Below, piece after piece: positions 1 through 64,000 of a stretch of DNA of 64,000 nucleotides; position 1 is the stretch's first letter; each line of letters begins with the position of its first letter. The notes beneath the pieces are model-generated. The model ran no database searches, was not told the DNA's origin, and saw only the letters and a list, made by a program, of their open reading frames with translations. Source of the stretch: Nocardioides sp. Root240 (GTDB lineage Bacteria > Actinomycetota > Actinomycetes > Propionibacteriales > Nocardioidaceae); NCBI RefSeq assembly GCF_001428825.1, contig NZ_LMIT01000011.1:140859-204858 (forward strand), given 5' to 3'. A program made the translations under genes and the position numbers.

Positions 1-459
1 CACGCTCGCCCACGCGGTGTAGGCGTAGCTGTCGCCGCCGAAGAGCCGCTCCGGCACACCCATGCCGCTCCCCGAGACCTGCCAGATGCGCGGGTCGTCG
101 CGGTGGTGCGCGAGCAGCTCGTCGGCGTACCGGAAGAAGGAGGGGTCCGGGTGGCAGTCGTCCTCGAGCACGATCGCGGACTCGACCTGCGAGAACAGCC
201 AGTCCAGGCCGAGCTCGACGTTGGCCTCGAGGCCCAGGTTCTCCGGGGCGAAGCGACGGTGCACCTCGCACGGCCAGTCGACCGCGTCGAGCAGTGCGCG
301 CGTCGCCGCGCAGAGCTCGGCGTCCTCGGGCCGGTCGGCCCGCGGGCCGTCGGCGATCACGTAGAGCTGCTGCGGTGCTGCTTCCCGGATCGCGGCGAGG
401 GTCTGCTCGGTCAGGTGCGGTCGGTTGAAGACGACCAGGGCCACAGGGGTCGTGAGCAC
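1..459 (-). CDS. Glycosyltransferase, 3' end outside window
   Basis: This is the first 153 codons of a probable cytoplasmic nucleotide-sugar glycosyltransferase; the C-terminal part lies beyond the window. Near residue 11 it has FNRPHLTEQTL, then a DGPR stretch near residue 37, and an acidic LEDDCHPDP segment near residue 98 that is probably the donor/metal site. The same layout recurs in the complete gene at 14799-15815, so the two are paralogues within one glycan locus. GTG at 459 is chosen because CCGAGGAAC lies just upstream as a ribosome site and the paralogue aligns from there. Donor and acceptor sugars cannot be deduced. Confidence 0.85.
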   Translation of the reverse strand, partial: MLTTPVALVVFNRPHLTEQTLAAIREAAPQQLYVIADGPRADRPEDAELCAATRALLDAVDWPCEVHRRFAPENLGLEANVELGLDWLFSQVESAIVLEDDCHPDPSFFRYADELLAHHRDDPRIWQVSGSGMGVPERLFGGDSYAYTAWASV

Positions 460-557
460 GTGTTCCTCGGGTGCGGGGCGGGGGGACTTCCGGGTGGACA
501 ACGGGGCAGCGTGCTCCGGGTTCCGGCGACATTCCACCAGATGGGCGAGCGCACGGT

Positions 558-563
558 TACAGT
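558..563 (+). promoter_or_regulatory. -10 element TACAGT, probable leaderless promoter
   Basis: TACAGT fits the actinobacterial -10 pattern TANNNT. It ends 8 nt before the GTG at 572, so transcription would start at or next to the start codon. No ribosome site precedes that GTG, which agrees with a leaderless mRNA. No clear -35 element was seen. Confidence 0.4.
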
Positions 564-571
564 TTCCGACC

Positions 572-1618
572 GTGTCCCCCACCAACTCCTCGCCCGTGGC
601 CAAGGCCCGCCACTGGGCCACCCAGCGCACCAAGATCGCTGCGGCGCGCGCCGGCTTCCTGATCACCCGGATGAACGAGGAGAGCCGCCGCTACGTCGAG
701 ATCTCCCACAACGACGAGGTGCCGCTTCCTGCCGGTGCCGAGCACGAGCTGCGGCCCGACAACCCCGCGCTCGACGAGCTCGAGGCGGCGTACGACGGCC
801 TCGGCATCCCCGCTGCCGCGCACACCCAGTGGCGCCAGAGCTTCCTGAAGAAGAACCTGTCGCTCGCGTGGTTCCGCGGCGACAACGCCTACGTGTGGCA
901 GTTCCGCCACCTCGGCAACTCCGCACGGATCCGGATGTACCTGTCGATGCTGGACGTGAAGCAGCGCGACCGGCTCGGCCTGTTCGACAAGCTGAGCGAG
1001 GACGGCCTGTTCGGCGCGTTCACGTTCACCTTCGGCGACCGCGCCCCGATCAGCCGCGACCTGCTCGACAGCATCAACGAGATCAACTACCTCGACGACC
1101 AGATGGGCCTGTCGTCCATCGAGGGCCTGCGCGTCCTCGACATCGGCGCCGGCTACGGTCGCCTCGCCCACCGGATGGCGACCGCCTTCCCGGACATCGC
1201 CGCCTACGACTGCATCGACGGCGTCTCCACGTCGACCTTCCTGTGCTCGTACTACACCCGCTTCCGCGAGCTGCCCGAGGCGGTGCGCGTCGTCCGCCTC
1301 GACGAGCACGAGAAGCTCGGCGAGCGCTACGACGTCGCCGTCAACATCCACAGCTTCTCGGAGTGCTCCCTCGACGCCATCCGCTGGTGGCTCGACCGGA
1401 TCGCCGAGCGCGACATCCCGTGGCTGCTCATCGTCCCGAACACCCCGGACGAGCTGCGCAGCACCGAGGCCGACGGTTCCATGAAGCCGTTCCGCCAGGA
1501 CGTCCTCGACCGGGGCTACGAGCTGGTCGACGACCGCCCGATCCACCAGTCGGACGAGCTGCGCGAGCTGATCGACCTGCACGACCGGTTCTACCTGTTC
1601 AAGCGCAAGGGCGCCTGA
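572..1618 (+). CDS. Putative sugar O-methyltransferase
   Basis: This 348-residue protein resembles the SAM-dependent enzymes annotated as putative sugar O-methyltransferases in polysaccharide loci. The SAM-binding motif I is VLDIGAGYGRL near residue 187, followed by an acidic strand-end region (YDCIDGV). The N-terminal 180 residues, containing an SFLKKNLSLAWFRGDN segment, are typical of that family and may bind the glycan. GTG at 572 is preferred over upstream in-frame starts because the -10 TACAGT sits 8 nt before it and translation further upstream reads low-complexity sequence. It is divergent from the glycosyltransferase at 459 and convergent with the sulfotransferase. Its likely role is methylating a sugar residue of the locus product. 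Confidence 0.8.
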   Translation: MSPTNSSPVAKARHWATQRTKIAAARAGFLITRMNEESRRYVEISHNDEVPLPAGAEHELRPDNPALDELEAAYDGLGIPAAAHTQWRQSFLKKNLSLAWFRGDNAYVWQFRHLGNSARIRMYLSMLDVKQRDRLGLFDKLSEDGLFGAFTFTFGDRAPISRDLLDSINEINYLDDQMGLSSIEGLRVLDIGAGYGRLAHRMATAFPDIAAYDCIDGVSTSTFLCSYYTRFRELPEAVRVVRLDEHEKLGERYDVAVNIHSFSECSLDAIRWWLDRIAERDIPWLLIVPNTPDELRSTEADGSMKPFRQDVLDRGYELVDDRPIHQSDELRELIDLHDRFYLFKRKGA

Positions 1619-1660
1619 CCGCTCGGGCCAGGAGGCCCCACGACGCGGGCCGCCCGCCGT

Positions 1661-2722
1661 TCACACGCTCCAGTGCTCGAACGGCAGGCCGGTCAGCGCC
1701 CGCAGCCGTGCGGCCTCCGGCGCCAGCAGCTCCTTGAGCCGCGCCTCGGTCCCGGGCGCGAGGGTGGGACGCTCGACGAGGTTCCCCGAGCGGCGCCAGG
1801 CCGCCATGCTGATCATCTTGCGCGGCCCGGCGGGCAGGCGTCGTACGGCGCGCAGGAGCGGCCCGCGGCGCAGCTTCAGCACCCAGGCGGGGATCTGGTA
1901 CTTCTCCTCGAGCGTGTTGTGGCGCCCGTAGTCCTCGGCGCTCACGTCGGGCGGCGTCAGGCCGAGGAAGGTGAAGACCCGGGCCATCGTGCCGACGACG
2001 TCGGCGCCGAGGTCGGCGAGGTCGAGCACGAGGATCTGCTCCGCCGGGTAGCGACGCAGGAACTCCTCCAGCTGGGTGGCGTAACGGCTCGACGCCATCA
2101 CCGCGTTGGCCGGGTCGGCGGCGTCGACGGCCTCCTCGTCGAGCGTGCGGTGGGCGTGGTGCCACTGCAGCTGCTCGACGTAGTCGGCGACGATCCGGTC
2201 GACCGGGTCGCGGACCAGGTAGATCAGCTTGGCGTCGGGGACCAGGTCGGCCATCCGGTCCACCACCCCCGGTACGACGGGGAACTTGGTGTAGTGCGGC
2301 GAGGACTCCACCCGGATGCGGGTGCCCGTGGGGAAGTGGTCCTGGTAGCGACCGACCCAGCCGAGCGCGCCCGGGTCGGAGAAGAAGCGCATCTCCTTCT
2401 CGGTCGACACCGCGACGTCGGGGTGGACGTCGAGGTAGTTGTGCATGCTCGTCGTACCGGCCTTCATGGCGCCGATCACGATCACGTTCGGAAGGCGGTC
2501 GGGGTCCGGCGTCGTCGGCACCGCGTCCGCCCGGGCCACGCGGTTGCGCGGCGCGAAGTGCGCGGAGCAGTTCACGCAGGCGTCGAGCGGGTGCCCCTCG
2601 GAGCGCAACGACCAGCCCAGCTTCGTCATCTGCTCGGGGGTGCCGACGGTCAGCACCGGGGGGATGCAGACGTCACACTGCAGGGAGACCTGGGCACCGG
2701 GAACCTCGGCAAGCACGACCAC
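1661..2722 (-). CDS. PAPS-dependent sulfotransferase with N-terminal CxxC pairs
   Basis: This 353-residue enzyme should transfer sulfate from PAPS to a carbohydrate or lipid hydroxyl. The 5'-phosphosulfate loop is GAMKAGTTS (residues 84-92) and the 3'-phosphate region is LVRDPVDRI. The odd feature is an 80-residue N-terminal extension with CDVC (16-19) and CVNC (49-52), a pattern expected of a zinc-binding finger that ordinary bacterial sulfotransferases lack. The start is GTG at 2722, with TATTCT 8-9 nt upstream on the same strand. It is divergent from the acyltransferase-ACP-ketoreductase operon, suggesting that sulfation and acylation act on one product. The acceptor is unknown. Confidence 0.88.
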   Translation of the reverse strand: MVVLAEVPGAQVSLQCDVCIPPVLTVGTPEQMTKLGWSLRSEGHPLDACVNCSAHFAPRNRVARADAVPTTPDPDRLPNVIVIGAMKAGTTSMHNYLDVHPDVAVSTEKEMRFFSDPGALGWVGRYQDHFPTGTRIRVESSPHYTKFPVVPGVVDRMADLVPDAKLIYLVRDPVDRIVADYVEQLQWHHAHRTLDEEAVDAADPANAVMASSRYATQLEEFLRRYPAEQILVLDLADLGADVVGTMARVFTFLGLTPPDVSAEDYGRHNTLEEKYQIPAWVLKLRRGPLLRAVRRLPAGPRKMISMAAWRRSGNLVERPTLAPGTEARLKELLAPEAARLRALTGLPFEHWSV

Positions 2723-2772
2723 GGGCGTGAGAATACGGCCCAGCCGTCGTTGGTGATGTGTAAGGTCGCGTC
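2723..2772. promoter_or_regulatory. 50-bp divergent promoter region
   Basis: Only 50 bp separate the GTG starts of the sulfotransferase (leftward) and the acyltransferase (rightward). On the plus strand TAAGGT (2760-2765) lies 7 nt before GTG 2773. On the minus strand TATTCT lies about 8 nt before GTG 2722. Both fit TANNNT -10 elements serving leaderless or nearly leaderless transcripts, so the two units may be co-regulated. Confidence 0.4.
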
Positions 2773-3474
2773 GTGCGACAGGCCCTCACGACTCTTGTGT
2801 TCCTGCTGCCGCCGAGCGGACTCAAGATCCGCCTCCTCAACCGGCTCGGGCACCAGATCCACCCGACGGCCGTCATCGGCATCTGCCTGGTCCGCCGGGT
2901 CGAGCGGTTCGAGGTCGGCGAGCGGTCGCTGATCCACCACTTCAACCTGTTCCGCGACCTCCGCCTGGTCAAGCTCGGCGAGGGCTGCCGGATCATGCTG
3001 TTCAACCAGGTCGTCGGCGACTCCGGCTACGAGCCCGGCGCCGAGCAGACCGAGAACCTGCGCACGCTGCGGCTGGGCGACTTCTCGCACATCATCAGCC
3101 AGCACTACCTGGACTGCGGCGGCGGCGTGGTGCTCGGCAACGAGACCTGGGTGACCGGGATCCGCTCGACGCTGCTGTCCCACGCCTTCGACCCCACCAA
3201 CGGCGGCGTCATCCTCGACCCGGTCACGATCGGCGACCGCGCGGTCGTGGCGACGTCCTGCACGATGCTGCCCGGCACGACGATCGGCGAGGGCGCCCTC
3301 ATCGCTGCCGGGTCGACGACCTGGACCGGCCAGGAGGCCAAGGGCGGCCACCTGCACGGCGGTGTGCCGGCTCGCCGGCTCGCCGCGATCGACATCCCCG
3401 CACATGTCTACCTGCGGGCCCGTCACCCCGGGGCCACCGGTGTCGTTGCCCCTCCGAACCCCCCATCTGAGTAG
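2773..3474 (+). CDS. Hexapeptide-repeat acyltransferase (WcaF-like)
   Basis: This 233-residue protein has the left-handed beta-helix pattern of hexapeptide acyltransferases. Repeating I/V-G units run through VIGICLVRRVERFEVGERSLI and again through TIGDRAVVATSCTMLPGTTI near residues 155-175. The late H-A-F-D and T-W-S/T-like positions suit an O-acetyl or O-acyl transferase acting on glycans. It starts at GTG 2773 and is followed after 8 nt by an acyl carrier protein. An acyl-ACP donor rather than acetyl-CoA is therefore possible, but that is inference from the operon. It probably decorates the polysaccharide on the cytoplasmic side. Confidence 0.85.
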   Translation: MRQALTTLVFLLPPSGLKIRLLNRLGHQIHPTAVIGICLVRRVERFEVGERSLIHHFNLFRDLRLVKLGEGCRIMLFNQVVGDSGYEPGAEQTENLRTLRLGDFSHIISQHYLDCGGGVVLGNETWVTGIRSTLLSHAFDPTNGGVILDPVTIGDRAVVATSCTMLPGTTIGEGALIAAGSTTWTGQEAKGGHLHGGVPARRLAAIDIPAHVYLRARHPGATGVVAPPNPPSE

Positions 3475-3482
3475 AGGCTGGC

Positions 3483-3740
3483 ATGAACGAAGTTGAGACC
3501 AGGATCGTCGCGATCGTCACGGAGCTCCTCGAGCGCTCCGACCGCGAGGACCTCACCGTGACCCTCGAGTCCCGCCTGCACGGCGACGACGGCCTCGGCC
3601 TGGACTCGCTCCAGACCGCCGAGCTGTCGGCGATCCTCGAGGACGAGCTCGGCACCGACCCGTTCGGCGCCGGCCTGCTTCCCGAGACCGTCGGCGAGGT
3701 CGTGGCGTTCTACGCCGACCAGGCCGCGGCCTCCGCATGA
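3483..3740 (+). CDS. Acyl carrier protein
   Basis: This 85-residue acidic four-helix carrier protein has GLDSLQ at residues 39-44, where Ser42 should receive the 4'-phosphopantetheine arm. It starts at ATG 3483, 8 nt after the acyltransferase stop, and its stop overlaps the start of the ketoreductase (ATGA). A dedicated ACP inside a sugar-nucleotide locus implies that an acyl chain is built or carried for attachment to the glycan. No ketosynthase is visible in the window, so the chain may be loaded by the acyl-AMP ligase at 7398 or supplied by the general fatty acid pathway. Confidence 0.93.
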   Translation: MNEVETRIVAIVTELLERSDREDLTVTLESRLHGDDGLGLDSLQTAELSAILEDELGTDPFGAGLLPETVGEVVAFYADQAAASA

Positions 3741-4492
3741 GCGCACCCGAAGGTTCGGCGGCTCCCCGCACCGTCATCATCACCGGCGGCAGCCGGGGTC
3801 TCGGCGAGGGGATCGTCCAGCACTTCCTCGACGCCGGCGACCGGGTCGCCACCTGTGCTCGCAGCGAGACCGACGCCGTGCGCACCTGGCAGAAGGACCC
3901 GGCCTACGACGGCCGGTTCCTCTTCCGCGAGGTCGACCTCGCGGACCGCGAGGCCTGCACCGCGTTCGTCAAGGACGTCCTCGGTGAGTGGAAGTCGGTC
4001 GACATCCTCGTCAACAACGCCGGCGTCGCCCGCGACGGCATCCTGGCGCTGTTCTCCGACGAGGACACCGACACGGTCATCGACCTGAACCTCAAGGCGA
4101 CCATCCACCTGAGCCGCCAGATCGTCCGCAACATGCTGGCGCACGGCGGCGGCCGGATCGTGAACATCTCCTCGATCACCGGCCTGACCGGCTACCGCGG
4201 GCTCAGCGTCTACGGCGCCACCAAGGCCGCCCTCGACGGCTTCACACGCGGTCTCGCCCGCGAGGTCGGCTCGCGCAAGATCACGGTCAACAGCATCGCC
4301 TCGGGCTACCTCAAGACCGAGATGAGCCACGGCCTCGACGACGGCCAGCTGCAGCAGATCATCCGTCGTACGCCGGCGGGCCGGCTCGGCGACCCCGAGG
4401 ACATCGCGCGCGCGATCGCCTTCCTGGTCGACGAGAAGAACGACTGGATCACCGGTCAGGTGCTCGTGGTCGACGGCGGCCTCACCGCCTGA
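3737..4492 (+). CDS. SDR oxidoreductase, 3-oxoacyl-ACP reductase-like
   Basis: This 251-residue classical short-chain dehydrogenase has the cofactor motif TGGSRGLGEGI (residues 15-25), NNAG near residue 92, and the catalytic Ser...YGATK set in the segment after NISSITG. Its length and C-terminal GQVLVVDGGLTA are typical of FabG-type 3-oxoacyl-ACP reductases using NADPH. The start overlaps the ACP stop by 4 nt, so the two proteins are translationally coupled and probably work on the same acyl thioester. A sugar ketoreductase role is the main alternative. The gene ends at a strong bidirectional hairpin shared with the convergent flippase gene. Confidence 0.9.
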   Translation: MSAPEGSAAPRTVIITGGSRGLGEGIVQHFLDAGDRVATCARSETDAVRTWQKDPAYDGRFLFREVDLADREACTAFVKDVLGEWKSVDILVNNAGVARDGILALFSDEDTDTVIDLNLKATIHLSRQIVRNMLAHGGGRIVNISSITGLTGYRGLSVYGATKAALDGFTRGLAREVGSRKITVNSIASGYLKTEMSHGLDDGQLQQIIRRTPAGRLGDPEDIARAIAFLVDEKNDWITGQVLVVDGGLTA

Positions 4493-4512
4493 CCCGGACG
4501 ACAGCAGCGCCG

Positions 4513-4542
4513 CAGGCCTGACGGGCTCGCCCGTCAGGCCTG
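4513..4542. terminator. Bidirectional hairpin between convergent genes
   Basis: A perfect 14-bp stem (CAGGCCTGACGGGC paired with its complement) closes on a 2-nt spacer, so the folded loop uses the innermost bases. It overlaps the last codons of the flippase gene (stop at 4534) and follows the SDR stop at 4492. No long T-tract is present on either side, so it may act as a GC-rich actinobacterial terminator or an mRNA-end stabiliser. Confidence 0.7.
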
Positions 4543-5826
4543 TCGCGTCTCCACGCCCTGCCGGCCGCGCGCGGCGTGGCGGCCCCTGGGGGCGCGGTTG
4601 TCCCAGGCGATGGCGACCCACCAGCAGGCGGTCGAGGCCGCCGTACCGACGGCCATGGCCCACAGCGCACCCTCGGCGTCGCCGAGCGCGGCACCGGCGA
4701 CCATGCAGACGCCGATCAGCAGCAGCGCCACGATGTCGGTCACCATCGCGGTCTGGATCCGGTGCCGGCCGATCAGTGCCGCGCGCAGGCCGCTCTGGCC
4801 CGCCATCAGCAGCACCTTGCAGCTGATGGCCAGCATCAGCGGCTGGACGAGGTCCCATGCCTCGCCGAGGACCGCCCACCCGATCGGGTCGGGGAGGAAC
4901 ACCAGGACCAGCAGGTTGACCACGCCGACGGCCACGCAGATCACGATCGCCTTGCGGACGTGGCCCCACCAGGCGCCCTGGTCCTCGCGGTCGCGGGCGA
5001 TGTCGGTGGCGGCGGCGGTCGAGACGGCCAGCTGGACGGCGGTGCTGGGGGCGGCCAGCAGCGTCGCCGCCCGGTACGCCGCCACGGCGAGCGCCGAGCT
5101 GAACAACGTCATGAGCGAGGCGAAGAGCAGGGTGATGCCGCTGCTCGCGACGCCGCTGACCAGCGAGCGCCACGAGAACGACCAGTGCTCGCGCACCCAG
5201 GCGACGCCGTCGCGGTCGGGCAGGCCGTACTGCACGAAGACCCAGAGCCCGGAGATGCCCCCGGCCCAGCTCCACAGCAGCACCGGCCAGACCAGGCTGT
5301 CGAGACCCCCGGCCAGCGCGCCCCCGAAGCCGACGATCATGAGCAGGAACCACAGTCCGTCGATCACGACGGCCCGGCCCGGCTCGCGGCGCGCGATCGA
5401 GAGGTAGCGGCCGACGTCCTGGACGACCAGCAGCGGCATGGGTACGGCGAGCGCCAGCACCGGCCACGCCAGCGCACTGCCCGACAGCAGCAGTCCCGCA
5501 CCGGCCAGACCGGTGAGCACGCCAGCGGCGAGCCCGGTCACCGTGGCCGAGGCCAGGATCGTGCGCGGCCGCTCGTCGGCCTCCTCCGGGTGCACGACGA
5601 CGGTGGTCGAGATCAGGCTGCGCACGGCGACCTGGGCCACCGTGTAGACCATCACGATCAGGCTGAACCGCCCGAAGTCGACCGGGTCGAAGGCGTGCGC
5701 GACCCAGATCAGCGCGGCGATGTTCGACAGGCTGGAGAGCACCTGGTCGACCGTGATCAGGCTGAGCCGGCTCCCCGCGCCCTTCTGCCGCGGCGCCGCC
5801 TCAGTGGCCTCCTCTGTTGCGCTCAC
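4534..5826 (-). CDS. Oligosaccharide flippase (Wzx/MATE-like)
   Basis: This 430-residue integral membrane protein has about 12 hydrophobic segments spread along its whole length, beginning near residue 25 (LITVDQVLSSLSNIAALIWV). It matches the polysaccharide flippase family that moves lipid-linked oligosaccharide units across the cytoplasmic membrane. The start is GTG 5826, overlapping the stop of the upstream condensation-domain gene by 4 nt (GTGA), so the two are coupled. That coupling hints that the condensation-domain protein modifies the unit just before export. It pairs functionally with the polymerase-like gene at 22516 and the phosphoglycosyl transferase at 20980. Confidence 0.86.
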   Translation of the reverse strand: MSATEEATEAAPRQKGAGSRLSLITVDQVLSSLSNIAALIWVAHAFDPVDFGRFSLIVMVYTVAQVAVRSLISTTVVVHPEEADERPRTILASATVTGLAAGVLTGLAGAGLLLSGSALAWPVLALAVPMPLLVVQDVGRYLSIARREPGRAVVIDGLWFLLMIVGFGGALAGGLDSLVWPVLLWSWAGGISGLWVFVQYGLPDRDGVAWVREHWSFSWRSLVSGVASSGITLLFASLMTLFSSALAVAAYRAATLLAAPSTAVQLAVSTAAATDIARDREDQGAWWGHVRKAIVICVAVGVVNLLVLVFLPDPIGWAVLGEAWDLVQPLMLAISCKVLLMAGQSGLRAALIGRHRIQTAMVTDIVALLLIGVCMVAGAALGDAEGALWAMAVGTAASTACWWVAIAWDNRAPRGRHAARGRQGVETRQA

Positions 5827-7088
5827 CGGCCCGCCGCGACATCGTCCAGGAAGGCGCGGTAGGTCGCGATGAGGCCGGCCGAGCGGTCCACGTCGATGCG
5901 GTTGTCGTCGGTCGCGATGGTGTGCACGAGCCGGCCGCGGTAGCTCAGCGTCGCCACGAACACCACCTGGTTGGGGGCAGGCGCGAGCTGGCCCTGCACG
6001 AAGGTCAGCCACTCCGGGTCGGTGCCCGGGTCGATGACGCCCATGTTGCTCACGACCAGGCACGGCGGCCCGGCGCTCAACGCGGCCGCCACCAGGTTGC
6101 GCCCCGTCTCGAGGTCCTCGACCTTCTCGGTGCGGGTGAGCTGGAAGAAGAGGTCGCCCTCGCCCCGCGCGAGAGCCTCGCGGATCGTCGCGACGATCTC
6201 GCCGGAGAGCGTCCACGGGTCGGTCGGGTCCACGCGGAAGGGGCGCGCCAGCACCGCAACGGACATCGCGGTGGGGGCGTCGGGGGTCGGGCTGGGCGTC
6301 GACAGGTCGGCGGGTACGGCGAGCTGCACCGTCGCGCGCCCGTCGCCGCCCGGCGCGTCGGCGTCGCACAGCTCGCGCGCCACGATGCCGAGCCACGCCG
6401 CGGCCACGGTCGAGAATGCGCTCGATCGGTGCGCCCGACCGGCGGCCAGGAAGGCTGCCGCGGGCTCCGGCTCGAGGACCAGCTGCTGCAGCCGCGGCCG
6501 CGCCGGCACGGAGGTCTCCGGCCACCACTCCGGTCCGGGGGTCCCGAGCTCGAGGTTGCGCGCGCGGATCGTGCGCAGCAGCTCGAACATCGCCGTACGG
6601 TCCTGCTGCCACGCGTGGGCGTCCTCCACGGGCGGCGGCGGGGTCGACAGCTCCTGCTGCTCGGGGATGTCCTGGCCGTCGAGCAGGCGCACCAGCCACT
6701 GGACCTCGCCGAGGCCGATCCGGCCGTCGAGCAGCGCGTGGTGACCGAGCAGGATCAGCCGCGAGCGCCCCTCCTCGCGGCTGCACAGGTGGAGGAGCCT
6801 GGGCGCGAGGCCGAGCTCGTGGCGAACGGTGGCCTCCTCGTCGAACACCTGGTCCCAGGCGTCCGTGGGCAGCTCACGCGTCGTGAGGTGGCCGGGCGCG
6901 ACGCCCGGGTCGGCGAGGGTGAGGTCGTCGGTGGCGACCGCGCGGCCGAGGATCCGGCGGGCACGGAACTCGTCCCACACGGCGGCGACGGTCTCGTGCT
7001 CGAAGCAGCGCGCGAGGTCCGCGGAGATCATCACGTTGCTCGGCCACTGGTGGTCGAGGAAGGTGTAGTACTTCTCCGGGGTCGTCAT
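5823..7088 (-). CDS. Condensation-domain acyltransferase (PapA/C-domain-like)
   Basis: This stand-alone 421-residue protein has the condensation/PapA/WES superfamily signature HHALLDG (His116-Gly122), the HHxxxDG active site that deprotonates an acceptor hydroxyl or amine and accepts an acyl thioester. The late VSNMGVIDPG segment corresponds to the second structural motif region of the fold. In mycobacteria such proteins esterify glycolipids, so this protein could O-acylate the locus glycan with chains from the ACP at 3483. It starts at ATG 7088; no clear ribosome site is seen, and a GTG 12 nt upstream is an alternative. Coupled by 4 nt to the flippase gene. Confidence 0.85.
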   Translation of the reverse strand: MTTPEKYYTFLDHQWPSNVMISADLARCFEHETVAAVWDEFRARRILGRAVATDDLTLADPGVAPGHLTTRELPTDAWDQVFDEEATVRHELGLAPRLLHLCSREEGRSRLILLGHHALLDGRIGLGEVQWLVRLLDGQDIPEQQELSTPPPPVEDAHAWQQDRTAMFELLRTIRARNLELGTPGPEWWPETSVPARPRLQQLVLEPEPAAAFLAAGRAHRSSAFSTVAAAWLGIVARELCDADAPGGDGRATVQLAVPADLSTPSPTPDAPTAMSVAVLARPFRVDPTDPWTLSGEIVATIREALARGEGDLFFQLTRTEKVEDLETGRNLVAAALSAGPPCLVVSNMGVIDPGTDPEWLTFVQGQLAPAPNQVVFVATLSYRGRLVHTIATDDNRIDVDRSAGLIATYRAFLDDVAAGR

Positions 7089-7397
7089 CGGACGGTGCAC
7101 GCCCACGTCAGTGGTCACCCCCGGACATTGTTCGAGGGTGGCCCGTGCTCCGGGTGCGTGCCCGGCAAGGCGGCGGAGCGAAGTCGTACTCGTTCGTCCA
7201 ACGAGCGACGCCAACGCCGCCGGGTGCGTGCCCGGGGTGCGGGACACGCGAACAAGGTCCGGGGGTGGCCACTCACTGCTCCTCTTCGTAACCCGGTGCA
7301 GAACGCACCGGCTCCCTTTCCAACGCTCGCGACGGGCGAGCGTCACGATCCTCCCACCCGTCGCGGTGCCTTGCTCGTGCTCGGCCATACTGGCGCC
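7089..7397. other. 309-bp divergent intergenic region
   Basis: This gap lies between the starts of the condensation-domain gene and the acyl-AMP ligase. More than half of it (7110-7273) is the long inverted-repeat element described separately. The remaining 124 bp before ATG 7398 must hold the ligase promoter; CATACT at 7386-7391 is a weak -10 candidate. No coding signal was found. Confidence 0.7.
7110..7273. repeat. 164-bp imperfect inverted-repeat element, copy A1
   Basis: The two ends are imperfect inverted repeats: AGTGGTCACCCCCGGAC at the left and its near complement at the right, followed inward by GTGCGTGCCCGG-type arms. A homologous element lies at 62113-62294, with similar arms and a partly similar centre containing CAACGCCG. 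Its size, terminal symmetry and dispersed copies fit a MITE-like or large BIME-like element. No open frame is conserved between the copies. Confidence 0.7.
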
Positions 7398-8774
7398 ATG
7401 ATCCGCCTGCTCGAACGAGCCGCCGCCGCAGTGCCGGACCAGCCGGCCGTGGTCACCACCGAGGCCACCACGTCGTACGCCGGCCTGCTGGCCGCCGCGC
7501 GCACGGTCGGCGCCGCCCTGCGCGAGAGCGGCATCGACCGCTTCGCGGTGGTCGAGCCGGACGCCGGCCGGGTGCTCGCCCTGCTCGCCGGCGCCGCGCT
7601 CGTCGGCGCCGAGCCCTGCCAGTACCAGCCCGACATCGACGCCACGCAGTTCCGCGAGCAGGCCGCCGCACTGGGCCACACCGTCGTCGTCTCCCGCCGC
7701 GACGACCTCGCGGGCGAGGGCCTCGTCGTCGTACGGCCGGACGAGCTGACCTCCGACTCCCCCGTCACGGACTCCGGCGACGACGGCGAGCAGCCGATCC
7801 TGATCCGCACCACCGGCACGACGGGCCTGCCCAAGGCGGCCCGCCACGACTGGTCCGTGCTGGCCCGCACCGCACGCGACACCAGGGCCCGTCCCGGGCA
7901 GCGCTGGTTGCTCGCCTACGGCCCGCAGCAGTTCGCCGGCATCCAGGTGCTCCAGCACGTGATGGCGATCCAGGGCACCCTCGTCGCACCCTTCCCGCGC
8001 CAGCCCCGCGACGGCCTCGAGGCGTTGCTGACCCAGCAGCTCGACTGCGTCAGCGCGACGCCGACGTACTGGCGCTTCCTGCTCGCCGAGGCGCGCAGCC
8101 GCGGCGTCGCCCTGCCGCCGCTCGCACAGGTGACGCTCGGCGGGGAGGCCAGCTCCCCCGACCTGCTCACCGACCTCCGCGCCGCGCTGCCGGGCGCCCG
8201 GATCTCGCAGGTCTACGCCTCGACCGAGTTCGGTTCGATCGCCTCCGTGGGCGACGGCCGCCCCGGCCTGTCCGTCGCGAGCCTGTGGAGCGAGGAGAAC
8301 CCCGACGGCCTGCTGCGGGTGGTCGACGGCCAGCTCTGGGTGCGCGCCGGCACCGGCATGAGCGGGTACGCCGGCGACCGGTCCGACACGCCCGTCGAGG
8401 AGGACGGGTGGGTCCCCACCGGCGACCTCGCAGAGGTCGTCGAGGACCGCGTCCTCTTCCGCGGCCGCAACTCCGAGGTCATCAACGTCGGCGGCGTGAA
8501 GGTCCACCCGCTGCCCGTCGAGGAGCGGATCAGCGCGCTGCCCCAGGTCTCGATGGCCCGGGTCTTCGGTCGTCCCAACCGCCTGACCGGTGCGATCGTC
8601 GCCGTCGAGATCGTCCCGACCGGCGACCCGGAGGCCGTCGACACCAGCGACCTGCGCCGCGCCGTCAAGGAGGCGGTCGCCGACCTGCCCAGCGCCTGGC
8701 ACCCCCGCAGCGTCTCCGTCGTGACCGATCTCGAGACCCGCGGGGCGAAGACCGTCCGCGGGATGGTCGAGTAG
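7398..8774 (+). CDS. Acyl-AMP ligase (ANL superfamily)
   Basis: This 458-residue adenylate-forming enzyme should activate a carboxylic acid with ATP and load it on CoA or an ACP. The P-loop is RTTGTTGLPK (residues 136-145), followed by YASTEFGS for substrate/adenylate binding, TGDLAEV, and the hinge region FRGRNSEVINVGGVKV. The C-terminal subdomain keeps a lysine in GAKTVRG. It is shorter than acyl-CoA synthetases (usually above 500), as in loading ligases for carrier proteins. With the ACP (3483), ketoreductase (3737) and condensation-domain protein (5823) it forms a plausible acylation pathway for the glycan. Substrate chain length is unknown. Confidence 0.88.
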   Translation: MIRLLERAAAAVPDQPAVVTTEATTSYAGLLAAARTVGAALRESGIDRFAVVEPDAGRVLALLAGAALVGAEPCQYQPDIDATQFREQAAALGHTVVVSRRDDLAGEGLVVVRPDELTSDSPVTDSGDDGEQPILIRTTGTTGLPKAARHDWSVLARTARDTRARPGQRWLLAYGPQQFAGIQVLQHVMAIQGTLVAPFPRQPRDGLEALLTQQLDCVSATPTYWRFLLAEARSRGVALPPLAQVTLGGEASSPDLLTDLRAALPGARISQVYASTEFGSIASVGDGRPGLSVASLWSEENPDGLLRVVDGQLWVRAGTGMSGYAGDRSDTPVEEDGWVPTGDLAEVVEDRVLFRGRNSEVINVGGVKVHPLPVEERISALPQVSMARVFGRPNRLTGAIVAVEIVPTGDPEAVDTSDLRRAVKEAVADLPSAWHPRSVSVVTDLETRGAKTVRGMVE

Positions 8775-8887
8775 CCCGCCTCACCAGCTCCGCGGGGTTT
8801 CCCCTGCCCACGCCGGGCAGGTCCGTTATCCTCCGCAGCAACTGCCGGTCCGTCCGAGGCCGGCCGAAACCTGGCACGGAGGATCCC

Positions 8888-9847
8888 TTGCCGTCTGACT
8901 TCGCCTACAGCTCCCTGCGCCGACTGGCGTCCGCGCCCGGTGCGCGCCACGTGATCCAGCGGATGCGCGGTGAGCAGGACGAGATCCGGCTGGCCATCGG
9001 TCGCCTCGAGAGCCACCTCCTCGACGTCCGGAAGCCGAGCCGGCTCGAGGACGCCGAGTTCAAGGTGTTCTCCCAGTTCGGCGAGGACGGCATCATCCAG
9101 CACCTCGTGCGCAGCGTGGCGCCCGCCGAGACCACCTTCGTCGAGATCGGCACCGGCGACTACCGCGAGTCCAACACCCGCTTCCTGCTGCAGAACAACA
9201 ACTGGCGCGGCGTGGTGATCGACGGCGGGGAGGCGCACGTCCAGTTCGTGACGGGCACCGAGATGGCGTGGCGCTACGACGTCGAGCCGGTGTCGGCGTT
9301 CGTGACGAAGGAGAACGTCAACGCCCTCATCAGCGACAACGGGCTGCGCGGGCCGATCGGGCTGCTGTCCGTCGACGTCGACGGCATCGACTACTGGCTG
9401 TGGGACGCGATCGACGTGGTGGAGCCGGCCATCGTCGTCTCCGAGTACAACGCCCTCTGGGGCCCGGACGCGACCATCACGGTCCCCTACGACCCGTCGT
9501 TCGTGAACGTCGAGGCGCACTACTCGATGCTCTACTTCGGCGCCTCGCTCGGGGCACTCGTGCACCTCGCCGGCAAGAAGGGCTATCGCTTCGTGGGCTG
9601 CGCGAGCAACGGCGCCAACGCCTTCTTCGTCCGCGAGGACCTCGCCGGGGACCTGCCGGCGCACACGGCCCGGTCCGGCTTCCGCGAGGCCCACTTCCTC
9701 ACCGGGCGCAACCCCGACCGCACCCTGTCGCGCGAGCGCAGCATCGCCAAGCGCCTCGCCCTGATCGGGCAGCAGCCGGTCATCGACGTCACGACGGGAC
9801 AGGAGACCACCGTCGCGGCAGCCGTCGGCGCCCGGGGCGTCGAGTGA
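8888..9847 (+). CDS. FkbM-like methyltransferase-fold protein
   Basis: This 319-residue protein has a Rossmann methyltransferase core. EIGTGDYRESNTRFLL near residue 88 replaces the classical motif I, NNWRGVVIDG follows, and LLSVDVDGIDYWLW forms the next strand. These features resemble FkbM-type methyltransferases found in polysaccharide loci, though the family is often annotated as hypothetical. TTG at 8888 is selected because GGAGG (8879-8883) lies 4 nt upstream. Its stop overlaps the GTG of the following SGNH gene by 4 nt, so the two are co-translated. An O-methylation role on a sugar is likely but not proven. Confidence 0.75.
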   Translation: MPSDFAYSSLRRLASAPGARHVIQRMRGEQDEIRLAIGRLESHLLDVRKPSRLEDAEFKVFSQFGEDGIIQHLVRSVAPAETTFVEIGTGDYRESNTRFLLQNNNWRGVVIDGGEAHVQFVTGTEMAWRYDVEPVSAFVTKENVNALISDNGLRGPIGLLSVDVDGIDYWLWDAIDVVEPAIVVSEYNALWGPDATITVPYDPSFVNVEAHYSMLYFGASLGALVHLAGKKGYRFVGCASNGANAFFVREDLAGDLPAHTARSGFREAHFLTGRNPDRTLSRERSIAKRLALIGQQPVIDVTTGQETTVAAAVGARGVE

Positions 9848-10572
9848 GGCACCGCCTCCGGGTCCTCCGGGCCCACGCCCTGGCGTGGGTCGGGCTGCTG
9901 CGCCTGGCCGTCGCGATCGCGCGCGGCCGGGTCGACCAGGTCTGGGTCGGCGACTCCCACGCCGCCTACTTCGTGGCCGACCATTTCCCGCCGATGGTCG
10001 TGGGCAGCACCGCCGAGCGGCGCTGGGTGTGGCACCTCGGCCCGCGGCTGATGTTCTCGATCGCCCGTGACGGCTTCAAGCCCGAGATGCACCGCGCCCT
10101 CCGCATGCTCGGTCGCGTGCCCCACAGCCGCGAGGTGACGTGGGTCTTCAGCTTCGGCGAGATCGACAACCGCTGCCACCTCGCGCCACGGGTCGCCGAC
10201 GGCCTCGACCTCGACTTCGTCGCCGCCTACGTCGACCGGATCCGCGGCGCCGTCACGGACCTGGGGGCCCCGAGCGGGCTGGTGCTGTTCCCGCCGCCGC
10301 CGGCGCTCGAGGACTTCGTCCACGAGTCCTTCCCGGTCCGCGGCACCAACGAGGAGCGGCTGGTCACGCACCGGATGCTGCGCGCGCGGCTGGCCGACGA
10401 GATCAGCGCGCCCGCCTCCGGGCCGCGGTTGGTCGCGCTCGACCTCACCGACGACCTGTCCGACCCGCAGGGCTGGTTCGACACCGCGCTGCACTTCGAC
10501 GGCGTGCACGCCAACGACGCGGGCCGGGCGCTCGCCCAGACCCGCCTGCACGAGCTCCTCGCGCAGGCCTGA
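9844..10572 (+). CDS. SGNH/GDSL-like hydrolase
   Basis: This 242-residue protein carries a block-I-like GDSHAAY near residue 37, giving the nucleophile Ser, and a C-terminal block-V-like DGVHAND that provides Asp and His of a catalytic triad. Such proteins in glycan loci act as O-acetyl or O-acyl esterases or, less often, transferases. No clear signal peptide is present, although the first 25 residues are hydrophobic and basic (VLRAHALAWVGLLRLAVAI) and might anchor it. It starts at GTG 9844 inside the stop of the preceding gene. It could trim or exchange the acyl groups added by other proteins of the locus. Confidence 0.72.
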   Translation: MRHRLRVLRAHALAWVGLLRLAVAIARGRVDQVWVGDSHAAYFVADHFPPMVVGSTAERRWVWHLGPRLMFSIARDGFKPEMHRALRMLGRVPHSREVTWVFSFGEIDNRCHLAPRVADGLDLDFVAAYVDRIRGAVTDLGAPSGLVLFPPPPALEDFVHESFPVRGTNEERLVTHRMLRARLADEISAPASGPRLVALDLTDDLSDPQGWFDTALHFDGVHANDAGRALAQTRLHELLAQA

Positions 10573-10639
10573 CCCCCGTGGCCGCAGGCTGCGCATCTCC
10601 GGCGGGCGCTGCGGCTGGTCAGGGGGTTGCGTTCGCAAG

Positions 10640-10779
10640 CGGCAGCGACGGCGAACGCTGGGCGATGGGTCGGGTCCGGCGGCCGGATTGCGGTCCGGCG
10701 CTCGCAAGGGACCCCTCGTTTGGGCAGGAACCGCAAGTTTCGGGCCGATTGTTCTGCGGTTTGTGACCACTCGAAGGGG
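10640..10779. repeat. 140-bp dispersed repeat, copy B1
   Basis: This stretch aligns without gaps to 17192-17331; by hand count 112 of 140 positions agree. Both copies lie between convergent genes. Conserved pieces include CGGCAGCGACGGCGA at the start and GGGTCGGGTCCGGCGGCCGG in the middle. AACCGCA and TGCGGTT can pair as a small stem; in the other copy a C-to-T change still allows a G-U pair. A minus-strand open frame crosses both copies, but most differences alter amino acids, so it is not treated as a gene. Confidence 0.8.
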
Positions 10780-10841
10780 TCACCGGCACGCAACGGACCA
10801 GCACCCGCTGGGCGGCCGCCCCGGGAGCCACCGCTCGCGGG

Positions 10842-11735
10842 TCAGAGCGTGCCCGGCACCAGCTTCTCGATCGCCGCCCGGCCGTCCTCGTCGTCGACGT
10901 GCACGACGGCCACGTCCCAGTAGGCCCGGCCCCGGGTGCGCTGGTTGGCCGGCGCGTCCAGCACCGCTGCTCCGTGCGCGCCGGCGTCGGCGGTCGTCGT
11001 ACGACCGATCGGGGTGGCCCCGTTGTCCCACACCGCGACGTCGCGGTAGCCGAGCGCCTCGAGCCGGCTCCACACACTGAGCGGGTCGTGCCCGGCGATG
11101 CGGGTGAGGTACGGGTCGTACTCGAAGAACAGCACCGGCTTGGTGTCGGCCCACGCCTCGGCGACGGCCGGGACCAGCTCGACGTCGTAGCCGTCGGTGT
11201 CGGACTTGACCAGGCGCAGCTGGTCGAAGTCCGGGTGGTCGGCGCGCAGTTTGGCCGGCGAGACCATCGGCATCGCGTCCGCGTCGCCGCCCTCGGCGAA
11301 GCGGGTCGTGCCGCCCGTGCGGACGGCGGTGCGCGCAGCCTGCGCGTCGTCGACCGACAGCAGCGCCTCGACGACCGCGACCCGGTCGTCGCGGTCGACG
11401 TTGCGGTGCAGGAACTCGAGGTACGCCGGGTCGGCCTCGATGCAGAGCACCTTGCCGTCGGCGGCGTTGAGGATCTGCACCGTCGAGTCGCCGACGTTGG
11501 CTCCGATGTCGAGGACCGTCAGCGGCGAGCTCTCCGCCAGCAGCCGGGCCAGCTCGACCAGGTTCTGGCCGTACGCCGGACCCCAGAGCGCGTAGTCGGG
11601 GAGCCGGTGCGACCACGGCAGCACCAGGGTCACACCCTGGACCTCGCGGACGACGGGCCGGAACGGGAACTGGTCGCGGATCAGCCAGCCCAGCCGCCGC
11701 TTCGCGATCGAGGCAATGTCAGCCGGTCGCATCAT
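10842..11735 (-). CDS. FkbM family methyltransferase
   Basis: This 297-residue SAM-dependent methyltransferase has motif [13 protein letters not shown] (near residue 74) and the acidic [12 protein letters not shown] segment after the next strand, both hallmarks of the FkbM family. It carries the usual C-terminal strand-rich region with [12 protein letters not shown]. Family members methylate hydroxyls of sugars or polyketides. It starts at ATG 11735; the upstream gmd stop overlaps this start (ATGATG), so it is the second gene of a gmd-fkbM operon. A methyl group on a GDP-mannose-derived deoxysugar is the simplest inference. Confidence 0.85.
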
Positions 11736-12727
11736 CCACCGATTTCCTTCTTGTGCTGGACCAGGCGGCCGAGGTGCTCGATGTCGGAGTCGACCATCAG
11801 CTCGGCCAGGCCCTTGGCGTGGGTCTGCGCGCGCCAGCCGAGGACGTCGCGCGCCTTGGAGGCGTCACCGATGAGCGCGTCGACCTCGGTCGGGCGCTCG
11901 TAGGACTTGTCGTAGCGGACGTGGTCCTCCCAGTTGAGCCCCGCGTGGGAGAAGGCGTACTCGCAGAACTCGCGGACCGTCGTACCGACCTCGGTGGCCA
12001 GCACGAAGTCCTGGGGCTCGTCGTGCTGCAGCATCCGCCACATGCCCTCGACGTACTCGGGGGCGTAGCCCCAGTCGCGGACGGCCTCGAGGTTGCCGAG
12101 GTCGAGGTGGTCGGCGATGCCGAGCTTGATGGAGGCGACGCCCAGGGTGATCTTGCGGGTCACGAAGCTCTCGCCGCGGCGGGGCGACTCGTGGTTGAAG
12201 AGGATGCCGGAGACGGCGAAGAGGTCGTAGGCCTCGCGGTAGTTGACCGTCACCCAGTGGGAGTAGAGCTTCGCGGCGCCGTACGGCGAGCGCGGGTAGA
12301 ACATCGTCGACTCGTTCTGCGGGGGCGGGGTCGCGCCGAACATCTCGGACGTCGACGCCTGGTAGAACCGGCAGTCGATGCCGGCCGCGCGGATCGCCTC
12401 GAGCAGCCGCAGCGTGCCCACGGCGTCGGTCGACGCGGTGTACTCGGGGAGCTCGAAGGACACCTTCACGTGGCTCTGCGCGCCGAGGTTGTAGACCTCG
12501 TGGGGGGTGATGTCACGGATCTGGTTGCTCAGGCTGACGCCGTCCGTGAGGTCTCCGTAGTGGAGGTGGAGGTCGGCCGACTCGTTGAGGTGATCGATCC
12601 GGCTCCGGTTCAGGGTGGAGGAACGACGGACGAGTCCGTGGACCTCGTACCCCTTCGAGAGCAGGAGTTCAGCGAGGTAGGAGCCGTCCTGACCGGTGAT
12701 TCCGGTGATGAGCGCACGCTTGGTCAC
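11732..12727 (-). CDS. gmd: GDP-mannose 4,6-dehydratase
   Basis: This 331-residue extended SDR converts GDP-D-mannose to GDP-4-keto-6-deoxy-mannose. The NADP-binding motif is [12 protein letters not shown] (residues 9-20). [14 protein letters not shown] is the GMD-specific NADP loop, [11 protein letters not shown] follows, and the catalytic Tyr/Lys lie in [27 protein letters not shown] completes the GMD signature. It starts at ATG 12727 and is divergent from a glycosyltransferase only 24 bp away. The product feeds rhamnose-, fucose- or perosamine-type sugars. A second, more divergent homologue lies at 17568. Confidence 0.96.
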
Positions 12728-12737
12728 GGGGGCACAG

Positions 12738-12743
12738 TATCGT
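12738..12743 (+). promoter_or_regulatory. -10 element TATCGT for the glycosyltransferase gene
   Basis: TATCGT lies 8 nt before GTG 12752 inside the 24-bp gap to the divergent gmd gene. The spacing again predicts a leaderless transcript. No convincing -35 hexamer is present. Confidence 0.35.
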
Positions 12744-12751
12744 CGCCCATC

Positions 12752-13813
12752 GTGCGTGTGCTGGTAGATGCCGTCCTTGCCCGTCCCGGCAGCGTCTCAA
12801 TTGTCGTCCAGCACCTGGTGCGTGGCTGGGTCGAGGCTTTTCCGGACGACCACATCACCGTCCTGTTCGGTCCTGACAGCGAGCGCTTCGCCACGCCGCC
12901 CTCCGTCGCGACCACCGAGATCTCCGGCACCGGTCCCCTCGGCAAGCTGTGGTCACGCTCCGGCGCGATCCGTCGCGCGGCCCGCGAGCTCGACGTCGAC
13001 GCCGTCCTCAGCTCCGCGCCGGCGAGCAGCCTGCTCGGCACCCGCCAGCCGCGCGGCCTGATCTTCTACGACCTGCGCCACGAGCTCCGCCCGGGCCAGT
13101 TCTCCCGGAAGACGCGGATCGCGCGCCGGGTGTCGTGGGCGTGGAGCATGCACCTCGCCGACGGCATCTTCTGCATCTCCGACCGCAGCCGCGACGACCT
13201 GCGCAGCCGCCACCCGCGCCTGGGCCGCACCGCCGTCACCGCCGCCCTCGGCTCCGACCACGCCCTCGCGTGGCGCCGTCCCGAGCCGGGCGAGCGCCCG
13301 TACGCCCTGGCCTTCGGCCACTTCGGCAACAAGAACGCCGACGCCGTGATCGCCGGGTGGGCCGACTTCGTCGCCGCCCACCCCGGCTGGGTGCTGCGCC
13401 TGGTCGGCATGGGCCGCGCCGACCGCGAGGCCGCGCAGGCTCAGGTCGACCGGCTCGGGAGCACCGACAGCGTCGAGCTGATGCCGTGGCTCGACGACGA
13501 GGCCTTCGGCGAGTGCTTCGCCGGCGCCGGCATGGTCGTCTTCCCCTCCGACTTCGAGGGCTTCGGCCTGCCTGCGGCGGAGGCGCTGCGCCTGGGCATC
13601 CCCACCGTCGTGTCCGACGACCCGGCGCTGGCCGAGGTCACCGGCGGGTACGCCGTCGTGACTGCCTCCACGAAACCGGCCGACCTCGCGGTCGCGATGG
13701 GCCGGGCCACCGAGCTGTCCGCCGAGCGGATCGCGGAGGGGCAGGCCTTCGCGGAGGCGTTCACGTGGCGTCGTACCGCCGAAGTGGTCCGTTCCGGACT
13801 GATCCTCGTCTGA
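12752..13813 (+). CDS. GT4-type glycosyltransferase
   Basis: This 353-residue retaining glycosyltransferase has the GT-B fold signatures of family 4. A donor-domain strand [13 protein letters not shown] lies near residue 190, and [19 protein letters not shown] near residue 265 holds the EX7E motif that contacts the nucleotide sugar. The N-terminal half contains short acceptor-domain strands and no membrane segment, so it works at the cytoplasmic face. GTG 12752 begins the protein (RVLVDAVL) and a -10 element sits just upstream. Its divergent partner gmd suggests that a GDP-activated deoxysugar could be the donor. Confidence 0.88.
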
Positions 13814-13879
13814 AATGTCCCCGGACCTGCTGTACTACCGTCCGTCCCCCACGTCCGTTCGCCCCCACCGGAGTCGTGC

Positions 13880-14779
13880 ATGACCCACTGCCCTGCCTGC
13901 GCGGGCACCCGCGTCCACACCGCCGTGGCCTCCCGGGCCACCGGCCGCCGGATCAGCACCTGCCGTGACTGCGGCGTGCGCTACTGGTCCGACCACATGG
14001 CCGAGGAGCGGATGGACGCGATCGTCATCCAGAAGGAGTGGTCGGCCGACGACTACGGCGACTGGGTCGACATCAAGCGCGAGGGCGCCGGGCCCGGCGC
14101 CTGGCGCGAGGCGCTCGGCTGGATCGGCGAGGCGCTCGGCGAGCGCGGCGACCGCCGACCGCTGATCTACGACATCGGCGCCGGCGACGGCGAGTTCCTC
14201 AGCGTCGCGCGCGACGAGTTCGGCTACGACGTCACGGGCAACGAGATCGTGGCCGGTGCCGTCGAGCTGGCGCGCGAGCGCCACGGCGTCCGCCTGGACC
14301 TCGGCGGTCTCGAGGCCCACGGCCACGTCGAGATCGCCGACGCCGTCACGCTGTGGTGCGTGCTGGCCCACGTGAACGAGGGCGACGAGCTGCTCTCGGA
14401 CATCCACACGATGCTGCGCCCCGACGGCGTCCTCTTCCTCCAGACCCCGCACTGGACGGCGGCCGACCAGGCCGCCCACCTGGTCAAGCGGGCCACGCGC
14501 GGGCGCGCGAGCCAGGTCCCCGACCGCCGGATCGCCCAGCACCACTGGATCCTGCACACCAGGCGCAGCATCACCGCCCAGCTCGAGCGGCTCGGGTTCG
14601 TGGACGTCGTGGCGGAGCCGCGGCTGCGCTACACGCTCACGTCGGAGGCGTACGTCCTGTCGCTGAACCCGCCGTCGTGGTCGGTCCGCCCGGCCACCAA
14701 GATGCTGGACAAGCTGGTCTCCAGCCCGGTCGCGCCGCGCATCGTGCTCGACGTACGGGCACGCAAGGGCCGGGCGTAA
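13880..14779 (+). CDS. SAM-dependent methyltransferase with N-terminal zinc finger
   Basis: This 299-residue protein begins with a four-cysteine finger, CPAC (4-7) and CRDCG (about 29-33), as in sugar C-methyltransferase-type proteins and other methyltransferases with zinc-binding N-terminal domains. The SAM motif is YDIGAGDGEFL, followed by GNEIVAGAVELA and a WCVLAHVNEGDELL stretch. It belongs to the class I fold and probably methylates a nucleotide sugar or lipid-linked intermediate. ATG 13880 is the first plausible start, 66 nt after the preceding stop. Its 3' end forms a hairpin shared with the convergent glycosyltransferase. Confidence 0.82.
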   Translation: MTHCPACAGTRVHTAVASRATGRRISTCRDCGVRYWSDHMAEERMDAIVIQKEWSADDYGDWVDIKREGAGPGAWREALGWIGEALGERGDRRPLIYDIGAGDGEFLSVARDEFGYDVTGNEIVAGAVELARERHGVRLDLGGLEAHGHVEIADAVTLWCVLAHVNEGDELLSDIHTMLRPDGVLFLQTPHWTAADQAAHLVKRATRGRASQVPDRRIAQHHWILHTRRSITAQLERLGFVDVVAEPRLRYTLTSEAYVLSLNPPSWSVRPATKMLDKLVSSPVAPRIVLDVRARKGRA

Positions 14780-14792
14780 CGACCCGGCCCTT
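14765..14792. terminator. Bidirectional hairpin
   Basis: A perfect 10-bp stem (AAGGGCCGGG and its complement) has an 8-nt loop and spans the stop codon of the methyltransferase gene. It ends 7 nt before the stop of the convergent glycosyltransferase gene. Read rightward it is followed by CTTGGGGG-like sequence without a T-tract. The position argues for shared transcription termination. Confidence 0.65.
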
Positions 14793-14798
14793 GGGGGC

Positions 14799-15815
14799 TC
14801 AGCGGTTCAGCACCTTCCGCACCAGCCGCCAGATCACGGGCTGGGTGATGATCTTCCGCACGATCGCGCGCAGCCACAGCGGCCGGATGATCGCGCGGGC
14901 CACGCGCGAGATCCAGCTGTCGGTGCGCACCATGATCAGCTCGAGCTCCTCCTCGACCTTGCGGTTGCGCTCCACGGCCGGGGGGTGACGCAGCGGCAGC
15001 TCGAGCGGGCGCGCCGGGATCGAGTCCTTCTGCGCGCGCGTGTTGGACGCGCCCTCGCCGTACCCGTCGTTCTCGATCAGGTTGTGCCGCGGGACGGCGG
15101 ACAGCCCGTTCTGGTTGATGATCGTGACCCACCAGTGGTGGTCCCAGAAGTACGACGACGGGTCGACGTCGGTCGACACCTTGGTGAAGTGCCGCTTGCC
15201 GGCCTCCGACACCAGGGCGTCCGGGTGCGGCGGCGCGGGGACCGCGCGCTGCGGCGGGACGAGCTGCCCGGGCTGGTCGACCGGGACGTGCTCGCGGTTG
15301 AACAGCTTGCGGTGCGCCTGCCACCGGTCGGCCCACGACGCCCAGCCCCAGATGCTCGCCCAGGTCGCGAAGTCGTAGCTGTAGTCGTGGAAGTAGGACT
15401 CAGGCACCTCGTGGGTGTCACCCGAGATCAACCAGACCTTCTTCTCGTCGCGGTAGCGCTCGAGCAGCTCCTCGCAGTAGATGAAGAAGGTCGGGTCGGC
15501 GATGCAGTCGTCCTCGAGGAAGATCGCGCGGTCGACCTGCGAGAAGACCCAGTCGATGCCGGCCTCGATGTTGGGGTCGAGCCCGCGGTTGGTCTCCGCG
15601 AAGCGCGGCACCACCTGGCAGGGCCAGTCGACCTCGTTCATGATCAGCTCGCGCACCGCGGCGCACTGCCGCGCGTCGTTCTCGTTGCCCTCCCGCGGGC
15701 CGTCGGCGACGACGAACAGCCGCTCCGGCTTCGCGGCCCTGATCGCCGCCAGGGTGCGTCGGGTCAGGTCCGGTCGGTTGAACACGAACATGACGACTGG
15801 TGTCTGCAACGACAT
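14799..15815 (-). CDS. Glycosyltransferase, paralogue of the gene at the left edge
   Basis: This 338-residue glycosyltransferase contains FVFNRPDLTRRTLAAIR, VVADGPREGNEND, and FLEDDCIADPTFF near residue 100, the same series of motifs as the partial gene at 1-459. The EDD cluster is the likely DxD-like metal/nucleotide-sugar site. The basic C-terminal tail (VRKIITQPVIWRLVRKVL) may bind the membrane surface. ATG 15815 directly abuts an AAGAGGAG ribosome site, which is too close; TTG at 15809 has better spacing and may be the true start. It is divergent from the CDP-glucose dehydratase-like gene. Confidence 0.85.
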   Translation of the reverse strand: MSLQTPVVMFVFNRPDLTRRTLAAIRAAKPERLFVVADGPREGNENDARQCAAVRELIMNEVDWPCQVVPRFAETNRGLDPNIEAGIDWVFSQVDRAIFLEDDCIADPTFFIYCEELLERYRDEKKVWLISGDTHEVPESYFHDYSYDFATWASIWGWASWADRWQAHRKLFNREHVPVDQPGQLVPPQRAVPAPPHPDALVSEAGKRHFTKVSTDVDPSSYFWDHHWWVTIINQNGLSAVPRHNLIENDGYGEGASNTRAQKDSIPARPLELPLRHPPAVERNRKVEEELELIMVRTDSWISRVARAIIRPLWLRAIVRKIITQPVIWRLVRKVLNR

Positions 15816-15958
15816 CTCCTCTTGCTGCGGTGATTCGCGATCCGGGGCGACCATATCCGTCCCGAACGCGTCGTGCCGCTGATACAGTCGCGCCCGCTCG
15901 AATCGCCACGGCCTCGCAGTGGACAAACCCCCGAGTCCGACAAGATGGGACCCCCACC

Positions 15959-17053
15959 ATGAACGACTTCTGGTACGGCAAGCGTGTGCTCATCACGGGC
16001 GGCGACGGCTTCGTGGCCAGCAACCTGGCCGACGCGCTGATGAAGAAGGGCGCGGTCGTGACCATCACGGTCCGCCACAACCGCCCGGTGCCGACGGCCG
16101 ACCTGCTCGGGCACATCGACCGTCCCGACGTCGAGGTCTGCGACATGGACGACTTCGCGCAGGTCCAGCGCGTGGTCAACCGCCACCAGATCGACACGAT
16201 CTTCCATCTCGCCGCATCGGCCATCGTCAGCGATGCGGCCAACGCGCCGATGAGCACGCTGCACAACAACATCCTCCCGACGATGAACCTGCTCGAGGCC
16301 GCGCGCATCAACGAGGTGCCGCGCGTCGTGATCGCCTCGACCGACAAGTCCTACGGCGACCACGCCGACGCCGACGACCCCGAGCCGCTGCCGTACGTCG
16401 AGACCCACGCGCTGCGCGGCCTCGACGTCTACTCGGCCTCCAAGGCCTGCGCGGACCTGATCACGCAGACCTACTCGTTCCAGTTCAAGGTGCCGGCGCT
16501 GATCGTGCGCTCGTGCAACATCTACGGCTCCGGCGACCTGAACTTCTCGCGCCTGATCCCCCGCACCAGCCTGCGGATGATGGCCGGCAAGGCCCCGGTC
16601 ATCAACCTCGGCAACGCCGACGTGCTGCGCGAGTACATCTACATCGACGACCTGTGCGACGCCTACCTGTTCCTCGCCGAGAACATGGAGCGCCACTACG
16701 CCCAGGAGATGCCGCGCACCGGCCGCTCGACGTACGGCTGGGCGGCCTACAACGTCGGCGCCTTCACCTCCGGCACCGACCAGCCGATCGAGAGCTTCTC
16801 GAACATCAAGAGCGTCACCCAGGTCATCGACACCATCAAGGGCGTCCTCGGCACCGACCTCGAGCCGACCACCATCCCGAAGCCGGACAACTTCATCGAG
16901 ATCCCGGACCAGTTCCTCGACTCGAAGAAGCTCCACGACTTCGGCTTCGTCCCGAAGATCGACTTCACCGAGGGCGTACGCCGCACCATCGACTGGTACG
17001 CCAAGCACCAGGAGCTGCTGACCAAGCTCGGCGCACGCTACGTGCTCGACTGA
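15959..17053 (+). CDS. CDP-glucose 4,6-dehydratase-like SDR
   Basis: This 364-residue extended SDR begins MNDFWYGKRVLITGGDGFVA, where the cofactor motif is TGGDGFVASNL. It continues with FHLAASAIVSDA and ASTDKSYGDH, and the catalytic pair lies in YSASKACADLI. The TDKSYG and SKACADL blocks are typical of CDP-glucose 4,6-dehydratases (RfbG), which make CDP-4-keto-6-deoxyglucose for 3,6-dideoxy or branched sugars. Other nucleotide-sugar substrates cannot be excluded. ATG 15959 lies 143 bp from the divergent glycosyltransferase. Downstream lies a 514-bp noncoding stretch rich in repeats. Confidence 0.8.
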   Translation: MNDFWYGKRVLITGGDGFVASNLADALMKKGAVVTITVRHNRPVPTADLLGHIDRPDVEVCDMDDFAQVQRVVNRHQIDTIFHLAASAIVSDAANAPMSTLHNNILPTMNLLEAARINEVPRVVIASTDKSYGDHADADDPEPLPYVETHALRGLDVYSASKACADLITQTYSFQFKVPALIVRSCNIYGSGDLNFSRLIPRTSLRMMAGKAPVINLGNADVLREYIYIDDLCDAYLFLAENMERHYAQEMPRTGRSTYGWAAYNVGAFTSGTDQPIESFSNIKSVTQVIDTIKGVLGTDLEPTTIPKPDNFIEIPDQFLDSKKLHDFGFVPKIDFTEGVRRTIDWYAKHQELLTKLGARYVLD

Positions 17054-17191
17054 GACACCCCGCCTTCCGATCAGCCCCGTCCGGTGCGAGCGCACCGGAC
17101 GGGGCTGGTGTCCTTTTCGCCGCCCGACGAGCCCACCTGTCACGGACGGACGCCGGTCGGGTGCGGTTTCCTGGACGGTCGGCTTTCCAAA

Positions 17192-17331
17192 CGGCAGCGA
17201 CGGCGAGGCCTGGGCGGTGGGTCGGGTCCGGCGGCCGGGTTACGGACCGGCGCTCGCAGGAGGGCCCCGTTGTGGGCAGAAACTGCAGGTTCCGGGCCGT
17301 TCTTCTTGCGGTTTGTGCCCAATCGACGGGT
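17192..17331. repeat. 140-bp dispersed repeat, copy B2
   Basis: This copy aligns base for base to 10640-10779 with about 80 percent identity by hand count. Like copy B1 it sits between two convergent glycan genes. Differences are scattered rather than concentrated at every third position, which argues against coding constraint. AACTGCA and TGCGGTT at the right can still pair with one G-U. Confidence 0.8.
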
Positions 17332-17426
17332 GTCCTGGCCGAGATCGGACCCGCGAGCGATCCACGCCCGTCGGCGGCCGCCTTGGCGGCGGCGCGGGCG
17401 AAGCCCGTGCCGACAACCGCGCCGAC

Positions 17427-17519
17427 AGCCGACCGGCAGGGCCCCGGGGTCAAGGCCGCCGAAGGCGCCGCGCAGCGGGCGAGCGCAGCGAGCGCCTTGA
17501 CGCCGGGGGACGGTCGGCT
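17427..17519. repeat. 93-bp two-tier hairpin
   Basis: Outer arms AGCCGACCG (17427) and CGGTCGGCT (17511) are perfect complements. Inner arms CCCCGGGGTCAAGGC (17442) and GCCTTGACGCCGGGG (17494) pair with one mismatch. The structure lies 49 bp past the stop of the leftward SDR gene, so it may terminate that transcript. Its size exceeds a simple terminator, and it may be a repeat element of its own. Confidence 0.7.
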
Positions 17520-17567
17520 ACGCGCGGCCGCCGGAGCTACCGCGACGAGCCACCGCAGCAGGCGCCG

Positions 17568-18539
17568 CTACACGTACGCCAGTGATTCTTCGGCGCCCGT
17601 CCGCAGCCGCTCGAGGTCGGCGGCGACCATCGCGTCGATCGTCTCCTCGAAGCTGACGCTCGCACGCCAGCCGAGCGCGGCGGCGGCCGGCTCCGGGTCC
17701 GCGACGAGGAAGGCCGTGTCGGCAGGCCGCACGAGGGCGGGGTCCTGCTCGACGTACCCGTCGGCGCCGTCGAGCCCCGCGGCGACGAAGGCACGCTCCA
17801 CGAGGTCGCGCAGGCCGTGGGGGCGTCCGGTGCCGATCGGCAGGTCCACCGGTACGTCGGCCGCGAGCATCAGCCGCACGGCCTCGACGTAGTCGCCCGC
17901 GAAGCCCCAGTCGCGCACCACGTCGAGGTTGCCGAGCACCAGCCGGTCGCTCTTGCCGAGCGCGATCTCGGCCGCGCCGCGGGTGATCTTGCGGCTGACG
18001 AAGGTCTGCGCCCGCAGGGGGCTCTCGTGGATGTAGAGGCGGCCGAAGCAGGCGGCCAGGCCGGCGTCGCGCGCCGCGCGGACGACGTCCTCTGCCGCGG
18101 CCTTCGACCGGGCGTAGGGGCTCGCGGTCGCTTCCCCGCTCACCTCGGCCGACGACGCCTGGAAGAGGCGGACGTCGCGCCGCGTGCGGTCGCGCAGCCG
18201 GCGGGCCGCGTCGACGAGCACCTCGACAGCGGTCTGGTTGACCGCGACCGTCAGCTCCGGCTCCTGCCAGCTGCGGCCGACCGAACTGACCGCCGCGAGG
18301 TTGTAGACCTCGTCGGGCTCGACGTCCGCGACGAGTGCCGCGAGGCCCGCGGCGTCGCGCAGGTCGAGCTCGCGCAGGTCGACCCCGCCCAGGTATGTCG
18401 CGCGGGCGTCGCCGGCACCGAAGCCCGGCGTGACCGTGCCGACGACGCGGTGGCCGTCGGCGACGAGGGAGCGAGCCAGGTAGATCCCGTCCTGTCCGGC
18501 GGCTCCGGTCACCAGTGCCGTGCGAACGCGGGATGTCAC
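17568..18539 (-). CDS. GDP-mannose 4,6-dehydratase-like SDR
   Basis: This 323-residue extended SDR is a second gmd homologue, with TGAAGQDGIYLARSL at the cofactor site, NLAAVSSVGRSWQ, SPYARSKAAAEDV around the catalytic Tyr/Lys, and HESPLRAQTFVSRKIT as the GMD-family signature. It lacks the [11 protein letters not shown]-type loop of gmd at 11732 and has TVTPGFGAG instead, so cofactor or substrate use may differ. It could be another GDP-hexose dehydratase or a reductase of the GDP-6-deoxy pathway. It starts at ATG 18539, divergent from the GDP-mannose epimerase-like gene. Confidence 0.82.
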   Translation of the reverse strand: MTSRVRTALVTGAAGQDGIYLARSLVADGHRVVGTVTPGFGAGDARATYLGGVDLRELDLRDAAGLAALVADVEPDEVYNLAAVSSVGRSWQEPELTVAVNQTAVEVLVDAARRLRDRTRRDVRLFQASSAEVSGEATASPYARSKAAAEDVVRAARDAGLAACFGRLYIHESPLRAQTFVSRKITRGAAEIALGKSDRLVLGNLDVVRDWGFAGDYVEAVRLMLAADVPVDLPIGTGRPHGLRDLVERAFVAAGLDGADGYVEQDPALVRPADTAFLVADPEPAAAALGWRASVSFEETIDAMVAADLERLRTGAEESLAYV

Positions 18540-18662
18540 GGCCGTAGTCTAGGAGGGCCGGGCTGCCCCCACGTCCCGGATCGGCCGTGACGGACGACGA
18601 AGGTGTTCGTTGGTAGGGCATCGCTGGGGGGCGACCATCACACTCTTCTTGGAGGAACAAGC

Positions 18663-19646
18663 ATGAACGCGGGCCCAGTGGATGTTCTCGTCGCGGGTGG
18701 CGGTGGCTTCATCGGAGGTCACCTGGTCGCCGACCTGCTCGCCCAGGGCAAGACCGTTCGCTCGGTCGACGTGAAGCCGCTCGACGAGTGGTACCAGGTC
18801 CACCCGGACGCGCAGAACAGCGTCGGCGACCTCTCCCTCCTCGACCAGGCCGAGGCCGCGACCCAGGGCGCGCGCGAGGTCTACATGCTCGCCGCCGACA
18901 TGGGCGGCATGGGCTTCATCGAGAACAACAAGGCCCTGTGCATGCTGACGGTGCTGACCAGCACGCACATGCTGCAGGCCGCGCAGAAGTACGACGTCGA
19001 GCGCTACTTCTACTCCTCGTCCGCGTGCGTCTACGCCGCCGACAAGCAGACCGACCCGTCGGTCACCGCCCTCAAGGAGTCCGACGCCTACCCGGCCATG
19101 CCGGAGGACGGCTACGGCTGGGAGAAGCTCTTCTCCGAGCGGATGGCCCGCCACTTCCGCGAGGACTTCGGCCTCACCACGCGCATGGCCCGCTACCACA
19201 ACGTCTACGGCCCCGAGGGCACGTGGACCGGCGGTCGCGAGAAGGCCCCCGCCGCCGTCTGCCGCAAGATCGCCGAGGCGGTCATCTCCGGCAAGCACGA
19301 GCTGGAGATCTGGGGCGACGGCGAGCAGACCCGCAGCTTCATGTACATCGACGACTGCGTGAAGGGCTCCCAGATGATCCTGGCGAGCGACCACGTCGAG
19401 CCGATCAACCTGGGCTCCGCCGAGCTGGTGTCGATCAACCAGCTGTACTCCATCGTCGAGGACATCGCCGGCATCACGTGCAAGCGCAACTACGACCTCA
19501 GCGCGCCGCAGGGCGTCCGGGGCCGCAACTCCGACAACACCGAGATCAACGAGGTCTTCGGCTGGGAGCCCTCGATCAGCCTCGCCGACGGCCTGGCGAA
19601 GACCTATGCGTGGGTCTACGACCAGGTCAAGCGCGCGCAGGGCTGA
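18663..19646 (+). CDS. GDP-mannose 3,5-epimerase-like SDR
   Basis: This 327-residue extended SDR carries VAGGGGFIGGHL at the NAD site and AADMGGMGFIENN near residue 78, a block typical of GDP-mannose 3',5'-epimerases. The catalytic Tyr/Lys lie in YGWEKLFSERM, preceded by SSSACVYA. Such enzymes convert GDP-D-mannose to GDP-L-galactose or GDP-L-gulose. ATG 18663 follows a strong GGAGG site (TTGGAGGAACAAGC), which rules out the longer open frame from 18603. It is followed after 4 nt by a glycosyltransferase, so donor synthesis and transfer are linked. Substrate assignment rests on motif similarity. Confidence 0.85.
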   Translation: MNAGPVDVLVAGGGGFIGGHLVADLLAQGKTVRSVDVKPLDEWYQVHPDAQNSVGDLSLLDQAEAATQGAREVYMLAADMGGMGFIENNKALCMLTVLTSTHMLQAAQKYDVERYFYSSSACVYAADKQTDPSVTALKESDAYPAMPEDGYGWEKLFSERMARHFREDFGLTTRMARYHNVYGPEGTWTGGREKAPAAVCRKIAEAVISGKHELEIWGDGEQTRSFMYIDDCVKGSQMILASDHVEPINLGSAELVSINQLYSIVEDIAGITCKRNYDLSAPQGVRGRNSDNTEINEVFGWEPSISLADGLAKTYAWVYDQVKRAQG

Positions 19647-19650
19647 CGCG

Positions 19651-20841
19651 TTGCGGATCCTCGTCCACGACCACAGCGGGCACCCCTTCCAGGCCGAGCT
19701 GAGCCGTGAGCTGGCCCGGCGCGGGCACGACGTCACCCACTCGTACGTCGAGGGCTACGTCTCGGGCAAGGGCAAGCTCGAGGCAGCCCCCGGCGAGACG
19801 ATCACCTTCGAGGGGATCGGCGGCGCCAAGGTCATCGACAACCAGGCGATGCTCCAGCGCCTGGTCCGCGAGACCGCTCGCGGGTTCGAGCTGGTGCGCC
19901 ACGTCCGGAAGGTCAACCCGGACATCGCGCTGATGTCGAACGTGCAGATCCCGACGCTGGTGATCTTCGCGTTCTTCATGGCCGTGCTGCGGCGCCCGTG
20001 GGTGCTGTGGCACCAGGACGTCTACGCCGTCGCGATCCGCTCGTTCGCGGGCAAGAAGCTCCCGAAGGGCTTCGCGCTCGTCGCCCGGGCGTTCGAGGTG
20101 GCCGAGCGCTGGTGCTCGCGGCGGGCCGCGGCCATCGTCGTGATCGCGCCGTCCTTCGTCCCGGTCCACGAGAAGTGGGGTACGGCCGACAAGGTCACGG
20201 TGATCCCGAACTGGGCACCGCTCGACGAGATCCGGCCGACCCCGCGCAAGAACGAGTGGGCCGCCGAGAACGGGCTCGACGACGTCCAGACCCTGGTCTA
20301 CTCCGGCACGCTGGGCCTCAAGCACAACCCGGCACTGCTGGTCCGCCTCGCCAAGGCGACCATCGACGCCGGCCGCCCGGTGCGACTGGTCGTCGTGAAC
20401 TCGGGCCCGGCGGTCGACGTGCTGAGTGCCGAGGCGCAGCGCCTCGGCGTCGAGATCACACTGCTCCCCTTCCAGCCCTACGAGCGGCTGCCGGAGGTGC
20501 TCGGCACGGGTGACCTGCTCGTCGTGCTGCTCGAGCAGGAGGCCGGGGCCTTCTCCGTCCCGTCCAAGACCCTGTCCTACCTCTGCGCCGGCCGGCCGGT
20601 GCTCGGGCTGATGCCGGGCGAGAACCTCGCCTCGGCGCTCGTGACCCGCGCCGGCGGCCTGGTGCTGCCCCCGACCGACGCCTCGATGCCTGAGGCCGCC
20701 GCCTGGGTCGCGAAGGTCCTGACCGACGACGACCTGCGCCAGGAGCTCGGGGAGGCGTCCCGCGACCTCGCCGAGCAGGAGTTCGCGCTGCAGCGCCTGG
20801 CCTCGAGGTTCGAACAGCTGCTCGAAAAAGGAAAACGCTGA
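19651..20841 (+). CDS. WbuB-like GT4 glycosyltransferase
   Basis: This 396-residue GT-B glycosyltransferase contains VHDHSGHPFQ near the start, VIPNWAPLDEI in the linker, YSGTLGLKHN at the donor strand, and a C-terminal SVPSKTLSYLCAGRPVLG motif typical of WbuB-type enzymes. These often add the second sugar in O-antigen or exopolysaccharide units. A hydrophobic segment near residue 95 (LVIFAFFMAVL) may attach it to the membrane. TTG 19651 is 4 nt after the epimerase stop, and no better start exists upstream. It probably uses the epimerised GDP-sugar or an N-acetylated UDP-sugar. Confidence 0.85.
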   Translation: MRILVHDHSGHPFQAELSRELARRGHDVTHSYVEGYVSGKGKLEAAPGETITFEGIGGAKVIDNQAMLQRLVRETARGFELVRHVRKVNPDIALMSNVQIPTLVIFAFFMAVLRRPWVLWHQDVYAVAIRSFAGKKLPKGFALVARAFEVAERWCSRRAAAIVVIAPSFVPVHEKWGTADKVTVIPNWAPLDEIRPTPRKNEWAAENGLDDVQTLVYSGTLGLKHNPALLVRLAKATIDAGRPVRLVVVNSGPAVDVLSAEAQRLGVEITLLPFQPYERLPEVLGTGDLLVVLLEQEAGAFSVPSKTLSYLCAGRPVLGLMPGENLASALVTRAGGLVLPPTDASMPEAAAWVAKVLTDDDLRQELGEASRDLAEQEFALQRLASRFEQLLEKGKR

Positions 20842-20979
20842 GAGGCATTGCCTCGAACGTTTCGATGTAACACGTATCTCTTTCTGAACTCGCTCGTTGG
20901 CTTGCATGTGCGGGTGCCCCCATCCCGCATCGCGGCGACCGGATATCTCGGGCTGGTCATCGACAGGAGGTTTGCAGCT

Positions 20980-21684
20980 TTGCGCAAGCGCGTTTTCGAC
21001 GTCGTCGTCATCTGCCTCGCTGCCGTCGTCTGGGTCCCTGTGGTGACCCTCTCGGCTGCGGCCGTCCTCATCTTCTCCGGACGCCCGATCTTCTACCGCT
21101 CCCGGCGGTGGGTCGGCCCCGGCACCATCATCGAGATGGTGAAGCTGAGGGTGATGGTCCGCGACGCCAACAAGGTGGTCGCCCCGGTCGACGCCGGCCG
21201 GTTCCTGAACACCCCGCCCGACTCGCCCCTCTACACCGGTGTCGGTCGGATCCTCGACCGCCTCGGCCTCAACGAGATCCCCCAGTTCGTCCACGTCCTG
21301 CGTGGCGACATGACCATCGTCGGCGCCCGCCCCCTGACCGAGATGGTCCGCGAGGCGCTCGTCGAGCTCCACCCCGACCTCGACACCCGGTGGGAGACTC
21401 CCGCCGGCCTCACCGGCCTGCCGCAGCTGATCGGCCGGCACGGGGTCACCGACCAGCAGCGACTCGAGCTCGAGGCGGCCTACTCGCACCGCGCCGCGAC
21501 CCGGCCCAGCGTGATCCTCGACTTCCGGATCCTGCTGTCCACGGTCCTGATCACCTTCGGGCTCAAGAAGCCGATGACCTACGACAAGGCCATGGCCATG
21601 GCGATCGGCCGGCCGGCCCGTCGTACCGTCCAGGTCCCCGACCTCAGCACCGGCTACTACGGTGCCGAGGCGGACGTCGCCTGA
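20980..21684 (+). CDS. Phosphoglycosyl transferase (bacterial sugar transferase)
   Basis: This 234-residue monotopic enzyme starts glycan assembly by moving a sugar-1-phosphate from a nucleotide sugar to undecaprenyl phosphate. The single N-terminal membrane helix is VVVICLAAVVWVPVVTLSAA, followed by RPIFYRSRRWV, EMVKLRVM, and the family signature LGLNEIPQFVHVLRGDM then VGARPL. The start is TTG 20980, because AGGAGG (20965-20970) lies 9 nt upstream; the longer open frame from 20848 has no ribosome site. The preceding 138 bp are notably less GC-rich and probably hold a promoter. Confidence 0.88.
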   Translation: MRKRVFDVVVICLAAVVWVPVVTLSAAAVLIFSGRPIFYRSRRWVGPGTIIEMVKLRVMVRDANKVVAPVDAGRFLNTPPDSPLYTGVGRILDRLGLNEIPQFVHVLRGDMTIVGARPLTEMVREALVELHPDLDTRWETPAGLTGLPQLIGRHGVTDQQRLELEAAYSHRAATRPSVILDFRILLSTVLITFGLKKPMTYDKAMAMAIGRPARRTVQVPDLSTGYYGAEADVA

Positions 21685-21700
21685 CGCCCACCAGCACGCA

Positions 21701-21733
21701 CAGGAGCCCCCGGCCAGTGGCCGGGGGCTCCTG
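21701..21733. terminator. Bidirectional hairpin between convergent genes
   Basis: A perfect 15-bp GC-rich stem (CAGGAGCCCCCGGCC and its complement) encloses a 3-nt loop. It lies between the stops of the phosphoglycosyl transferase (21684) and the convergent TylF-like gene (21752). No T-tract follows in either direction, as is common in high-GC actinobacteria. Confidence 0.75.
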
Positions 21734-21751
21734 CGTCGGTGCGGGCCCGCG

Positions 21752-22468
21752 TCAGCGCATCTGGATGGCGACCTGGCCGAAGTAGTGCCAGGCGTGGGCC
21801 AGCACGTCGTACTCCCGCATGTACGCCGAGCAGTAGTCCTCCAACGCCCGGAACTCGTTGAGCGCCGAGGAGAACTCGTCGAAGATCACGATCGTCCCGG
21901 GCGTCAGCAGAGCGTTGAACCGGGTCAGCACGTAGAGCGCGGACGAGTACAGGTCGGCGTCGATGTGCACGACCATCTGGTGCCGCGGCGTGAACGTCTC
22001 CAGGAACGGGTCGACGCTCTCCTGGAACCAGCCGGCGACGAACGAGACCCGCTCGTCGTCGATCTCCGGCACCACTCCCTGGAGGTCGAAGTGCGCGGCC
22101 GCGATGCTGCGGTCGAAGCGCTTCCACTCCTCCGGCAGGCCCTCGAACGAGTCGAAGCCGAAGAAGCGGGAGTCCCGGTTCGTGTTGAGGTCGGCCCAGT
22201 GCCGGACCGAGCGGCCCTCGAACACGCCGAACTCGAGGTAGTCGATCGCCTTGTCGCCGATCAGCTCGGCGTGCAGGTGGTCGTACATGAGCTCGCGGTC
22301 CGTGAACGCCGGGGTGCCGGCCGGGACGTGCTCACGACGCCACGTCTCGATCTTGGGGAGGTTGACGATCGTGTCGAGGCGGCGGCTGTCGCGTCCGGCC
22401 TTCGCGATCGCGACCTTGGACGAGAGCCGCGCCCTCGCCAGGGCGCGCTGTACTGCTGCTGGGGGCAT
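21752..22468 (-). CDS. TylF/macrocin O-methyltransferase-like protein
   Basis: This 238-residue SAM- and metal-dependent methyltransferase resembles TylF, with YLEFGVFEGRSVRHWAD (SAM motif), FFGFDSFEGLPEEW, VHIDADLYSSALYVL and VIFDEFSS. In TylF-type enzymes such aspartates bind the divalent metal. The family O-methylates deoxysugars of natural products and glycans. ATG 22468 has AGGAG 9 nt upstream; GTG 3 nt before it is equally spaced. It follows the polymerase-like gene (stop-to-start gap 47 nt) on the same strand and may share its transcript. It likely caps or decorates sugars of this locus. Confidence 0.87.
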   Translation of the reverse strand: MPPAAVQRALARARLSSKVAIAKAGRDSRRLDTIVNLPKIETWRREHVPAGTPAFTDRELMYDHLHAELIGDKAIDYLEFGVFEGRSVRHWADLNTNRDSRFFGFDSFEGLPEEWKRFDRSIAAAHFDLQGVVPEIDDERVSFVAGWFQESVDPFLETFTPRHQMVVHIDADLYSSALYVLTRFNALLTPGTIVIFDEFSSALNEFRALEDYCSAYMREYDVLAHAWHYFGQVAIQMR

Positions 22469-22515
22469 CACCGAGATCTCCTGCGGCGCCGTGTGGGGTG
22501 GAGGAGCGCCGCTCT

Positions 22516-23895
22516 TTACCCAATCACAGGACGCGGTGCGGATGCCGCCCCGGTGTCCGTCACGTCCGGCTCGGCGGCCTCGTCGCCGTCCTCCCGGCCG
22601 CCGGAGCCGGCGCGCACGGCGAGCAGGATCGCGGGCGCCATCGGCACCCACAGCGTGTGGTCCTCGAGTGCCGGGAACGTCGGCGTGATCGCGATGAACG
22701 CCCACACGGCGTACCCGATGCGACGGTTCGGGTGGTTGCCGATGATCGGGCGCGCGAGCGTGAAGAGCACGAGGAGGTAGCCGAGCAGCCCGACGATGCC
22801 GATGCTCGCCGCGACCGCCAGCAACACGTTGTGGGCGTAGATCGAGTCGGCGAATCCGTTGCCCAGGATCGGGTGCTGGAGGAAGAGGTCGACACCGAAC
22901 TTCTGGGCCTCGGTGCGGGCCTTGTCGGCGCCGAGTGCGTCGGCCGAACCGGCGAGCCGGGTGATCGCGGAGCCCTCGCCCGACTGGCCGACGATGTAGG
23001 GCAGGGAGAAGACGAAGAGGGCGCCGCCGATGGCGAGCAGGAATCCCTTGAAGGCCGACCGCTCGACGAACGGGACCATCAGGATCAGGCCGGCGAGCAC
23101 CGCGACGCCGGCCCGGCTGCCGCTGATGACGACCGACCCGGCGGACGCGGCGGCGAAGCCGGCCACCATGACGCGGTACCAGACCGCGTCGTTGCGACGC
23201 CACAGGTACATCAGCACCGCGAAGGCCATCACGCCCGCGCCGCCGAACTCGTTCGGGTGGTTGGCCATGCCCTGGTTGCGGTTGCCGACCGCGCCGCCGA
23301 CGGGGGCGTAGGCCAGGCTGACCATCTGCCCGGCGACGTAGCACCAGAGCAGGATGTCGATGGTCCGCCAGCTCGGCGCCCACAGCGCGAGCAGGCCCAG
23401 GAGCCCGACGATCATGACCAGCCACTGGGCGAACTGGACCGCGCTGATGAACGGCGCCGGCGAGAAGACCGTCGACAGGGTGCCGGTCACCAGGATCAGC
23501 GAGATGCCGATGATGTAGGTCAGCGGCAGGTTCAGCGAGCGGCGCATCAGGGTCGGGACCAGCAGCAGCACGGCCAGCGCGAACACCAGGTCCGTCGGCG
23601 AGATCGGGCTCTCGGCACCGCCGGGCGAGATCACGCCCTTGTACATCGGCGAGGTCGCGAAGGCCAGCATCATGGCGGCCATGGCGACCCGCTCACGACC
23701 GAGGACGGCCAGCGCGACGACACCCCCGGCGACCATCAGCGCCAGCGCCGCGGCGATCGGGCCGCGCGAGGAGGCGGCGACCAGCGCGATCGTCAGGCCC
23801 CACAGGCCCACGGTCACCAGGCGCCGCTCGACGACACCCGTGGTCTCCTGACCGGTCGACGAGCTCATCGCGGGCGCGACACTCTGGTTCGACAC
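22516..23895 (-). CDS. O-antigen polymerase/ligase family membrane protein
   Basis: This 459-residue protein has about 12 membrane segments starting near residue 30 and a large extracytoplasmic loop. It ends in the O-antigen ligase/polymerase signature HPILGNGFADSIYAHNVLL near residue 365, where the His is usually essential. It should polymerise or ligate lipid-linked glycan units outside the membrane. GTG 23895 is preceded by AAGGAG 4 nt upstream. The Asp/Glu-rich C-terminal tail (REDGDEAAEPDVTDTG) is probably disordered and cytoplasmic. With the flippase (4534) and phosphoglycosyl transferase (20980) it completes a Wzx/Wzy-type route. Confidence 0.86.
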   Translation of the reverse strand: MSNQSVAPAMSSSTGQETTGVVERRLVTVGLWGLTIALVAASSRGPIAAALALMVAGGVVALAVLGRERVAMAAMMLAFATSPMYKGVISPGGAESPISPTDLVFALAVLLLVPTLMRRSLNLPLTYIIGISLILVTGTLSTVFSPAPFISAVQFAQWLVMIVGLLGLLALWAPSWRTIDILLWCYVAGQMVSLAYAPVGGAVGNRNQGMANHPNEFGGAGVMAFAVLMYLWRRNDAVWYRVMVAGFAAASAGSVVISGSRAGVAVLAGLILMVPFVERSAFKGFLLAIGGALFVFSLPYIVGQSGEGSAITRLAGSADALGADKARTEAQKFGVDLFLQHPILGNGFADSIYAHNVLLAVAASIGIVGLLGYLLVLFTLARPIIGNHPNRRIGYAVWAFIAITPTFPALEDHTLWVPMAPAILLAVRAGSGGREDGDEAAEPDVTDTGAASAPRPVIG

Positions 23896-23971
23896 GGTTC
23901 TCCTTCGGCTACGTCCGTCGCGGACGGCGAGGGTGAGTCTAGATCAGGGGCGGGACGGATCCCGCGCTTGA

Positions 23972-24247
23972 TCAGCCGCCGGCGAAGGGCGGCAGGAACT
24001 CGACCGTCTCCCCCGGCCGTACGACGACCTCCGCCGGGTCCCCGGAGGACACCGGCCGGTCGCCGACGAGCACCGAGCACACCTTCACGACGTCGCCGAG
24101 GCGTCCGTCGGGGTGGCGCGCGAGGAGCTCCTCGCGCAGTGCGGTCAGGCTCACCGGACCGGGGACGGCGACCGTCTCCTCCGCCACGCCCGCCGCGGAC
24201 CGCGCGGCGGCCCAGTAGCGGACCCGGATGACCTCGGTCTCATTCAC
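23972..24247 (-). CDS. MoaD/ThiS family sulfur-carrier protein
   Basis: This 91-residue ubiquitin-like protein ends in FLPPFAGG, whose terminal Gly-Gly is the thiocarboxylation site used by MoaD in molybdopterin synthesis or by related sulfur carriers. The body has the beta-grasp pattern ([14 protein letters not shown], then [11 protein letters not shown]). GTG 24247 is selected because the next downstream starts would cut the first strand. It is divergent from glnR, a gene order I recall in many actinobacteria. Without moaE or moaA in the window its pathway is not fixed. Confidence 0.85.
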
Positions 24248-24381
24248 CGTCGCGACCCTTCCCCGTTGCCGTCCTGTTTCGATATCCTCCCCTACACGGA
24301 AAACCGGCCGGGGCCCAGCGTTGCGTTTCGGTCTCTCGACATGGGCCTGCACGACCTGCAGGCACCAGTGAGGAGACCCAG

Positions 24382-25116
24382 GTGAGCACACTTCTGCTCC
24401 TGACCAGCGCGCTCCAGCCCTCTGCAGAGGTGCTTCCCGGACTTGCGCTGCTCGGTCACCACGTCAAGATCCTCCCCGCTGAGGGCAGCGCCCTCCTGGA
24501 GGCGCCCGAAGCGGACCTGCTCCTCGTCGACGGCCGTCAGGACCTGGCCGGTTCACGGGACCTGTGCCGGCTGATCCGCACCACGGGCACCGACGTACCT
24601 GTGCTCCTGGTCGCGACCGAGGGCGGACTCGCCGTCGTCAACCACGACTGGGGCATGGACGACGTCGTGCTGCACACGTGCGGCCCGGCCGAGCTCGAGG
24701 CGCGGATCAAGCTGGCGATCGGCCGGCTCGCCGCCGCCCGCGACGCCGCGGACCCGGAGGCCCACGTCATCCGGTCCGGCGAGGTCGTCGTCGACGACGC
24801 GACGTACACCGCGAAGGTCGGCGGCCGCGTGCTCGACCTGACCTTCAAGGAGTTCGAGCTCCTGAAGTTCCTCGCCCAGCACCCGGGCCGGGTCTTCAGC
24901 CGCCAGCAGCTGCTGCAGGAGGTCTGGGGCTACGACTACTTCGGCGGCACCCGCACCGTCGACGTCCACGTGCGACGCCTGCGCGCCAAGCTCGGCCCCG
25001 AGAACGAGACCCTGATCGGCACCGTCCGCAACGTCGGCTACCGCTTCGTGCTCCCGTCGAAGGAGGCCGCGGCGGAGGCCGACTCGGCTCGGCTCACCGA
25101 GGACGTCGACGCCTGA
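24382..25116 (+). CDS. glnR: GlnR-type nitrogen response regulator
   Basis: This 244-residue OmpR/PhoB-family regulator closely matches actinobacterial GlnR. It begins with [16 protein letters not shown], keeps the receiver aspartate in [10 protein letters not shown], and ends in a winged helix ([20 protein letters not shown], then [18 protein letters not shown]). GlnR is an orphan that controls glnA, amtB and other nitrogen genes without a partner kinase, dimerising through an unphosphorylated receiver. GTG 24382 has GAGGAG 6-7 nt upstream. It stands back to back with moaD and next to a glutamate-synthase-like gene on the opposite strand. Confidence is high. Confidence 0.93.
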
Positions 25117-25128
25117 CCGGCTGAGGTC

Positions 25129-26700
25129 TCACCGCTGCTCGGCCTCCCGGCCGGCGGTCTTCTCGCCCCGCTCGTCGAAGTGCTCCTGCGGGTGCATGAA
25201 CCGCAGGACCTCCTCCTTCAGCGCCGGGCCGAGCTCGCCCCAACCGTCCTTGTAGCCGTAGACGGAGGCGAGGGAGCGGGCGTCGTAGTCGCCGTTGAAG
25301 ATGTCGACGTCGGCGCAGGTGATCAGCGCCGGGTGCGCCACGCCGACCGCCGCGGAGATCCGGGTCAGCTCCTTGCGCAGGGTACGCAGGTAGACCGCGC
25401 AGCGCTCGGCCTTCGACACGGGGTCGAGCCCGCGCACCAGCCACGGGTTCTGGGTGGCCACGCCGGTCGGGCAGTGGTCGGTGTGGCACTTCTGCGCCTG
25501 GATGCAGCCGATCGACAACATCACCTCCCGGGCGACGTTGATCATGTCCGCGCCGAGCGCGAACGCGACGGTCGCGTTGTCCGGCAGGCCCAGCTTGGCC
25601 GAGCCGATGAAGGTGACGTCGTCGGTCAGCCCGAGCTCGGCGAAGGTGCCGTAGACCCGGGAGAAGCCCATCCGGTACGGCAGTGACACGGAGTCGGCGA
25701 AGATCAGCGGGGCCGCACCGGTGCCTCCCTCGCCACCGTCGACGGTGATGAAGTCGACGCCGCGCTGCCGCGGCTCCATCAGCCGGGCGAGCTCCTCCCA
25801 GAAGTCCATCGCGCCCACGGCCGACTTGATGCCGACCGGCAGCCCGGTCTCCGCCGCGAGCATCTCGACGAAGTCGAGCATGGAGTCGACGTCGTGGAAG
25901 GCGGTGTGCCGTGAGGGCGACGAGCAGTCCTTGCCCTCGGGGATGCCGCGGATCTCGGCGATCTCCGGGGTGACCTTCGGCGCGGGCAGCAGACCACCCA
26001 GACCGGGCTTGGCGCCCTGGCTCAGCTTGATCTCGAGCGCCTTGACCGGCGCGGTCTCGAGCATCGCCTTCAGGCGGGGCAGGGAGAAGCTGCCGTTCTC
26101 GTCGCGACAGCCGAAGTACGCCGTACCGATCTGGACGACCAGGTCGGCACCGTTGCGGTGGTACGGCGAGATCGAACCCTCGCCGGTGTTGTGCAGGCAG
26201 CCCGCGGCCGCGGCGCCCTTGTTGATCGCGGTGATCGCGTTGGACGAGAGGGATCCGAAGCTCATCGCCGACACGTTGACCACCGAGCCCGGCCGGAACG
26301 CCTTCGCCCGGCCGCGCGGGCCACCGAGGACCTTCGCGCTCGGCAGCGTCCAGTTGTGGTCCTGGTCGCTCGGCAGCTTGTCGGCGAAGGTGCGCTGCTT
26401 GATGTAGGCGTGCCCCTGCGTGTGCTCGACGTCGACGTCGGTGCCGAAGCCGAAGTAGCTGTTCTGCTCCTTGCTGGACGCATAGATCCACGTCCGCTGG
26501 TCGCGGCTGAACGGCCGCTCCTCCTCGTTGCTGGTGACGATGTACTGCCGCAGCTCCGGCCCGATCGTCTCCAGCCAGTACCGGGCGTGGCCGATCACCG
26601 GGAAGTTCCTCTGGAGCGCGTGCTTCTTCTGGATGAGGTCGCGCACGGCGACGGCCCCCAGGGCCACGGCTGCCCCACCTACCGCGTGGCTGAGCTTCAT
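25129..26700 (-). CDS. FMN-binding glutamate synthase-like protein
   Basis: This 523-residue protein corresponds to the central FMN/Fe-S part of glutamate synthase without the amidotransferase domain. An N-terminal hydrophobic segment (HAVGGAAVALGAVAV) may anchor it. SAMSFGSLSSNAI, the FMN-barrel motif KSAVGAMDF, DGGEGGTGAAP, and the cysteine cluster CIQAQKCHTDHCP for a 3Fe-4S centre are all present. The electron donor and whether it makes glutamate from glutamine-derived ammonia are unknown. It is convergent with glnR, whose stop is 12 bp away, and divergent from mshD. GlnR control is a reasonable guess only. Confidence 0.88.
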   Translation of the reverse strand: MKLSHAVGGAAVALGAVAVRDLIQKKHALQRNFPVIGHARYWLETIGPELRQYIVTSNEEERPFSRDQRTWIYASSKEQNSYFGFGTDVDVEHTQGHAYIKQRTFADKLPSDQDHNWTLPSAKVLGGPRGRAKAFRPGSVVNVSAMSFGSLSSNAITAINKGAAAAGCLHNTGEGSISPYHRNGADLVVQIGTAYFGCRDENGSFSLPRLKAMLETAPVKALEIKLSQGAKPGLGGLLPAPKVTPEIAEIRGIPEGKDCSSPSRHTAFHDVDSMLDFVEMLAAETGLPVGIKSAVGAMDFWEELARLMEPRQRGVDFITVDGGEGGTGAAPLIFADSVSLPYRMGFSRVYGTFAELGLTDDVTFIGSAKLGLPDNATVAFALGADMINVAREVMLSIGCIQAQKCHTDHCPTGVATQNPWLVRGLDPVSKAERCAVYLRTLRKELTRISAAVGVAHPALITCADVDIFNGDYDARSLASVYGYKDGWGELGPALKEEVLRFMHPQEHFDERGEKTAGREAEQR

Positions 26701-26767
26701 GGAGCAGGTCTACCGTGTCGTGGCGTCACATGTAAACGGTCGGAAGGGCCCGCGATAGCGTCCAAGG

Positions 26768-27613
26768 GTGCCCACCGAGGAGTTCCTGACCGGCCCCTCC
26801 GCGCTGGCGGCCATCGGCGCGGTGCGCGCCGCGATCCGCGCCGCCGGCGAGGCGGACCCGCTCGACGAGGCCGCCGACCTACGCCTGCGGCACGGCCTCG
26901 ACGGCATCGACGCGTTCGTGACCGCCGAGGGCTTCGCCCTGCGCCGGGGCGCGGAGCTGGACGTCGCCGTCGCCCCCTCCGCCCGCCGTGCCGGGCTCGG
27001 TCAGCGTCTTGCCCGGCTCGCCACCCAGCAGCCCGGGGAGCTCGCCGCCTGGTCCCACGGCGACGACCCGGCCGCCCGCGCCATCGCCGACCGGCTGGGC
27101 TTCGTCCGCGCCCGGGACCTCTGGGTCATGAGGCGACCGACCGCCGTACCCCTGCCGGCGACGGAGCTGCCGGCCGACGTACGGATCCGGGACTACGGCG
27201 ACGGCGACGCCGGCGCGCTGCTCGCGGTCAACGCCGCCGCCTTCGCCCACCACCCCGAGCAGGGCGGGCTCGACCACGAGGGGCTCGCCGAGCGGATGGC
27301 CGAGCCGTGGTTCGACCCGGCCGGGCTGCTGCTCGCGGTCGACCCCGACGGGAACCTGCTCGGCTTCCACTGGACCAAGCAGCACGACGCGGCGACCGGC
27401 GAGGTGTACGTCGTCGGCGTCTCCCCCGCCGCCCAGGGCCGCGGCCTGGGCCGGGCGCTGACCCTCGCCGGCCTGCACCACCTCGCCTCGCGCGGTGTCG
27501 GCGAGGTGCTGCTCTACGTCGAGTCCGACAACGCACCGGCGCGCCACCTGTACGGCACGCTCGGCTTCACGCATGATCCGCGGGACACGCACGTGCAGTA
27601 CCGGCGGCCCTGA
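26768..27613 (+). CDS. mshD: Mycothiol synthase
   Basis: This 281-residue double GNAT protein acetylates Cys-GlcN-Ins to form mycothiol, the thiol buffer of actinobacteria. The N-terminal GNAT copy is degenerate. The C-terminal copy has NAAAFAHHPEQGGL, FHWTKQH, VYVVGVSPAAQGRGLGRAL (acetyl-CoA loop) and LYVESDNAPARHLYGTLGF, the MshD signature. GTG 26768 lies 6 nt after TAGCGT, a possible -10 element giving a very short leader. It is divergent from the glutamate-synthase-like gene. Its presence fixes the organism as a mycothiol-producing actinobacterium. Confidence 0.95.
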   Translation: MPTEEFLTGPSALAAIGAVRAAIRAAGEADPLDEAADLRLRHGLDGIDAFVTAEGFALRRGAELDVAVAPSARRAGLGQRLARLATQQPGELAAWSHGDDPAARAIADRLGFVRARDLWVMRRPTAVPLPATELPADVRIRDYGDGDAGALLAVNAAAFAHHPEQGGLDHEGLAERMAEPWFDPAGLLLAVDPDGNLLGFHWTKQHDAATGEVYVVGVSPAAQGRGLGRALTLAGLHHLASRGVGEVLLYVESDNAPARHLYGTLGFTHDPRDTHVQYRRP

Positions 27614-27683
27614 GGGCCCCGGCCGCCCCCAGGTTCTGGGACATTCCGCGTAACCCCGAGACGTCTGAGTAGATTTACCTTCC

Positions 27684-32152
<4,469 letters not shown>

Positions 32153-32171
<19 letters not shown>

Positions 32172-32785
32172 GCACCGACCCGGCTCCGGATCTCGCGGCC
32201 CTGCAGGCCGAGCGGGACGCCTACGCCCGCCGTGCGGCCGCCGCGGAGGCGCAGCTCGCCGGCCTCACCAACGAGCTCGACGCCGCGCGCGCCCGGATCG
32301 CCGCTCTCGAGGCGGCGCCGGTCGTCGACAGCGGGCACCTGTCCCTGTTCGACGGTACGACGGACGACCGGCTCACCGGCGACGGCAGCGACCCCCGCGT
32401 GCTGTCCATGGTCCTCGGCGCCACCGCGGTGGTCTCCGGCATGGTGGCGCTCCTCGCACTGCTCAACGGCAAGCTCGGCACGCCCTTCGGCTTCGGGATG
32501 GTCGTGCTCACCCTCGGCCTCGCGTGGGGCGCCGCCCGCACCAAGGTCGTGCCCGTGGAGGTCAGCGTGGTGCGCGGGATGGTCTACGTGCAGCAGGGCG
32601 AGTCGTCGTACCGCTTCGACCTCCGCAAGCCCGAGACGTCGGTCGACATGGTCGGCCAGCCGGGCGACTCCGGGTGGGCGGTCCACTTCGGACGCCGCGG
32701 CCTTGACCCGTTCGTGGTCGACGGCTCGATGGTCGACGCTGCCGAGTTCGTCCGCCAGATGCGCGAATACCGCGCCGACCTCTGA
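32153..32785 (+). CDS. Membrane protein sharing the C-terminal beta module
   Basis: This 210-residue protein is a short version of the upstream giant. A coiled coil (residues about 13-60, [20 protein letters not shown]) is followed by two membrane helices near residues 85-105 and 112-128. Then comes a beta-rich module with [34 protein letters not shown], and the closing [20 protein letters not shown] 32153 lies inside the 3' end of the upstream gene (19-nt overlap in another frame), so the pair is translationally coupled and probably forms one membrane complex. No catalytic motif is seen. A perfect 42-bp palindrome follows 15 bp after its stop. Confidence 0.85.
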
Positions 32786-32800
32786 GGGTTGCTGACCTTC

Positions 32801-32842
32801 TCCTGCGGTTGGTGACGGTTGCAACCGTCACCAACCGCAGGA
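32801..32842. repeat. Perfect 42-bp palindrome
   Basis: The 21-nt arm TCCTGCGGTTGGTGACGGTT followed by G meets its exact reverse complement with no spacer. It lies between convergent genes (stops at 32785 and 32878). It may be a bidirectional terminator, a dispersed palindromic repeat, or a protein-binding site. No T-tract follows. Confidence 0.85.
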
Positions 32843-32845
32843 ATC

Positions 32846-32859
32846 CCCGCCTAGGCGGG
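32846..32859. terminator. 14-bp palindrome CCCGCCTAGGCGGG
   Basis: A second perfect palindrome sits 3 bp after the 42-bp one. It ends 18 bp before the stop of the leftward hydrolase gene. It is probably part of the same bidirectional termination region. Confidence 0.5.
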
Positions 32860-32877
32860 TATCCCTGCACTCCCGGA

Positions 32878-33909
32878 TCAACGCAGCGCGACCCGCAGCC
32901 GCCCCGCGATCTCCAGCACCGCAGCGCGGCTGGACCGGCCGACGCCGAGGATGTTCAGGAACCCGTGGATCTGGTCGACGAACCGCCGCAGCTCCACCTC
33001 GACGCCCGCGTCGGCGAGCTTGCGGGCGTAGGCCTCGCCCTCGTCGCGCAGCGGGTCGAAGCCGGCCGTCACGACGTACGCCGGCGCCAGTCCTGCCGGG
33101 ACCTCGACGCCGAGCAGGTTGACCCGCTCGTCGGCGAGGTCGGCGGGCGTGGGCAGGTAGATCTCGTTGAACATCGCGATCGACTCGGCGGTGAGGTAGA
33201 GCCCCTCTCCGAACAGCCGGAGGCTCTCGGTCGCGCGGCGGGCGTCGGTGCACGGGTAGATCAGCAGCTGGAACGCGAGCGGCACGCCGGCACGGGCGGC
33301 GGCGAGCGCGGTGAAGGCCGCGATGTTGCCGCCGGCGGAGTCGCCGGCGACGCCGATCCGGGTGGGGTCGACCCCGAGCTCGGCGGCGTTGTCGTGGACC
33401 CAGCGCAGCGCCGCGAAGGCGTCGTCGAAGCCGCCGGGGAAGGGCCGCTCGGGGCCGACGCCGTACTCGACGGCCAGCACCGGCACGCCGGACTCCTCCG
33501 CCAGCAGGCGGCAGGGCGCGTCGTGGGAGTCGAGGTCGCCGTACAGGAAGCCACCGCCGTGGAAGAACACCAGCAGCGGCTGGGCCTCCGACGCCGGGCG
33601 CGCTCCGTGCGGCAGGTAGTGGCGGGCGGGCAGGCCGGCGACGGTCAGCTCGCGGACCGCACCGATCGGCTGGTCCCCGCCCACGAGCCCGGCGTTGGCG
33701 CGCAGGTCGGCGCGCCCGCGCTCGATGTCGGGGACGCCGAGCTCACCACGGCGGGCCAGCTGCTGGAGGCGGAGCATCACCTGGAGATCGGTCGCGAGCG
33801 TCTGCCCGTCGAGCACGAGCGCCTTGCCGGCGATGACGCGCTGGGCGGCGGCCGGCAGGCCCATCAGCGACTTCAGGGCGACGGACTCGGCGGTGGCGCG
33901 GAGGTTCAC
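32878..33909 (-). CDS. HSL-type alpha/beta hydrolase (esterase)
   Basis: This 343-residue carboxylesterase of the hormone-sensitive lipase group has the oxyanion motif HGGGFLYGD, the nucleophile elbow GDSAGGN, the acid in GFDPLRDEG and the catalytic His in QIHGFLN. It should hydrolyse short or medium acyl esters in the cytoplasm. The N-terminal 60-residue helical cap is usual for the family. ATG 33909 is the first start; no strong ribosome site was found and an internal start is possible. It is divergent from ppk. The physiological substrate is unknown. Confidence 0.92.
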   Translation of the reverse strand: MNLRATAESVALKSLMGLPAAAQRVIAGKALVLDGQTLATDLQVMLRLQQLARRGELGVPDIERGRADLRANAGLVGGDQPIGAVRELTVAGLPARHYLPHGARPASEAQPLLVFFHGGGFLYGDLDSHDAPCRLLAEESGVPVLAVEYGVGPERPFPGGFDDAFAALRWVHDNAAELGVDPTRIGVAGDSAGGNIAAFTALAAARAGVPLAFQLLIYPCTDARRATESLRLFGEGLYLTAESIAMFNEIYLPTPADLADERVNLLGVEVPAGLAPAYVVTAGFDPLRDEGEAYARKLADAGVEVELRRFVDQIHGFLNILGVGRSSRAAVLEIAGRLRVALR

Positions 33910-33979
33910 GCTGACAACCTAGAGGTTGCGCGGGCCCGCTCGCTCACCCGTGCCCGGGTTCCCGGCCGGCGGCGGTCGA

Positions 33980-33997
33980 GGTCACCTCCCGTTCACC
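33980..33997 (+). promoter_or_regulatory. PHO box upstream of ppk
   Basis: Two 7-nt direct repeats, GGTCACC and GTTCACC, are spaced by 4 nt (11-nt period), matching the actinobacterial PhoP operator built of GTTCACC units. CACACT (34007-34012) is a -10 candidate, 6 nt before ATG 34019, so the transcript may be leaderless. This predicts ppk induction under phosphate limitation. Confidence 0.75.
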
Positions 33998-34018
33998 GAG
34001 GAATGCCACACTCGATGC

Positions 34019-36181
34019 ATGTCCACGGAGCAGCAGACCGACCTCGCCCCGTCCCTCGGTACGACGAGCGACGGCGCGGTCGCGACGGAGAGCGTCGTGG
34101 AGCCCTACACCCCCGACCCGGCGCTGGTGGAGCACATCGAGTCCGTCGACAACCGGTTCGTCGACCGCGAGCTGTCGTGGTTGCGCTTCAACGAGCGGGT
34201 GCTGGAGCTGGCCGAGGACGAGAGCCTGCCGCTGCTCGAGCGGACCCGCTTCCTGGCGATCTTCACCAGCAACCTCGACGAGTTCTTCATGGTCCGTGTG
34301 GCCGGCCTGAAGCGCCGGATCGCGACCGGCCTGGCCGTACGCGCGGCCAGCGGGCTGATGCCCCGCGAGGTGCTCGAGGCGATCTGGACCCGCACCGACG
34401 AGCTCAGCCAGCGCCACGCCAGCGTCTTCCAGCACAAGATCGTCCCCTCGCTGCGCGAGCAGGGGATCGAGCTGGTCCGGTGGGCCGACCTCGACCGCGA
34501 CGAGCAGAAGTTCTGCAAGAAGCTGTTCAAGGAGCGGGTCTACCCGGTGCTGACGCCGCTGGCGGTCGACCCGGCGCACCCGTTCCCCTACATCTCGGGC
34601 CTCTCGCTCAACCTCGCCGTGCTGATCCGCAACCCGAAGACGGGCAAGGAGCACTTCGCCCGCGTGAAGGTGCCGTCGAACTTCGACCGCTTCGTCGCCG
34701 TGGGCAACGCCCGCTTCGTCCCGCTCGAGGACGTGATCGGCGCCCACCTCGGCCGGCTCTTCCCCGGCATGGAGGTGCTGGAGGTCCACACCTTCCGCGT
34801 CACCCGCAACGAGGACCTCGAGGTCGAGGAGGACGACGCCGAGAACCTCCTCGCCGCGCTCGAGAAGGAGCTGCTGCGCCGCAAGTTCGGCCCGCCGGTG
34901 CGCCTGGAGGTCGAGGAGTCGATCGCGCCGTCCGTGCTCGACCTGCTCGTCTCCGAGCTCGACATCACGCAGGAGGAGGTCTTCCGCCTGCCCGGACCGC
35001 TCGACCTGCGCGGCCTGCACTCGATCGCCGACCTGCCGCGCGACGACCTCAAGTACCCCTCCTTCGTGCCGGCGACCCACGCCCGCCTCGCCGAGGTCGA
35101 GTCGGCCGCGCCGGTCGACGTCTTCAAGGCCCTGCGCCGCCGCGACGTCCTGCTGCACCACCCCTACGACTCGTTCGCGACCTCGGTGCAGCGCTTCATC
35201 GAGCAGGCGGCGGCCGACCCGCACGTGCTGGCGATCAAGCAGACGCTCTACCGCACCTCCGGCGACTCCCCGATCATCGACGCCCTCATCGACGCCGCCG
35301 AGGCCGGCAAGCAGGTCCTGGTCCTGGTCGAGATCAAGGCCCGCTTCGACGAGCAGGCCAACATCCGCTGGGCGCGCAAGCTGGAGAAGGCCGGCTGCCA
35401 CGTCGTCTACGGCCTGGTCGGCCTCAAGACCCACTGCAAGCTGGCGATGGTGGTCCGCGACGAGCCCGAGGGCATCCGTCGCTACACCCACATCGGCACG
35501 GGCAACTACAACCCGAAGACCTCGCGGATGTACGAGGACCTGGGCCTGCTCACCACCGACGTGACCATCGGCGAGGACGTCGCCCACCTCTTCAACAACC
35601 TGTCCGGCTGGTCCCGCAAGGCGACCTACGAGCAGCTGCTCGTCGCTCCCGACTCGGTCCGCACCGGCCTGATCGACCTGGTCCACCGCGAGATCGAGCA
35701 CCACAGGGCGGGCCTGCCCGCCGGCATCCGGATCAAGGCCAACTCGGTCGTCGACGAGGAGATCATCGACGCGCTCTACCTCGCCTCCGCCGAGGGCGTG
35801 CCGGTCGAGCTGCTCGTGCGTGGCATCTGCGCGCTGCGCCCCGGCGTCCCCGGCCTGAGCGAGCACATCAAGGTGCGCTCGATCCTCGGCCGCTACCTCG
35901 AGCACAGCCGGATCTTCTCCTTCGAGGGCGGCGGCGAGCCCACCGCCTGGATCGGCTCCGCCGACATGATGCACCGCAACCTGGACCGCCGGGTCGAGGT
36001 GCTGGTGCGCCTCCCGGAGCAGTCCCGCGACGACGTACGACGCCTCCTGGACCTGGCGTTCGCGCCGACCACGCAGGCGTGGGAGCTCGGCGCGGACGCG
36101 CACTGGGTCCGCAACGACGGCGCGGAGCACCTCCAGGAGACGCTCATCGAGAGGCAGCGCAACCGCCGTTCCAGCTCCTGA
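34019..36181 (+). CDS. ppk: Polyphosphate kinase 1
   Basis: This 720-residue enzyme reversibly polymerises the ATP gamma-phosphate into polyphosphate. The N-terminal domain has [15 protein letters not shown] and [15 protein letters not shown]. The catalytic region has [31 protein letters not shown], and [19 protein letters not shown], where the His (near residue 491) is autophosphorylated. The last domain has [20 protein letters not shown] and RVEVL. ATG 34019 is in frame and sits behind a PHO box. A DUF47-pit phosphate uptake pair follows, so the neighbourhood stores and imports phosphate. Confidence 0.97.
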
Positions 36182-36336
36182 CCCGGGCCGCGACACGCGG
36201 GCTGACCTGCGAGGACTCTGCAGGGGTCGGTCCGGCGTGGTCCGCGGCACAGGGCGCGGAACCAGCGCGGGTTGCGTTCACCGGCTCGTGACCCCCTAGC
36301 ATGATCGCGTTCGTCTCCGCCTCAACGGGAGTCCAT

Positions 36337-36954
36337 GTGGGTCTGCGTCTGCGTCCGGTCGATACCTCCTTCTACGACCTCTTCACCAAGTCCGCGCAGC
36401 ACCTGGTCGGCGGCGCCGAGCTGCTCGCCGAGATGTTGTCGGACAACTCCGACAAGGCGTCGGTCGCCGAGCGCATGCGTGCCGCCGAGCACGCTGCGGA
36501 CGAGACGACCCACGAGATCGTGAAGAAGGTCAACAGCACCTTCGTCACGCCCTTCGACCGCGAGGACATCTACGCGCTGGGCTCCGGCCTCGACGACGTG
36601 ATGGACATGATGGACGAAGCGGTCGACCTGATCCTTCTCTACGAGGTCCAGACCCTCCCGGCCGAGCTCTCCGAGCAGGTCGAGGTCCTCCAGCGGTGCG
36701 CCGAGCTGACGGCGGCGGCGATGCCGCGCCTGCAGTCGATGCAGTCGCTCGACGACTACTGGATCGAGATCAACCGGCTCGAGAACGCCGGTGACCGCAA
36801 CCACCGGCGGATCCTGGCCTCGCTCTTCTCGGGCGAGTACAAGACCATCGAGGTGCTCAAGCTCAAGGACATCGTCGAGTCGCTCGAGGGCGCCATCGAC
36901 GCCTTCGAGAAGGTCGCCAACACGGTGGAGCAGATCGCCGTCAAGGAAGGCTGA
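36337..36954 (+). CDS. DUF47/PhoU-like Pit accessory protein
   Basis: This 205-residue all-helical protein of the DUF47 family (PhoU-like) begins VGLRLRPVDTSFYDLFTKSAQ and includes FVTPFDREDIYALGSGLDDVMD. Such proteins are encoded next to Pit transporters and are thought to gate or regulate them. GTG 36337 is used because family members start at this point and GGGAG lies 5-6 nt upstream; the open frame from 36301 would add 12 atypical residues. The Pit gene follows 9 nt later. TAGCAT (36297-36302) is a possible -10, and a single GTTCACC half-site lies at 36276. Confidence 0.92.
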   Translation: MGLRLRPVDTSFYDLFTKSAQHLVGGAELLAEMLSDNSDKASVAERMRAAEHAADETTHEIVKKVNSTFVTPFDREDIYALGSGLDDVMDMMDEAVDLILLYEVQTLPAELSEQVEVLQRCAELTAAAMPRLQSMQSLDDYWIEINRLENAGDRNHRRILASLFSGEYKTIEVLKLKDIVESLEGAIDAFEKVANTVEQIAVKEG

Positions 36955-36963
36955 CCCAAGGCC

Positions 36964-37992
36964 GTGGACCTCACCCTGGCGATCGTGATCGCCGTGGTCG
37001 TCATCGCGCTTGCGTTCGACTACACCAACGGCTTCCACGACGCGGCGAACGCGATCGCCACGTCGGTCTCCACGCGCGCGCTCACCCCGCGCATCGCGCT
37101 GACGCTGGCCGCGCTGATGAACTTCATCGGCGCGTTGCTCGGTCAGGAGGTCGCCAAGACGGTGGCCGACGTGGTCACCATCGAGGACGACACAGGCCAC
37201 CTGCTCGTGGGCGTGCACCACGGGCTGGTCATCGTCATGGCGGGCCTGCTCGGCGCGATCATCTGGAACCTGATCACCTGGTACTTCGGCCTGCCGTCGT
37301 CGTCCTCGCACGCCCTGATCGGCGGTCTGGTGGGCGCCGCGTTCGCCGGCGGTGTCGAGGTCAAGTGGGACACCATCGTGCAGAAGGTGCTCATCCCGAT
37401 GGTGATCTCGCCCCTGTTCGGCTTCTGCGCGGCGTTCGCGGTGATGACGGCGATCCTGTGGATCTTCCGCAGGGGCAACCCGCACCGCATCAACCGTGGC
37501 TTCCGCGGCATGCAGACGATCTCGGCGGCTGCGCTCGCCCTCGGCCACGGCCTGCAGGACGCGCAGAAGACGATGGGCGTCATCCTGCTGACCCTGGTGA
37601 TCGCCTACCCGGGCTCCTACGACATCGAGACGCTGCCGATCTGGGTCGTCATCGCCGCCGCCGGTGCCATCTCGGCCGGTACGTACGCCGGCGGCTGGCG
37701 CATCATGCGCACCCTCGGTCGCAAGATCATCCACCTCGACCCGCCCCGCGGCTTCGCGGCCGAGTCGGTCGGTGCGGGAGTGCTCTACACGACCGCGTTC
37801 GTGTTCCACGCCCCGATCTCGACCACGCACACCATCACCTCCGCGGTGATGGGCGCCGGCGCCACCAAGCGCTTCTCGGCGGTTCGCTGGGGCATGGCGC
37901 GCACGATCCTCGCCGCCTGGGTCTCGACCTTCCCTGCCGCCGCGCTGGCGGCGTGGGGCTGCTACGAGGTCCTCAAGCTCGTCCTGCTGTGA
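36964..37992 (+). CDS. pit: Low-affinity inorganic phosphate transporter Pit
   Basis: This 342-residue integral membrane protein of the PiT family imports metal-phosphate with protons. The family signatures are FDYTNGFHDAANAIAT in the first half and ISTTHTITSAVMGAG in the second, the duplicated GANDVAN-type motifs. About ten membrane helices are visible. The start is GTG 36964, 9 nt after the DUF47 gene, forming a two-gene operon. Together with the high-affinity pst system further right it gives two uptake routes. Palindromic repeats follow the stop. Confidence 0.95.
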   Translation: MDLTLAIVIAVVVIALAFDYTNGFHDAANAIATSVSTRALTPRIALTLAALMNFIGALLGQEVAKTVADVVTIEDDTGHLLVGVHHGLVIVMAGLLGAIIWNLITWYFGLPSSSSHALIGGLVGAAFAGGVEVKWDTIVQKVLIPMVISPLFGFCAAFAVMTAILWIFRRGNPHRINRGFRGMQTISAAALALGHGLQDAQKTMGVILLTLVIAYPGSYDIETLPIWVVIAAAGAISAGTYAGGWRIMRTLGRKIIHLDPPRGFAAESVGAGVLYTTAFVFHAPISTTHTITSAVMGAGATKRFSAVRWGMARTILAAWVSTFPAAALAAWGCYEVLKLVLL

Positions 37993-37996
37993 GCCC

Positions 37997-38031
37997 GCGT
38001 GCACGGCGCGAGGAACGAGCGCCGGGCACGC
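37997..38031. terminator. Hairpin downstream of pit
   Basis: Arms GCGTGCACGGCGC and GCGCCGGGCACGC pair at 12 of 13 positions around a loop reading GAGGAACGA. It starts 5 bp after the pit stop and is the likely end of the DUF47-pit transcript. Confidence 0.6.
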
Positions 38032-38042
38032 ATCAGGGGCCA

Positions 38043-38145
38043 GGTCGAGTAGCGCCACGACCGAGGAACGAGGTCGTGACGCGCGTATCGAGGCCCGGCA
38101 AGAGGTCTCGATACGTCCTCGCCCAGGGGCTCGGACTACTCGACC
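38043..38145. repeat. GGTCGAGTAG-type palindromic repeat pair
   Basis: Unit one (38043-38095) begins GGTCGAGTAG and ends GTATCGAGGCC. Unit two (38104-38145) begins GGTCTCGATACG and ends CTACTCGACC, so they are mutual inverted repeats. Similar GGTCTCGATACG...CTACTCGACC elements are, to my knowledge, common between genes in Nocardioides-like genomes. The pair lies between pit and the convergent regulator gene. Confidence 0.7.
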
Positions 38146-38195
38146 AACGAAGCGGGGCCCGGCCCCTCGACCGCGACGCGGCGCTGTGACCTCGG

Positions 38196-38990
38196 TCAGA
38201 CCGGGTCGATGGTGAGGCTGTAGCCCCGCCCCCGGATCCGTCGTACGACGGCCACGGTGCCCAGGCGCGCACGGAGCCGGGTCACGTGCATCGCGATGGT
38301 GTTGCCGCCGGGACGACGGCCGTTGTCACCCCACAGCGCGTCGCCCAGCTCGTCGTCGGTCACCACGCCGGGCGAGTGCAGCATCAGGGTCCGCAGCAGC
38401 TCGAACTCCTTCAGCGGCAGGTCGGCGATCCGCTGGCCGTTCACCCGCACGGTGAAGGCCGTCGCGTCCAGCTCGATCGGGCCGACCTCGACCCGGGCGT
38501 GCTCGGACACCGAGCGCGGACCGTGGGAGATCAGCTCCCACAGGTGCTGCGGGGCGTAGGGCCGCAGCACCACCGCGGAGGCACCAGCGAGCATCAGCGA
38601 GCCCACCCCACTCCCCCGCCGCGTGGTCGCGGCAGCATCCGTGAGCTCGTCGAGGTCCTCGGTGCCCGCGATGACGTACGGCGCGCCGTGTCGCCGGATC
38701 AGGCCGACGAACTCCTCCGCGGGGATCCCGGGCGTGCCCGGGGCCACGACCACGGCGTGGGGATCGGTCCTGCCGAACTCCACCAGGCCGTCCAGCGTCG
38801 AGGCCACCCAGGTCACGTGGACACCGTGACCTGCCATGCCCTCGGCGAGCGCGCCCTCGTCCGGCTCGGGGTCGACCACGAGGAGCTGTGCTCCGGTGGC
38901 CTCCGTCCAGCGGTGGAGGTAGGCGCGCACGGATTGGCGACGGGCGTCCACGCGCCCGTCCCGCTTCGCCACGTCAGTCCCGATCAACAT
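38196..38990 (-). CDS. Orphan winged-helix regulator with degenerate receiver
   Basis: This 264-residue OmpR/PhoB-like protein has a receiver-like N-terminal half (LLVVDPEPDEGALAEGM) in which the usual phospho-acceptor strand reads VVVAPGTPG, so the aspartate is missing. The C-terminal winged helix is clear (LPLKEFELLRTLMLHSPGVV, then TIAMHVTRLRARLG and RIRGRGYSL). It starts at ATG 38990 and lies downstream of pstB on the same strand with a 34-nt gap, so read-through from the pst operon is possible. No histidine kinase is adjacent. A role in phosphate control is suggested only by position. Confidence 0.83.
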   Translation of the reverse strand: MLIGTDVAKRDGRVDARRQSVRAYLHRWTEATGAQLLVVDPEPDEGALAEGMAGHGVHVTWVASTLDGLVEFGRTDPHAVVVAPGTPGIPAEEFVGLIRRHGAPYVIAGTEDLDELTDAAATTRRGSGVGSLMLAGASAVVLRPYAPQHLWELISHGPRSVSEHARVEVGPIELDATAFTVRVNGQRIADLPLKEFELLRTLMLHSPGVVTDDELGDALWGDNGRRPGGNTIAMHVTRLRARLGTVAVVRRIRGRGYSLTIDPV

Positions 38991-39024
38991 CGGCGACCGC
39001 CCTCCCGAGAGAGCAGCACGCCGA

Positions 39025-39804
39025 TCAGCCGAAGCGACCGGAGATGTAGGCCTCGGTCGACGGGTCGTCCGGGTTGGCGAACATCTTCTTCGTCGGGTTG
39101 AACTCGACCAGGTGGCCGGGCTCGCCGGTCGCCTTGAGGTTGAAGAAGCCGGTGTCGTCGGAGACGCGCGCCGCCTGCTGCATGTTGTGCGTGACGATGA
39201 CGATCGTGAACTCGTCCTTGAGCTCGTGGATCAGGTCCTCGATCGCGGACGTCGAGATCGGGTCGAGCGCCGAGCACGGCTCGTCCATGAGCAGCACCTG
39301 CGGCTCGACGGCGATCGCGCGGGCGATGCACAGCCGCTGCTGCTGGCCACCGGAGAGGCCCATGCCCGGCTTGTTCAGGCGGTCCTTGACCTCGTTCCAG
39401 AGGTTGGCGCCGCGCAGCGACTTCTCGACGACGGCGTCGGCCTCGGACTTCTTCAGCTTGCCGGCGTTGAGCTTGAGGCCCGCGAGGACGTTGTCGTAGA
39501 TCGACATCGTCGGGAACGGGTTCGGGCGCTGGAAGACCATGCCGACCTGGCGTCGTACGGCGACCGGGTCGACGCCCGGGCCGTAGAGGTCCTGGCCGTC
39601 GACGACGATCTTGCCCTCGACGCGCGCCCCCGGGATGACCTCGTGCATCCGGTTGAGCGACCGGAGGAAGGTCGACTTGCCACACCCGGAGGGACCGATG
39701 AACGCCGTCACCGCACCCGCGCGGATGGACATGTTCACGCCCTGCACCGCGAGGAAGTCGCCGTAGTAGATGTTGACGTCGGAGACGTCGATGCTCTTTG
39801 ACAT
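39025..39804 (-). CDS. pstB: Phosphate ABC transporter ATPase PstB
   Basis: This 259-residue ATPase energises high-affinity phosphate import. It has the Walker A motif GPSGCGKST, the Q-loop in [12 protein letters not shown], the ABC signature LSGGQQQRL, Walker [14 protein letters not shown] and the H-loop THNM. The PNPFP segment is typical of PstB. ATG 39804 follows pstA by 11 nt. Last gene of pstSCAB; no phoU-type gene follows, but an orphan regulator does. Confidence 0.97.
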
Positions 39805-39815
39805 GGTGTTCCCTC

Positions 39816-40871
39816 TCAACCCTTCTTGGGGGCGAAGATCTTGCCGACGATGCGTGCCACGAGGTTGAGCACCATCACGATGATGATCAGGATGAAGGCG
39901 GCGCCCCACGCGATCGCCTCGGCGGGTGCGTCGCCCCGCAGGTTCTGTCCGTAGATGAGCACCGGGAGGGTGGTCATCGCGCCGTCGAACGGGTTCATGT
40001 TGGTGCGGTCGGTCGCGCCCGCGATCAGCAGGAGCGGCGCCGTCTCGCCGATGACGCGGGAGGTGGCGAGCGTGATGCCGGTGAGGATGCCGCCCAACGC
40101 CGTCGGGAGGACGATGCGGACGATGGTCTTCCACTTCGGCGTCCCCAGTGCGTACGCCGCCTCGCGGAGGTCGTCGGGGACGAGCATCAGCATCTCCTCG
40201 GTCGCGCGCACCACGATCGGGATCATCAGCAGCGACAGCGCCACCGACCCGCCGAACCCGGAGACGTACGCCGGACCGAAGACAAGCGTGAAGACCGCGA
40301 AGGCGAACAGGCCGGCGACGATCGAGGGGATGCCCGTCATCACGTCGACCAGGAAGGTGATGGCCTTGGCGAGCTTGTTCTTCTTGCCGTACTCGACCAG
40401 GTAGATCGCGGCCATCACGCCGACCGGCACCGAGATCACGGCGGCGCCGATGGTGATGATCAGCGTGCCGATGATGGCGTGGTAGATGCCGACCGGCTGG
40501 TCGACCTGCGTCTTGAAGAACGAGTAGCTGAGGAAGGTGCCGTCGATGCGGCCCGCACCCTTGGCGACCACGCGCCACAGCAGTGACACCAGCGGGACGA
40601 CGGCGACCAGGAAGGTCGCCCAGATCAGGCCGGTCATCATCCGGTCGGTCGCACCGCGGCGACCCTCGACGAAGACCGACCAGAGCGGCAGCACCACGAG
40701 GTGGGCGACAGCGGCGATGACCACGGCGGGCACCAGCCCCATGCCGAGGACCAGCAGCAGGAGCCCGAGGGCGACGGCGATGCCGGCGACGATCACCGGG
40801 GCGGTGCGCGGCAGGCGCGGGTGGACGAGCGGGATGTGCACCCGCTCCTGGACCTCTTGCACGGTCGTCAT
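39816..40871 (-). CDS. pstA: Phosphate ABC transporter permease PstA
   Basis: This 351-residue permease has an N-terminal pair of helices (residues about 24-65) before the usual six-helix core. The EAA-type cytoplasmic loop is [26 protein letters not shown], the contact site for PstB, and [11 protein letters not shown] is characteristic of PstA. ATG 40871 overlaps the pstC stop (ATGA), so the two permeases are translationally coupled. The extended N-terminus is common in actinobacterial PstA. Confidence 0.95.
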
Positions 40872-41836
40872 CGGGCCATCCGCCTCTCGCTGCGGCCGAT
40901 GACCCACCGGGCCGCGAAGTTCACCAGGAAGGTCAGCAGGAAGAGCACCAGACCGGTCGCCACGAGGACGTTGAGCAGGTCGGCGCTGCGCTCCTTGTAC
41001 TTGAGGGCGACGTTGGCCGCGATCGAGGTCGGGCTGGACTGCGCGATGATGTTCCACGACAGGTCGAAGCCGACCGAGAGCACCATGGTGACGGCCATCG
41101 TCTCGCCGAGCGCGCGACCCAGGCCGAGCATGACCGCCGAGACCATGCCCGAGCGGGAGTACGGGAAGACCGTCATCCGGATCATCTCCCAGCGGGTCGC
41201 GCCGAGGGCCAACGCGGCCTCCTCGTGCAGGCGCGGCGTGCGGGAGAAGACCTCGCGGGTGATCGCGGTGATGATCGGCAGGATCATGATGGCGAGCACG
41301 ATGCCGGCCGTCAGGACCGTGCGTCCGGCCGTGCTCGGCTCGCCGAACAGGGCGCCGAGGATCGGCCAGCCGCCGAAGGTGGCGTGCAGCCAGTCGTGCA
41401 TCGGCACGAGCTTCTTGGCGAGGAAGAACGCACCCCAGAGTCCGTAGACGACCGACGGCACGGCAGCGAGCAGGTCGATGACGAACGCGACCGGCGCGGA
41501 GAGCCACTTCGGCGCGTAGTGGCTGATCACCAGCGCGATGCCGAAGGCGAGCGGCACGGCGATGATCAGCGCGATGATCGACGCGGTGAACGTGCCGACG
41601 AGCAGCGGGAAGACGTAGCCCAGGAAGCTCTCGGCGTGCGGCCCGTAGACCCCGGCCGGCTTGCTGAAGCCCGTCGCGCCCTTGGCGAGCAGGAAGATGA
41701 AGACGCCGGCGAGGGCGGCGAGGATCGTCAGTCCGGCGGCGAGGGCCGCTCCGGAGAAGATGCGGTCGCCGATCCCACCGCGGACGCTCGCCCAGTCGGC
41801 GGGCTGGTCCTCGATCTCGGCGGTCGGGGCTGTCAC
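40868..41836 (-). CDS. pstC: Phosphate ABC transporter permease PstC
   Basis: This 322-residue permease partners PstA. It has a first membrane helix at residues about 28-52, the family segment [14 protein letters not shown], and the EAA-type loop [25 protein letters not shown] 41836 lies 94 bp after the pstS stop; that gap holds a strong hairpin. Overlap with pstA ensures equal synthesis of the two permeases. Confidence 0.95.
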
Positions 41837-41885
41837 TGGTTCACCTCGTGCTCGGGTGCTGGGAGGTTCGGGGGGAACGACGAGT

Positions 41886-41924
41886 GGAGGGGTGAGGACG
41901 GGGATCGCCCGTCCTCACCCCTCC
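41886..41924 (-). terminator. pstS-pstC intercistronic hairpin
   Basis: A perfect 17-bp stem (GGAGGGGTGAGGACGGG and its complement) with a 5-nt loop starts 6 bp after the pstS stop. It has no T-tract. It probably acts as a partial terminator or 3'-end stabiliser, so that PstS, needed in excess, is made more than PstCAB. Confidence 0.75.
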
Positions 41925-41930
41925 GTCACG

Positions 41931-43028
41931 TCACTTGCTGCTGATCTTCGCGACGATGTCCTGGGCCTGCTTGGCCGTGGTCGCGGCGAGCTTCGCGGAG
42001 CCGGCGTTGTCGGCGGCGTCCTGCTGCCCCTCGTCGGAGACGATGTACTCGAGGTAGCCCTTGACGTTGGCGGCCTCGGTCGCGTCGTCGTAGGTCTCGC
42101 ACGCGATCAGGTAGGACAGCAGGATGACCGGGTAGGCGCCGGCCTCCGTGGTGGTGCGGTCCACGTCGACGGCGATGTCGGTGGCGTCGCGGCCCTCGAC
42201 GACCGGGGAGACCTCGACGGTCTTCGCGGCACCCTCGGGCGACGGCGCGACGTAGGCGTCGCCGACCTTGACCGAGACGTGCGAAAGGTCGCCGGCCTGG
42301 CTGGCGTCGGCGTAGCCGATGGCACCCTCGACGTCACCGATCTGCTTGACGACACCCGAGGTGCCCTCGGCGGAGAGGCCGCCGGAGACCGGGAACGCGT
42401 CCTCCGCCTCGTACTTCCAGTCGCCGGGGGCGACCTTGCCGAGGTAGTCGGTGAAGTTCTTGGTGGTGCCCGAGTCGTCGGAGCGGTGCACCGGCGAGAT
42501 CTTGGTGGCGGGCAGCTCGACGCCGTCGTTCTGCGCGGCGATGGCCTGGTCGTTCCACGTGGTGATCTTGCCGGCGAAGATCTTCGCGATCGTCGCGGCG
42601 TCGAGCTTGAGCTCGTCGACACCCGGGAGGTTGTAGGCGATGGCGATCGAGGAGATGTACGCGGGGACCTCGACGATGGTGCCGCCGCAGCGCTCCTTGG
42701 CCTTCGTGAGGTCCTCGTCCTTGATGTAGGAGTCGGAACCGGCGAAGGACAGCGCCTTGCTGATGAACTGGCTGCGACCGTCGGTCGAGCCGAGCAGCGC
42801 GTAGTTGACGACCAGGTTGCCGCCGTTGGCGCCCTGGAAGGAGGCCTTCCAGGCGTCCTGGGCCTTCTCCTGGGACGTCGCGCCGCCACCGTTGAGCTCG
42901 CCGCTGAGGCCGCCGTCGGTGGAGTCGGTGTCGTTGCCGGACTCGTTGGAGGCGCCACAGGCGCTCATCAGCAGGGCGAGGGCGGCGACGCCGGGAACCG
43001 CGGCGTTGCGGAGGGACTTGAGCTTCAA
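41931..43028 (-). CDS. pstS: Phosphate-binding lipoprotein PstS
   Basis: This 365-residue extracytoplasmic lipoprotein captures phosphate. The signal peptide ends in the lipobox LMSAC (Cys near residue 24), followed by a flexible Ser/Asp-rich linker. The phosphate-binding elements include GGATSQ near residue 50, SDDSGTTKNFTDYL, and SAEGTSGVVKQIGDVEGAIGY. The start is TTG 43028, preceded by AGAGGCAAG. A PHO box lies about 110 bp upstream. First gene of pstSCAB. Confidence 0.96.
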   Translation of the reverse strand: MKLKSLRNAAVPGVAALALLMSACGASNESGNDTDSTDGGLSGELNGGGATSQEKAQDAWKASFQGANGGNLVVNYALLGSTDGRSQFISKALSFAGSDSYIKDEDLTKAKERCGGTIVEVPAYISSIAIAYNLPGVDELKLDAATIAKIFAGKITTWNDQAIAAQNDGVELPATKISPVHRSDDSGTTKNFTDYLGKVAPGDWKYEAEDAFPVSGGLSAEGTSGVVKQIGDVEGAIGYADASQAGDLSHVSVKVGDAYVAPSPEGAAKTVEVSPVVEGRDATDIAVDVDRTTTEAGAYPVILLSYLIACETYDDATEAANVKGYLEYIVSDEGQQDAADNAGSAKLAATTAKQAQDIVAKISSK

Positions 43029-43135
43029 GGAACTTGCCTCTCAGAGGTGAGGGGCGCTCTTGCACGCTCTGCCCCTCGATTCGTACTGGACTCTGGCGAA
43101 GTTAGGCAGCGTCGGTAACGCAAATGGCCAGCAGA

Positions 43136-43153
43136 CCTGAACGAACGGTGAAC
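43136..43153 (-). promoter_or_regulatory. PHO box upstream of pstS
   Basis: Read on the minus strand, GTTCACC, a 4-nt spacer GTTC, and GTTCAGG form an 11-nt-period direct repeat matching the PhoP operator. The distance to the pstS start leaves a leader of roughly 80-100 nt. GTTACC (43119-43114) is a weak -10 candidate. This predicts strong induction on phosphate starvation. Confidence 0.82.
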
Positions 43154-43221
43154 AGTGGCGGTCCGAGTGGCGGCGGACCGTGTCCCCGGTTACATCCTCG
43201 GCCGCGCGTTGCCCGATCCGG

Positions 43222-44097
43222 TCACAGGGCGGTCGCGCGCGGGCGGTGCCGCTCGACGGCGACGACGGCTCCCTTGCGCACGTGGAGCACCAGCATCTCG
43301 GCCGGCTGGAGGCCGGACTCGTCGTCCGGCAGGTCGAGCCCCGCGGCGTCGTACACGAGCGGGAGGACCGGACGGTGGGTGCACAGCACGCTGCCGACAT
43401 CGGCCGCCAGCAGCTCCTCCACCACCTTGGCCACCGTCTTCGCGGTCGCTCGCTCCTCGCTCAGCCGCGGCCGCAGGTCGAGGTCGAGGCCGGCTGTCTC
43501 GGCGTAGGGGCGCACGGTCTGCACGCAGCGGGTGCTGGTCGACGTGGTCACCCGGGTCACGTCGTACGCCGCCAGCAGGGGCACCAGTCGGTCGGACTCG
43601 TGCTCGCCGGCGCGCAGCAGCGGGCGGGCCGCGTCGTCACCGCGCCATGTCTTGCGCGAGCGGGCCTGGCCGTGGCGCAGCACCACCACGGCGCGGGTGC
43701 GGCGTCGTACCTTCAGCGCGGCGGCCAGCGTGTCGCGGTCGTGGTCGTAGCTGAGCCGCTCGACGGCCTCGCCGACGGGCACCCAGGCGACGCCGTCGAT
43801 CTCGTCGTTGGGGCGGTAGGCCGTCACGTCGTCGTCGCCGACCACGCGCCCGGTCCAGTAGTGGACGGTCTTCGTCCGACGTGCGACCGGGTAGCGCTGC
43901 GACGGCAGCGGCGGGCCCAGGCGCACGTGCAGGCCCGTCTCCTCGGCCACCTCGCGGACCGCCGCGGCCACCGCGTGCTCGCCACGGTCGAGCTTGCCCT
44001 TGGGGAACGACCAGTCGTCGTACTTCGGGCGGTGCACGAGGAGGACCTCACGACCGGGACGGAATGCGACCACGCCGGCGGCGAGAATGTCGGGCAC
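43222..44097 (-). CDS. Two-domain Nudix/histidine-phosphatase (MutT1-like)
   Basis: This 291-residue protein fuses a Nudix hydrolase to a histidine phosphatase domain, as in mycobacterial MutT1, which cleans up 8-oxo-GTP and dinucleoside polyphosphates. The Nudix box is GKLDRGEHAVAAAVREVAEE with ETGL following. The phosphatase domain begins VLRHGQARSRKTW and keeps a late CTHRPVLPL. GTG 44097 is preceded by CCCTAGG and lies 50 bp from a divergent gene. It follows upstream of the pst operon on the same strand without evident coupling. Confidence 0.9.
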   Translation of the reverse strand: MPDILAAGVVAFRPGREVLLVHRPKYDDWSFPKGKLDRGEHAVAAAVREVAEETGLHVRLGPPLPSQRYPVARRTKTVHYWTGRVVGDDDVTAYRPNDEIDGVAWVPVGEAVERLSYDHDRDTLAAALKVRRRTRAVVVLRHGQARSRKTWRGDDAARPLLRAGEHESDRLVPLLAAYDVTRVTTSTSTRCVQTVRPYAETAGLDLDLRPRLSEERATAKTVAKVVEELLAADVGSVLCTHRPVLPLVYDAAGLDLPDDESGLQPAEMLVLHVRKGAVVAVERHRPRATAL

Positions 44098-44147
44098 GGG
44101 CCTAGGGTAATGACTCCGTCCCGCAGCGCTGCCCAGGAGAACCGCCC

Positions 44148-45218
44148 GTGCGTCGAGTCGTCCCGTCGTGGTCCCGCCGGCGCTGGATCGCGGTCGGCGC
44201 CGCAGTGACCGTTCTCGTCGGCGCACTCGTCGTCGTGTGGGTGGTCCGGGACGACGACCGGACCCGCCTCGACCGCGCACTCACCCTCGCCCCGGAGTCG
44301 ACGGCGCGCTACAGCTGGACCGACTGGGCCGGCGTGCGCGAGGACCTGGGTGCCGACCTGTCCGCGTCGTCGGCGGGTGACGAGGTCGCGGACTTCCTGC
44401 TCCAGGCCTACGACCACGACCTCTCCGGCACCACCGCCCTCGACGAGTCCGCGCCCGTGATCCAGGACCGGCTCGGCTTCTCCCCCGCGACGATCGACTG
44501 GGAGCTCTTCGCGCAGGGCGAGCAGGGCGCGATCGTGATCATGGGCCTCCCCGACGGGTACGACGTCGAGGGCCTCCGCGACCGGCTGCGGGCCGCGGGC
44601 TTCGAGGAGCCCGACAAGGCTGGCGGCGTGTGGTTCGGCGGCGCCGACCTGATCTCGAAGCTGGGCGAGAACGTCAGCCCCGAGCTCGGCGCGCTGATGA
44701 TCGACCAGGACGCCCACGTGCTCTACGGCAGCGACGACGTCGCCTACCTCGAGGAGCGCGCGGACACCGCGCGCGGCGACCGGGACGACGCGGTGTCCGG
44801 TGCGGCCGGCGCGATCGGCTCGGCGCTGAGCGGCGTCGTCTACACCGGCGACCACGCCTGCACCGAGCTGTCGATGATCGAGGCCGACCCCGCCGACCGG
44901 ACCCGCGCCGACGAGCTGGTCCGGGATGCCGGCGGGGTGCACCCGCTGACCGGGTTCGCGATGGGGGTGCGGCCCGGCGGCGTCGTACGGGTGGCGATGG
45001 AGCTGGACACCGACGAACAGGCCCGCGCGGACGCCGACAGCCGGTCCCAGCTCGCGGCCGGACCGGCGCCCGGCCAGGGCGGCACCTTCCCCGAGCGGTT
45101 CACCCTCGGGAAGGTGGTCGCCGACGGGACCCTGCTCACCCTGGACCTGACGCCGGTCGACGGCACCGCGGTGCTGTCGGACCTCAGCGACGGGCCGGTG
45201 CTCTTCGCCTCCTGCTAG
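44148..45218 (+). CDS. Membrane-anchored protein of unknown function
   Basis: This 356-residue protein has an N-terminal anchor (WIAVGAAVTVLVGALVVVWV, residues about 13-32) after basic residues, so the rest should be outside the membrane. The exported part repeats short alpha/beta stretches such as DWAGVREDLGADL and IVIMGLPDGYDVEGLRDRL, with paired cysteines late in the chain. I recognise no family or catalytic motif. GTG 44148 is divergent from mutT1; CATTACCCT in the gap may hold promoters. It is convergent with copA, 13 bp from its stop. Confidence 0.8.
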   Translation: MRRVVPSWSRRRWIAVGAAVTVLVGALVVVWVVRDDDRTRLDRALTLAPESTARYSWTDWAGVREDLGADLSASSAGDEVADFLLQAYDHDLSGTTALDESAPVIQDRLGFSPATIDWELFAQGEQGAIVIMGLPDGYDVEGLRDRLRAAGFEEPDKAGGVWFGGADLISKLGENVSPELGALMIDQDAHVLYGSDDVAYLEERADTARGDRDDAVSGAAGAIGSALSGVVYTGDHACTELSMIEADPADRTRADELVRDAGGVHPLTGFAMGVRPGGVVRVAMELDTDEQARADADSRSQLAAGPAPGQGGTFPERFTLGKVVADGTLLTLDLTPVDGTAVLSDLSDGPVLFASC

Positions 45219-45231
45219 CCGCCAGAGCCCG

Positions 45232-47472
45232 TCAGCGGAAGCGGCGCAGCCGGAGGCTGTTGCTGACCACGAACACGCTGGAGAAGGCCATCGCGGCCCC
45301 GGCCAGCATCGGGTTGAGCAGGCCGGCGGCGGCGAGCGGCAGGGCGGCGACGTTGTAGGCGAAGGCCCAGAACAGGTTGCCCTTGATCGTCGCCAGGGTC
45401 CGCCGCGAGAGCCGGATCGCGTCGACCGCGACCTGCAGGTCGCCGCGCACGAGGGTCAGGTCGCTGGCCTCGATCGCCACGTCGGTGCCGGTGCCCATCG
45501 CGAGGCCGAGGTCGGCCTTCGCCAGCGCGGCCGCGTCGTTGACGCCGTCGCCGGCCATCGCGACCACCTTGCCCTCGCCCTGCAGCCGCGCCACGACGTC
45601 GACCTTGTCGGCCGGGAGCACGTCGGCGATGACGTCCTCGTCCGCGATGCCCACCTCGGCGGCGACCGTCCGTGCCACCACCGCGTTGTCCCCGGTGAGC
45701 AGCACCGGCCGGAGCCCGAGGGCACGCAGCTGCGCGATGGCGGCGGCCGAGGTCGGCTTGACCGCGTCGGCGACCACCACGATCCCGCGGGCCCGGCCGT
45801 CCCAGCCGACCGCGACGGCCGTGCCGCCGGTGCGCTGGGCCTCGGCGAACGCCTCCTGCAGCGCGGGCGTCAGGTGCTGCGACCACTCGGCCAGCAGCTG
45901 GGGGCGACCGACGAGCACGGCGTGGCTCGCCTCGCCGTCGACCAGCACGCCCTGGACGCCGAGGCCCTCGACGTTGGCGAAGTCCTCGACCGTCGGCAGC
46001 CCGCCCTGCTCGCGGGCCGCGGTGGCGATCGCCCGGGCGATCGGGTGCTCGGACGCGTCCTCGAGCGCCCCGGCGTACCGGAGCACCTGGTCGGCGTCCT
46101 CGCCGTCGTCGGCGACCACGTCGCGCAGGGCCATCCGGCCGGTGGTGACCGTGCCGGTCTTGTCGAGCACGATCGTGTCGACCGTGCGGGTCGACTCGAG
46201 CACCTCGGGCCCCTTGATCAGGATGCCGAGCTGGGCGCCGCGGCCCGTCCCGACCATCAACGCGGTCGGCGTGGCCAGACCCAGTGCGCAGGGGCAGGCG
46301 ATGATCAGGACGGCGACCGCCGCCGTGAACGCCGCACCCGCACCGTTGCCGGTACCGAGCCAGAACCCGAGGGTGCCGGCCGCGAGCAGGAGCACGATCG
46401 GCACGAAGATGCCGGAGATCCGGTCGGCCAGGCGCTGGACCTGGGCCTTGCCGTTCTGCGCGTCCTCGACGAGCCGCGCCATCTGGGCGAGCTGGGTGTC
46501 GCCGCCGACCCGGGTGGCCCGGACGACGAGCCGCCCGCCGGCGTTGACGCAACCGCCGACGACCGCGTCGCCGGCGGCGACCTCCACCGGGACGGACTCA
46601 CCGGTGAGCATCGAGACGTCGACCGCGGAGCTGCCGCTCTCGACGATCCCGTCGGTCGCCACCTTCTCCCCCGGCCGTACGACGAACAGGTCGTCCGCCT
46701 TCAGCTCACCGATGGGCACCAGCACCTCGGAGACGCCGTCGGGCCCGAGGACCGCGGCCTCCTTGGCGCCGAGCTCCAGCAGGGCCTTGAGCGCAGCCCC
46801 GGCCCGACGCTTCGAGCGGACCTCGAAGTAGCGTCCGGCGAGGATGAACGTGGTGACGCCGGCCGCGGCCTCGAGGTAGATGTTGCCGCTGCCGTCGCTG
46901 CGCTCGATGGTCAGCTCGAACGGGTGCTTCATGCCGGTCATGCCGGCCGTGCCCCAGAACAGCGCGTAGAGCGACCAGCCCAGCGCGGCCAGGGTGCCCA
47001 GCGAGATCAGCGTGTCCATCGTGGAGGTGCCGTGGCGCAGGTTGGTCCACGCGGCGCGGTGGAAGGGCCAGGACCCCCACACGACGACCGGCGCGGCCAG
47101 GGTCAGCGACAGCCACTGCCAGTTGTCGAACTGCAGTGCCGGCACCATCGCCATGGCGACCACGGGGACCGTGAGCACCGCCGAGACCAGCAGCCGCTGG
47201 CGCAGCGGGGCCGACGGGTCGGGCTCCTCGACCCCGACTCCGTCGGACGCGGCGGCCGGCGGACGGGGCAGTGTGGCGCCGTACCCGGCCTGCTCGACGG
47301 CGGAGACCAGGTCCTCCGGGCGGATCGTGTCGTCGTAGGACACCTTGGCCTTCTCGGTCGCGTAGTTGACCGTGGCCGTGACGCCCTCGAGCTTGTTGAG
47401 CTTGCGCTCGATCCGGTTGGCGCAGGACGCGCAGGTCATGCCCGTCAGCACCAGCTCGACGTCAGTGGTCAT
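45232..47472 (-). CDS. copA: Copper-exporting P1B-type ATPase
   Basis: This 746-residue pump moves Cu(I) out of the cytoplasm. It has one N-terminal heavy-metal domain with GMTCASC (near residue 11), the membrane metal site CPC in IIACPCALG, the phosphorylation site DKTGTVTT, the SEHPIARAI element, and [10 protein letters not shown]. About eight membrane helices are visible. ATG 47472 lies inside the 3' end of the upstream gene (11-nt overlap in another frame). Last gene of a csoR-copZ-anchored protein-copA cluster, so CsoR control is expected. Confidence 0.96.
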
Positions 47473-48316
47473 GTCCTTCGCCTTCCTGCTCGGTGGTCTC
47501 TTCGGTGGGTACGTCGGCGGACTCGCCCTGCTCGACCATGAACGCGGCCGTGCGGACCACGCCGTCGTGCTGGAAGTCCAGCCACAGGCCGTAGGTGCCC
47601 GCCTCGGGCAGCTCGACGTGGAAGCCGACCTCGGGACCGGGCTCGCCGTCCTCCGGGTGGGCGTGGACGTACTCGAGGCTGCCGGCGCGGATCGCGACCA
47701 GGTGGCCGTAGGCGCCGAGGTAGGGCTCGAGGTCGGTGACCTCCTCGCCGTCCCTGGTGACATGGAAGGTCGCCATGTCGTCGGTGCGCTCGAGGTGGAC
47801 CTCGTAGCCGCCCGGCAGCACGGCGGTGTCGTTGACCGCACGCAGCTCGGTCGGCCGGCCGGTGCCGACCTCGATGTCGGCCTCCAGCACCTGCGCCTTC
47901 CCGCCGGTGGGCAGGAAGTCGGCGTACAGGCGCCAGTCGCCGTCGGTCAGGTCGACCGGGACCTGCCATTGGCCGGTCTGCGTGTCGAGCGTGGGGTGCA
48001 CGTGGTGGTAGCCGACCAGGTCGCGGCGGACCGCGATCAGGTGGAGCTGCTTCTCGTGCTGGACGTCGTAGGCGGTCACCGGCTCACCGGATCCGTCGCG
48101 GATGGTGAACAGCAGGCGCTGGCTCCCGGCGTCGTACCGGGTCCGGGCGAGGTCGAGCTCGAGCCCGCTCGCCGGGGTGACCGAGAGCCGGTCGTCGTGA
48201 CCGTGCTCCTCGGTGTCGGCGTCTAGGGGTCCGACCGCCCTGCCGATGCCGAACGACGCCGCGAAGACGACGGCGACCGCCACGGCGAAGCCGGCGACCC
48301 TCTGCCAGGTGCTCAT
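47462..48316 (-). CDS. Membrane-anchored, His-rich copper-cluster protein
   Basis: This 284-residue protein has an N-terminal anchor ([19 protein letters not shown]) and an exported beta-rich body. Histidine-rich spots are EEHGHDD just after the anchor, [18 protein letters not shown] and the C-terminal GEGHDH. These and its place between copZ and copA suggest periplasmic-side copper binding or hand-over. I know similar hypothetical proteins in actinobacterial copper clusters but no proven function. ATG 48316 overlaps the copZ stop by one nucleotide (TGATG), and its 3' end overlaps copA. Confidence 0.83.
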
Positions 48317-48522
48317 CAGGCGAGGGCGTAACCGGCCTCGGCCACGGCGGCCTCGACGGCCTCCCGCGCGACGGGCTCGGCACTGGTGATGACGACGGCG
48401 CCGGAGGCCAGGTCGACCGCGACGTCCTCGACGCCGGGGATCTCCTGCACCTCCTCGGTGACGGAGGCGACGCAGTGGCCGCAGGTCATGCCGGTGACGG
48501 TGAAGGTCTGGGAGGTGCTCAT
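48316..48522 (-). CDS. copZ: Copper chaperone CopZ
   Basis: This 68-residue ferredoxin-like metallochaperone has the Cu(I) motif GMTCGHC (residues 11-17) and delivers copper to CopA in the cytoplasm. ATG 48522 is preceded by GAGGAGACCCGAC, a good ribosome site. It lies 25 nt after csoR on the same strand and overlaps the next gene by one nucleotide, so the copper cluster is a single unit. Confidence 0.95.
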   Translation of the reverse strand: MSTSQTFTVTGMTCGHCVASVTEEVQEIPGVEDVAVDLASGAVVITSAEPVAREAVEAAVAEAGYALA

Positions 48523-48547
48523 GTCGGGTCTCCTCGGGGGACGGGGT

Positions 48548-48868
48548 TCAGGAACGGACGAGGCGGGCGATGGCATCGGAGGCCTCCTTGAGCTTGATAT
48601 CGGCCTCCGCACCTCCTTCGCGCGCGGCGTTCACGACGCAGTGCGCCATGTGCTCGTCGAGCAGGCCGAGGGCGACCGACTGGAGTGCCTTCGTCATCGC
48701 GGAGACCTGGGTGAGGATGTCGATGCAGTACTGCTCCTCCTCGACCATCCGCTGGAGCCCCCGCGCCTGGCCCTCGATGCGGCGCAGCCGCTTGAGGTAG
48801 TCGTCCTTGGTGCGGTTGGCGATGTAGCTGTGCTGGTGCGCGTGGCCCTCGGTCATGTCCGAAACCAT
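48548..48868 (-). CDS. csoR: Copper-sensing repressor CsoR
   Basis: This 106-residue all-helical repressor of the CsoR/RcnR family has the Cu(I) ligands Cys in EEQYCIDIL and His-x3-Cys in EHMAHCVV, the C-H-C fingerprint of CsoR rather than RcnR. It should release DNA when copper binds. ATG 48868 gives the full frame; ATG 48856 (MTEGHAHQH) is an equally plausible start because family members often begin there. It heads the copper operon and probably regulates itself through the C-tract just upstream. Confidence 0.93.
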   Translation of the reverse strand: MVSDMTEGHAHQHSYIANRTKDDYLKRLRRIEGQARGLQRMVEEEQYCIDILTQVSAMTKALQSVALGLLDEHMAHCVVNAAREGGAEADIKLKEASDAIARLVRS

Positions 48869-48883
48869 ACCCCCCTACCCTAT
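48869..48883 (-). promoter_or_regulatory. Possible CsoR operator (C/G tract)
   Basis: The sequence ATACCCCCCTACCCTAT touches the csoR start codon. CsoR sites are known to contain G/C tracts flanked by TA, as here. The tract is not a good palindrome, so this is a candidate from position and composition only. Confidence 0.35.
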
Positions 48884-48894
48884 GCAGATCAAGG

Positions 48895-48929
48895 CAAAGG
48901 AAAACCGCCCGTCCCGGAGGACGAGCGGT
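48895..48929 (-). terminator. Intrinsic terminator of the 51-residue gene
   Basis: On the minus strand ACCGCTCGTCCTCCGGGACG and GCGGT form a stem with one mismatch and a 4-nt loop, directly followed by TTTTCCTTT. It lies just past the stop at 48948 and is one of the few hairpins here with a real T-tract. Confidence 0.8.
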
Positions 48930-48947
48930 CAGCGGGCACGGCGGGCG

Positions 48948-49103
48948 TCAGGCGCCCGGTGAACCCACTCCCAGGATGCGGTCGATCTCCGCCAGCGGCA
49001 GCCGGTCGTCGGAGGCACTGGCGGCGATGATGAGGTTCGTGGTCAGCTCGACCTCGACGAGGAGGTCGCGGTCCTCGAGGGTCACGTCGAACTGATCGGC
49101 CAT
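48948..49103 (-). CDS. Conserved 51-residue protein of unknown function
   Basis: This small acidic protein reads MADQFDVTLEDRDLLVEVEL and then TTNLIIAASASDDRLPLAEI, ending in DRILGVGSPGA. I recall similar short proteins across actinobacteria, with the LPLAEIDRILGV end conserved, but no function. ATG 49103 has GGGAGGGA upstream; the open frame to 49190 is rejected because it lacks this site. It has its own intrinsic terminator and lies between the copper cluster and cspA. Two short helices are predicted by eye. Confidence 0.85.
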   Translation of the reverse strand: MADQFDVTLEDRDLLVEVELTTNLIIAASASDDRLPLAEIDRILGVGSPGA

Positions 49104-49196
49104 CAGTCCCTCCCTCGGCTCGGAGCCAGAACGGTCAACTGATCTCATCTTCCCCCCTGATCGGGGTTGCAAACCCAAAAAGTTCCGCAAAAGTTC

Positions 49197-49228
49197 GTGG
49201 AGCCCCGCCGGACCCGGCGGGGCTCCAC
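49197..49228 (-). terminator. cspA terminator
   Basis: A perfect 14-bp stem (GTGGAGCCCCGCCG and its complement) with a 4-nt loop starts 38 bp past the cspA stop. On the minus strand it is followed by AACTTTTGCGG, a partial T-tract. Confidence 0.85.
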
Positions 49229-49265
49229 TGAAGACGTGAGTCTCCTCAGTCAGGCGAGGCCTGGA

Positions 49266-49469
49266 TCAGAGGGGACGGACGTTCTCCGCCTGCGGGCCCT
49301 TGGGACCCTGCGTGACGTCGAACTCGACCTTCTGGTTGTCCTCGAGCGACTTGTAGCCGTTGGACTGGATCGCCGAGTAGTGGACGAAGACGTCGTCGCC
49401 GCCACCCTCCTGCTCGATGAATCCGAAGCCCTTCTCGGCGCTGAACCACTTGACGGTGCCCTGAGCCAT
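49266..49469 (-). CDS. cspA: Cold shock protein
   Basis: This 67-residue single-domain OB-fold RNA/DNA chaperone has RNP1 KGFGFIEQ and RNP2 VFVHYSAI, with the usual opening [11 protein letters not shown] 49469 has AAGGAG about 12 nt upstream. It is probably highly expressed and melts mRNA structure. The 270 bp upstream contain no gene and may include a long leader, as is typical of csp genes. Confidence 0.96.
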
Positions 49470-49741
49470 TGTGCTCGTAACTCCTTGTGTCGGGGCGAGA
49501 GCCGCCACCTCGGCGACCCACAGCGGATGGAATGACACGTCGCTCCGACCCGTGATGGGGACACCACAAACCAGATACGCCGTCGGCCACAATCTCCGCA
49601 GGCGTTGAACCTTCCGAAACTGCATCCGCTGCAAACCCGACATTACCAATCGGCGCCGACAAGGGAACCTCCCTGCTGCAACGATCTCGCGATCTGCCAT
49701 GAAGGTTCTGCTACGCACACGTGACGGAGCAGGAAACGACG
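49470..49741. other. Noncoding region upstream of cspA
   Basis: This 272-bp stretch lies between cspA and the left attachment site of the integrated element. It should hold the cspA promoter and leader. I see no conserved promoter I would defend; the open frame extending cspA upstream is not supported by a ribosome site. Confidence 0.6.
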
Positions 49742-49790
49742 CCGGGAGTAGGCCGTGTCGGGCTCGAACCGACGACCCTCGGATTAAAAG
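49742..49790. other. attL, 49-bp direct repeat
   Basis: This copy carries nucleotides 32 to 73 of tRNA-Lys (minus strand) plus 7 bp beyond its 3' end, identical to 62023-62071. The next bases differ (GTGTGG here, TCCGGT at the right), marking the end of the core. The missing 5' half shows that this is not a functional tRNA. Confidence 0.95.
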
Positions 49791-49849
49791 GTGTGGGGTC
49801 GAGCTTGGCCGCGGCGTCGCGTTTGGGGAGGTGAGCGGTGGTTTTCTGA

Positions 49850-51118
49850 TCAGACGGCCGCGAGACCGGGGCCGTCGTTCCGACGTGATTCCGAAAGGGC
49901 AGCTGAAAGCGGCCCGTTGAGGGCAGCGCCGACGCTGCCGAGCTGGTCCTCGAAGTGGTGGCTGTAGACCTTCGCCGTGATCGCCGGGTCAGCGTGCCCG
50001 ACCATGTTCGCGATCTGCGCCAGCGAGACGCCCGCCTCGACGGCGAGGCTGACGGCCGTGTGCCTCAGCTCGTGGATGACGAGGTCCGGTTTGCCGATCG
50101 ATGCCGCGGCCGGCTTCCAGTACCGGCGCCGGAAGTTGCTCGGCCGCAGGTCGTCGCCGCGCGGGCTAGTGAAGACGCGGTCGCCCGGCTTCCTCCCCTT
50201 CGCGACGTCGCGGAGCTCCGGCACCAGGTCCGGGGGCAGGGGCACCACCCGGGTGCGGCCGGACTTGGGCGTGCCCTCGATGAGTCGTCCGTTGATGTCG
50301 GACAGCGTCGCGCGGACGGTCACGGCCGGCGCCCGGGCACCGGCTTCGAGGCGGTCCAGGTCGAGGTCCCGCACTCGCAGCGCGGAGACCTCGCCGAGGC
50401 GGAGTCCCGTGAAGCCCAGCAACCGGACCATAGTCCGGTACGCCGGATTCTCGGCACCCTGTGCGACAGCGACCGCATCGGCGAGCTCGAGGACTTGGGC
50501 TGCGGTGATCGCCGCCCTCGTCGACCTCGCGCGCTCGGCGGGCAGGCGCGCGCCCTTTGCCGGGTTGATCCGTAGGCGGTCATCGTGCACAGCGTGATCG
50601 AGCACCAAGCTGAGCACTCGGTGTGCCTGTCTGATCCTTGACGCCGACACGCCGTCGGCCGACAGCTGCGAGGCCCACTTGGAGATCGCTCCCGTGCGGA
50701 TCGCCGACACGGGGCGGCCGCCGAAGGTGGGCTCGACGAGCAAGCGCCACAAGTCGGCGTACCCGGCGATGGTGGACGGCTTCAGCGGCCGCCCGGAGGC
50801 GCCTCGGACCTGCCACTGCGGCCACCATTCGGCATGGACGTCTGCAAGCTTCACGTTGGCCCGGTCGGGCCGGATCCACTCCCCGTTGTCGTGGGCCGTC
50901 TTCTGGTGCCGAAGCCAACGCTGCGCGTCACCGACCGTGGCGAAGGTCTTCGACTGCTCCTTCGCGTGCGGGGGCTTCCAGCGGGCGAGGTACCGGTTCG
51001 GGTCGGGCGAGCCGGCTGGGCCGGTGTGGCCGTAGCGGGCAGAGCGGTCTCCGCTCGCTTTGTACCAGCGGTCGGTGATCCCTTCGGCGACCCTGGCGAC
51101 CTGCTTCTTCCTGGTCAT
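49850..51118 (-). CDS. int: Tyrosine integrase
   Basis: This 422-residue site-specific recombinase integrates the element at tRNA-Lys. An N-terminal arm-binding region ([13 protein letters not shown]-like AP2 type) is followed by a core-binding domain (residues about 90-195). The catalytic domain has Arg in [20 protein letters not shown], His in [12 protein letters not shown] and the nucleophile Tyr in VYSHHF. All catalytic residues seem intact. ATG 51118 overlaps the stop of the small upstream gene by 4 nt (ATGA). Its stop is 60 bp from attL. Confidence 0.96.
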
Positions 51119-51276
51119 TGCCGCTGGTCCTGTTCGCGCTTCTCCCTCGCCAGGCGGTCGCGCTGGCCGACCTCGAGGATGAGCCGGGTGACGCGGGCCT
51201 GTTCGCAGCTGATCGGCGGCAGGTCGACGGACTCGTCTTCGACCAGGGCTCGGATGCGGGCGACGCTGAGCGCCAT
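51115..51276 (-). CDS. Small protein coupled to the integrase
   Basis: This 53-residue, highly charged protein reads MALSVARIRALVEDESVDLP and ends [11 protein letters not shown]-like, mostly helical. ATG 51276 has GAGGTGG 6 nt upstream, and its stop overlaps the integrase start. Small proteins in this place often modulate recombination direction, but this one has no recognisable HTH, so its function is open. Confidence 0.7.
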   Translation of the reverse strand: MALSVARIRALVEDESVDLPPISCEQARVTRLILEVGQRDRLAREKREQDQRQ

Positions 51277-51277
51277 G

Positions 51278-51571
51278 TCAGGCCACCTCTCCGGCCACCG
51301 CGGCGGCATCCCGGCAGATCGGGTAGATCTGCTCGGCGATCCAGCCCACCTCCATGACATCGTCAGCCAACTGCGGGCTGAGCTTCTCGAGGAGGTGGGT
51401 CGCGACGGCCCAGGCCAGGTCCCAGATCTCGTCTCCGCTGTCGTCGGCAGGGTCGGGTGTCCCTGCGATGACGCCGACGATCCTGCGAGCCGTGTCGGTG
51501 GTGAGGGGCGGATAGCCGGCGGTGCTGGCCAGGTGCTGGATGCGGTCCAGGTCGAGCGTCATGGCGGTCAT
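51278..51571 (-). CDS. Unknown 97-residue element protein
   Basis: This acidic protein of 97 residues begins MTAMTLDLDRIQHLASTAGY and contains DEIWDLAWAVATHLLEKL. ATG 51571 follows AAGGAG with 6-nt spacing, which sets the start although the frame is open 249 bp further upstream. It is the first gene of a three-gene unit ending in the integrase. I recognise no family. Confidence 0.72.
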   Translation of the reverse strand: MTAMTLDLDRIQHLASTAGYPPLTTDTARRIVGVIAGTPDPADDSGDEIWDLAWAVATHLLEKLSPQLADDVMEVGWIAEQIYPICRDAAAVAGEVA

Positions 51572-51820
51572 CGAGTGCTCCTTTGAGCTGGGATCCGTAT
51601 ACCCCGGGTGGGTATGACGTTGATCACAACCTAGGGATCGGACTTGCCCCACGCAAGAGGTGATTCCGCATGTCGTCACCTCCCCGATACGGACCTCGAA
51701 CAGGACGGGCAGAGGAGTTGTTGCGCGACCGGCTGGAAGCGCCTCAGCGAGGCTGTGGAGCGTCGTACGACGCGCTGCGACCAGGGAGAGGTCGCTGGCG
51801 CGGGCGATGCTCTCGGTCAC
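51572..51820 (-). pseudogene. Probable truncated tail-gene start after the tape measure
   Basis: The tape-measure stop at 51817 overlaps a GTG at 51820 (GTGA), the same coupling used throughout this operon. The frame opened there reads VTESIARASDLSLVAARRTT and on to LPVLFEVRIGEVTTCGI, a protein-like run of about 50 codons. It then becomes atypical and runs in frame into the next gene, whose own ribosome site lies inside. I read this as the remaining 5' end of a deleted downstream tail gene. A genuine fused 180-residue protein is the alternative. Confidence 0.45.
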
Positions 51821-54564
51821 GACCAGTTCATCCTCTCGTTGGACTCTCCGTTGCGGTCCGCGACGTCGAGCTGGCGGGATGCGACGTCGGCGGCGTGGCC
51901 GCGGACGTACGCCGTGAAGCTGTGCCCGTCGACGACGAGCTCGACGGCGTCGGGCATGGCCGCCTGGACGACCACGGTCCGGCTGCCGCTGCGGCCACCG
52001 GACGCGGACTCGCGTCCGCGGGGCCCTCGCTCGACGCCGAGCCGGCGGCCGGTCTCGGCCCAGATGCCGAGGTTGCGCTCGCGCTGGGACGGCTTCCCGC
52101 TGATGTAGGCCTCCCAGCCGGTCTCCTGCTCGCCCCACAGGATGTTCGCGCCGCCCTTGACGATCTGCGACACCCGGTCGTAGTAGCGCCCGCCGGAGCC
52201 GTAGCCGCCGCCAGCGAAGGCGCGGCGCGGTCCGTCGTACAGGCCGCCGTTCGCGTCCTCCCGCTTCGGATCGGCGCCGAGCAGTTCGTCGATCCCACCA
52301 GGCTGACGCCCGCCGCCACCCGTGGTGAGGTTCCGCTTGAAGACGTTGATGAACGTGTCGACTGACTTGCCGTCGACGCCGTTCAGCTTGTCGATGACGT
52401 CCTGGATCGGGCCCGAGGCGTGGTCGACGAGGCGGATCAGCGCCTTTCGCTCCTTGCCTGTCAGGTCGTACAGCGTGACCAGGTCTTCAACCTCAGCCAT
52501 GGTCTCCGGGATCCCCATCGCGCGAATGTAGGTCCGGGCCTCCTTGGGCAGATCCCGGAACGCCTCGACGGCCGCGTAGACACCGGTGCCGTACAGCTCG
52601 GCCTCGCGCCGGCCGGCGGCCCAGGCGCGGTTGGCGCGCCGGATCTCGGTCTCGCTGGCGTCAGCGAGTTGGGCGAGCCGGAGCGCGCCCTCGCGGCCGG
52701 CTGCCTCCAGCTCTCTGATCAGGCCGCGGCGGAGCCCGCGGTCGGCCGCTTCCTCCGCGTTGATCCGGAAGTCGCGGAGCGCGCGGGTCTGCTCCTCGAG
52801 CTCGCCGATCCAGTCGCCGAGCGACACCTCGCTGTCGTTCAACGACTTCCCAAGGGTGATGAATGACGCCGCCGTGTCCATGGCGGCCTGGCGGTTCACC
52901 CGGAGGTGCTCGACTACGCGCTCCTGTGCGGCGACGCCGCGCTCGGTGTCCTCGAGCTCACGGATCTCGCGGGCCAGGCGGCGCATCTTGTCGGCGGTCG
53001 CGGCCGCTTCGTCGCCCCCACCCCCGAGGACGATCAGCCCGGCCTTGAAGTCGTCTGTGAAGCCGTCCCACCAGCCCGACGACGGCTCGAGGAAGTCGGC
53101 GTACTGCTCCTTCAGCTGTGCCAGGGCGGCCTTCTTCGTCTCGAGCTCGGTCGCGGCGAGGCCGTCGTTGACGAGCTTGAGCCCGTCGGCGGCCTTGTCA
53201 CCGGCGGATGCGAAGTCGAGCAGGATCCCGGCACCAGCACCTACCGCGGCGCCCCAAGGGCCGGCGAGGGTGCCCAACATGGCCAGCGAGGCCGTGTTGC
53301 TGAGCCCGACGCCGTCAGCCGCACCGGTGGCCGCGACGGTCAGGCCCGCGAGCGCAGCGGTGCCCTTTGCGGCAGCCGCGGCGGTGGCGCGGATGTCGCG
53401 TTCCTGCCCGCGGAGCGCCTTGATGCCACCAACCACGCCGCCGGCCCGGAGCCCATCTCCCAAGGCACTCGAGCCGGCGATCCGAGTCTGGAGCCCGGCC
53501 GTCACCTGCAGCACCCGGTTCAGGGCGGTGTACCCGGCGATGGCAGTGAAGATCGGCGTACCGAGGTCGCTGTCAGCGATCGCAGCGACGGCCTTCGCGA
53601 ACCCCGTGAGGATCTGCAGCACCGGGCCACCGAGCGGCGCGGCGGCTTGGGTCACCTGCGCGAACGCTTCGGCGATCGCGACAACGAACTCCTCGACCGC
53701 GGGCCCGTTCTGCTGCACGTAGTCGAGGAATCGCTCGACGTCCTGCCGGCCCTGGGGCGACGACGCCCACTCGTCGAACCCGTTGGCGACGTCCTTGAGC
53801 CAGGACACGAACCGGTCGTTCCCCGGGTCGAACGACATCCACAGCTCCGCCCCGGCGTGGGCGAGGGTGCCGACGAGCTCGGTGACGTCGCGGATCGCTG
53901 CCGGCGCCTCGTTCTCAAGGAACCCCAGGAACGGCGCCCACCGGTCGGTGGTCAGCGACGCCGTCGCCGAGGCAGCCGCGTCGCCACCTGCGCGCGAGGT
54001 CGCAGCGACGATGTCCTCCAACACCGACGCGAGCTGCTCGACGTTGCGCAAACTCTCCGTGAGCCCCGGGAACAGCTCCTGGGCGCCGGAGTCGCGGATG
54101 CCCTCGAGTAGCGGCATCAGCTGCTCGAACTCCCGGACCCACTCCCGGGCCGCGGGAGCGATGCGGTCGAGCGCAAGCTCGGCGGCCTGCAGGTTCGCCA
54201 CCGTCGGCTCGAGGCGCGCCTTCTCGACCTCCTTCAGCGCGTCCCCGACGCCCCGGGTTGCGACCAGCAGACCGCCGGCACCAACCGCAGCAGCGCCGAG
54301 GAGCCCACCAAGGCCCGCCGCCCCGGCCGCGGCAACGCCTCCGAGCGGGATGAACGCCGATCCGGCTGCGCCGAGGGCGTCGAGCACGATCCGGAGGCGG
54401 CCGGAGTAGCGGTCGAGCGCCTGGCCGGCGTCGTCGAGCTTGCGGCTGCTGTCGTCGACGTCGCCGCCAAACTTCCGCATCTCCCTCGACGCGGCCTCCA
54501 TGACCCGCTGGTACTGCGTCGCGTTGGCGGACAGGATCACGTACAGCGACTGCGCCTCACTCAT
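51817..54564 (-). CDS. Phage tail tape-measure-like protein
   Basis: This 915-residue protein has the make-up of a siphophage tape measure: an N-terminal helical domain (SLYVILSANATQYQRVMEAA), a Gly/Ala-rich membrane-active segment near residues 75-100 (GGVAAAGAAGLGG), long helical stretches, and an Arg/Gly-rich C-terminal part. Tape measures set tail length and enter the host membrane. ATG 54564 overlaps the upstream chaperone-like gene by 8 nt. No tail tube or distal tail genes surround it, which is unusual. It looks intact rather than decayed. Confidence 0.85.
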   Translation of the reverse strand: MSEAQSLYVILSANATQYQRVMEAASREMRKFGGDVDDSSRKLDDAGQALDRYSGRLRIVLDALGAAGSAFIPLGGVAAAGAAGLGGLLGAAAVGAGGLLVATRGVGDALKEVEKARLEPTVANLQAAELALDRIAPAAREWVREFEQLMPLLEGIRDSGAQELFPGLTESLRNVEQLASVLEDIVAATSRAGGDAAASATASLTTDRWAPFLGFLENEAPAAIRDVTELVGTLAHAGAELWMSFDPGNDRFVSWLKDVANGFDEWASSPQGRQDVERFLDYVQQNGPAVEEFVVAIAEAFAQVTQAAAPLGGPVLQILTGFAKAVAAIADSDLGTPIFTAIAGYTALNRVLQVTAGLQTRIAGSSALGDGLRAGGVVGGIKALRGQERDIRATAAAAAKGTAALAGLTVAATGAADGVGLSNTASLAMLGTLAGPWGAAVGAGAGILLDFASAGDKAADGLKLVNDGLAATELETKKAALAQLKEQYADFLEPSSGWWDGFTDDFKAGLIVLGGGGDEAAATADKMRRLAREIRELEDTERGVAAQERVVEHLRVNRQAAMDTAASFITLGKSLNDSEVSLGDWIGELEEQTRALRDFRINAEEAADRGLRRGLIRELEAAGREGALRLAQLADASETEIRRANRAWAAGRREAELYGTGVYAAVEAFRDLPKEARTYIRAMGIPETMAEVEDLVTLYDLTGKERKALIRLVDHASGPIQDVIDKLNGVDGKSVDTFINVFKRNLTTGGGGRQPGGIDELLGADPKREDANGGLYDGPRRAFAGGGYGSGGRYYDRVSQIVKGGANILWGEQETGWEAYISGKPSQRERNLGIWAETGRRLGVERGPRGRESASGGRSGSRTVVVQAAMPDAVELVVDGHSFTAYVRGHAADVASRQLDVADRNGESNERMNWS

Positions 54565-55141
54565 CGCCGCTCACCTCCTCGGTCGTCGTCGTACGGCCCG
54601 GGGGCCGGCCGACGGTCAGTTGGGACGACTCGTTGAGGTTTCGGCACACCATGAACAGGCGCCCTGCGTCGCCGCGGGTGCCGGCATTGACGATGTCGGT
54701 CGCCTGGTCGACGGTCAGGGGCTTCACCGAACAGCTGGCGACCAGGGCCGGGAAGAACGTCTCCGGGTTGAAGACCATCCCGAGCTTGGCCTGGTCGTCA
54801 GTCGGGGGATGTGCGCGCTGGAGGGCGTCGTACCGGTCCGGCCGCATCGCGCGGAGGTGGAACTCGATCGCGAGGTCGGCGGCAGCGGCGGTCTTCTCGT
54901 CGACCACCGCCTGGGCGGCCACTACGTTCGGGTGTTCGTCGACCGGCACGTCGTCGTCAGTGTGGCGGGCCGCAACCTCACGACGGATCCGGGTGAGTTG
55001 GACGCGGGCAGCTGCGACGGCCTGGACCGCTGCCCGGTCGTGCAGGGTGATCCACTCCTCGGGCAGCGGCCGGTTGGCGAGCCGCTCGATGGCGGCGGCC
55101 CAGACGGCTGGCTCCGTCGTGTCGTTCGTCTGCGCGGTCAT
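54557..55141 (-). CDS. Tail assembly chaperone-like protein
   Basis: This 194-residue protein lies directly before the tape-measure gene, the usual place of tail chaperones. Its C-terminal half, LAIEFHLRAMRPDRYDALQ then GMVFNPETFFPALVASC, resembles such chaperones in actinophages. ATG 55141 overlaps the upstream stop by one nucleotide. No slippery sequence for a frameshifted longer form was identified. Assignment rests on position and general resemblance. Confidence 0.6.
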   Translation of the reverse strand: MTAQTNDTTEPAVWAAAIERLANRPLPEEWITLHDRAAVQAVAAARVQLTRIRREVAARHTDDDVPVDEHPNVVAAQAVVDEKTAAAADLAIEFHLRAMRPDRYDALQRAHPPTDDQAKLGMVFNPETFFPALVASCSVKPLTVDQATDIVNAGTRGDAGRLFMVCRNLNESSQLTVGRPPGRTTTTEEVSGDE

Positions 55142-55965
55142 CAGCGGGCACCCAACCGAGGCCTGCGGCGCGGGTTGTCGTCGATCCGCTGTTGGAGGAG
55201 GCCTTCCGTGACGTCCTGCAGTTCGCTGGGCAGCGCTTCCAGGCTGTCCGACTCATCGCGGCGCCGATCGCGGACCACCCTGTCACTGGCGCCGACTGGC
55301 TCGCCGGGCACGTTGGCCGGGATCGGGTTCGGGTCGACCGCGGCGGCCGGCTCCTCCACCGACTCGCCGAAAGCCGGCTCCGCGGAGGAACCGCGGCCGC
55401 GGCGTGCTGCCCGCTCGACAGCAGCGTCCACCTCGCGACGAGCGGCGTCGAACGGCACCATCAACTCCTCGGCCTCAGCGAGGGCTTGCTGGGCCTGGGC
55501 TCGCTTGACGTGCGTCTTGCGTGCCTTCCGGCGGATGTGGTCCCGCCAGTCGTCGGCACGTTCACGCAGGAGGTGCCGCTCTACGGCCTCGAGGATCACG
55601 TGGTAGCCCGTGAAGAAGTCCACTGCGTGCTCGAGCCCCTGCCACTCCTCCAGCTCGGGGCGCGGCGGCGCCTCTAGTCCCTGCAAGGTCGCGGCGGCGA
55701 GGTCTCGCCGGTGCTGCGCGATCCGCTCCCGGTTACGAGCATCCATCGAAGCCGCGGCCTCGCCGTTCTGCTGCTCGGACTCGATGAGCCGCTGGCGCAC
55801 CCTGTGCAGCTCTGCGAACTCCGGGGCGTCGGACAGCACGTCCGGAACCGGGGAGCCCTGGCGGTGTCCCGGCTGGATACCCGGGATCTTCCGCCAGGCG
55901 TCCCACTGTTCGAGGGTGAGCACGCCGTCCTCGATCTCCTGGCCGGCGATCTTGATCTTCTTCAT
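55141..55965 (-). CDS. Unknown helical protein of the element
   Basis: This 274-residue protein starts MKKIKIAGQEIEDGVLTLEQ and is largely helical and charged, with a coiled-coil-like centre (LHRVRQRLIESEQQNGEAA) and a disordered Pro/Arg-rich tail. In a complete phage this slot between terminase and tail genes would hold head or scaffold genes, but no homology is evident to me. ATG 55965 has CTGACG upstream without a strong ribosome site; it starts 3 nt after the previous stop. Confidence 0.75.
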   Translation of the reverse strand: MKKIKIAGQEIEDGVLTLEQWDAWRKIPGIQPGHRQGSPVPDVLSDAPEFAELHRVRQRLIESEQQNGEAAASMDARNRERIAQHRRDLAAATLQGLEAPPRPELEEWQGLEHAVDFFTGYHVILEAVERHLLRERADDWRDHIRRKARKTHVKRAQAQQALAEAEELMVPFDAARREVDAAVERAARRGRGSSAEPAFGESVEEPAAAVDPNPIPANVPGEPVGASDRVVRDRRRDESDSLEALPSELQDVTEGLLQQRIDDNPRRRPRLGAR

Positions 55966-55967
55966 CG

Positions 55968-56210
55968 TCAGTTCTCCTGTTCGTTGAGCCCCAGGGCGAG
56001 CCGGATCTCGGCCTCGCGGTCAGGGGGAAGGACCTGCTTGAAGCGCTGCAGCGCCACGCTCTCCGTGCGAGTCAGCCCACCAGCGGCCTTCTTCCTCTCG
56101 AGCTCGGCGACTCGCTTTCGCAGCGAGCGGATACCGAAGGCCCCGCCGTTCTTCCCGGGCCCTTCGCGACCTGCCACCAGTGGCCGGTCGCCTCTGTACG
56201 TCCTCTTCAT
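55968..56210 (-). CDS. Small basic protein of the element
   Basis: This 80-residue basic protein (MKRTYRGDRPLVAGREGPGK) has a helical centre RSLRKRVAELERKKAAGGL followed by RTESVALQRFKQVLP. It may bind nucleic acid. ATG 56210 overlaps the end of the terminase-like gene by one nucleotide. No family recognised. Confidence 0.7.
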   Translation of the reverse strand: MKRTYRGDRPLVAGREGPGKNGGAFGIRSLRKRVAELERKKAAGGLTRTESVALQRFKQVLPPDREAEIRLALGLNEQEN

Positions 56211-56806
56211 CAGTCGTCTCCTTCGTAGGGGGTTGTGGTCATCGGGTCGTCGCCGGTGTCGCCGTCGACAAGGCCCACGTACTCCGCCAGGTCTGCTTCC
56301 AACTCGCGCTTGAGCGCAAGGAGGTGGTGGACGATCTCCTCGTCCGTGAGCTCGTCGAGGTCGATGTCGTCATCGAGCGCCGACCGGCCAACCTCGTCCG
56401 CGGGGAGGAGCTGCTGGATCCGAGCCGACGCCTCTACCAAACGGGCCACCTCGTTCGGACGAAGTGCTCCCGGGGCCGCGGCGATTTCGGCCAAGCCCTT
56501 CCCTCCGACGGTGAGCAAGGCCCTCGCCACATTGACGTTCCGCTTCGCCAGCTCTCGCCGAGCGTCGCGGAGCTCGGTCTGCCAGAGCCGGTCCTGCTCG
56601 GCATCCCAGGCACGCGCCCGCAACACCCACGCGTGCTGCGATGACCAGCCGTCGATGAGGCGCTTCGACTTGCCGATGCTCTGCTGAACCTTCGCTGTAC
56701 TCCTCGACAGGCCTATGTCGCGGTACGCCTTGAAGGCCTCCCATGCAGGGTTGCTCTCGCCTGGCTGGCGGTCCCAGGGGTTCAGGTGACCGCTGGACCC
56801 CGTCAT
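56210..56806 (-). CDS. Small-terminase-like HTH protein
   Basis: This 198-residue protein begins with PWDRQPGESNPAWEAFKAYR, then a helix-turn-helix (KVQQSIGKSKRLIDGW) and WVLRARAWDAEQDRLW. That order is typical of small terminase subunits or terminase-like HTH proteins, which recognise packaging sites. The acidic C-terminus (LDDDIDLDELTDEEI) would contact a large subunit. No large terminase is present, so it may redirect packaging by a helper phage. ATG 56806 overlaps the preceding zinc-finger gene by 4 nt. Confidence 0.65.
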   Translation of the reverse strand: MTGSSGHLNPWDRQPGESNPAWEAFKAYRDIGLSRSTAKVQQSIGKSKRLIDGWSSQHAWVLRARAWDAEQDRLWQTELRDARRELAKRNVNVARALLTVGGKGLAEIAAAPGALRPNEVARLVEASARIQQLLPADEVGRSALDDDIDLDELTDEEIVHHLLALKRELEADLAEYVGLVDGDTGDDPMTTTPYEGDD

Positions 56807-56952
56807 GCGGGGTCCTCGAGGTACGGCTGGCAGTCGCGACAGGCTCGTTCCTTCTTGCCGATATGGATGCCGCAGCGCGGGCAGGTCGGCGACCGTGAAC
56901 CGCGTACGAGGGCGCCGGGAGCGTTGGTGAGCAGTCGTCGGGGCTCAGGCAC
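56803..56952 (-). CDS. 49-residue zinc-finger protein
   Basis: This gene is easily missed by size cut-offs. GTG 56952 opens VPEPRRLLTNAPGALVRGSR, followed by TCPRCGIHIGKKE and CRDCQPY, so two CxxC pairs 12 residues apart form a zinc ribbon. The stop overlaps the terminase-like start (ATGA) and the start lies inside the end of the gene upstream. Coupling on both sides and the four cysteines argue that it is real. Similar tiny fingers occur in actinophages. Confidence 0.8.
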   Translation of the reverse strand: MPEPRRLLTNAPGALVRGSRSPTCPRCGIHIGKKERACRDCQPYLEDPA

Positions 56953-57208
56953 TGCTGCTCCCCTCGTCTCGGCTCGTCACGTCGGCGACAACGGTCCGGA
57001 TCTCGTGGGCGACCTCGAGCAGGACCGCCCGCTGCCGGCGGCACTCGTGGGCGAGCACCTCGACGACGTCGGCCAGGACGTGCGGGTGCGCGAGCCAGCC
57101 GGCGTCAGTCAGCGCCGCGGCGACATCTCCCGGCTCCGGTGCGGTCCGGGCAGACTGGAGCGCCAGCGCAGCCAGCTGAACGGCGCGGTCGTCGGCCAGG
57201 GCAGTCAC
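56945..57208 (-). CDS. Unknown 87-residue element protein
   Basis: This 87-residue helical protein begins VTALADDRAVQLAALALQSA and contains VLADVVEVLAHECRRQRAVL. GTG 57208 overlaps the stop of the upstream gene (GTGA), and its end overlaps the zinc-finger gene. No family recognised; the composition suits a small dimeric regulator. Confidence 0.7.
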   Translation of the reverse strand: MTALADDRAVQLAALALQSARTAPEPGDVAAALTDAGWLAHPHVLADVVEVLAHECRRQRAVLLEVAHEIRTVVADVTSRDEGSSSA

Positions 57209-57393
57209 TTCGCACGCTCCAGGTGACGGCGTACCCGGTCGCCGCAGACCGCCACCCGCGGCCGGCCGTCGCCCAGGATCGTCCAACACGGAGTCTCGGC
57301 GACGGCGTCCTCGTGCACAGGGCAGGAGCCGCTGAGGACGACCATGAACGCTGCCCGGGGCAGCGTCTCCGTCTGGTGCTCCAGGCCTGTCAT
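57205..57393 (-). CDS. Unknown 62-residue Cys-containing protein
   Basis: ATG 57393 with GGAGG upstream (CCGGAGGTATCCG) sets this 62-residue protein, MTGLEHQTETLPRAAFMVVL followed by SGSCPVHED, ETPCW and AVCGDRVR. Three cysteines and a histidine could bind zinc. It overlaps the neighbours on both sides within the chain of small genes. Confidence 0.68.
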   Translation of the reverse strand: MTGLEHQTETLPRAAFMVVLSGSCPVHEDAVAETPCWTILGDGRPRVAVCGDRVRRHLERAK

Positions 57394-57665
57394 CGGATAC
57401 CTCCGGTCGGGCCGCGGTCGCGGCAGTGGTCGGCAGCTGTGTCGACCGCGGCGCGGGTCAGCTCGCCCGACGTGTCCCACGAGCCAGGCGATGCCGCGCA
57501 ACGGTGGGCCAGCTCCTCAACCACGGCGACGAGAAGGAGCTCGCGGCCAAGGTGGAGCTCGGCGCCGACGAGGGTGTCCACGACGGCGCCACGGCGGCTG
57601 TCGAGGCCAGCGATCTCAACGACCATGTCGGCCAGACGCTCGGCCTGCTCGCGGAGGCCGGTCAC
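57390..57665 (-). CDS. Unknown 91-residue element protein
   Basis: GTG 57665 overlaps the upstream stop (GTGA). The 91-residue product reads VTGLREQAERLADMVVEIAG and is mainly helical, with HLGRELLLVAVVEELAHRCA in the middle. Its layout resembles the 87-residue neighbour at 56945, and the two may be diverged duplicates. Function unknown. Confidence 0.68.
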   Translation of the reverse strand: MTGLREQAERLADMVVEIAGLDSRRGAVVDTLVGAELHLGRELLLVAVVEELAHRCAASPGSWDTSGELTRAAVDTAADHCRDRGPTGGIR

Positions 57666-57835
57666 GACGCGGCCCCCCGACCGGTCGACGGCACAGCCAC
57701 CAGGTGCGGGCGAGGCCGCGATCCCACTTGGTCGAGGTCTGCGCGCGCCTCGATTCCTAGGTCTGCCAGCAACCCCAAGACGGCGCGTGCTTCGTCGACG
57801 GTGTCGGTGATGACGTCGAACTCGATGCGGATCAC
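57662..57835 (-). CDS. 57-residue small protein
   Basis: This short gene runs from GTG 57835 to a TGA overlapping the next GTG. The product reads VIRIEFDVITDTVDEARAVL, then GLLADLGIEARADLDQVG, giving a beta-alpha start typical of a folded domain. The 4-nt overlaps on both sides (GTGA) fit the rest of this operon. Function unknown. Confidence 0.7.
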   Translation of the reverse strand: MIRIEFDVITDTVDEARAVLGLLADLGIEARADLDQVGSRPRPHLVAVPSTGRGAAS

Positions 57836-58593
57836 TGCGCTGCCCGCCAGGGGTCGTTGTGGGCGTCTGACACGTGACCGGTCCGCACGCTTGGACGGCG
57901 GGCAAGGGCCACCCGGACCTCCTGAGCGAGCACGTTGGCGATCGCTTTCGGGTGCATTGAGCTGGCCTCGGCGAGCCGGTCTGCCGTGTACCCGTCGACG
58001 TCAGCGAGTTTCAGTCCGTGGTCGGCATCGAGGTACCACTCCACGGCGTCGAAGCGCGTGTACGGATCGTCTGACTCCGGATCGATGCCGTCGTCGATCG
58101 GCCGTCGACGCGGCAGCGTTGATGCCGACGAGCGAAGCGAGTCGGAACTGGGGAGAGGGAGAGGGCTAGGGAGGTTGTCCGGCTGGGCGGACACTTCCGC
58201 GGACACTTCGCCGGACAGTTCTGCGGACATTTCCTCGCGCGAAGCGTCCGGCATGGCGGACACTTCGGTGAGCAGGACGTACCGATTGCCGGCGCGACCG
58301 TTCTTGCCGCTGTTCGATCCTTCGCGCTGCAGGAGCGCCGGGCGGGTGGCGGTCGCCGAGGCCAGGGCGGAGACAGCCTCGGAGATCCGCTGCCTGTGCT
58401 CGCCGCTCCACGCCGCCAGCCACGCCATGCGTGGCCGGCACCTGAACGGCGGCCGCCGGTCGTACGTGTCGAGCGCGAGCAGCATCAGCACGAGGCGCTC
58501 CCGCGGGGTCGTCCAGTCAGCGGGCAGCGACGTGACCCATGCGACAGCCGGGCGGTCGCCGTCGACGTCCATCGGCGCGATCCCGCGGCTCAC
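57832..58593 (-). CDS. Winged-helix replication-type protein
   Basis: This 253-residue protein begins VSRGIAPMDVDGDRPAVAWV, and residues about 20-75 form a winged-helix (TPRERLVLMLLALDTYDRR, then QRISEAVSALASA) like phage replication-initiator or helix-turn-helix proteins. A low-complexity stretch with repeated SAE/VSAE units follows (near residue 120), and a C-terminal helical domain ends the protein. GTG 58593 overlaps the upstream stop. It may start element replication or control excision. No ATPase motif is present. Confidence 0.7.
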   Translation of the reverse strand: MSRGIAPMDVDGDRPAVAWVTSLPADWTTPRERLVLMLLALDTYDRRPPFRCRPRMAWLAAWSGEHRQRISEAVSALASATATRPALLQREGSNSGKNGRAGNRYVLLTEVSAMPDASREEMSAELSGEVSAEVSAQPDNLPSPLPLPSSDSLRSSASTLPRRRPIDDGIDPESDDPYTRFDAVEWYLDADHGLKLADVDGYTADRLAEASSMHPKAIANVLAQEVRVALARRPSVRTGHVSDAHNDPWRAAQ

Positions 58594-58817
58594 GCGAGTA
58601 CCCCGCGAGAGCGCGCCAGACGCTCGGACACACCCGCGTGGCAGACCGGGCACGGCTTCGGCCGGCCTGCCTCGTCTTCTCCGATCCAGGCGTCGCGGCA
58701 GAACTGCTCGTGGAGCAGCTCGTCGATCCGCCGCCGGCGGTCATCGGCAGCTGCAGCCTCGAGCTCCGCTTCCCGGGCCTCCCGAACGTCTTGCGAGCAG
58801 GTGGGCGGGTCCCACAT
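58590..58817 (-). CDS. 75-residue zinc-finger-like protein
   Basis: ATG 58817 lies in the stop of the excisionase-like gene. The 75-residue product MWDPPTCSQDVREAREAELE has a helical middle and a C-terminal FCRDAWIGED, then PCPVCHAGVSERL, so Cys residues and a His could bind zinc. Coupled to the replication-type gene by a 4-nt overlap. Exact function unknown. Confidence 0.7.
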   Translation of the reverse strand: MWDPPTCSQDVREAREAELEAAAADDRRRRIDELLHEQFCRDAWIGEDEAGRPKPCPVCHAGVSERLARSRGVLA

Positions 58818-59023
58818 CAGCTTGCCCTCGGGTCCACGATGCCCTCGTCCAGCCAACTGGAGAGATCCGCGAGGCGATAGCACACCCGCTGACCCCGCTT
58901 GATGTATCGCGGGCCCTCTCCGAGGCGGCGCAGCCGACGGAGGTTGACGACGGAGTAGCCGAGCAGTTCGGCGGCCTCGGCATCGGAGACGTACCCGGGA
59001 AGCTGAATGGCGGTCGACGACAT
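58817..59023 (-). CDS. Excisionase-like HTH protein
   Basis: This 68-residue MerR-like/excisionase-type protein contains YVSDAEAAELLGYSVVNLRR followed by YIKRGQRVCYRLADLSSWL, the standard HTH_17 arrangement. It probably bends att DNA to promote excision or regulates the operon it heads. ATG 59023 is preceded by GAGAGGACCGG. It is the first gene of the long leftward operon. Confidence 0.85.
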   Translation of the reverse strand: MSSTAIQLPGYVSDAEAAELLGYSVVNLRRLRRLGEGPRYIKRGQRVCYRLADLSSWLDEGIVDPRAS

Positions 59024-59259
59024 GGGACCGGTCCTCTCGAAAAGCACGCAGCACCCGGGTGGGGTGGCCATTGCTGGCCGGGCTTCACGGCAGTCGCGGC
59101 GAGTCGATCACCGGGTGCTTTCGAAGCTCCGCAGGTTGGGTGCTGCTGCCACTGAGGGACCTGATCGCGTGCGGTCGCGAACTGATGAGATCAGACTACT
59201 CAGCGCCTCGGTTGAGCGCGGATCATCACTCGCGATCGGCATCGCGGGCGCTCTGCAGA

Positions 59260-59265
59260 TAGGGT
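59260..59265 (+). promoter_or_regulatory. -10 element TAGGGT of the cargo membrane-protein gene
   Basis: TAGGGT lies 7 nt before GTG 59273, with no ribosome site, which predicts a leaderless transcript. The 249-bp gap it lies in also has 9-bp inverted repeats around AGCACCCGG (near 59050) and CCGGGTGCT (near 59112), a candidate regulator site for the divergent excisionase operon. Confidence 0.5.
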
Positions 59266-59272
59266 CGGCTGC

Positions 59273-60319
59273 GTGGATTCGACCCCCCGCGGCCTTCTCG
59301 TTCGCGCCTTCCGCTGGTGGCGGAGTGCAGGGTGGCGACCACAGTTCGTCGCGCTGCTGGGCTGCGCGGGAATCGGCCTCATAGGCGCGTCGCTAATCCC
59401 TGGCCCGGGCGTCGACGACGGCTGGCTGCGAGACGTGCTCATGACCGTCGGCTCGTCTATGGCGCTGTTCGCGCCGTTCTACTTCCTGACCAGGTCGCTG
59501 GACCACCATCTCGATCAGCTGGAGGAGCGCACCGCAGAGCAGGTGGAACAGGTGCGCGCCGAGACAGCGGACCAGGTTGAGCAGGTTCGCACGGAAGCCG
59601 CCGAGAACGCGACTGCCCTCACCGAGCAGGTCGCAGCGCTCCGCGCCGACGTCGACCAACGGCTCAGCGACGTCAATTCGGAGGTCCAAGCGCGCCTGGC
59701 TGCCCAATCTGAGGCGACAGGGGCCGCCTTCGCGGCCCTTCGATCAGATGCGTCCCGCGAGGCAGTCTGGGAGGCGCTCAACCGCGCCGGCCGCCAAGGT
59801 CTCGTCACCTACGACCGGCCGCCGAGGGTAGCTGTGCGTGGCTCGTCCCCGCGCCTCTACGTCAGCTTTGCCGTGGACGGGGCGAGCGTTCTTCCGCTCC
59901 GAATCCGGATCGAGGAGATCAACGGTCGCGCCCTGGCGACTGTCTTTTGGCCTGAGTCGGCGAGCGCCGTCGATGTACTCGTCAATCTTGGCACGGCGCT
60001 CGCGCAGCACACGCCCGCCTCATTCGACGTCGCCGCGCTGTTCAGCGGCCTGGCTGACCTGCTCGAGGTTGCGCGCGCCGACCACGATCAGCGCAAGGCG
60101 ATCGAACTTTGCCCTCCCCAATGGGTGGTCTGCGATTGGGGCGTTGTGGCATACGACCAGCCGGGGCCGTACGGCGTCAACTTGAAGGCGTTGAGGCACC
60201 AGTACGAGCACGTCTCACAGAAGCCTTGGCTGGACGCCGACGCATGGGACAGGGCTTACGAAGCCGCGCTGCAACTCTTCCCCAAGGAGACGATGCGGCC
60301 ACCTGCCCCGCGCCGCTAG
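59273..60319 (+). CDS. Membrane-anchored coiled-coil cargo protein
   Basis: This 348-residue protein is the only rightward gene in the element. Two membrane helices (VALLGCAGIGLIGASLI near residue 26 and LMTVGSSMALFAPFYFLT near 56) are followed by a heptad-rich coiled coil (EERTAEQVEQVRAETADQVE, residues about 83-140). A C-terminal alpha/beta domain of about 190 residues follows, facing the cytoplasm. No enzyme motif is seen. GTG 59273 has a leaderless -10. Such separately transcribed genes in integrated elements are often defence or superinfection-exclusion cargo, which is inference here. Confidence 0.78.
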   Translation: MDSTPRGLLVRAFRWWRSAGWRPQFVALLGCAGIGLIGASLIPGPGVDDGWLRDVLMTVGSSMALFAPFYFLTRSLDHHLDQLEERTAEQVEQVRAETADQVEQVRTEAAENATALTEQVAALRADVDQRLSDVNSEVQARLAAQSEATGAAFAALRSDASREAVWEALNRAGRQGLVTYDRPPRVAVRGSSPRLYVSFAVDGASVLPLRIRIEEINGRALATVFWPESASAVDVLVNLGTALAQHTPASFDVAALFSGLADLLEVARADHDQRKAIELCPPQWVVCDWGVVAYDQPGPYGVNLKALRHQYEHVSQKPWLDADAWDRAYEAALQLFPKETMRPPAPRR

Positions 60320-60376
60320 CCTCGCGGCTGTCGCGGCGGCTGGGGGCGAGTGCCCGGAGCGTTAGAAGTTTGAGAC

Positions 60377-60802
60377 TCACTCGTCGGCGATGGTCATGTT
60401 CATGCCGTTGTCGGGGTGGTAGCTCCACTCGTAGCCGATGCCGTCCTGGTTCGCCGACTGCCGGCCCATCATCGACGTCGTGGTCTCCATCTGGGCCACG
60501 ATCGCCTCACTGGTGCCGAGCTCGTTGAGCACGCAGGCTAGGGCGTCGATCGGCTGGTCGTCCGGCGCGGAGACGATGATCGAGTGCCCGCCGTCGGCCA
60601 GGGAAAGCCGGTCCGCCCCGTCGCCGTGGTCGCACGCCTCATAGGCGTCAGCGAGGACCAGGCGCTCGGTCTTGGGCGAGTCGGTCTTTCGCGTCGGGCC
60701 GTCATCGTCGTCGAGCACGACCAACGCGACCGTCGCCGTGGCCGCGACAGCAACAACAGCGCCGCCCGTGAGCAGCGCCAGCAACGCGCCCTGAGACTTC
60801 AT
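60377..60802 (-). CDS. Membrane-anchored or secreted small protein
   Basis: This 141-residue protein starts at ATG 60802 with MKSQGALLALLTGGAVVAVA, a signal peptide or anchor without lipobox. The exported part is acidic, with DDDDGPTRKTDS after the anchor and a folded region containing CDHGDGAD and ACVLNEL, whose two cysteines could form a disulfide. It is convergent with the membrane coiled-coil gene. Unknown family; cargo of the element. Confidence 0.72.
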   Translation of the reverse strand: MKSQGALLALLTGGAVVAVAATATVALVVLDDDDGPTRKTDSPKTERLVLADAYEACDHGDGADRLSLADGGHSIIVSAPDDQPIDALACVLNELGTSEAIVAQMETTTSMMGRQSANQDGIGYEWSYHPDNGMNMTIADE

Positions 60803-60857
60803 GACCGCAGCGTAGGAGCACACCTGTCCGCGCGCAGCCGAACTCCGCGCGAGGGAC

Positions 60858-61358
60858 TCAGCGAGGTCGGTGCCGACTCCCGGCCGCGGTCCTCCGCTGC
60901 TCGGCCTTCGCGATCACCGGGTCGACCACCGAGCGGGCCCACAGCTCAACGGGGTCCTTCTCAGGCGTCGCGTCCACCTCAGCATCGGCGCGGCGGATCA
61001 GGCGGAGCCTCGGGCCTGGGAACCATGTCAGGTCTCGCTGATCGGCGACTCGCCTGAGCCGCAACCAAGGACTCTCTCCGACCGCCCCCAACAGCTCGGT
61101 GACGTCGTACTCGGTCCCGTTCGAATCGATCACGCGGTCGCCTGGGCCGTAGGTGTCAGTCGGCACAGATGCTTCCCAACGCCGCTGGGCCGCGAGGACA
61201 GCATCGACGAGTTCCCGGTACGTCAGGCCGGCCTGCTGCGCCACCAGCTCGATCTCGGCTGTGACCTCGCCTCGGTCGCGCCCCCTTCGAGCCTGTCGGT
61301 AGAGACGGCCTGCGACTAGGCGAGCCTGTTCGGCCGCGATCGGGGCGACGTCGACCAT
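60858..61358 (-). CDS. Unknown 166-residue element protein
   Basis: ATG 61358 with GGAGGTGAGG upstream sets this 166-residue protein. The N-terminal half is helical (AAEQARLVAGRLYRQARRGR), then comes a beta-rich section DRVIDSNGTEYDVTELLG and WLRLRRVADQRDLTWF that looks like an SH3-like barrel. No known family. It is followed leftward by the secreted protein gene 55 bp away. Confidence 0.72.
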   Translation of the reverse strand: MVDVAPIAAEQARLVAGRLYRQARRGRDRGEVTAEIELVAQQAGLTYRELVDAVLAAQRRWEASVPTDTYGPGDRVIDSNGTEYDVTELLGAVGESPWLRLRRVADQRDLTWFPGPRLRLIRRADAEVDATPEKDPVELWARSVVDPVIAKAEQRRTAAGSRHRPR

Positions 61359-61459
61359 GGACCTCACCTCCGGACGATCACCCCTGCGCCGATCGTCGGT
61401 GCGAGGTGGGCCCATCATCGCATCCAGCTCCGACGGTCGAGCGACTCCAGCGGTCGACA

Positions 61460-61843
61460 TCAGCGCGCTCCCCGACGCTCTCGGACGGGTTCACCGGTCT
61501 GGACTTCCCACCAGTCAGCGAACATCCGGCGGTGGCACCAGTCGCCTGGCTCGGCCAGGCTCTCGAAGCACAGCAGCACGAGCCTGGTGTCAGCTACGGC
61601 TACGGCGATTGCCTGGAAACGCTGCTCGAGGTGCTCGACTCCGACCTCCTCGAGTTGCCGCAGGTAGCGGTCCTCGTACTCGCCGTACGGCAGGTTGAGC
61701 ATCGCCCGAGACGGCATCAGCTCGGTCAACTTGATGTCGAGCGCGTACGGCAGACGCCACCGCGGGTGGCCGATGCTGGTCCGAATCGCGGTGCCCATCC
61801 GCGGGTTGAAGTGGCGGTAGCTGGTGGTGTGCAGGGTGAACAC
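61460..61843 (-). CDS. DUF488-like protein
   Basis: This 127-residue protein resembles the DUF488 family often carried by actinophages, with the late motif VLLCFESLAEPGDWCHRRMF in which the CHR triad is characteristic. An early RHFNPRMGTAIRTSIG segment matches short phage versions. GTG 61843 has AGGAGG 5 nt upstream. Biochemical function is unknown; a role in nucleic-acid modification has been suggested for relatives. It is the gene nearest attR. Confidence 0.78.
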   Translation of the reverse strand: MFTLHTTSYRHFNPRMGTAIRTSIGHPRWRLPYALDIKLTELMPSRAMLNLPYGEYEDRYLRQLEEVGVEHLEQRFQAIAVAVADTRLVLLCFESLAEPGDWCHRRMFADWWEVQTGEPVRERRGAR

Positions 61844-61889
61844 GGGCGCCTCCTGGCGGTCATGCTCACCTCCGGTGAATCGAGGCCGG

Positions 61890-61975
61890 GTTCCGTTCCT
61901 GTTCCGTTCCGATTGATTCCGAACAGGTGCCTGATGATCGCGAATGATCGCGAATGATCGGAACGCAGTCGGAAC
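61890..61975. repeat. Iteron-like short repeats near attR
   Basis: GTTCCGTTCC occurs twice (61890 and 61901). The 10-mer CGAATGATCG occurs twice in tandem (61941 and 61951) after a partial copy. CGGAAC, the complement of GTTCCG, occurs at 61959 and 61970. The cluster lies 48-133 bp inside attR and may be integrase/excisionase arm sites or a replication origin. Confidence 0.55.
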
Positions 61976-62022
61976 GACCTCACAGCTCGATCTGAGTGTG
62001 AATCGAGTCTGCGCAGGTCAGA

Positions 62023-62071
62023 CCGGGAGTAGGCCGTGTCGGGCTCGAACCGACGACCCTCGGATTAAAAG
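62023..62071. other. attR, 49-bp direct repeat within tRNA-Lys
   Basis: Identical to 49742-49790. It covers the tRNA from the anticodon loop to the 3' end and 7 bp beyond. Integration here keeps the tRNA whole. Confidence 0.95.
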
Positions 62072-62102
62072 TCCGGTGCTCTACCAACTGAGCTAACGGC
62101 CC
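62030..62102 (-). tRNA. tRNA-Lys (anticodon TTT)
   Basis: The 73-nt gene folds as a complete cloverleaf: acceptor GGGCCGT with ACGGCCT (first pair G-U), D-arm GCTCAGTTGGTAGAGC, anticodon loop CTTTTAA, and T-arm GTCGGTTCGAGCCCGAC. CCA is not encoded. The top anticodon-stem pair 27-43 is C-A, a mismatch. It is the target gene of the integrated element, whose core replaces or duplicates its 3' 42 nt. Confidence 0.97.
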
Positions 62103-62112
62103 GCAGGGAACT

Positions 62113-62294
62113 CTAGTGGTCATCTCCGGAAGTTGTGCGGGGTGGCCTGTGCGCCGGGTGCGTGCATCGCAAAGGCCGCTTCGCTCAGACCTCGCGCTCG
62201 AGCCATACCGGGTCGTCTCGCAAGCGTCGGCAACGCCGCGAGGTGCGTGCCCGGGGCGCAGGACACCCGAAGAACGTCCGGAGATGACCGCTAG
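62113..62294. repeat. 182-bp imperfect inverted-repeat element, copy A2
   Basis: Ends CTAGTGGTCATCTCCGGA and TCCGGAGATGACCGCTAG are inverted repeats with one mismatch, followed inward by GGTGCGTG arms. The homologue is at 7110-7273. The right end overlaps the zur stop codon (TAG, 62291-62293), so insertion or arm symmetry supplies that stop. No gene lies inside. Confidence 0.72.
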
Positions 62295-62713
62295 TTGCCG
62301 CGGGCCGCGGCACTGCAGTCGGCACACAGCCCGATCAGCTCGACGGTGTGCGCGACGTCGGTGAAGCCGTGCTCGTCGGCGACGGCGTGGGCCCACTTCT
62401 CGACGGCGGAGCCGGTGATCTCGACGGTGCGGCCGCAAGAGCGGCAGACCAGGTGGTGGTGGTGCGACGCGCTGCACCGACGGTACGACGCCTCGCCGGC
62501 CGGGCCGTGCCGGACGTCGACCTCGCCGGACTCCGCCATGGCCTGGAGGGTGCGGTAGACGGTGGCGAGACCGACCTTGTCGTTGCCGCGGCGCAGGACG
62601 TCGTGGATCTCCTGGGCGCTCTGGAAGTCGACGGCGTCGCTCAGCGCAGCGGTGATCGCGAGGCGCTGCCTGGTGGGGCGGAGCGCGGTCGGACGCTCGT
62701 CGGTGCCGGTCAC
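62291..62713 (-). CDS. zur: Zinc uptake regulator (Fur family)
   Basis: This 140-residue Fur-family repressor has the winged helix (LRPTRQRLAITAALSDAVDF, then GLATVYRTLQAMAESGEVDV), the metal site HHHHLVCRSCG and the second structural-zinc pair CADC near the end. The sequence closely resembles Streptomyces-type Zur rather than FurA. With zinc bound it represses zinc importers. GTG 62713 has GGAGG 5 nt upstream. A Fur/Zur-like operator overlaps the probable -10, so it is likely autoregulated. Confidence 0.88.
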   Translation of the reverse strand: MTGTDERPTALRPTRQRLAITAALSDAVDFQSAQEIHDVLRRGNDKVGLATVYRTLQAMAESGEVDVRHGPAGEASYRRCSASHHHHLVCRSCGRTVEITGSAVEKWAHAVADEHGFTDVAHTVELIGLCADCSAAARGN

Positions 62714-62728
62714 TCGACCTCCAGCGGT

Positions 62729-62743
62729 TGGGAATCACTCTCA
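62729..62743 (-). promoter_or_regulatory. Probable Zur box of zur
   Basis: TGAGAGTGATTCCCA on the minus strand agrees at 11 of 15 positions with the actinobacterial Zur consensus TGAAAATGATTTTCA as I recall it. It abuts TAAATT (62748-62743), a -10 candidate, and lies 16 nt before the zur start. Confidence 0.55.
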
Positions 62744-62883
62744 ATTTACCGTGTCCACCCCCGTCCGTTCGACGCATGCCCGCTGGTCAATTCGGACCAT
62801 CGACTCGGGTACTTGGTAACGACGACGTCGAACTTAGAGCGGGGGTACGCTCGTTGGTCGGAGAGGGAAGGGAGGACTCCGTC

Positions 62884-64000
62884 GTGGGGAGCAATGACGA
62901 GTTCGGACCGGACACGGAGACCATCCGTGCCTGGCTGGCCAAGCGCGCCACCTACGCGAAGGACGCGCGCGTCGTCGGCGCACCCCGAGGGACCCTCACG
63001 GCCGAGGTGCCGACGTACACCCCTCGCGTCCCCGAGGCCACCGAGCCCGCCGAGCCCACGGAGACCGACGAGCCCCACGACGTCGTCGACGAGACGCCCG
63101 CCCCGCCCACGGCCCCCACCTCCCGGCCGACCGCTGGCTGGCCCGACACCCGCGACGCGGGCCGGTCCGTGCTCGACGCGCTCGGCGACGAGACGCCTTC
63201 GAGGAACACGCCCGCAGGCCCCGGCAGCCCGGGCGCCGACTCGACGGCCGCGGGTCGTTCCGTGGTCGACGCGCTGCGCGCCGACGACCCGCCGCGCGCG
63301 AAGGCGCGGCCCGACAGGGCCGACAAGCAGAGGTCCGGCAACGAGAAGCCCGGCAAGGAGAAGTCCGGCAAGGAGAAGGGCGACCAGCCCGTCGAACGCC
63401 CGGCGCCGACCGGCCGCGCGTCGAAGTCGGTGCGGGTCAGCGCGCCGGCGGGCCGCACGAAGTACCAGGCCTCCGACCGGCCCGCACCCCACTACGAAGC
63501 CCCCACCACGCAACCGGTGCGCCGCGGCCGCTGGACCGAGCCCGAGGAGAACCTCAACTCCGTCGAGGCCACCACCGACGTCACCTTCCCGGTCCGCAAG
63601 GGCGCACGCCGCGCCCTGGCATGGGTGCTGCTCGCCTCCGCGCTCGCGACCGGCGCGGCGTCGTACCTCGCCAGCCTGGACCGCACACCCGCGATGATCG
63701 TGATCGCCAGCGTGCTCGGCGTCCTCACCCTGACCGTGTGGGCGGTGCGCGCCAGCATGGTGACCACCGAGATCACCATCCGCCGCGGCAAGCTCACGGT
63801 GACCCGCGCCGGCCACAGCGAGATGGTCGAGATCTCCGGCAACCACACGACCATCGCGATCATCGGCGAGCCGGGTCACCGCCGCTGGACGGTGCTCTTC
63901 GAGCGCCCCGGCCTCCCGCTCGTCGTCGTCAACGAGAGCATGGTCGACGCGCACTGGTTCACCAGCGCGCTCTACCGGCTGCGCCCCGACCTCCGCCCCG
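62884..64000 (+). CDS. Third membrane protein with C-terminal beta module, 3' end outside
   Basis: GTG 62884, with AGGAGG 8 nt upstream, opens a frame that continues past the window edge (372 codons visible). Residues 1-230 are disordered and rich in Pro/Asp/Lys, and include the repeated motif GRSVLDALGDE and GRSVVDALRAD. Two membrane helices (ALAWVLLASALATGAASYL near 245, MIVIASVLGVLTLTVWAV near 270) precede a beta-rich module with TVTRAGHSEMVEI, GEPGHRRWTVLFERPG and SMVDAHWFTSALYRLRPDL. The last block matches the ends of the proteins at 27684 and 32153, so the protein probably ends just beyond. No catalytic motif. Confidence 0.83.
   Translation, partial: MGSNDEFGPDTETIRAWLAKRATYAKDARVVGAPRGTLTAEVPTYTPRVPEATEPAEPTETDEPHDVVDETPAPPTAPTSRPTAGWPDTRDAGRSVLDALGDETPSRNTPAGPGSPGADSTAAGRSVVDALRADDPPRAKARPDRADKQRSGNEKPGKEKSGKEKGDQPVERPAPTGRASKSVRVSAPAGRTKYQASDRPAPHYEAPTTQPVRRGRWTEPEENLNSVEATTDVTFPVRKGARRALAWVLLASALATGAASYLASLDRTPAMIVIASVLGVLTLTVWAVRASMVTTEITIRRGKLTVTRAGHSEMVEISGNHTTIAIIGEPGHRRWTVLFERPGLPLVVVNESMVDAHWFTSALYRLRPDLRP

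Follow-up and report, generated by a model that had tools for sequence, protein, structure and literature searches.

The six genes at positions 2773-8774 of the window, a 64,000-nucleotide stretch of a Nocardioides genome (G000:C11:140859-204858), very likely make a short, carrier-protein-bound acid and attach it to sugars before export. They encode a hexapeptide acyltransferase, an acyl carrier protein (ACP), a FabG-like SDR reductase (KR), a Wzx-like flippase, a PapA-like HxxxDG protein (C-protein) and an AMP-forming ligase; all belong to recognisable families, and the enzymes and the ACP retain their active-site motifs. Profile matches and sequence reading placed every gene named in the original prediction where it had been put, and confirmed its acylation set amid sugar genes as a conserved group of genes for acyl activation and transfer within a locus for polysaccharide export. 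The alternation of the C-protein with a methyltransferase in related loci, and its link to an SGNH protein, are new as far as we found. The nearest named relative found is Nocardioides sp. SLBN-35.

Gene content of the set and its glycan locus

The hexapeptide-repeat (left-handed beta-helix) acyltransferase, WcaF/Vat-like in type, is encoded on the forward strand at 2773-3474 (PF00132, 29.6 bits, cutoff 27; 34 bits with the NCBIfam WcaF family, far under the family cutoff). Its His137 is invariant in an alignment of 14 sequences, in the context THAFDP or SHAFDP; the AlphaFold model was poor (pLDDT 59) and was left out of the fold search. The same strand carries the stand-alone ACP (3483-3740; PF00550, 21.6 bits, cutoff 20.8), with the DSL serine of GLDSLQTAEL kept in 14 of 14 aligned rows, and the KR (3737-4492; PF13561, 197.8 bits), a FabG-like 3-oxoacyl-ACP reductase of the SDR family (YGATK, NNAG) whose gene start overlaps the ACP gene by 4 bp. 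The KR matched TIGR01830 at E 5.7e-68, under the equivalog cutoff, and the NNAG and YxxxK motifs occurred in all 42 KR homologues, with the reservation that the regular-expression counts for ACP and KR motifs miss some homologues, partly through strict patterns or truncated gene calls.

The ligase (7398-8774, forward strand, 458 aa) is a class I adenylate-forming acyl ligase (PF00501, 79.7 bits; PF13193, 29.6 bits) with the motifs TTGTTGLPK, YASTE, TGD and FRGR and a C-terminal KTVRG lysine. Its start was placed by the MIxLLxRAA-like N-terminus common to relatives; the start at 5817 given in the list of open reading frames was rejected as that of a merely long open frame. Against the exosortase-A-associated ligase family (TIGR03098) it scored 60.1 bits, the cutoff being 592. 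The enzyme is likely ACP-loading. A catabolic role is disfavoured, since almost every copy of the ligase comes with an ACP and a KR of its own. Between the divergent ligase and C-protein genes, sequence reading delimits an intergenic region (7089-7397) in which a sigma-70 promoter scan gave no match.

The C-protein (5823-7088, reverse strand) carries the motif HHALLDG and matches PF16911 (PapA_C) at 42.8 bits, above the cutoff of 30; as PapA5 was also found by profile search (E 1.3e-6), the PapA-like character proposed for this condensation-fold protein was borne out. His117, Asp121 and Gly122 are invariant in 15 aligned rows, and the HxxxDG motif is present in 16 of 16. For the AlphaFold model (pLDDT 85.7), the best Foldseek match was AzeD of P. 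aeruginosa (8s6l, TM 0.77), which was also first in the profile search (E 6.5e-13); PapA5 ranked lower (TM 0.63, 16-17% identity in the structural match). The 8s6l record is titled as a dehydratase and gives PapA transferase as the molecule name. By that title, the C-protein could be a condensation-fold dehydratase turning the KR-made beta-hydroxyacyl-ACP into enoyl-ACP, with the hexapeptide enzyme performing the transfer and the methyltransferase of other loci altering the same intermediate. The C-protein does sit with a KR and an ACP, and condensation domains that dehydrate yet retain an HHxxxDG-type motif are known (PMC10880069), but the transferase name in that same record, the score above the PapA_C cutoff and an SGNH partner suggestive of ester chemistry make a dehydratase rather improbable.

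This partner, an SGNH-like protein (GDSH...DGVH), is encoded at 9844-10572 on the forward strand (PF13472, 20.6 bits, under the cutoff), and its gene is overlapped by 4 bp by that of an FkbM-like protein (8951-9847, forward strand), which had no Pfam match and whose FkbM likeness is our own reading of the sequence. The FkbM-like gene is conserved beside SGNH in many relatives. The SGNH protein was present in 7 of 7 tested genomes with a C-protein, as against 2 of 19 others.

The host of the set is a GDP-6-deoxyhexose, sulfotransferase and Wzy locus extending over about 0.5-24 kb. It includes a sulfotransferase (1661-2722, reverse strand; PF13469, 78.7 bits), of which copies 49-81% identical occur in 12 of the 13 relatives with the full set, a putative sugar O-methyltransferase (572-1618, forward strand; TIGR04371, 48.1 bits, cutoff 44) and a GDP-mannose 4,6-dehydratase (11732-12727, reverse strand; PF16363, E 3.4e-130), within a complement of O- and FkbM-type methyltransferases, GDP-mannose 4,6-dehydratase-type enzymes and glycosyltransferases. 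The initiating sugar-phosphate transferase (20848-21684, forward strand; PF02397, 117.9 bits) and the Wzy-like polymerase or O-antigen ligase (22516-23895, reverse strand; PF04932, 34.6 bits, cutoff 31.7), which mark a Wzx/Wzy locus, both score above cutoff. The Wzx-like polysaccharide flippase (4534-5826, reverse strand; PF13440) scored 20.4 bits, just under the cutoff of 23, and flippase homologues were found in the type-A loci. Among the scanned glycan-locus proteins there were no ketosynthase, PKS, thioesterase or MBOAT domains, and no family match for luxE/luxC-type partners.

Conservation and related systems

When 200 genomes of the genus were queried with the C-protein, matches were obtained in 15, its own included. 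In 13 more of the Nocardioides genomes sampled, homologues of the set are clustered, with near-identical neighbourhood content in 10 relatives, and in three loci (L030, L031 and L032) hexapeptide, ACP, KR, C-protein and ligase genes form one contiguous single-strand operon, in which the ACP, KR, C-protein and ligase genes overlap by a few bases or are spaced as closely; the six-gene set is therefore not a chance assembly. In one genome (G140), the operon comprises hexapeptide, ACP, KR and ligase; the contig that bears it also has the C-protein, at a distance of about 22 kb, and a different contig has the SGNH, FkbM-like and Wzx genes. This genome had been a candidate for a C-protein without the cassette, which was rejected when a direct search located the ligase on the same contig. 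In a further genome, reached through the ligase (G300, another genus of the family), C-protein, ACP, ligase and KR share one contig; the genes for the hexapeptide enzyme, the SGNH protein and a sulfotransferase lie on a second. The ligase was found in 44 of 250 family genomes, in three genera, and almost invariably in the company of ACP and KR; in a phylum sample of 397 genomes it was matched in its own genome only, so the close form appears limited to the family.

The glycan setting is shared: 31 of 46 loci have at least two homologues of the glycan genes of the window, and the flanks of 11 dissimilar loci are dominated by FkbM, glycosyltransferase and flippase genes. This family-wide context speaks against a chance insertion, into a glycan locus, of an independent pathway for a lipid or secondary metabolite or of a ligase for catabolism. 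On other plasmids, related ligase-SDR sets (two with an ACP) do have a type I PKS or a halogenase as neighbour; the glycan locus of the window holds no PKS or KS, and a chance insertion seems highly improbable.

An ACP-KR-ligase trio in glycan islands is already described for Aeromonas, where group II flagellin glycosylation islands contain, amid their glycosyltransferase genes, those for an ACP, a 3-oxoacyl-ACP reductase and an AMP-dependent synthetase, and where the authors propose a lipid-bearing sugar (PMC7874193). The likeness to orf1-3 of these islands is one of gene kind, the same three kinds standing together in a glycan locus here. The Aeromonas system differs in being Gram-negative, in serving a flagellin glycan with pse genes, and in having luxE and luxC in addition; a PapA-like protein goes unmentioned in the available part of that report.

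The Pseudomonas viosamine island (vioA, M, T, S, B, R and acp; PMC3927599) is a cousin, in which vioR is required for N-(3-hydroxybutyryl) viosamine, as established by mass spectrometry (PMC3927599). It shares with the present set an ACP, a KR, an acyltransferase and a methyltransferase, yielding an acylated, methylated sugar before transfer, but employs a KAS III (vioS) and no ligase, N-acylates an amino sugar and has no PapA-like protein. Here, no KAS III was found among the scanned glycan-locus proteins, and no vioA-type DegT aminotransferase (PF01041) in the window; elsewhere in the genome there are partial DegT matches only (E 1.7e-7 or weaker). As the genome thus offers no clear sugar aminotransferase, O-acylation is likelier than N-acylation. 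The viosamine-like kinds of gene, and a Haematobacter relative of the set near a DegT gene, would fit N-acylation of an amino sugar, but against it stand the missing aminotransferase and the local sugar genes, which are of GDP-mannose dehydratase types, and we consider this very unlikely.

Homologous sets occur on alphaproteobacterial plasmids, for which no study was found in the literature searched. The flagellin/pse island on an Azospirillum brasilense plasmid (L102) and the sets of Qingshengfaniella (L104) and Haematobacter (L105) have the order ACP-ligase-SDR, with ligase identities of 35-42% over the matched stretches, SDR identities of 40-48% and a homologous ACP. On Azospirillum plasmids, pseI and flagellin genes adjoin a set of the order ACP-ligase-SDR-KAS III, which differs from the window by the KAS III and a hydrolase; in Haematobacter and Qingshengfaniella the order is hexapeptide-ACP-ligase-SDR, beside glycosyltransferase or DegT genes. 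No C-protein is annotated in any of these sets. The PapA acyltransferases (PapA5 and others) resemble the C-protein in PapA_C score above cutoff, HxxxDG motif and condensation fold, but the present locus has an ACP and a ligase instead of a PKS, and a Wzx/Wzy-type setting. The dlt operon likewise combines an adenylating ligase and a carrier protein with an SGNH-type protein nearby; the present locus differs from it in having a KR and a hexapeptide enzyme and no MBOAT (DltB) among the scanned glycan-locus proteins.

Exchange of the C-protein and a methyltransferase

In the 45 ligase loci inspected, the core of ACP, ligase and KR is kept nearly throughout, while a single companion gene varies: it is the C-protein in 16, a SAM methyltransferase in 22, neither in 7 and both in none. 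The exclusion has a Fisher p of about 5e-7, a value to be read with the non-independence of related genomes in mind. Mapped onto the tree of the ligases, presence of the C-protein requires four changes, at least three of which are forced by well-supported branches. The exchange is seen most directly in a comparison of L031 with L092, two operons of identical gene order (identities of 84% for the ligase, 87% for the KR, 70% for the ACP and 67% for the hexapeptide enzyme), where the slot between KR and ligase is filled by the C-protein in one and by the methyltransferase in the other. In genome-wide searches, the methyltransferase was absent from 15 C-protein genomes and found in the three methyltransferase genomes tested. 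This RebM/MitM-like, SAM-dependent enzyme has both sugar O-methyltransferases and natural-product methyltransferases among its closest relatives of solved structure, so the two alternative enzymes of the slot may act on a hydroxyl of the sugar rather than on the acyl chain.

These data bear on the proposal that the C-protein attaches the chain to lipid-linked sugar before export, for which a coupling of its gene to the flippase gene had been cited. The coupling is real in the window, where the two genes overlap by 4 bp (GTGA), the C-protein stop lying on the flippase GTG start. It is kept at 4 bp elsewhere only in L019 and L020, shrinks to 1 bp in L021 and L022, and is lost in L023-L028, where the ligase lies between, and in L030-L032, where the genes are kilobases apart. 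The overlap is a local arrangement of one sub-clade and gives mechanistic coupling no support. The C-protein might still join the ACP-made chain to lipid-linked sugar before flipping, the hexapeptide enzyme doing other work such as acetylation. Its PF16911 membership, its HxxxDG motif and the short overlap in the window, L019 and L020 agree with such a role, whereas its absence from 29 of the 45 cassettes, with the methyltransferase instead in 22, the lost flippase coupling and its distance from the cassette in G140 speak against it. The role proposed for the C-protein is thus not upheld as a general one, and we consider it unlikely.

As the ACP-ligase-KR core persists without the C-protein, the latter is not the general chain-to-sugar step. 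The C-protein genomes that were read have a hexapeptide transferase, as do most methyltransferase loci, in differing sequence classes. Because the core is kept without the C-protein and the hexapeptide-ACP-ligase-SDR set recurs on alphaproteobacterial plasmids, we take the hexapeptide enzyme, the better candidate for the chain-to-sugar step, to carry out the main transfer. That it is the universal transferase is not proven, given that no hexapeptide gene was recognised within about 10 kb in the methyltransferase loci L085, L086, L087 and L091. The C-protein would then be a swappable tailoring acyltransferase that travels with the SGNH protein, the pair making or editing an ester at a hydroxyl which is methylated in other strains.

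A model for polysaccharide acylation

We consider it somewhat more likely than not that the locus yields an O-acylated polysaccharide by way of ligase, ACP, KR and hexapeptide enzyme, with the C-protein and the SGNH protein as optional tailoring. The ligase would activate a free acid and load it onto the dedicated ACP, the FabG-like reductase would turn the keto group of the ACP-bound acid into a hydroxyl, and the hexapeptide transferase would pass the hydroxyacyl group to a sugar hydroxyl. As optional tailoring acyltransferase, the C-protein would, with the SGNH protein, esterify a hydroxyl on either the acyl group or the sugar, one that in relatives would be served by the methyltransferase of the same slot. 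The surface polysaccharide predicted as product would contain GDP-6-deoxyhexose, be both sulfated and methylated, and receive its O-acyl groups in the cytosol, ahead of Wzx/Wzy export. That the group is a hydroxyacyl is suggested by the FabG-like KR, the parallel being N-(3-hydroxybutyryl) viosamine.

The computed basis of the model consists of the gene identities, their linkage, the active-site motifs, the mutual exclusion of C-protein and methyltransferase, the SGNH link and the lack of a clear aminotransferase. The substrates, the order of the steps, the assignment of enzymes to hydroxyls and the polymer itself are what we infer from it. A more specific version, to which we give a fairly low probability, has exchangeable caps: the new hydroxyl of the hydroxyacyl-ACP would be either methylated or acylated by the PapA-like protein with SGNH, giving an acyloxyacyl group or a short oligoester. 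If so, strain-specific acyl side groups would arise on a sulfated actinobacterial polysaccharide.

No experiments on this locus were found in the literature, nor, in the literature searched, any description of acylated, probably sulfated glycans in Nocardioidaceae, which the model, if true, would indicate for this family. It would also mean that an ester-forming enzyme of the lipid type, PapA-like, has been recruited to polysaccharide decoration, with a methyltransferase as its alternative in a carrier-protein cassette whose other genes stay fixed. Related operons such as L031 and L092 would then constitute a natural experiment on the effect of one swapped gene on the surface glycan.

Cassette variants and plasmid-borne relatives

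A third variant of the cassette, carrying neither the C-protein (the PapA-like gene) nor the methyltransferase, was found in four loci from other genomes (L068, L076, L078 and L084), in which the companion place is held by a second hexapeptide-type gene of 220-225 aa on the opposite strand. Locus L074 (7216-12520) contains two ACP genes, one adjoining the hexapeptide gene and the other adjoining the KR, methyltransferase and ligase genes.

On plasmids of Bradyrhizobium and Burkholderia, related ligase-SDR-ACP trios run directly into a type I PKS gene (L107 6707-14828, L108 6605-14795), which in L108 is annotated as "SDR protein". On a Rhizobium plasmid (L106 5919-12281), an SDR and a related ligase adjoin a CmlS-like halogenase in a small natural-product-like cluster.

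Other features of the window

Three window proteins (27684-32171, 32153-32785 and 62854-64002) share a C-terminal domain of ~110 aa, made up of two hydrophobic segments followed by a domain that ends in VDAxxFxxxLxxxRPDL or similar; their N-terminal parts differ strongly, and Pfam yielded no useful match. The first is a low-complexity, EP/A-rich protein of 1495 aa, encoded in a stretch of 78% GC. The region ~49850-56800 is a prophage or phage-derived island, with an integrase (49850-51118) and a tape-measure-like protein (51817-54564).

Genes accompanying the cassette

The SGNH-like protein (9844-10572) co-occurs with the PapA-like gene, being present in 7/7 genomes having the C-protein versus 2/19 others; in the related genomes G140 and G300 it still accompanies this gene, though located on a separate contig. 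Most type-A loci keep the sulfotransferase (1661-2722) alongside the cassette (L019-L028, L031, L032, L073 and L083), and a weaker match is present in L074. This conservation of gene content suggests that the glycan of these actinobacteria is sulfated.
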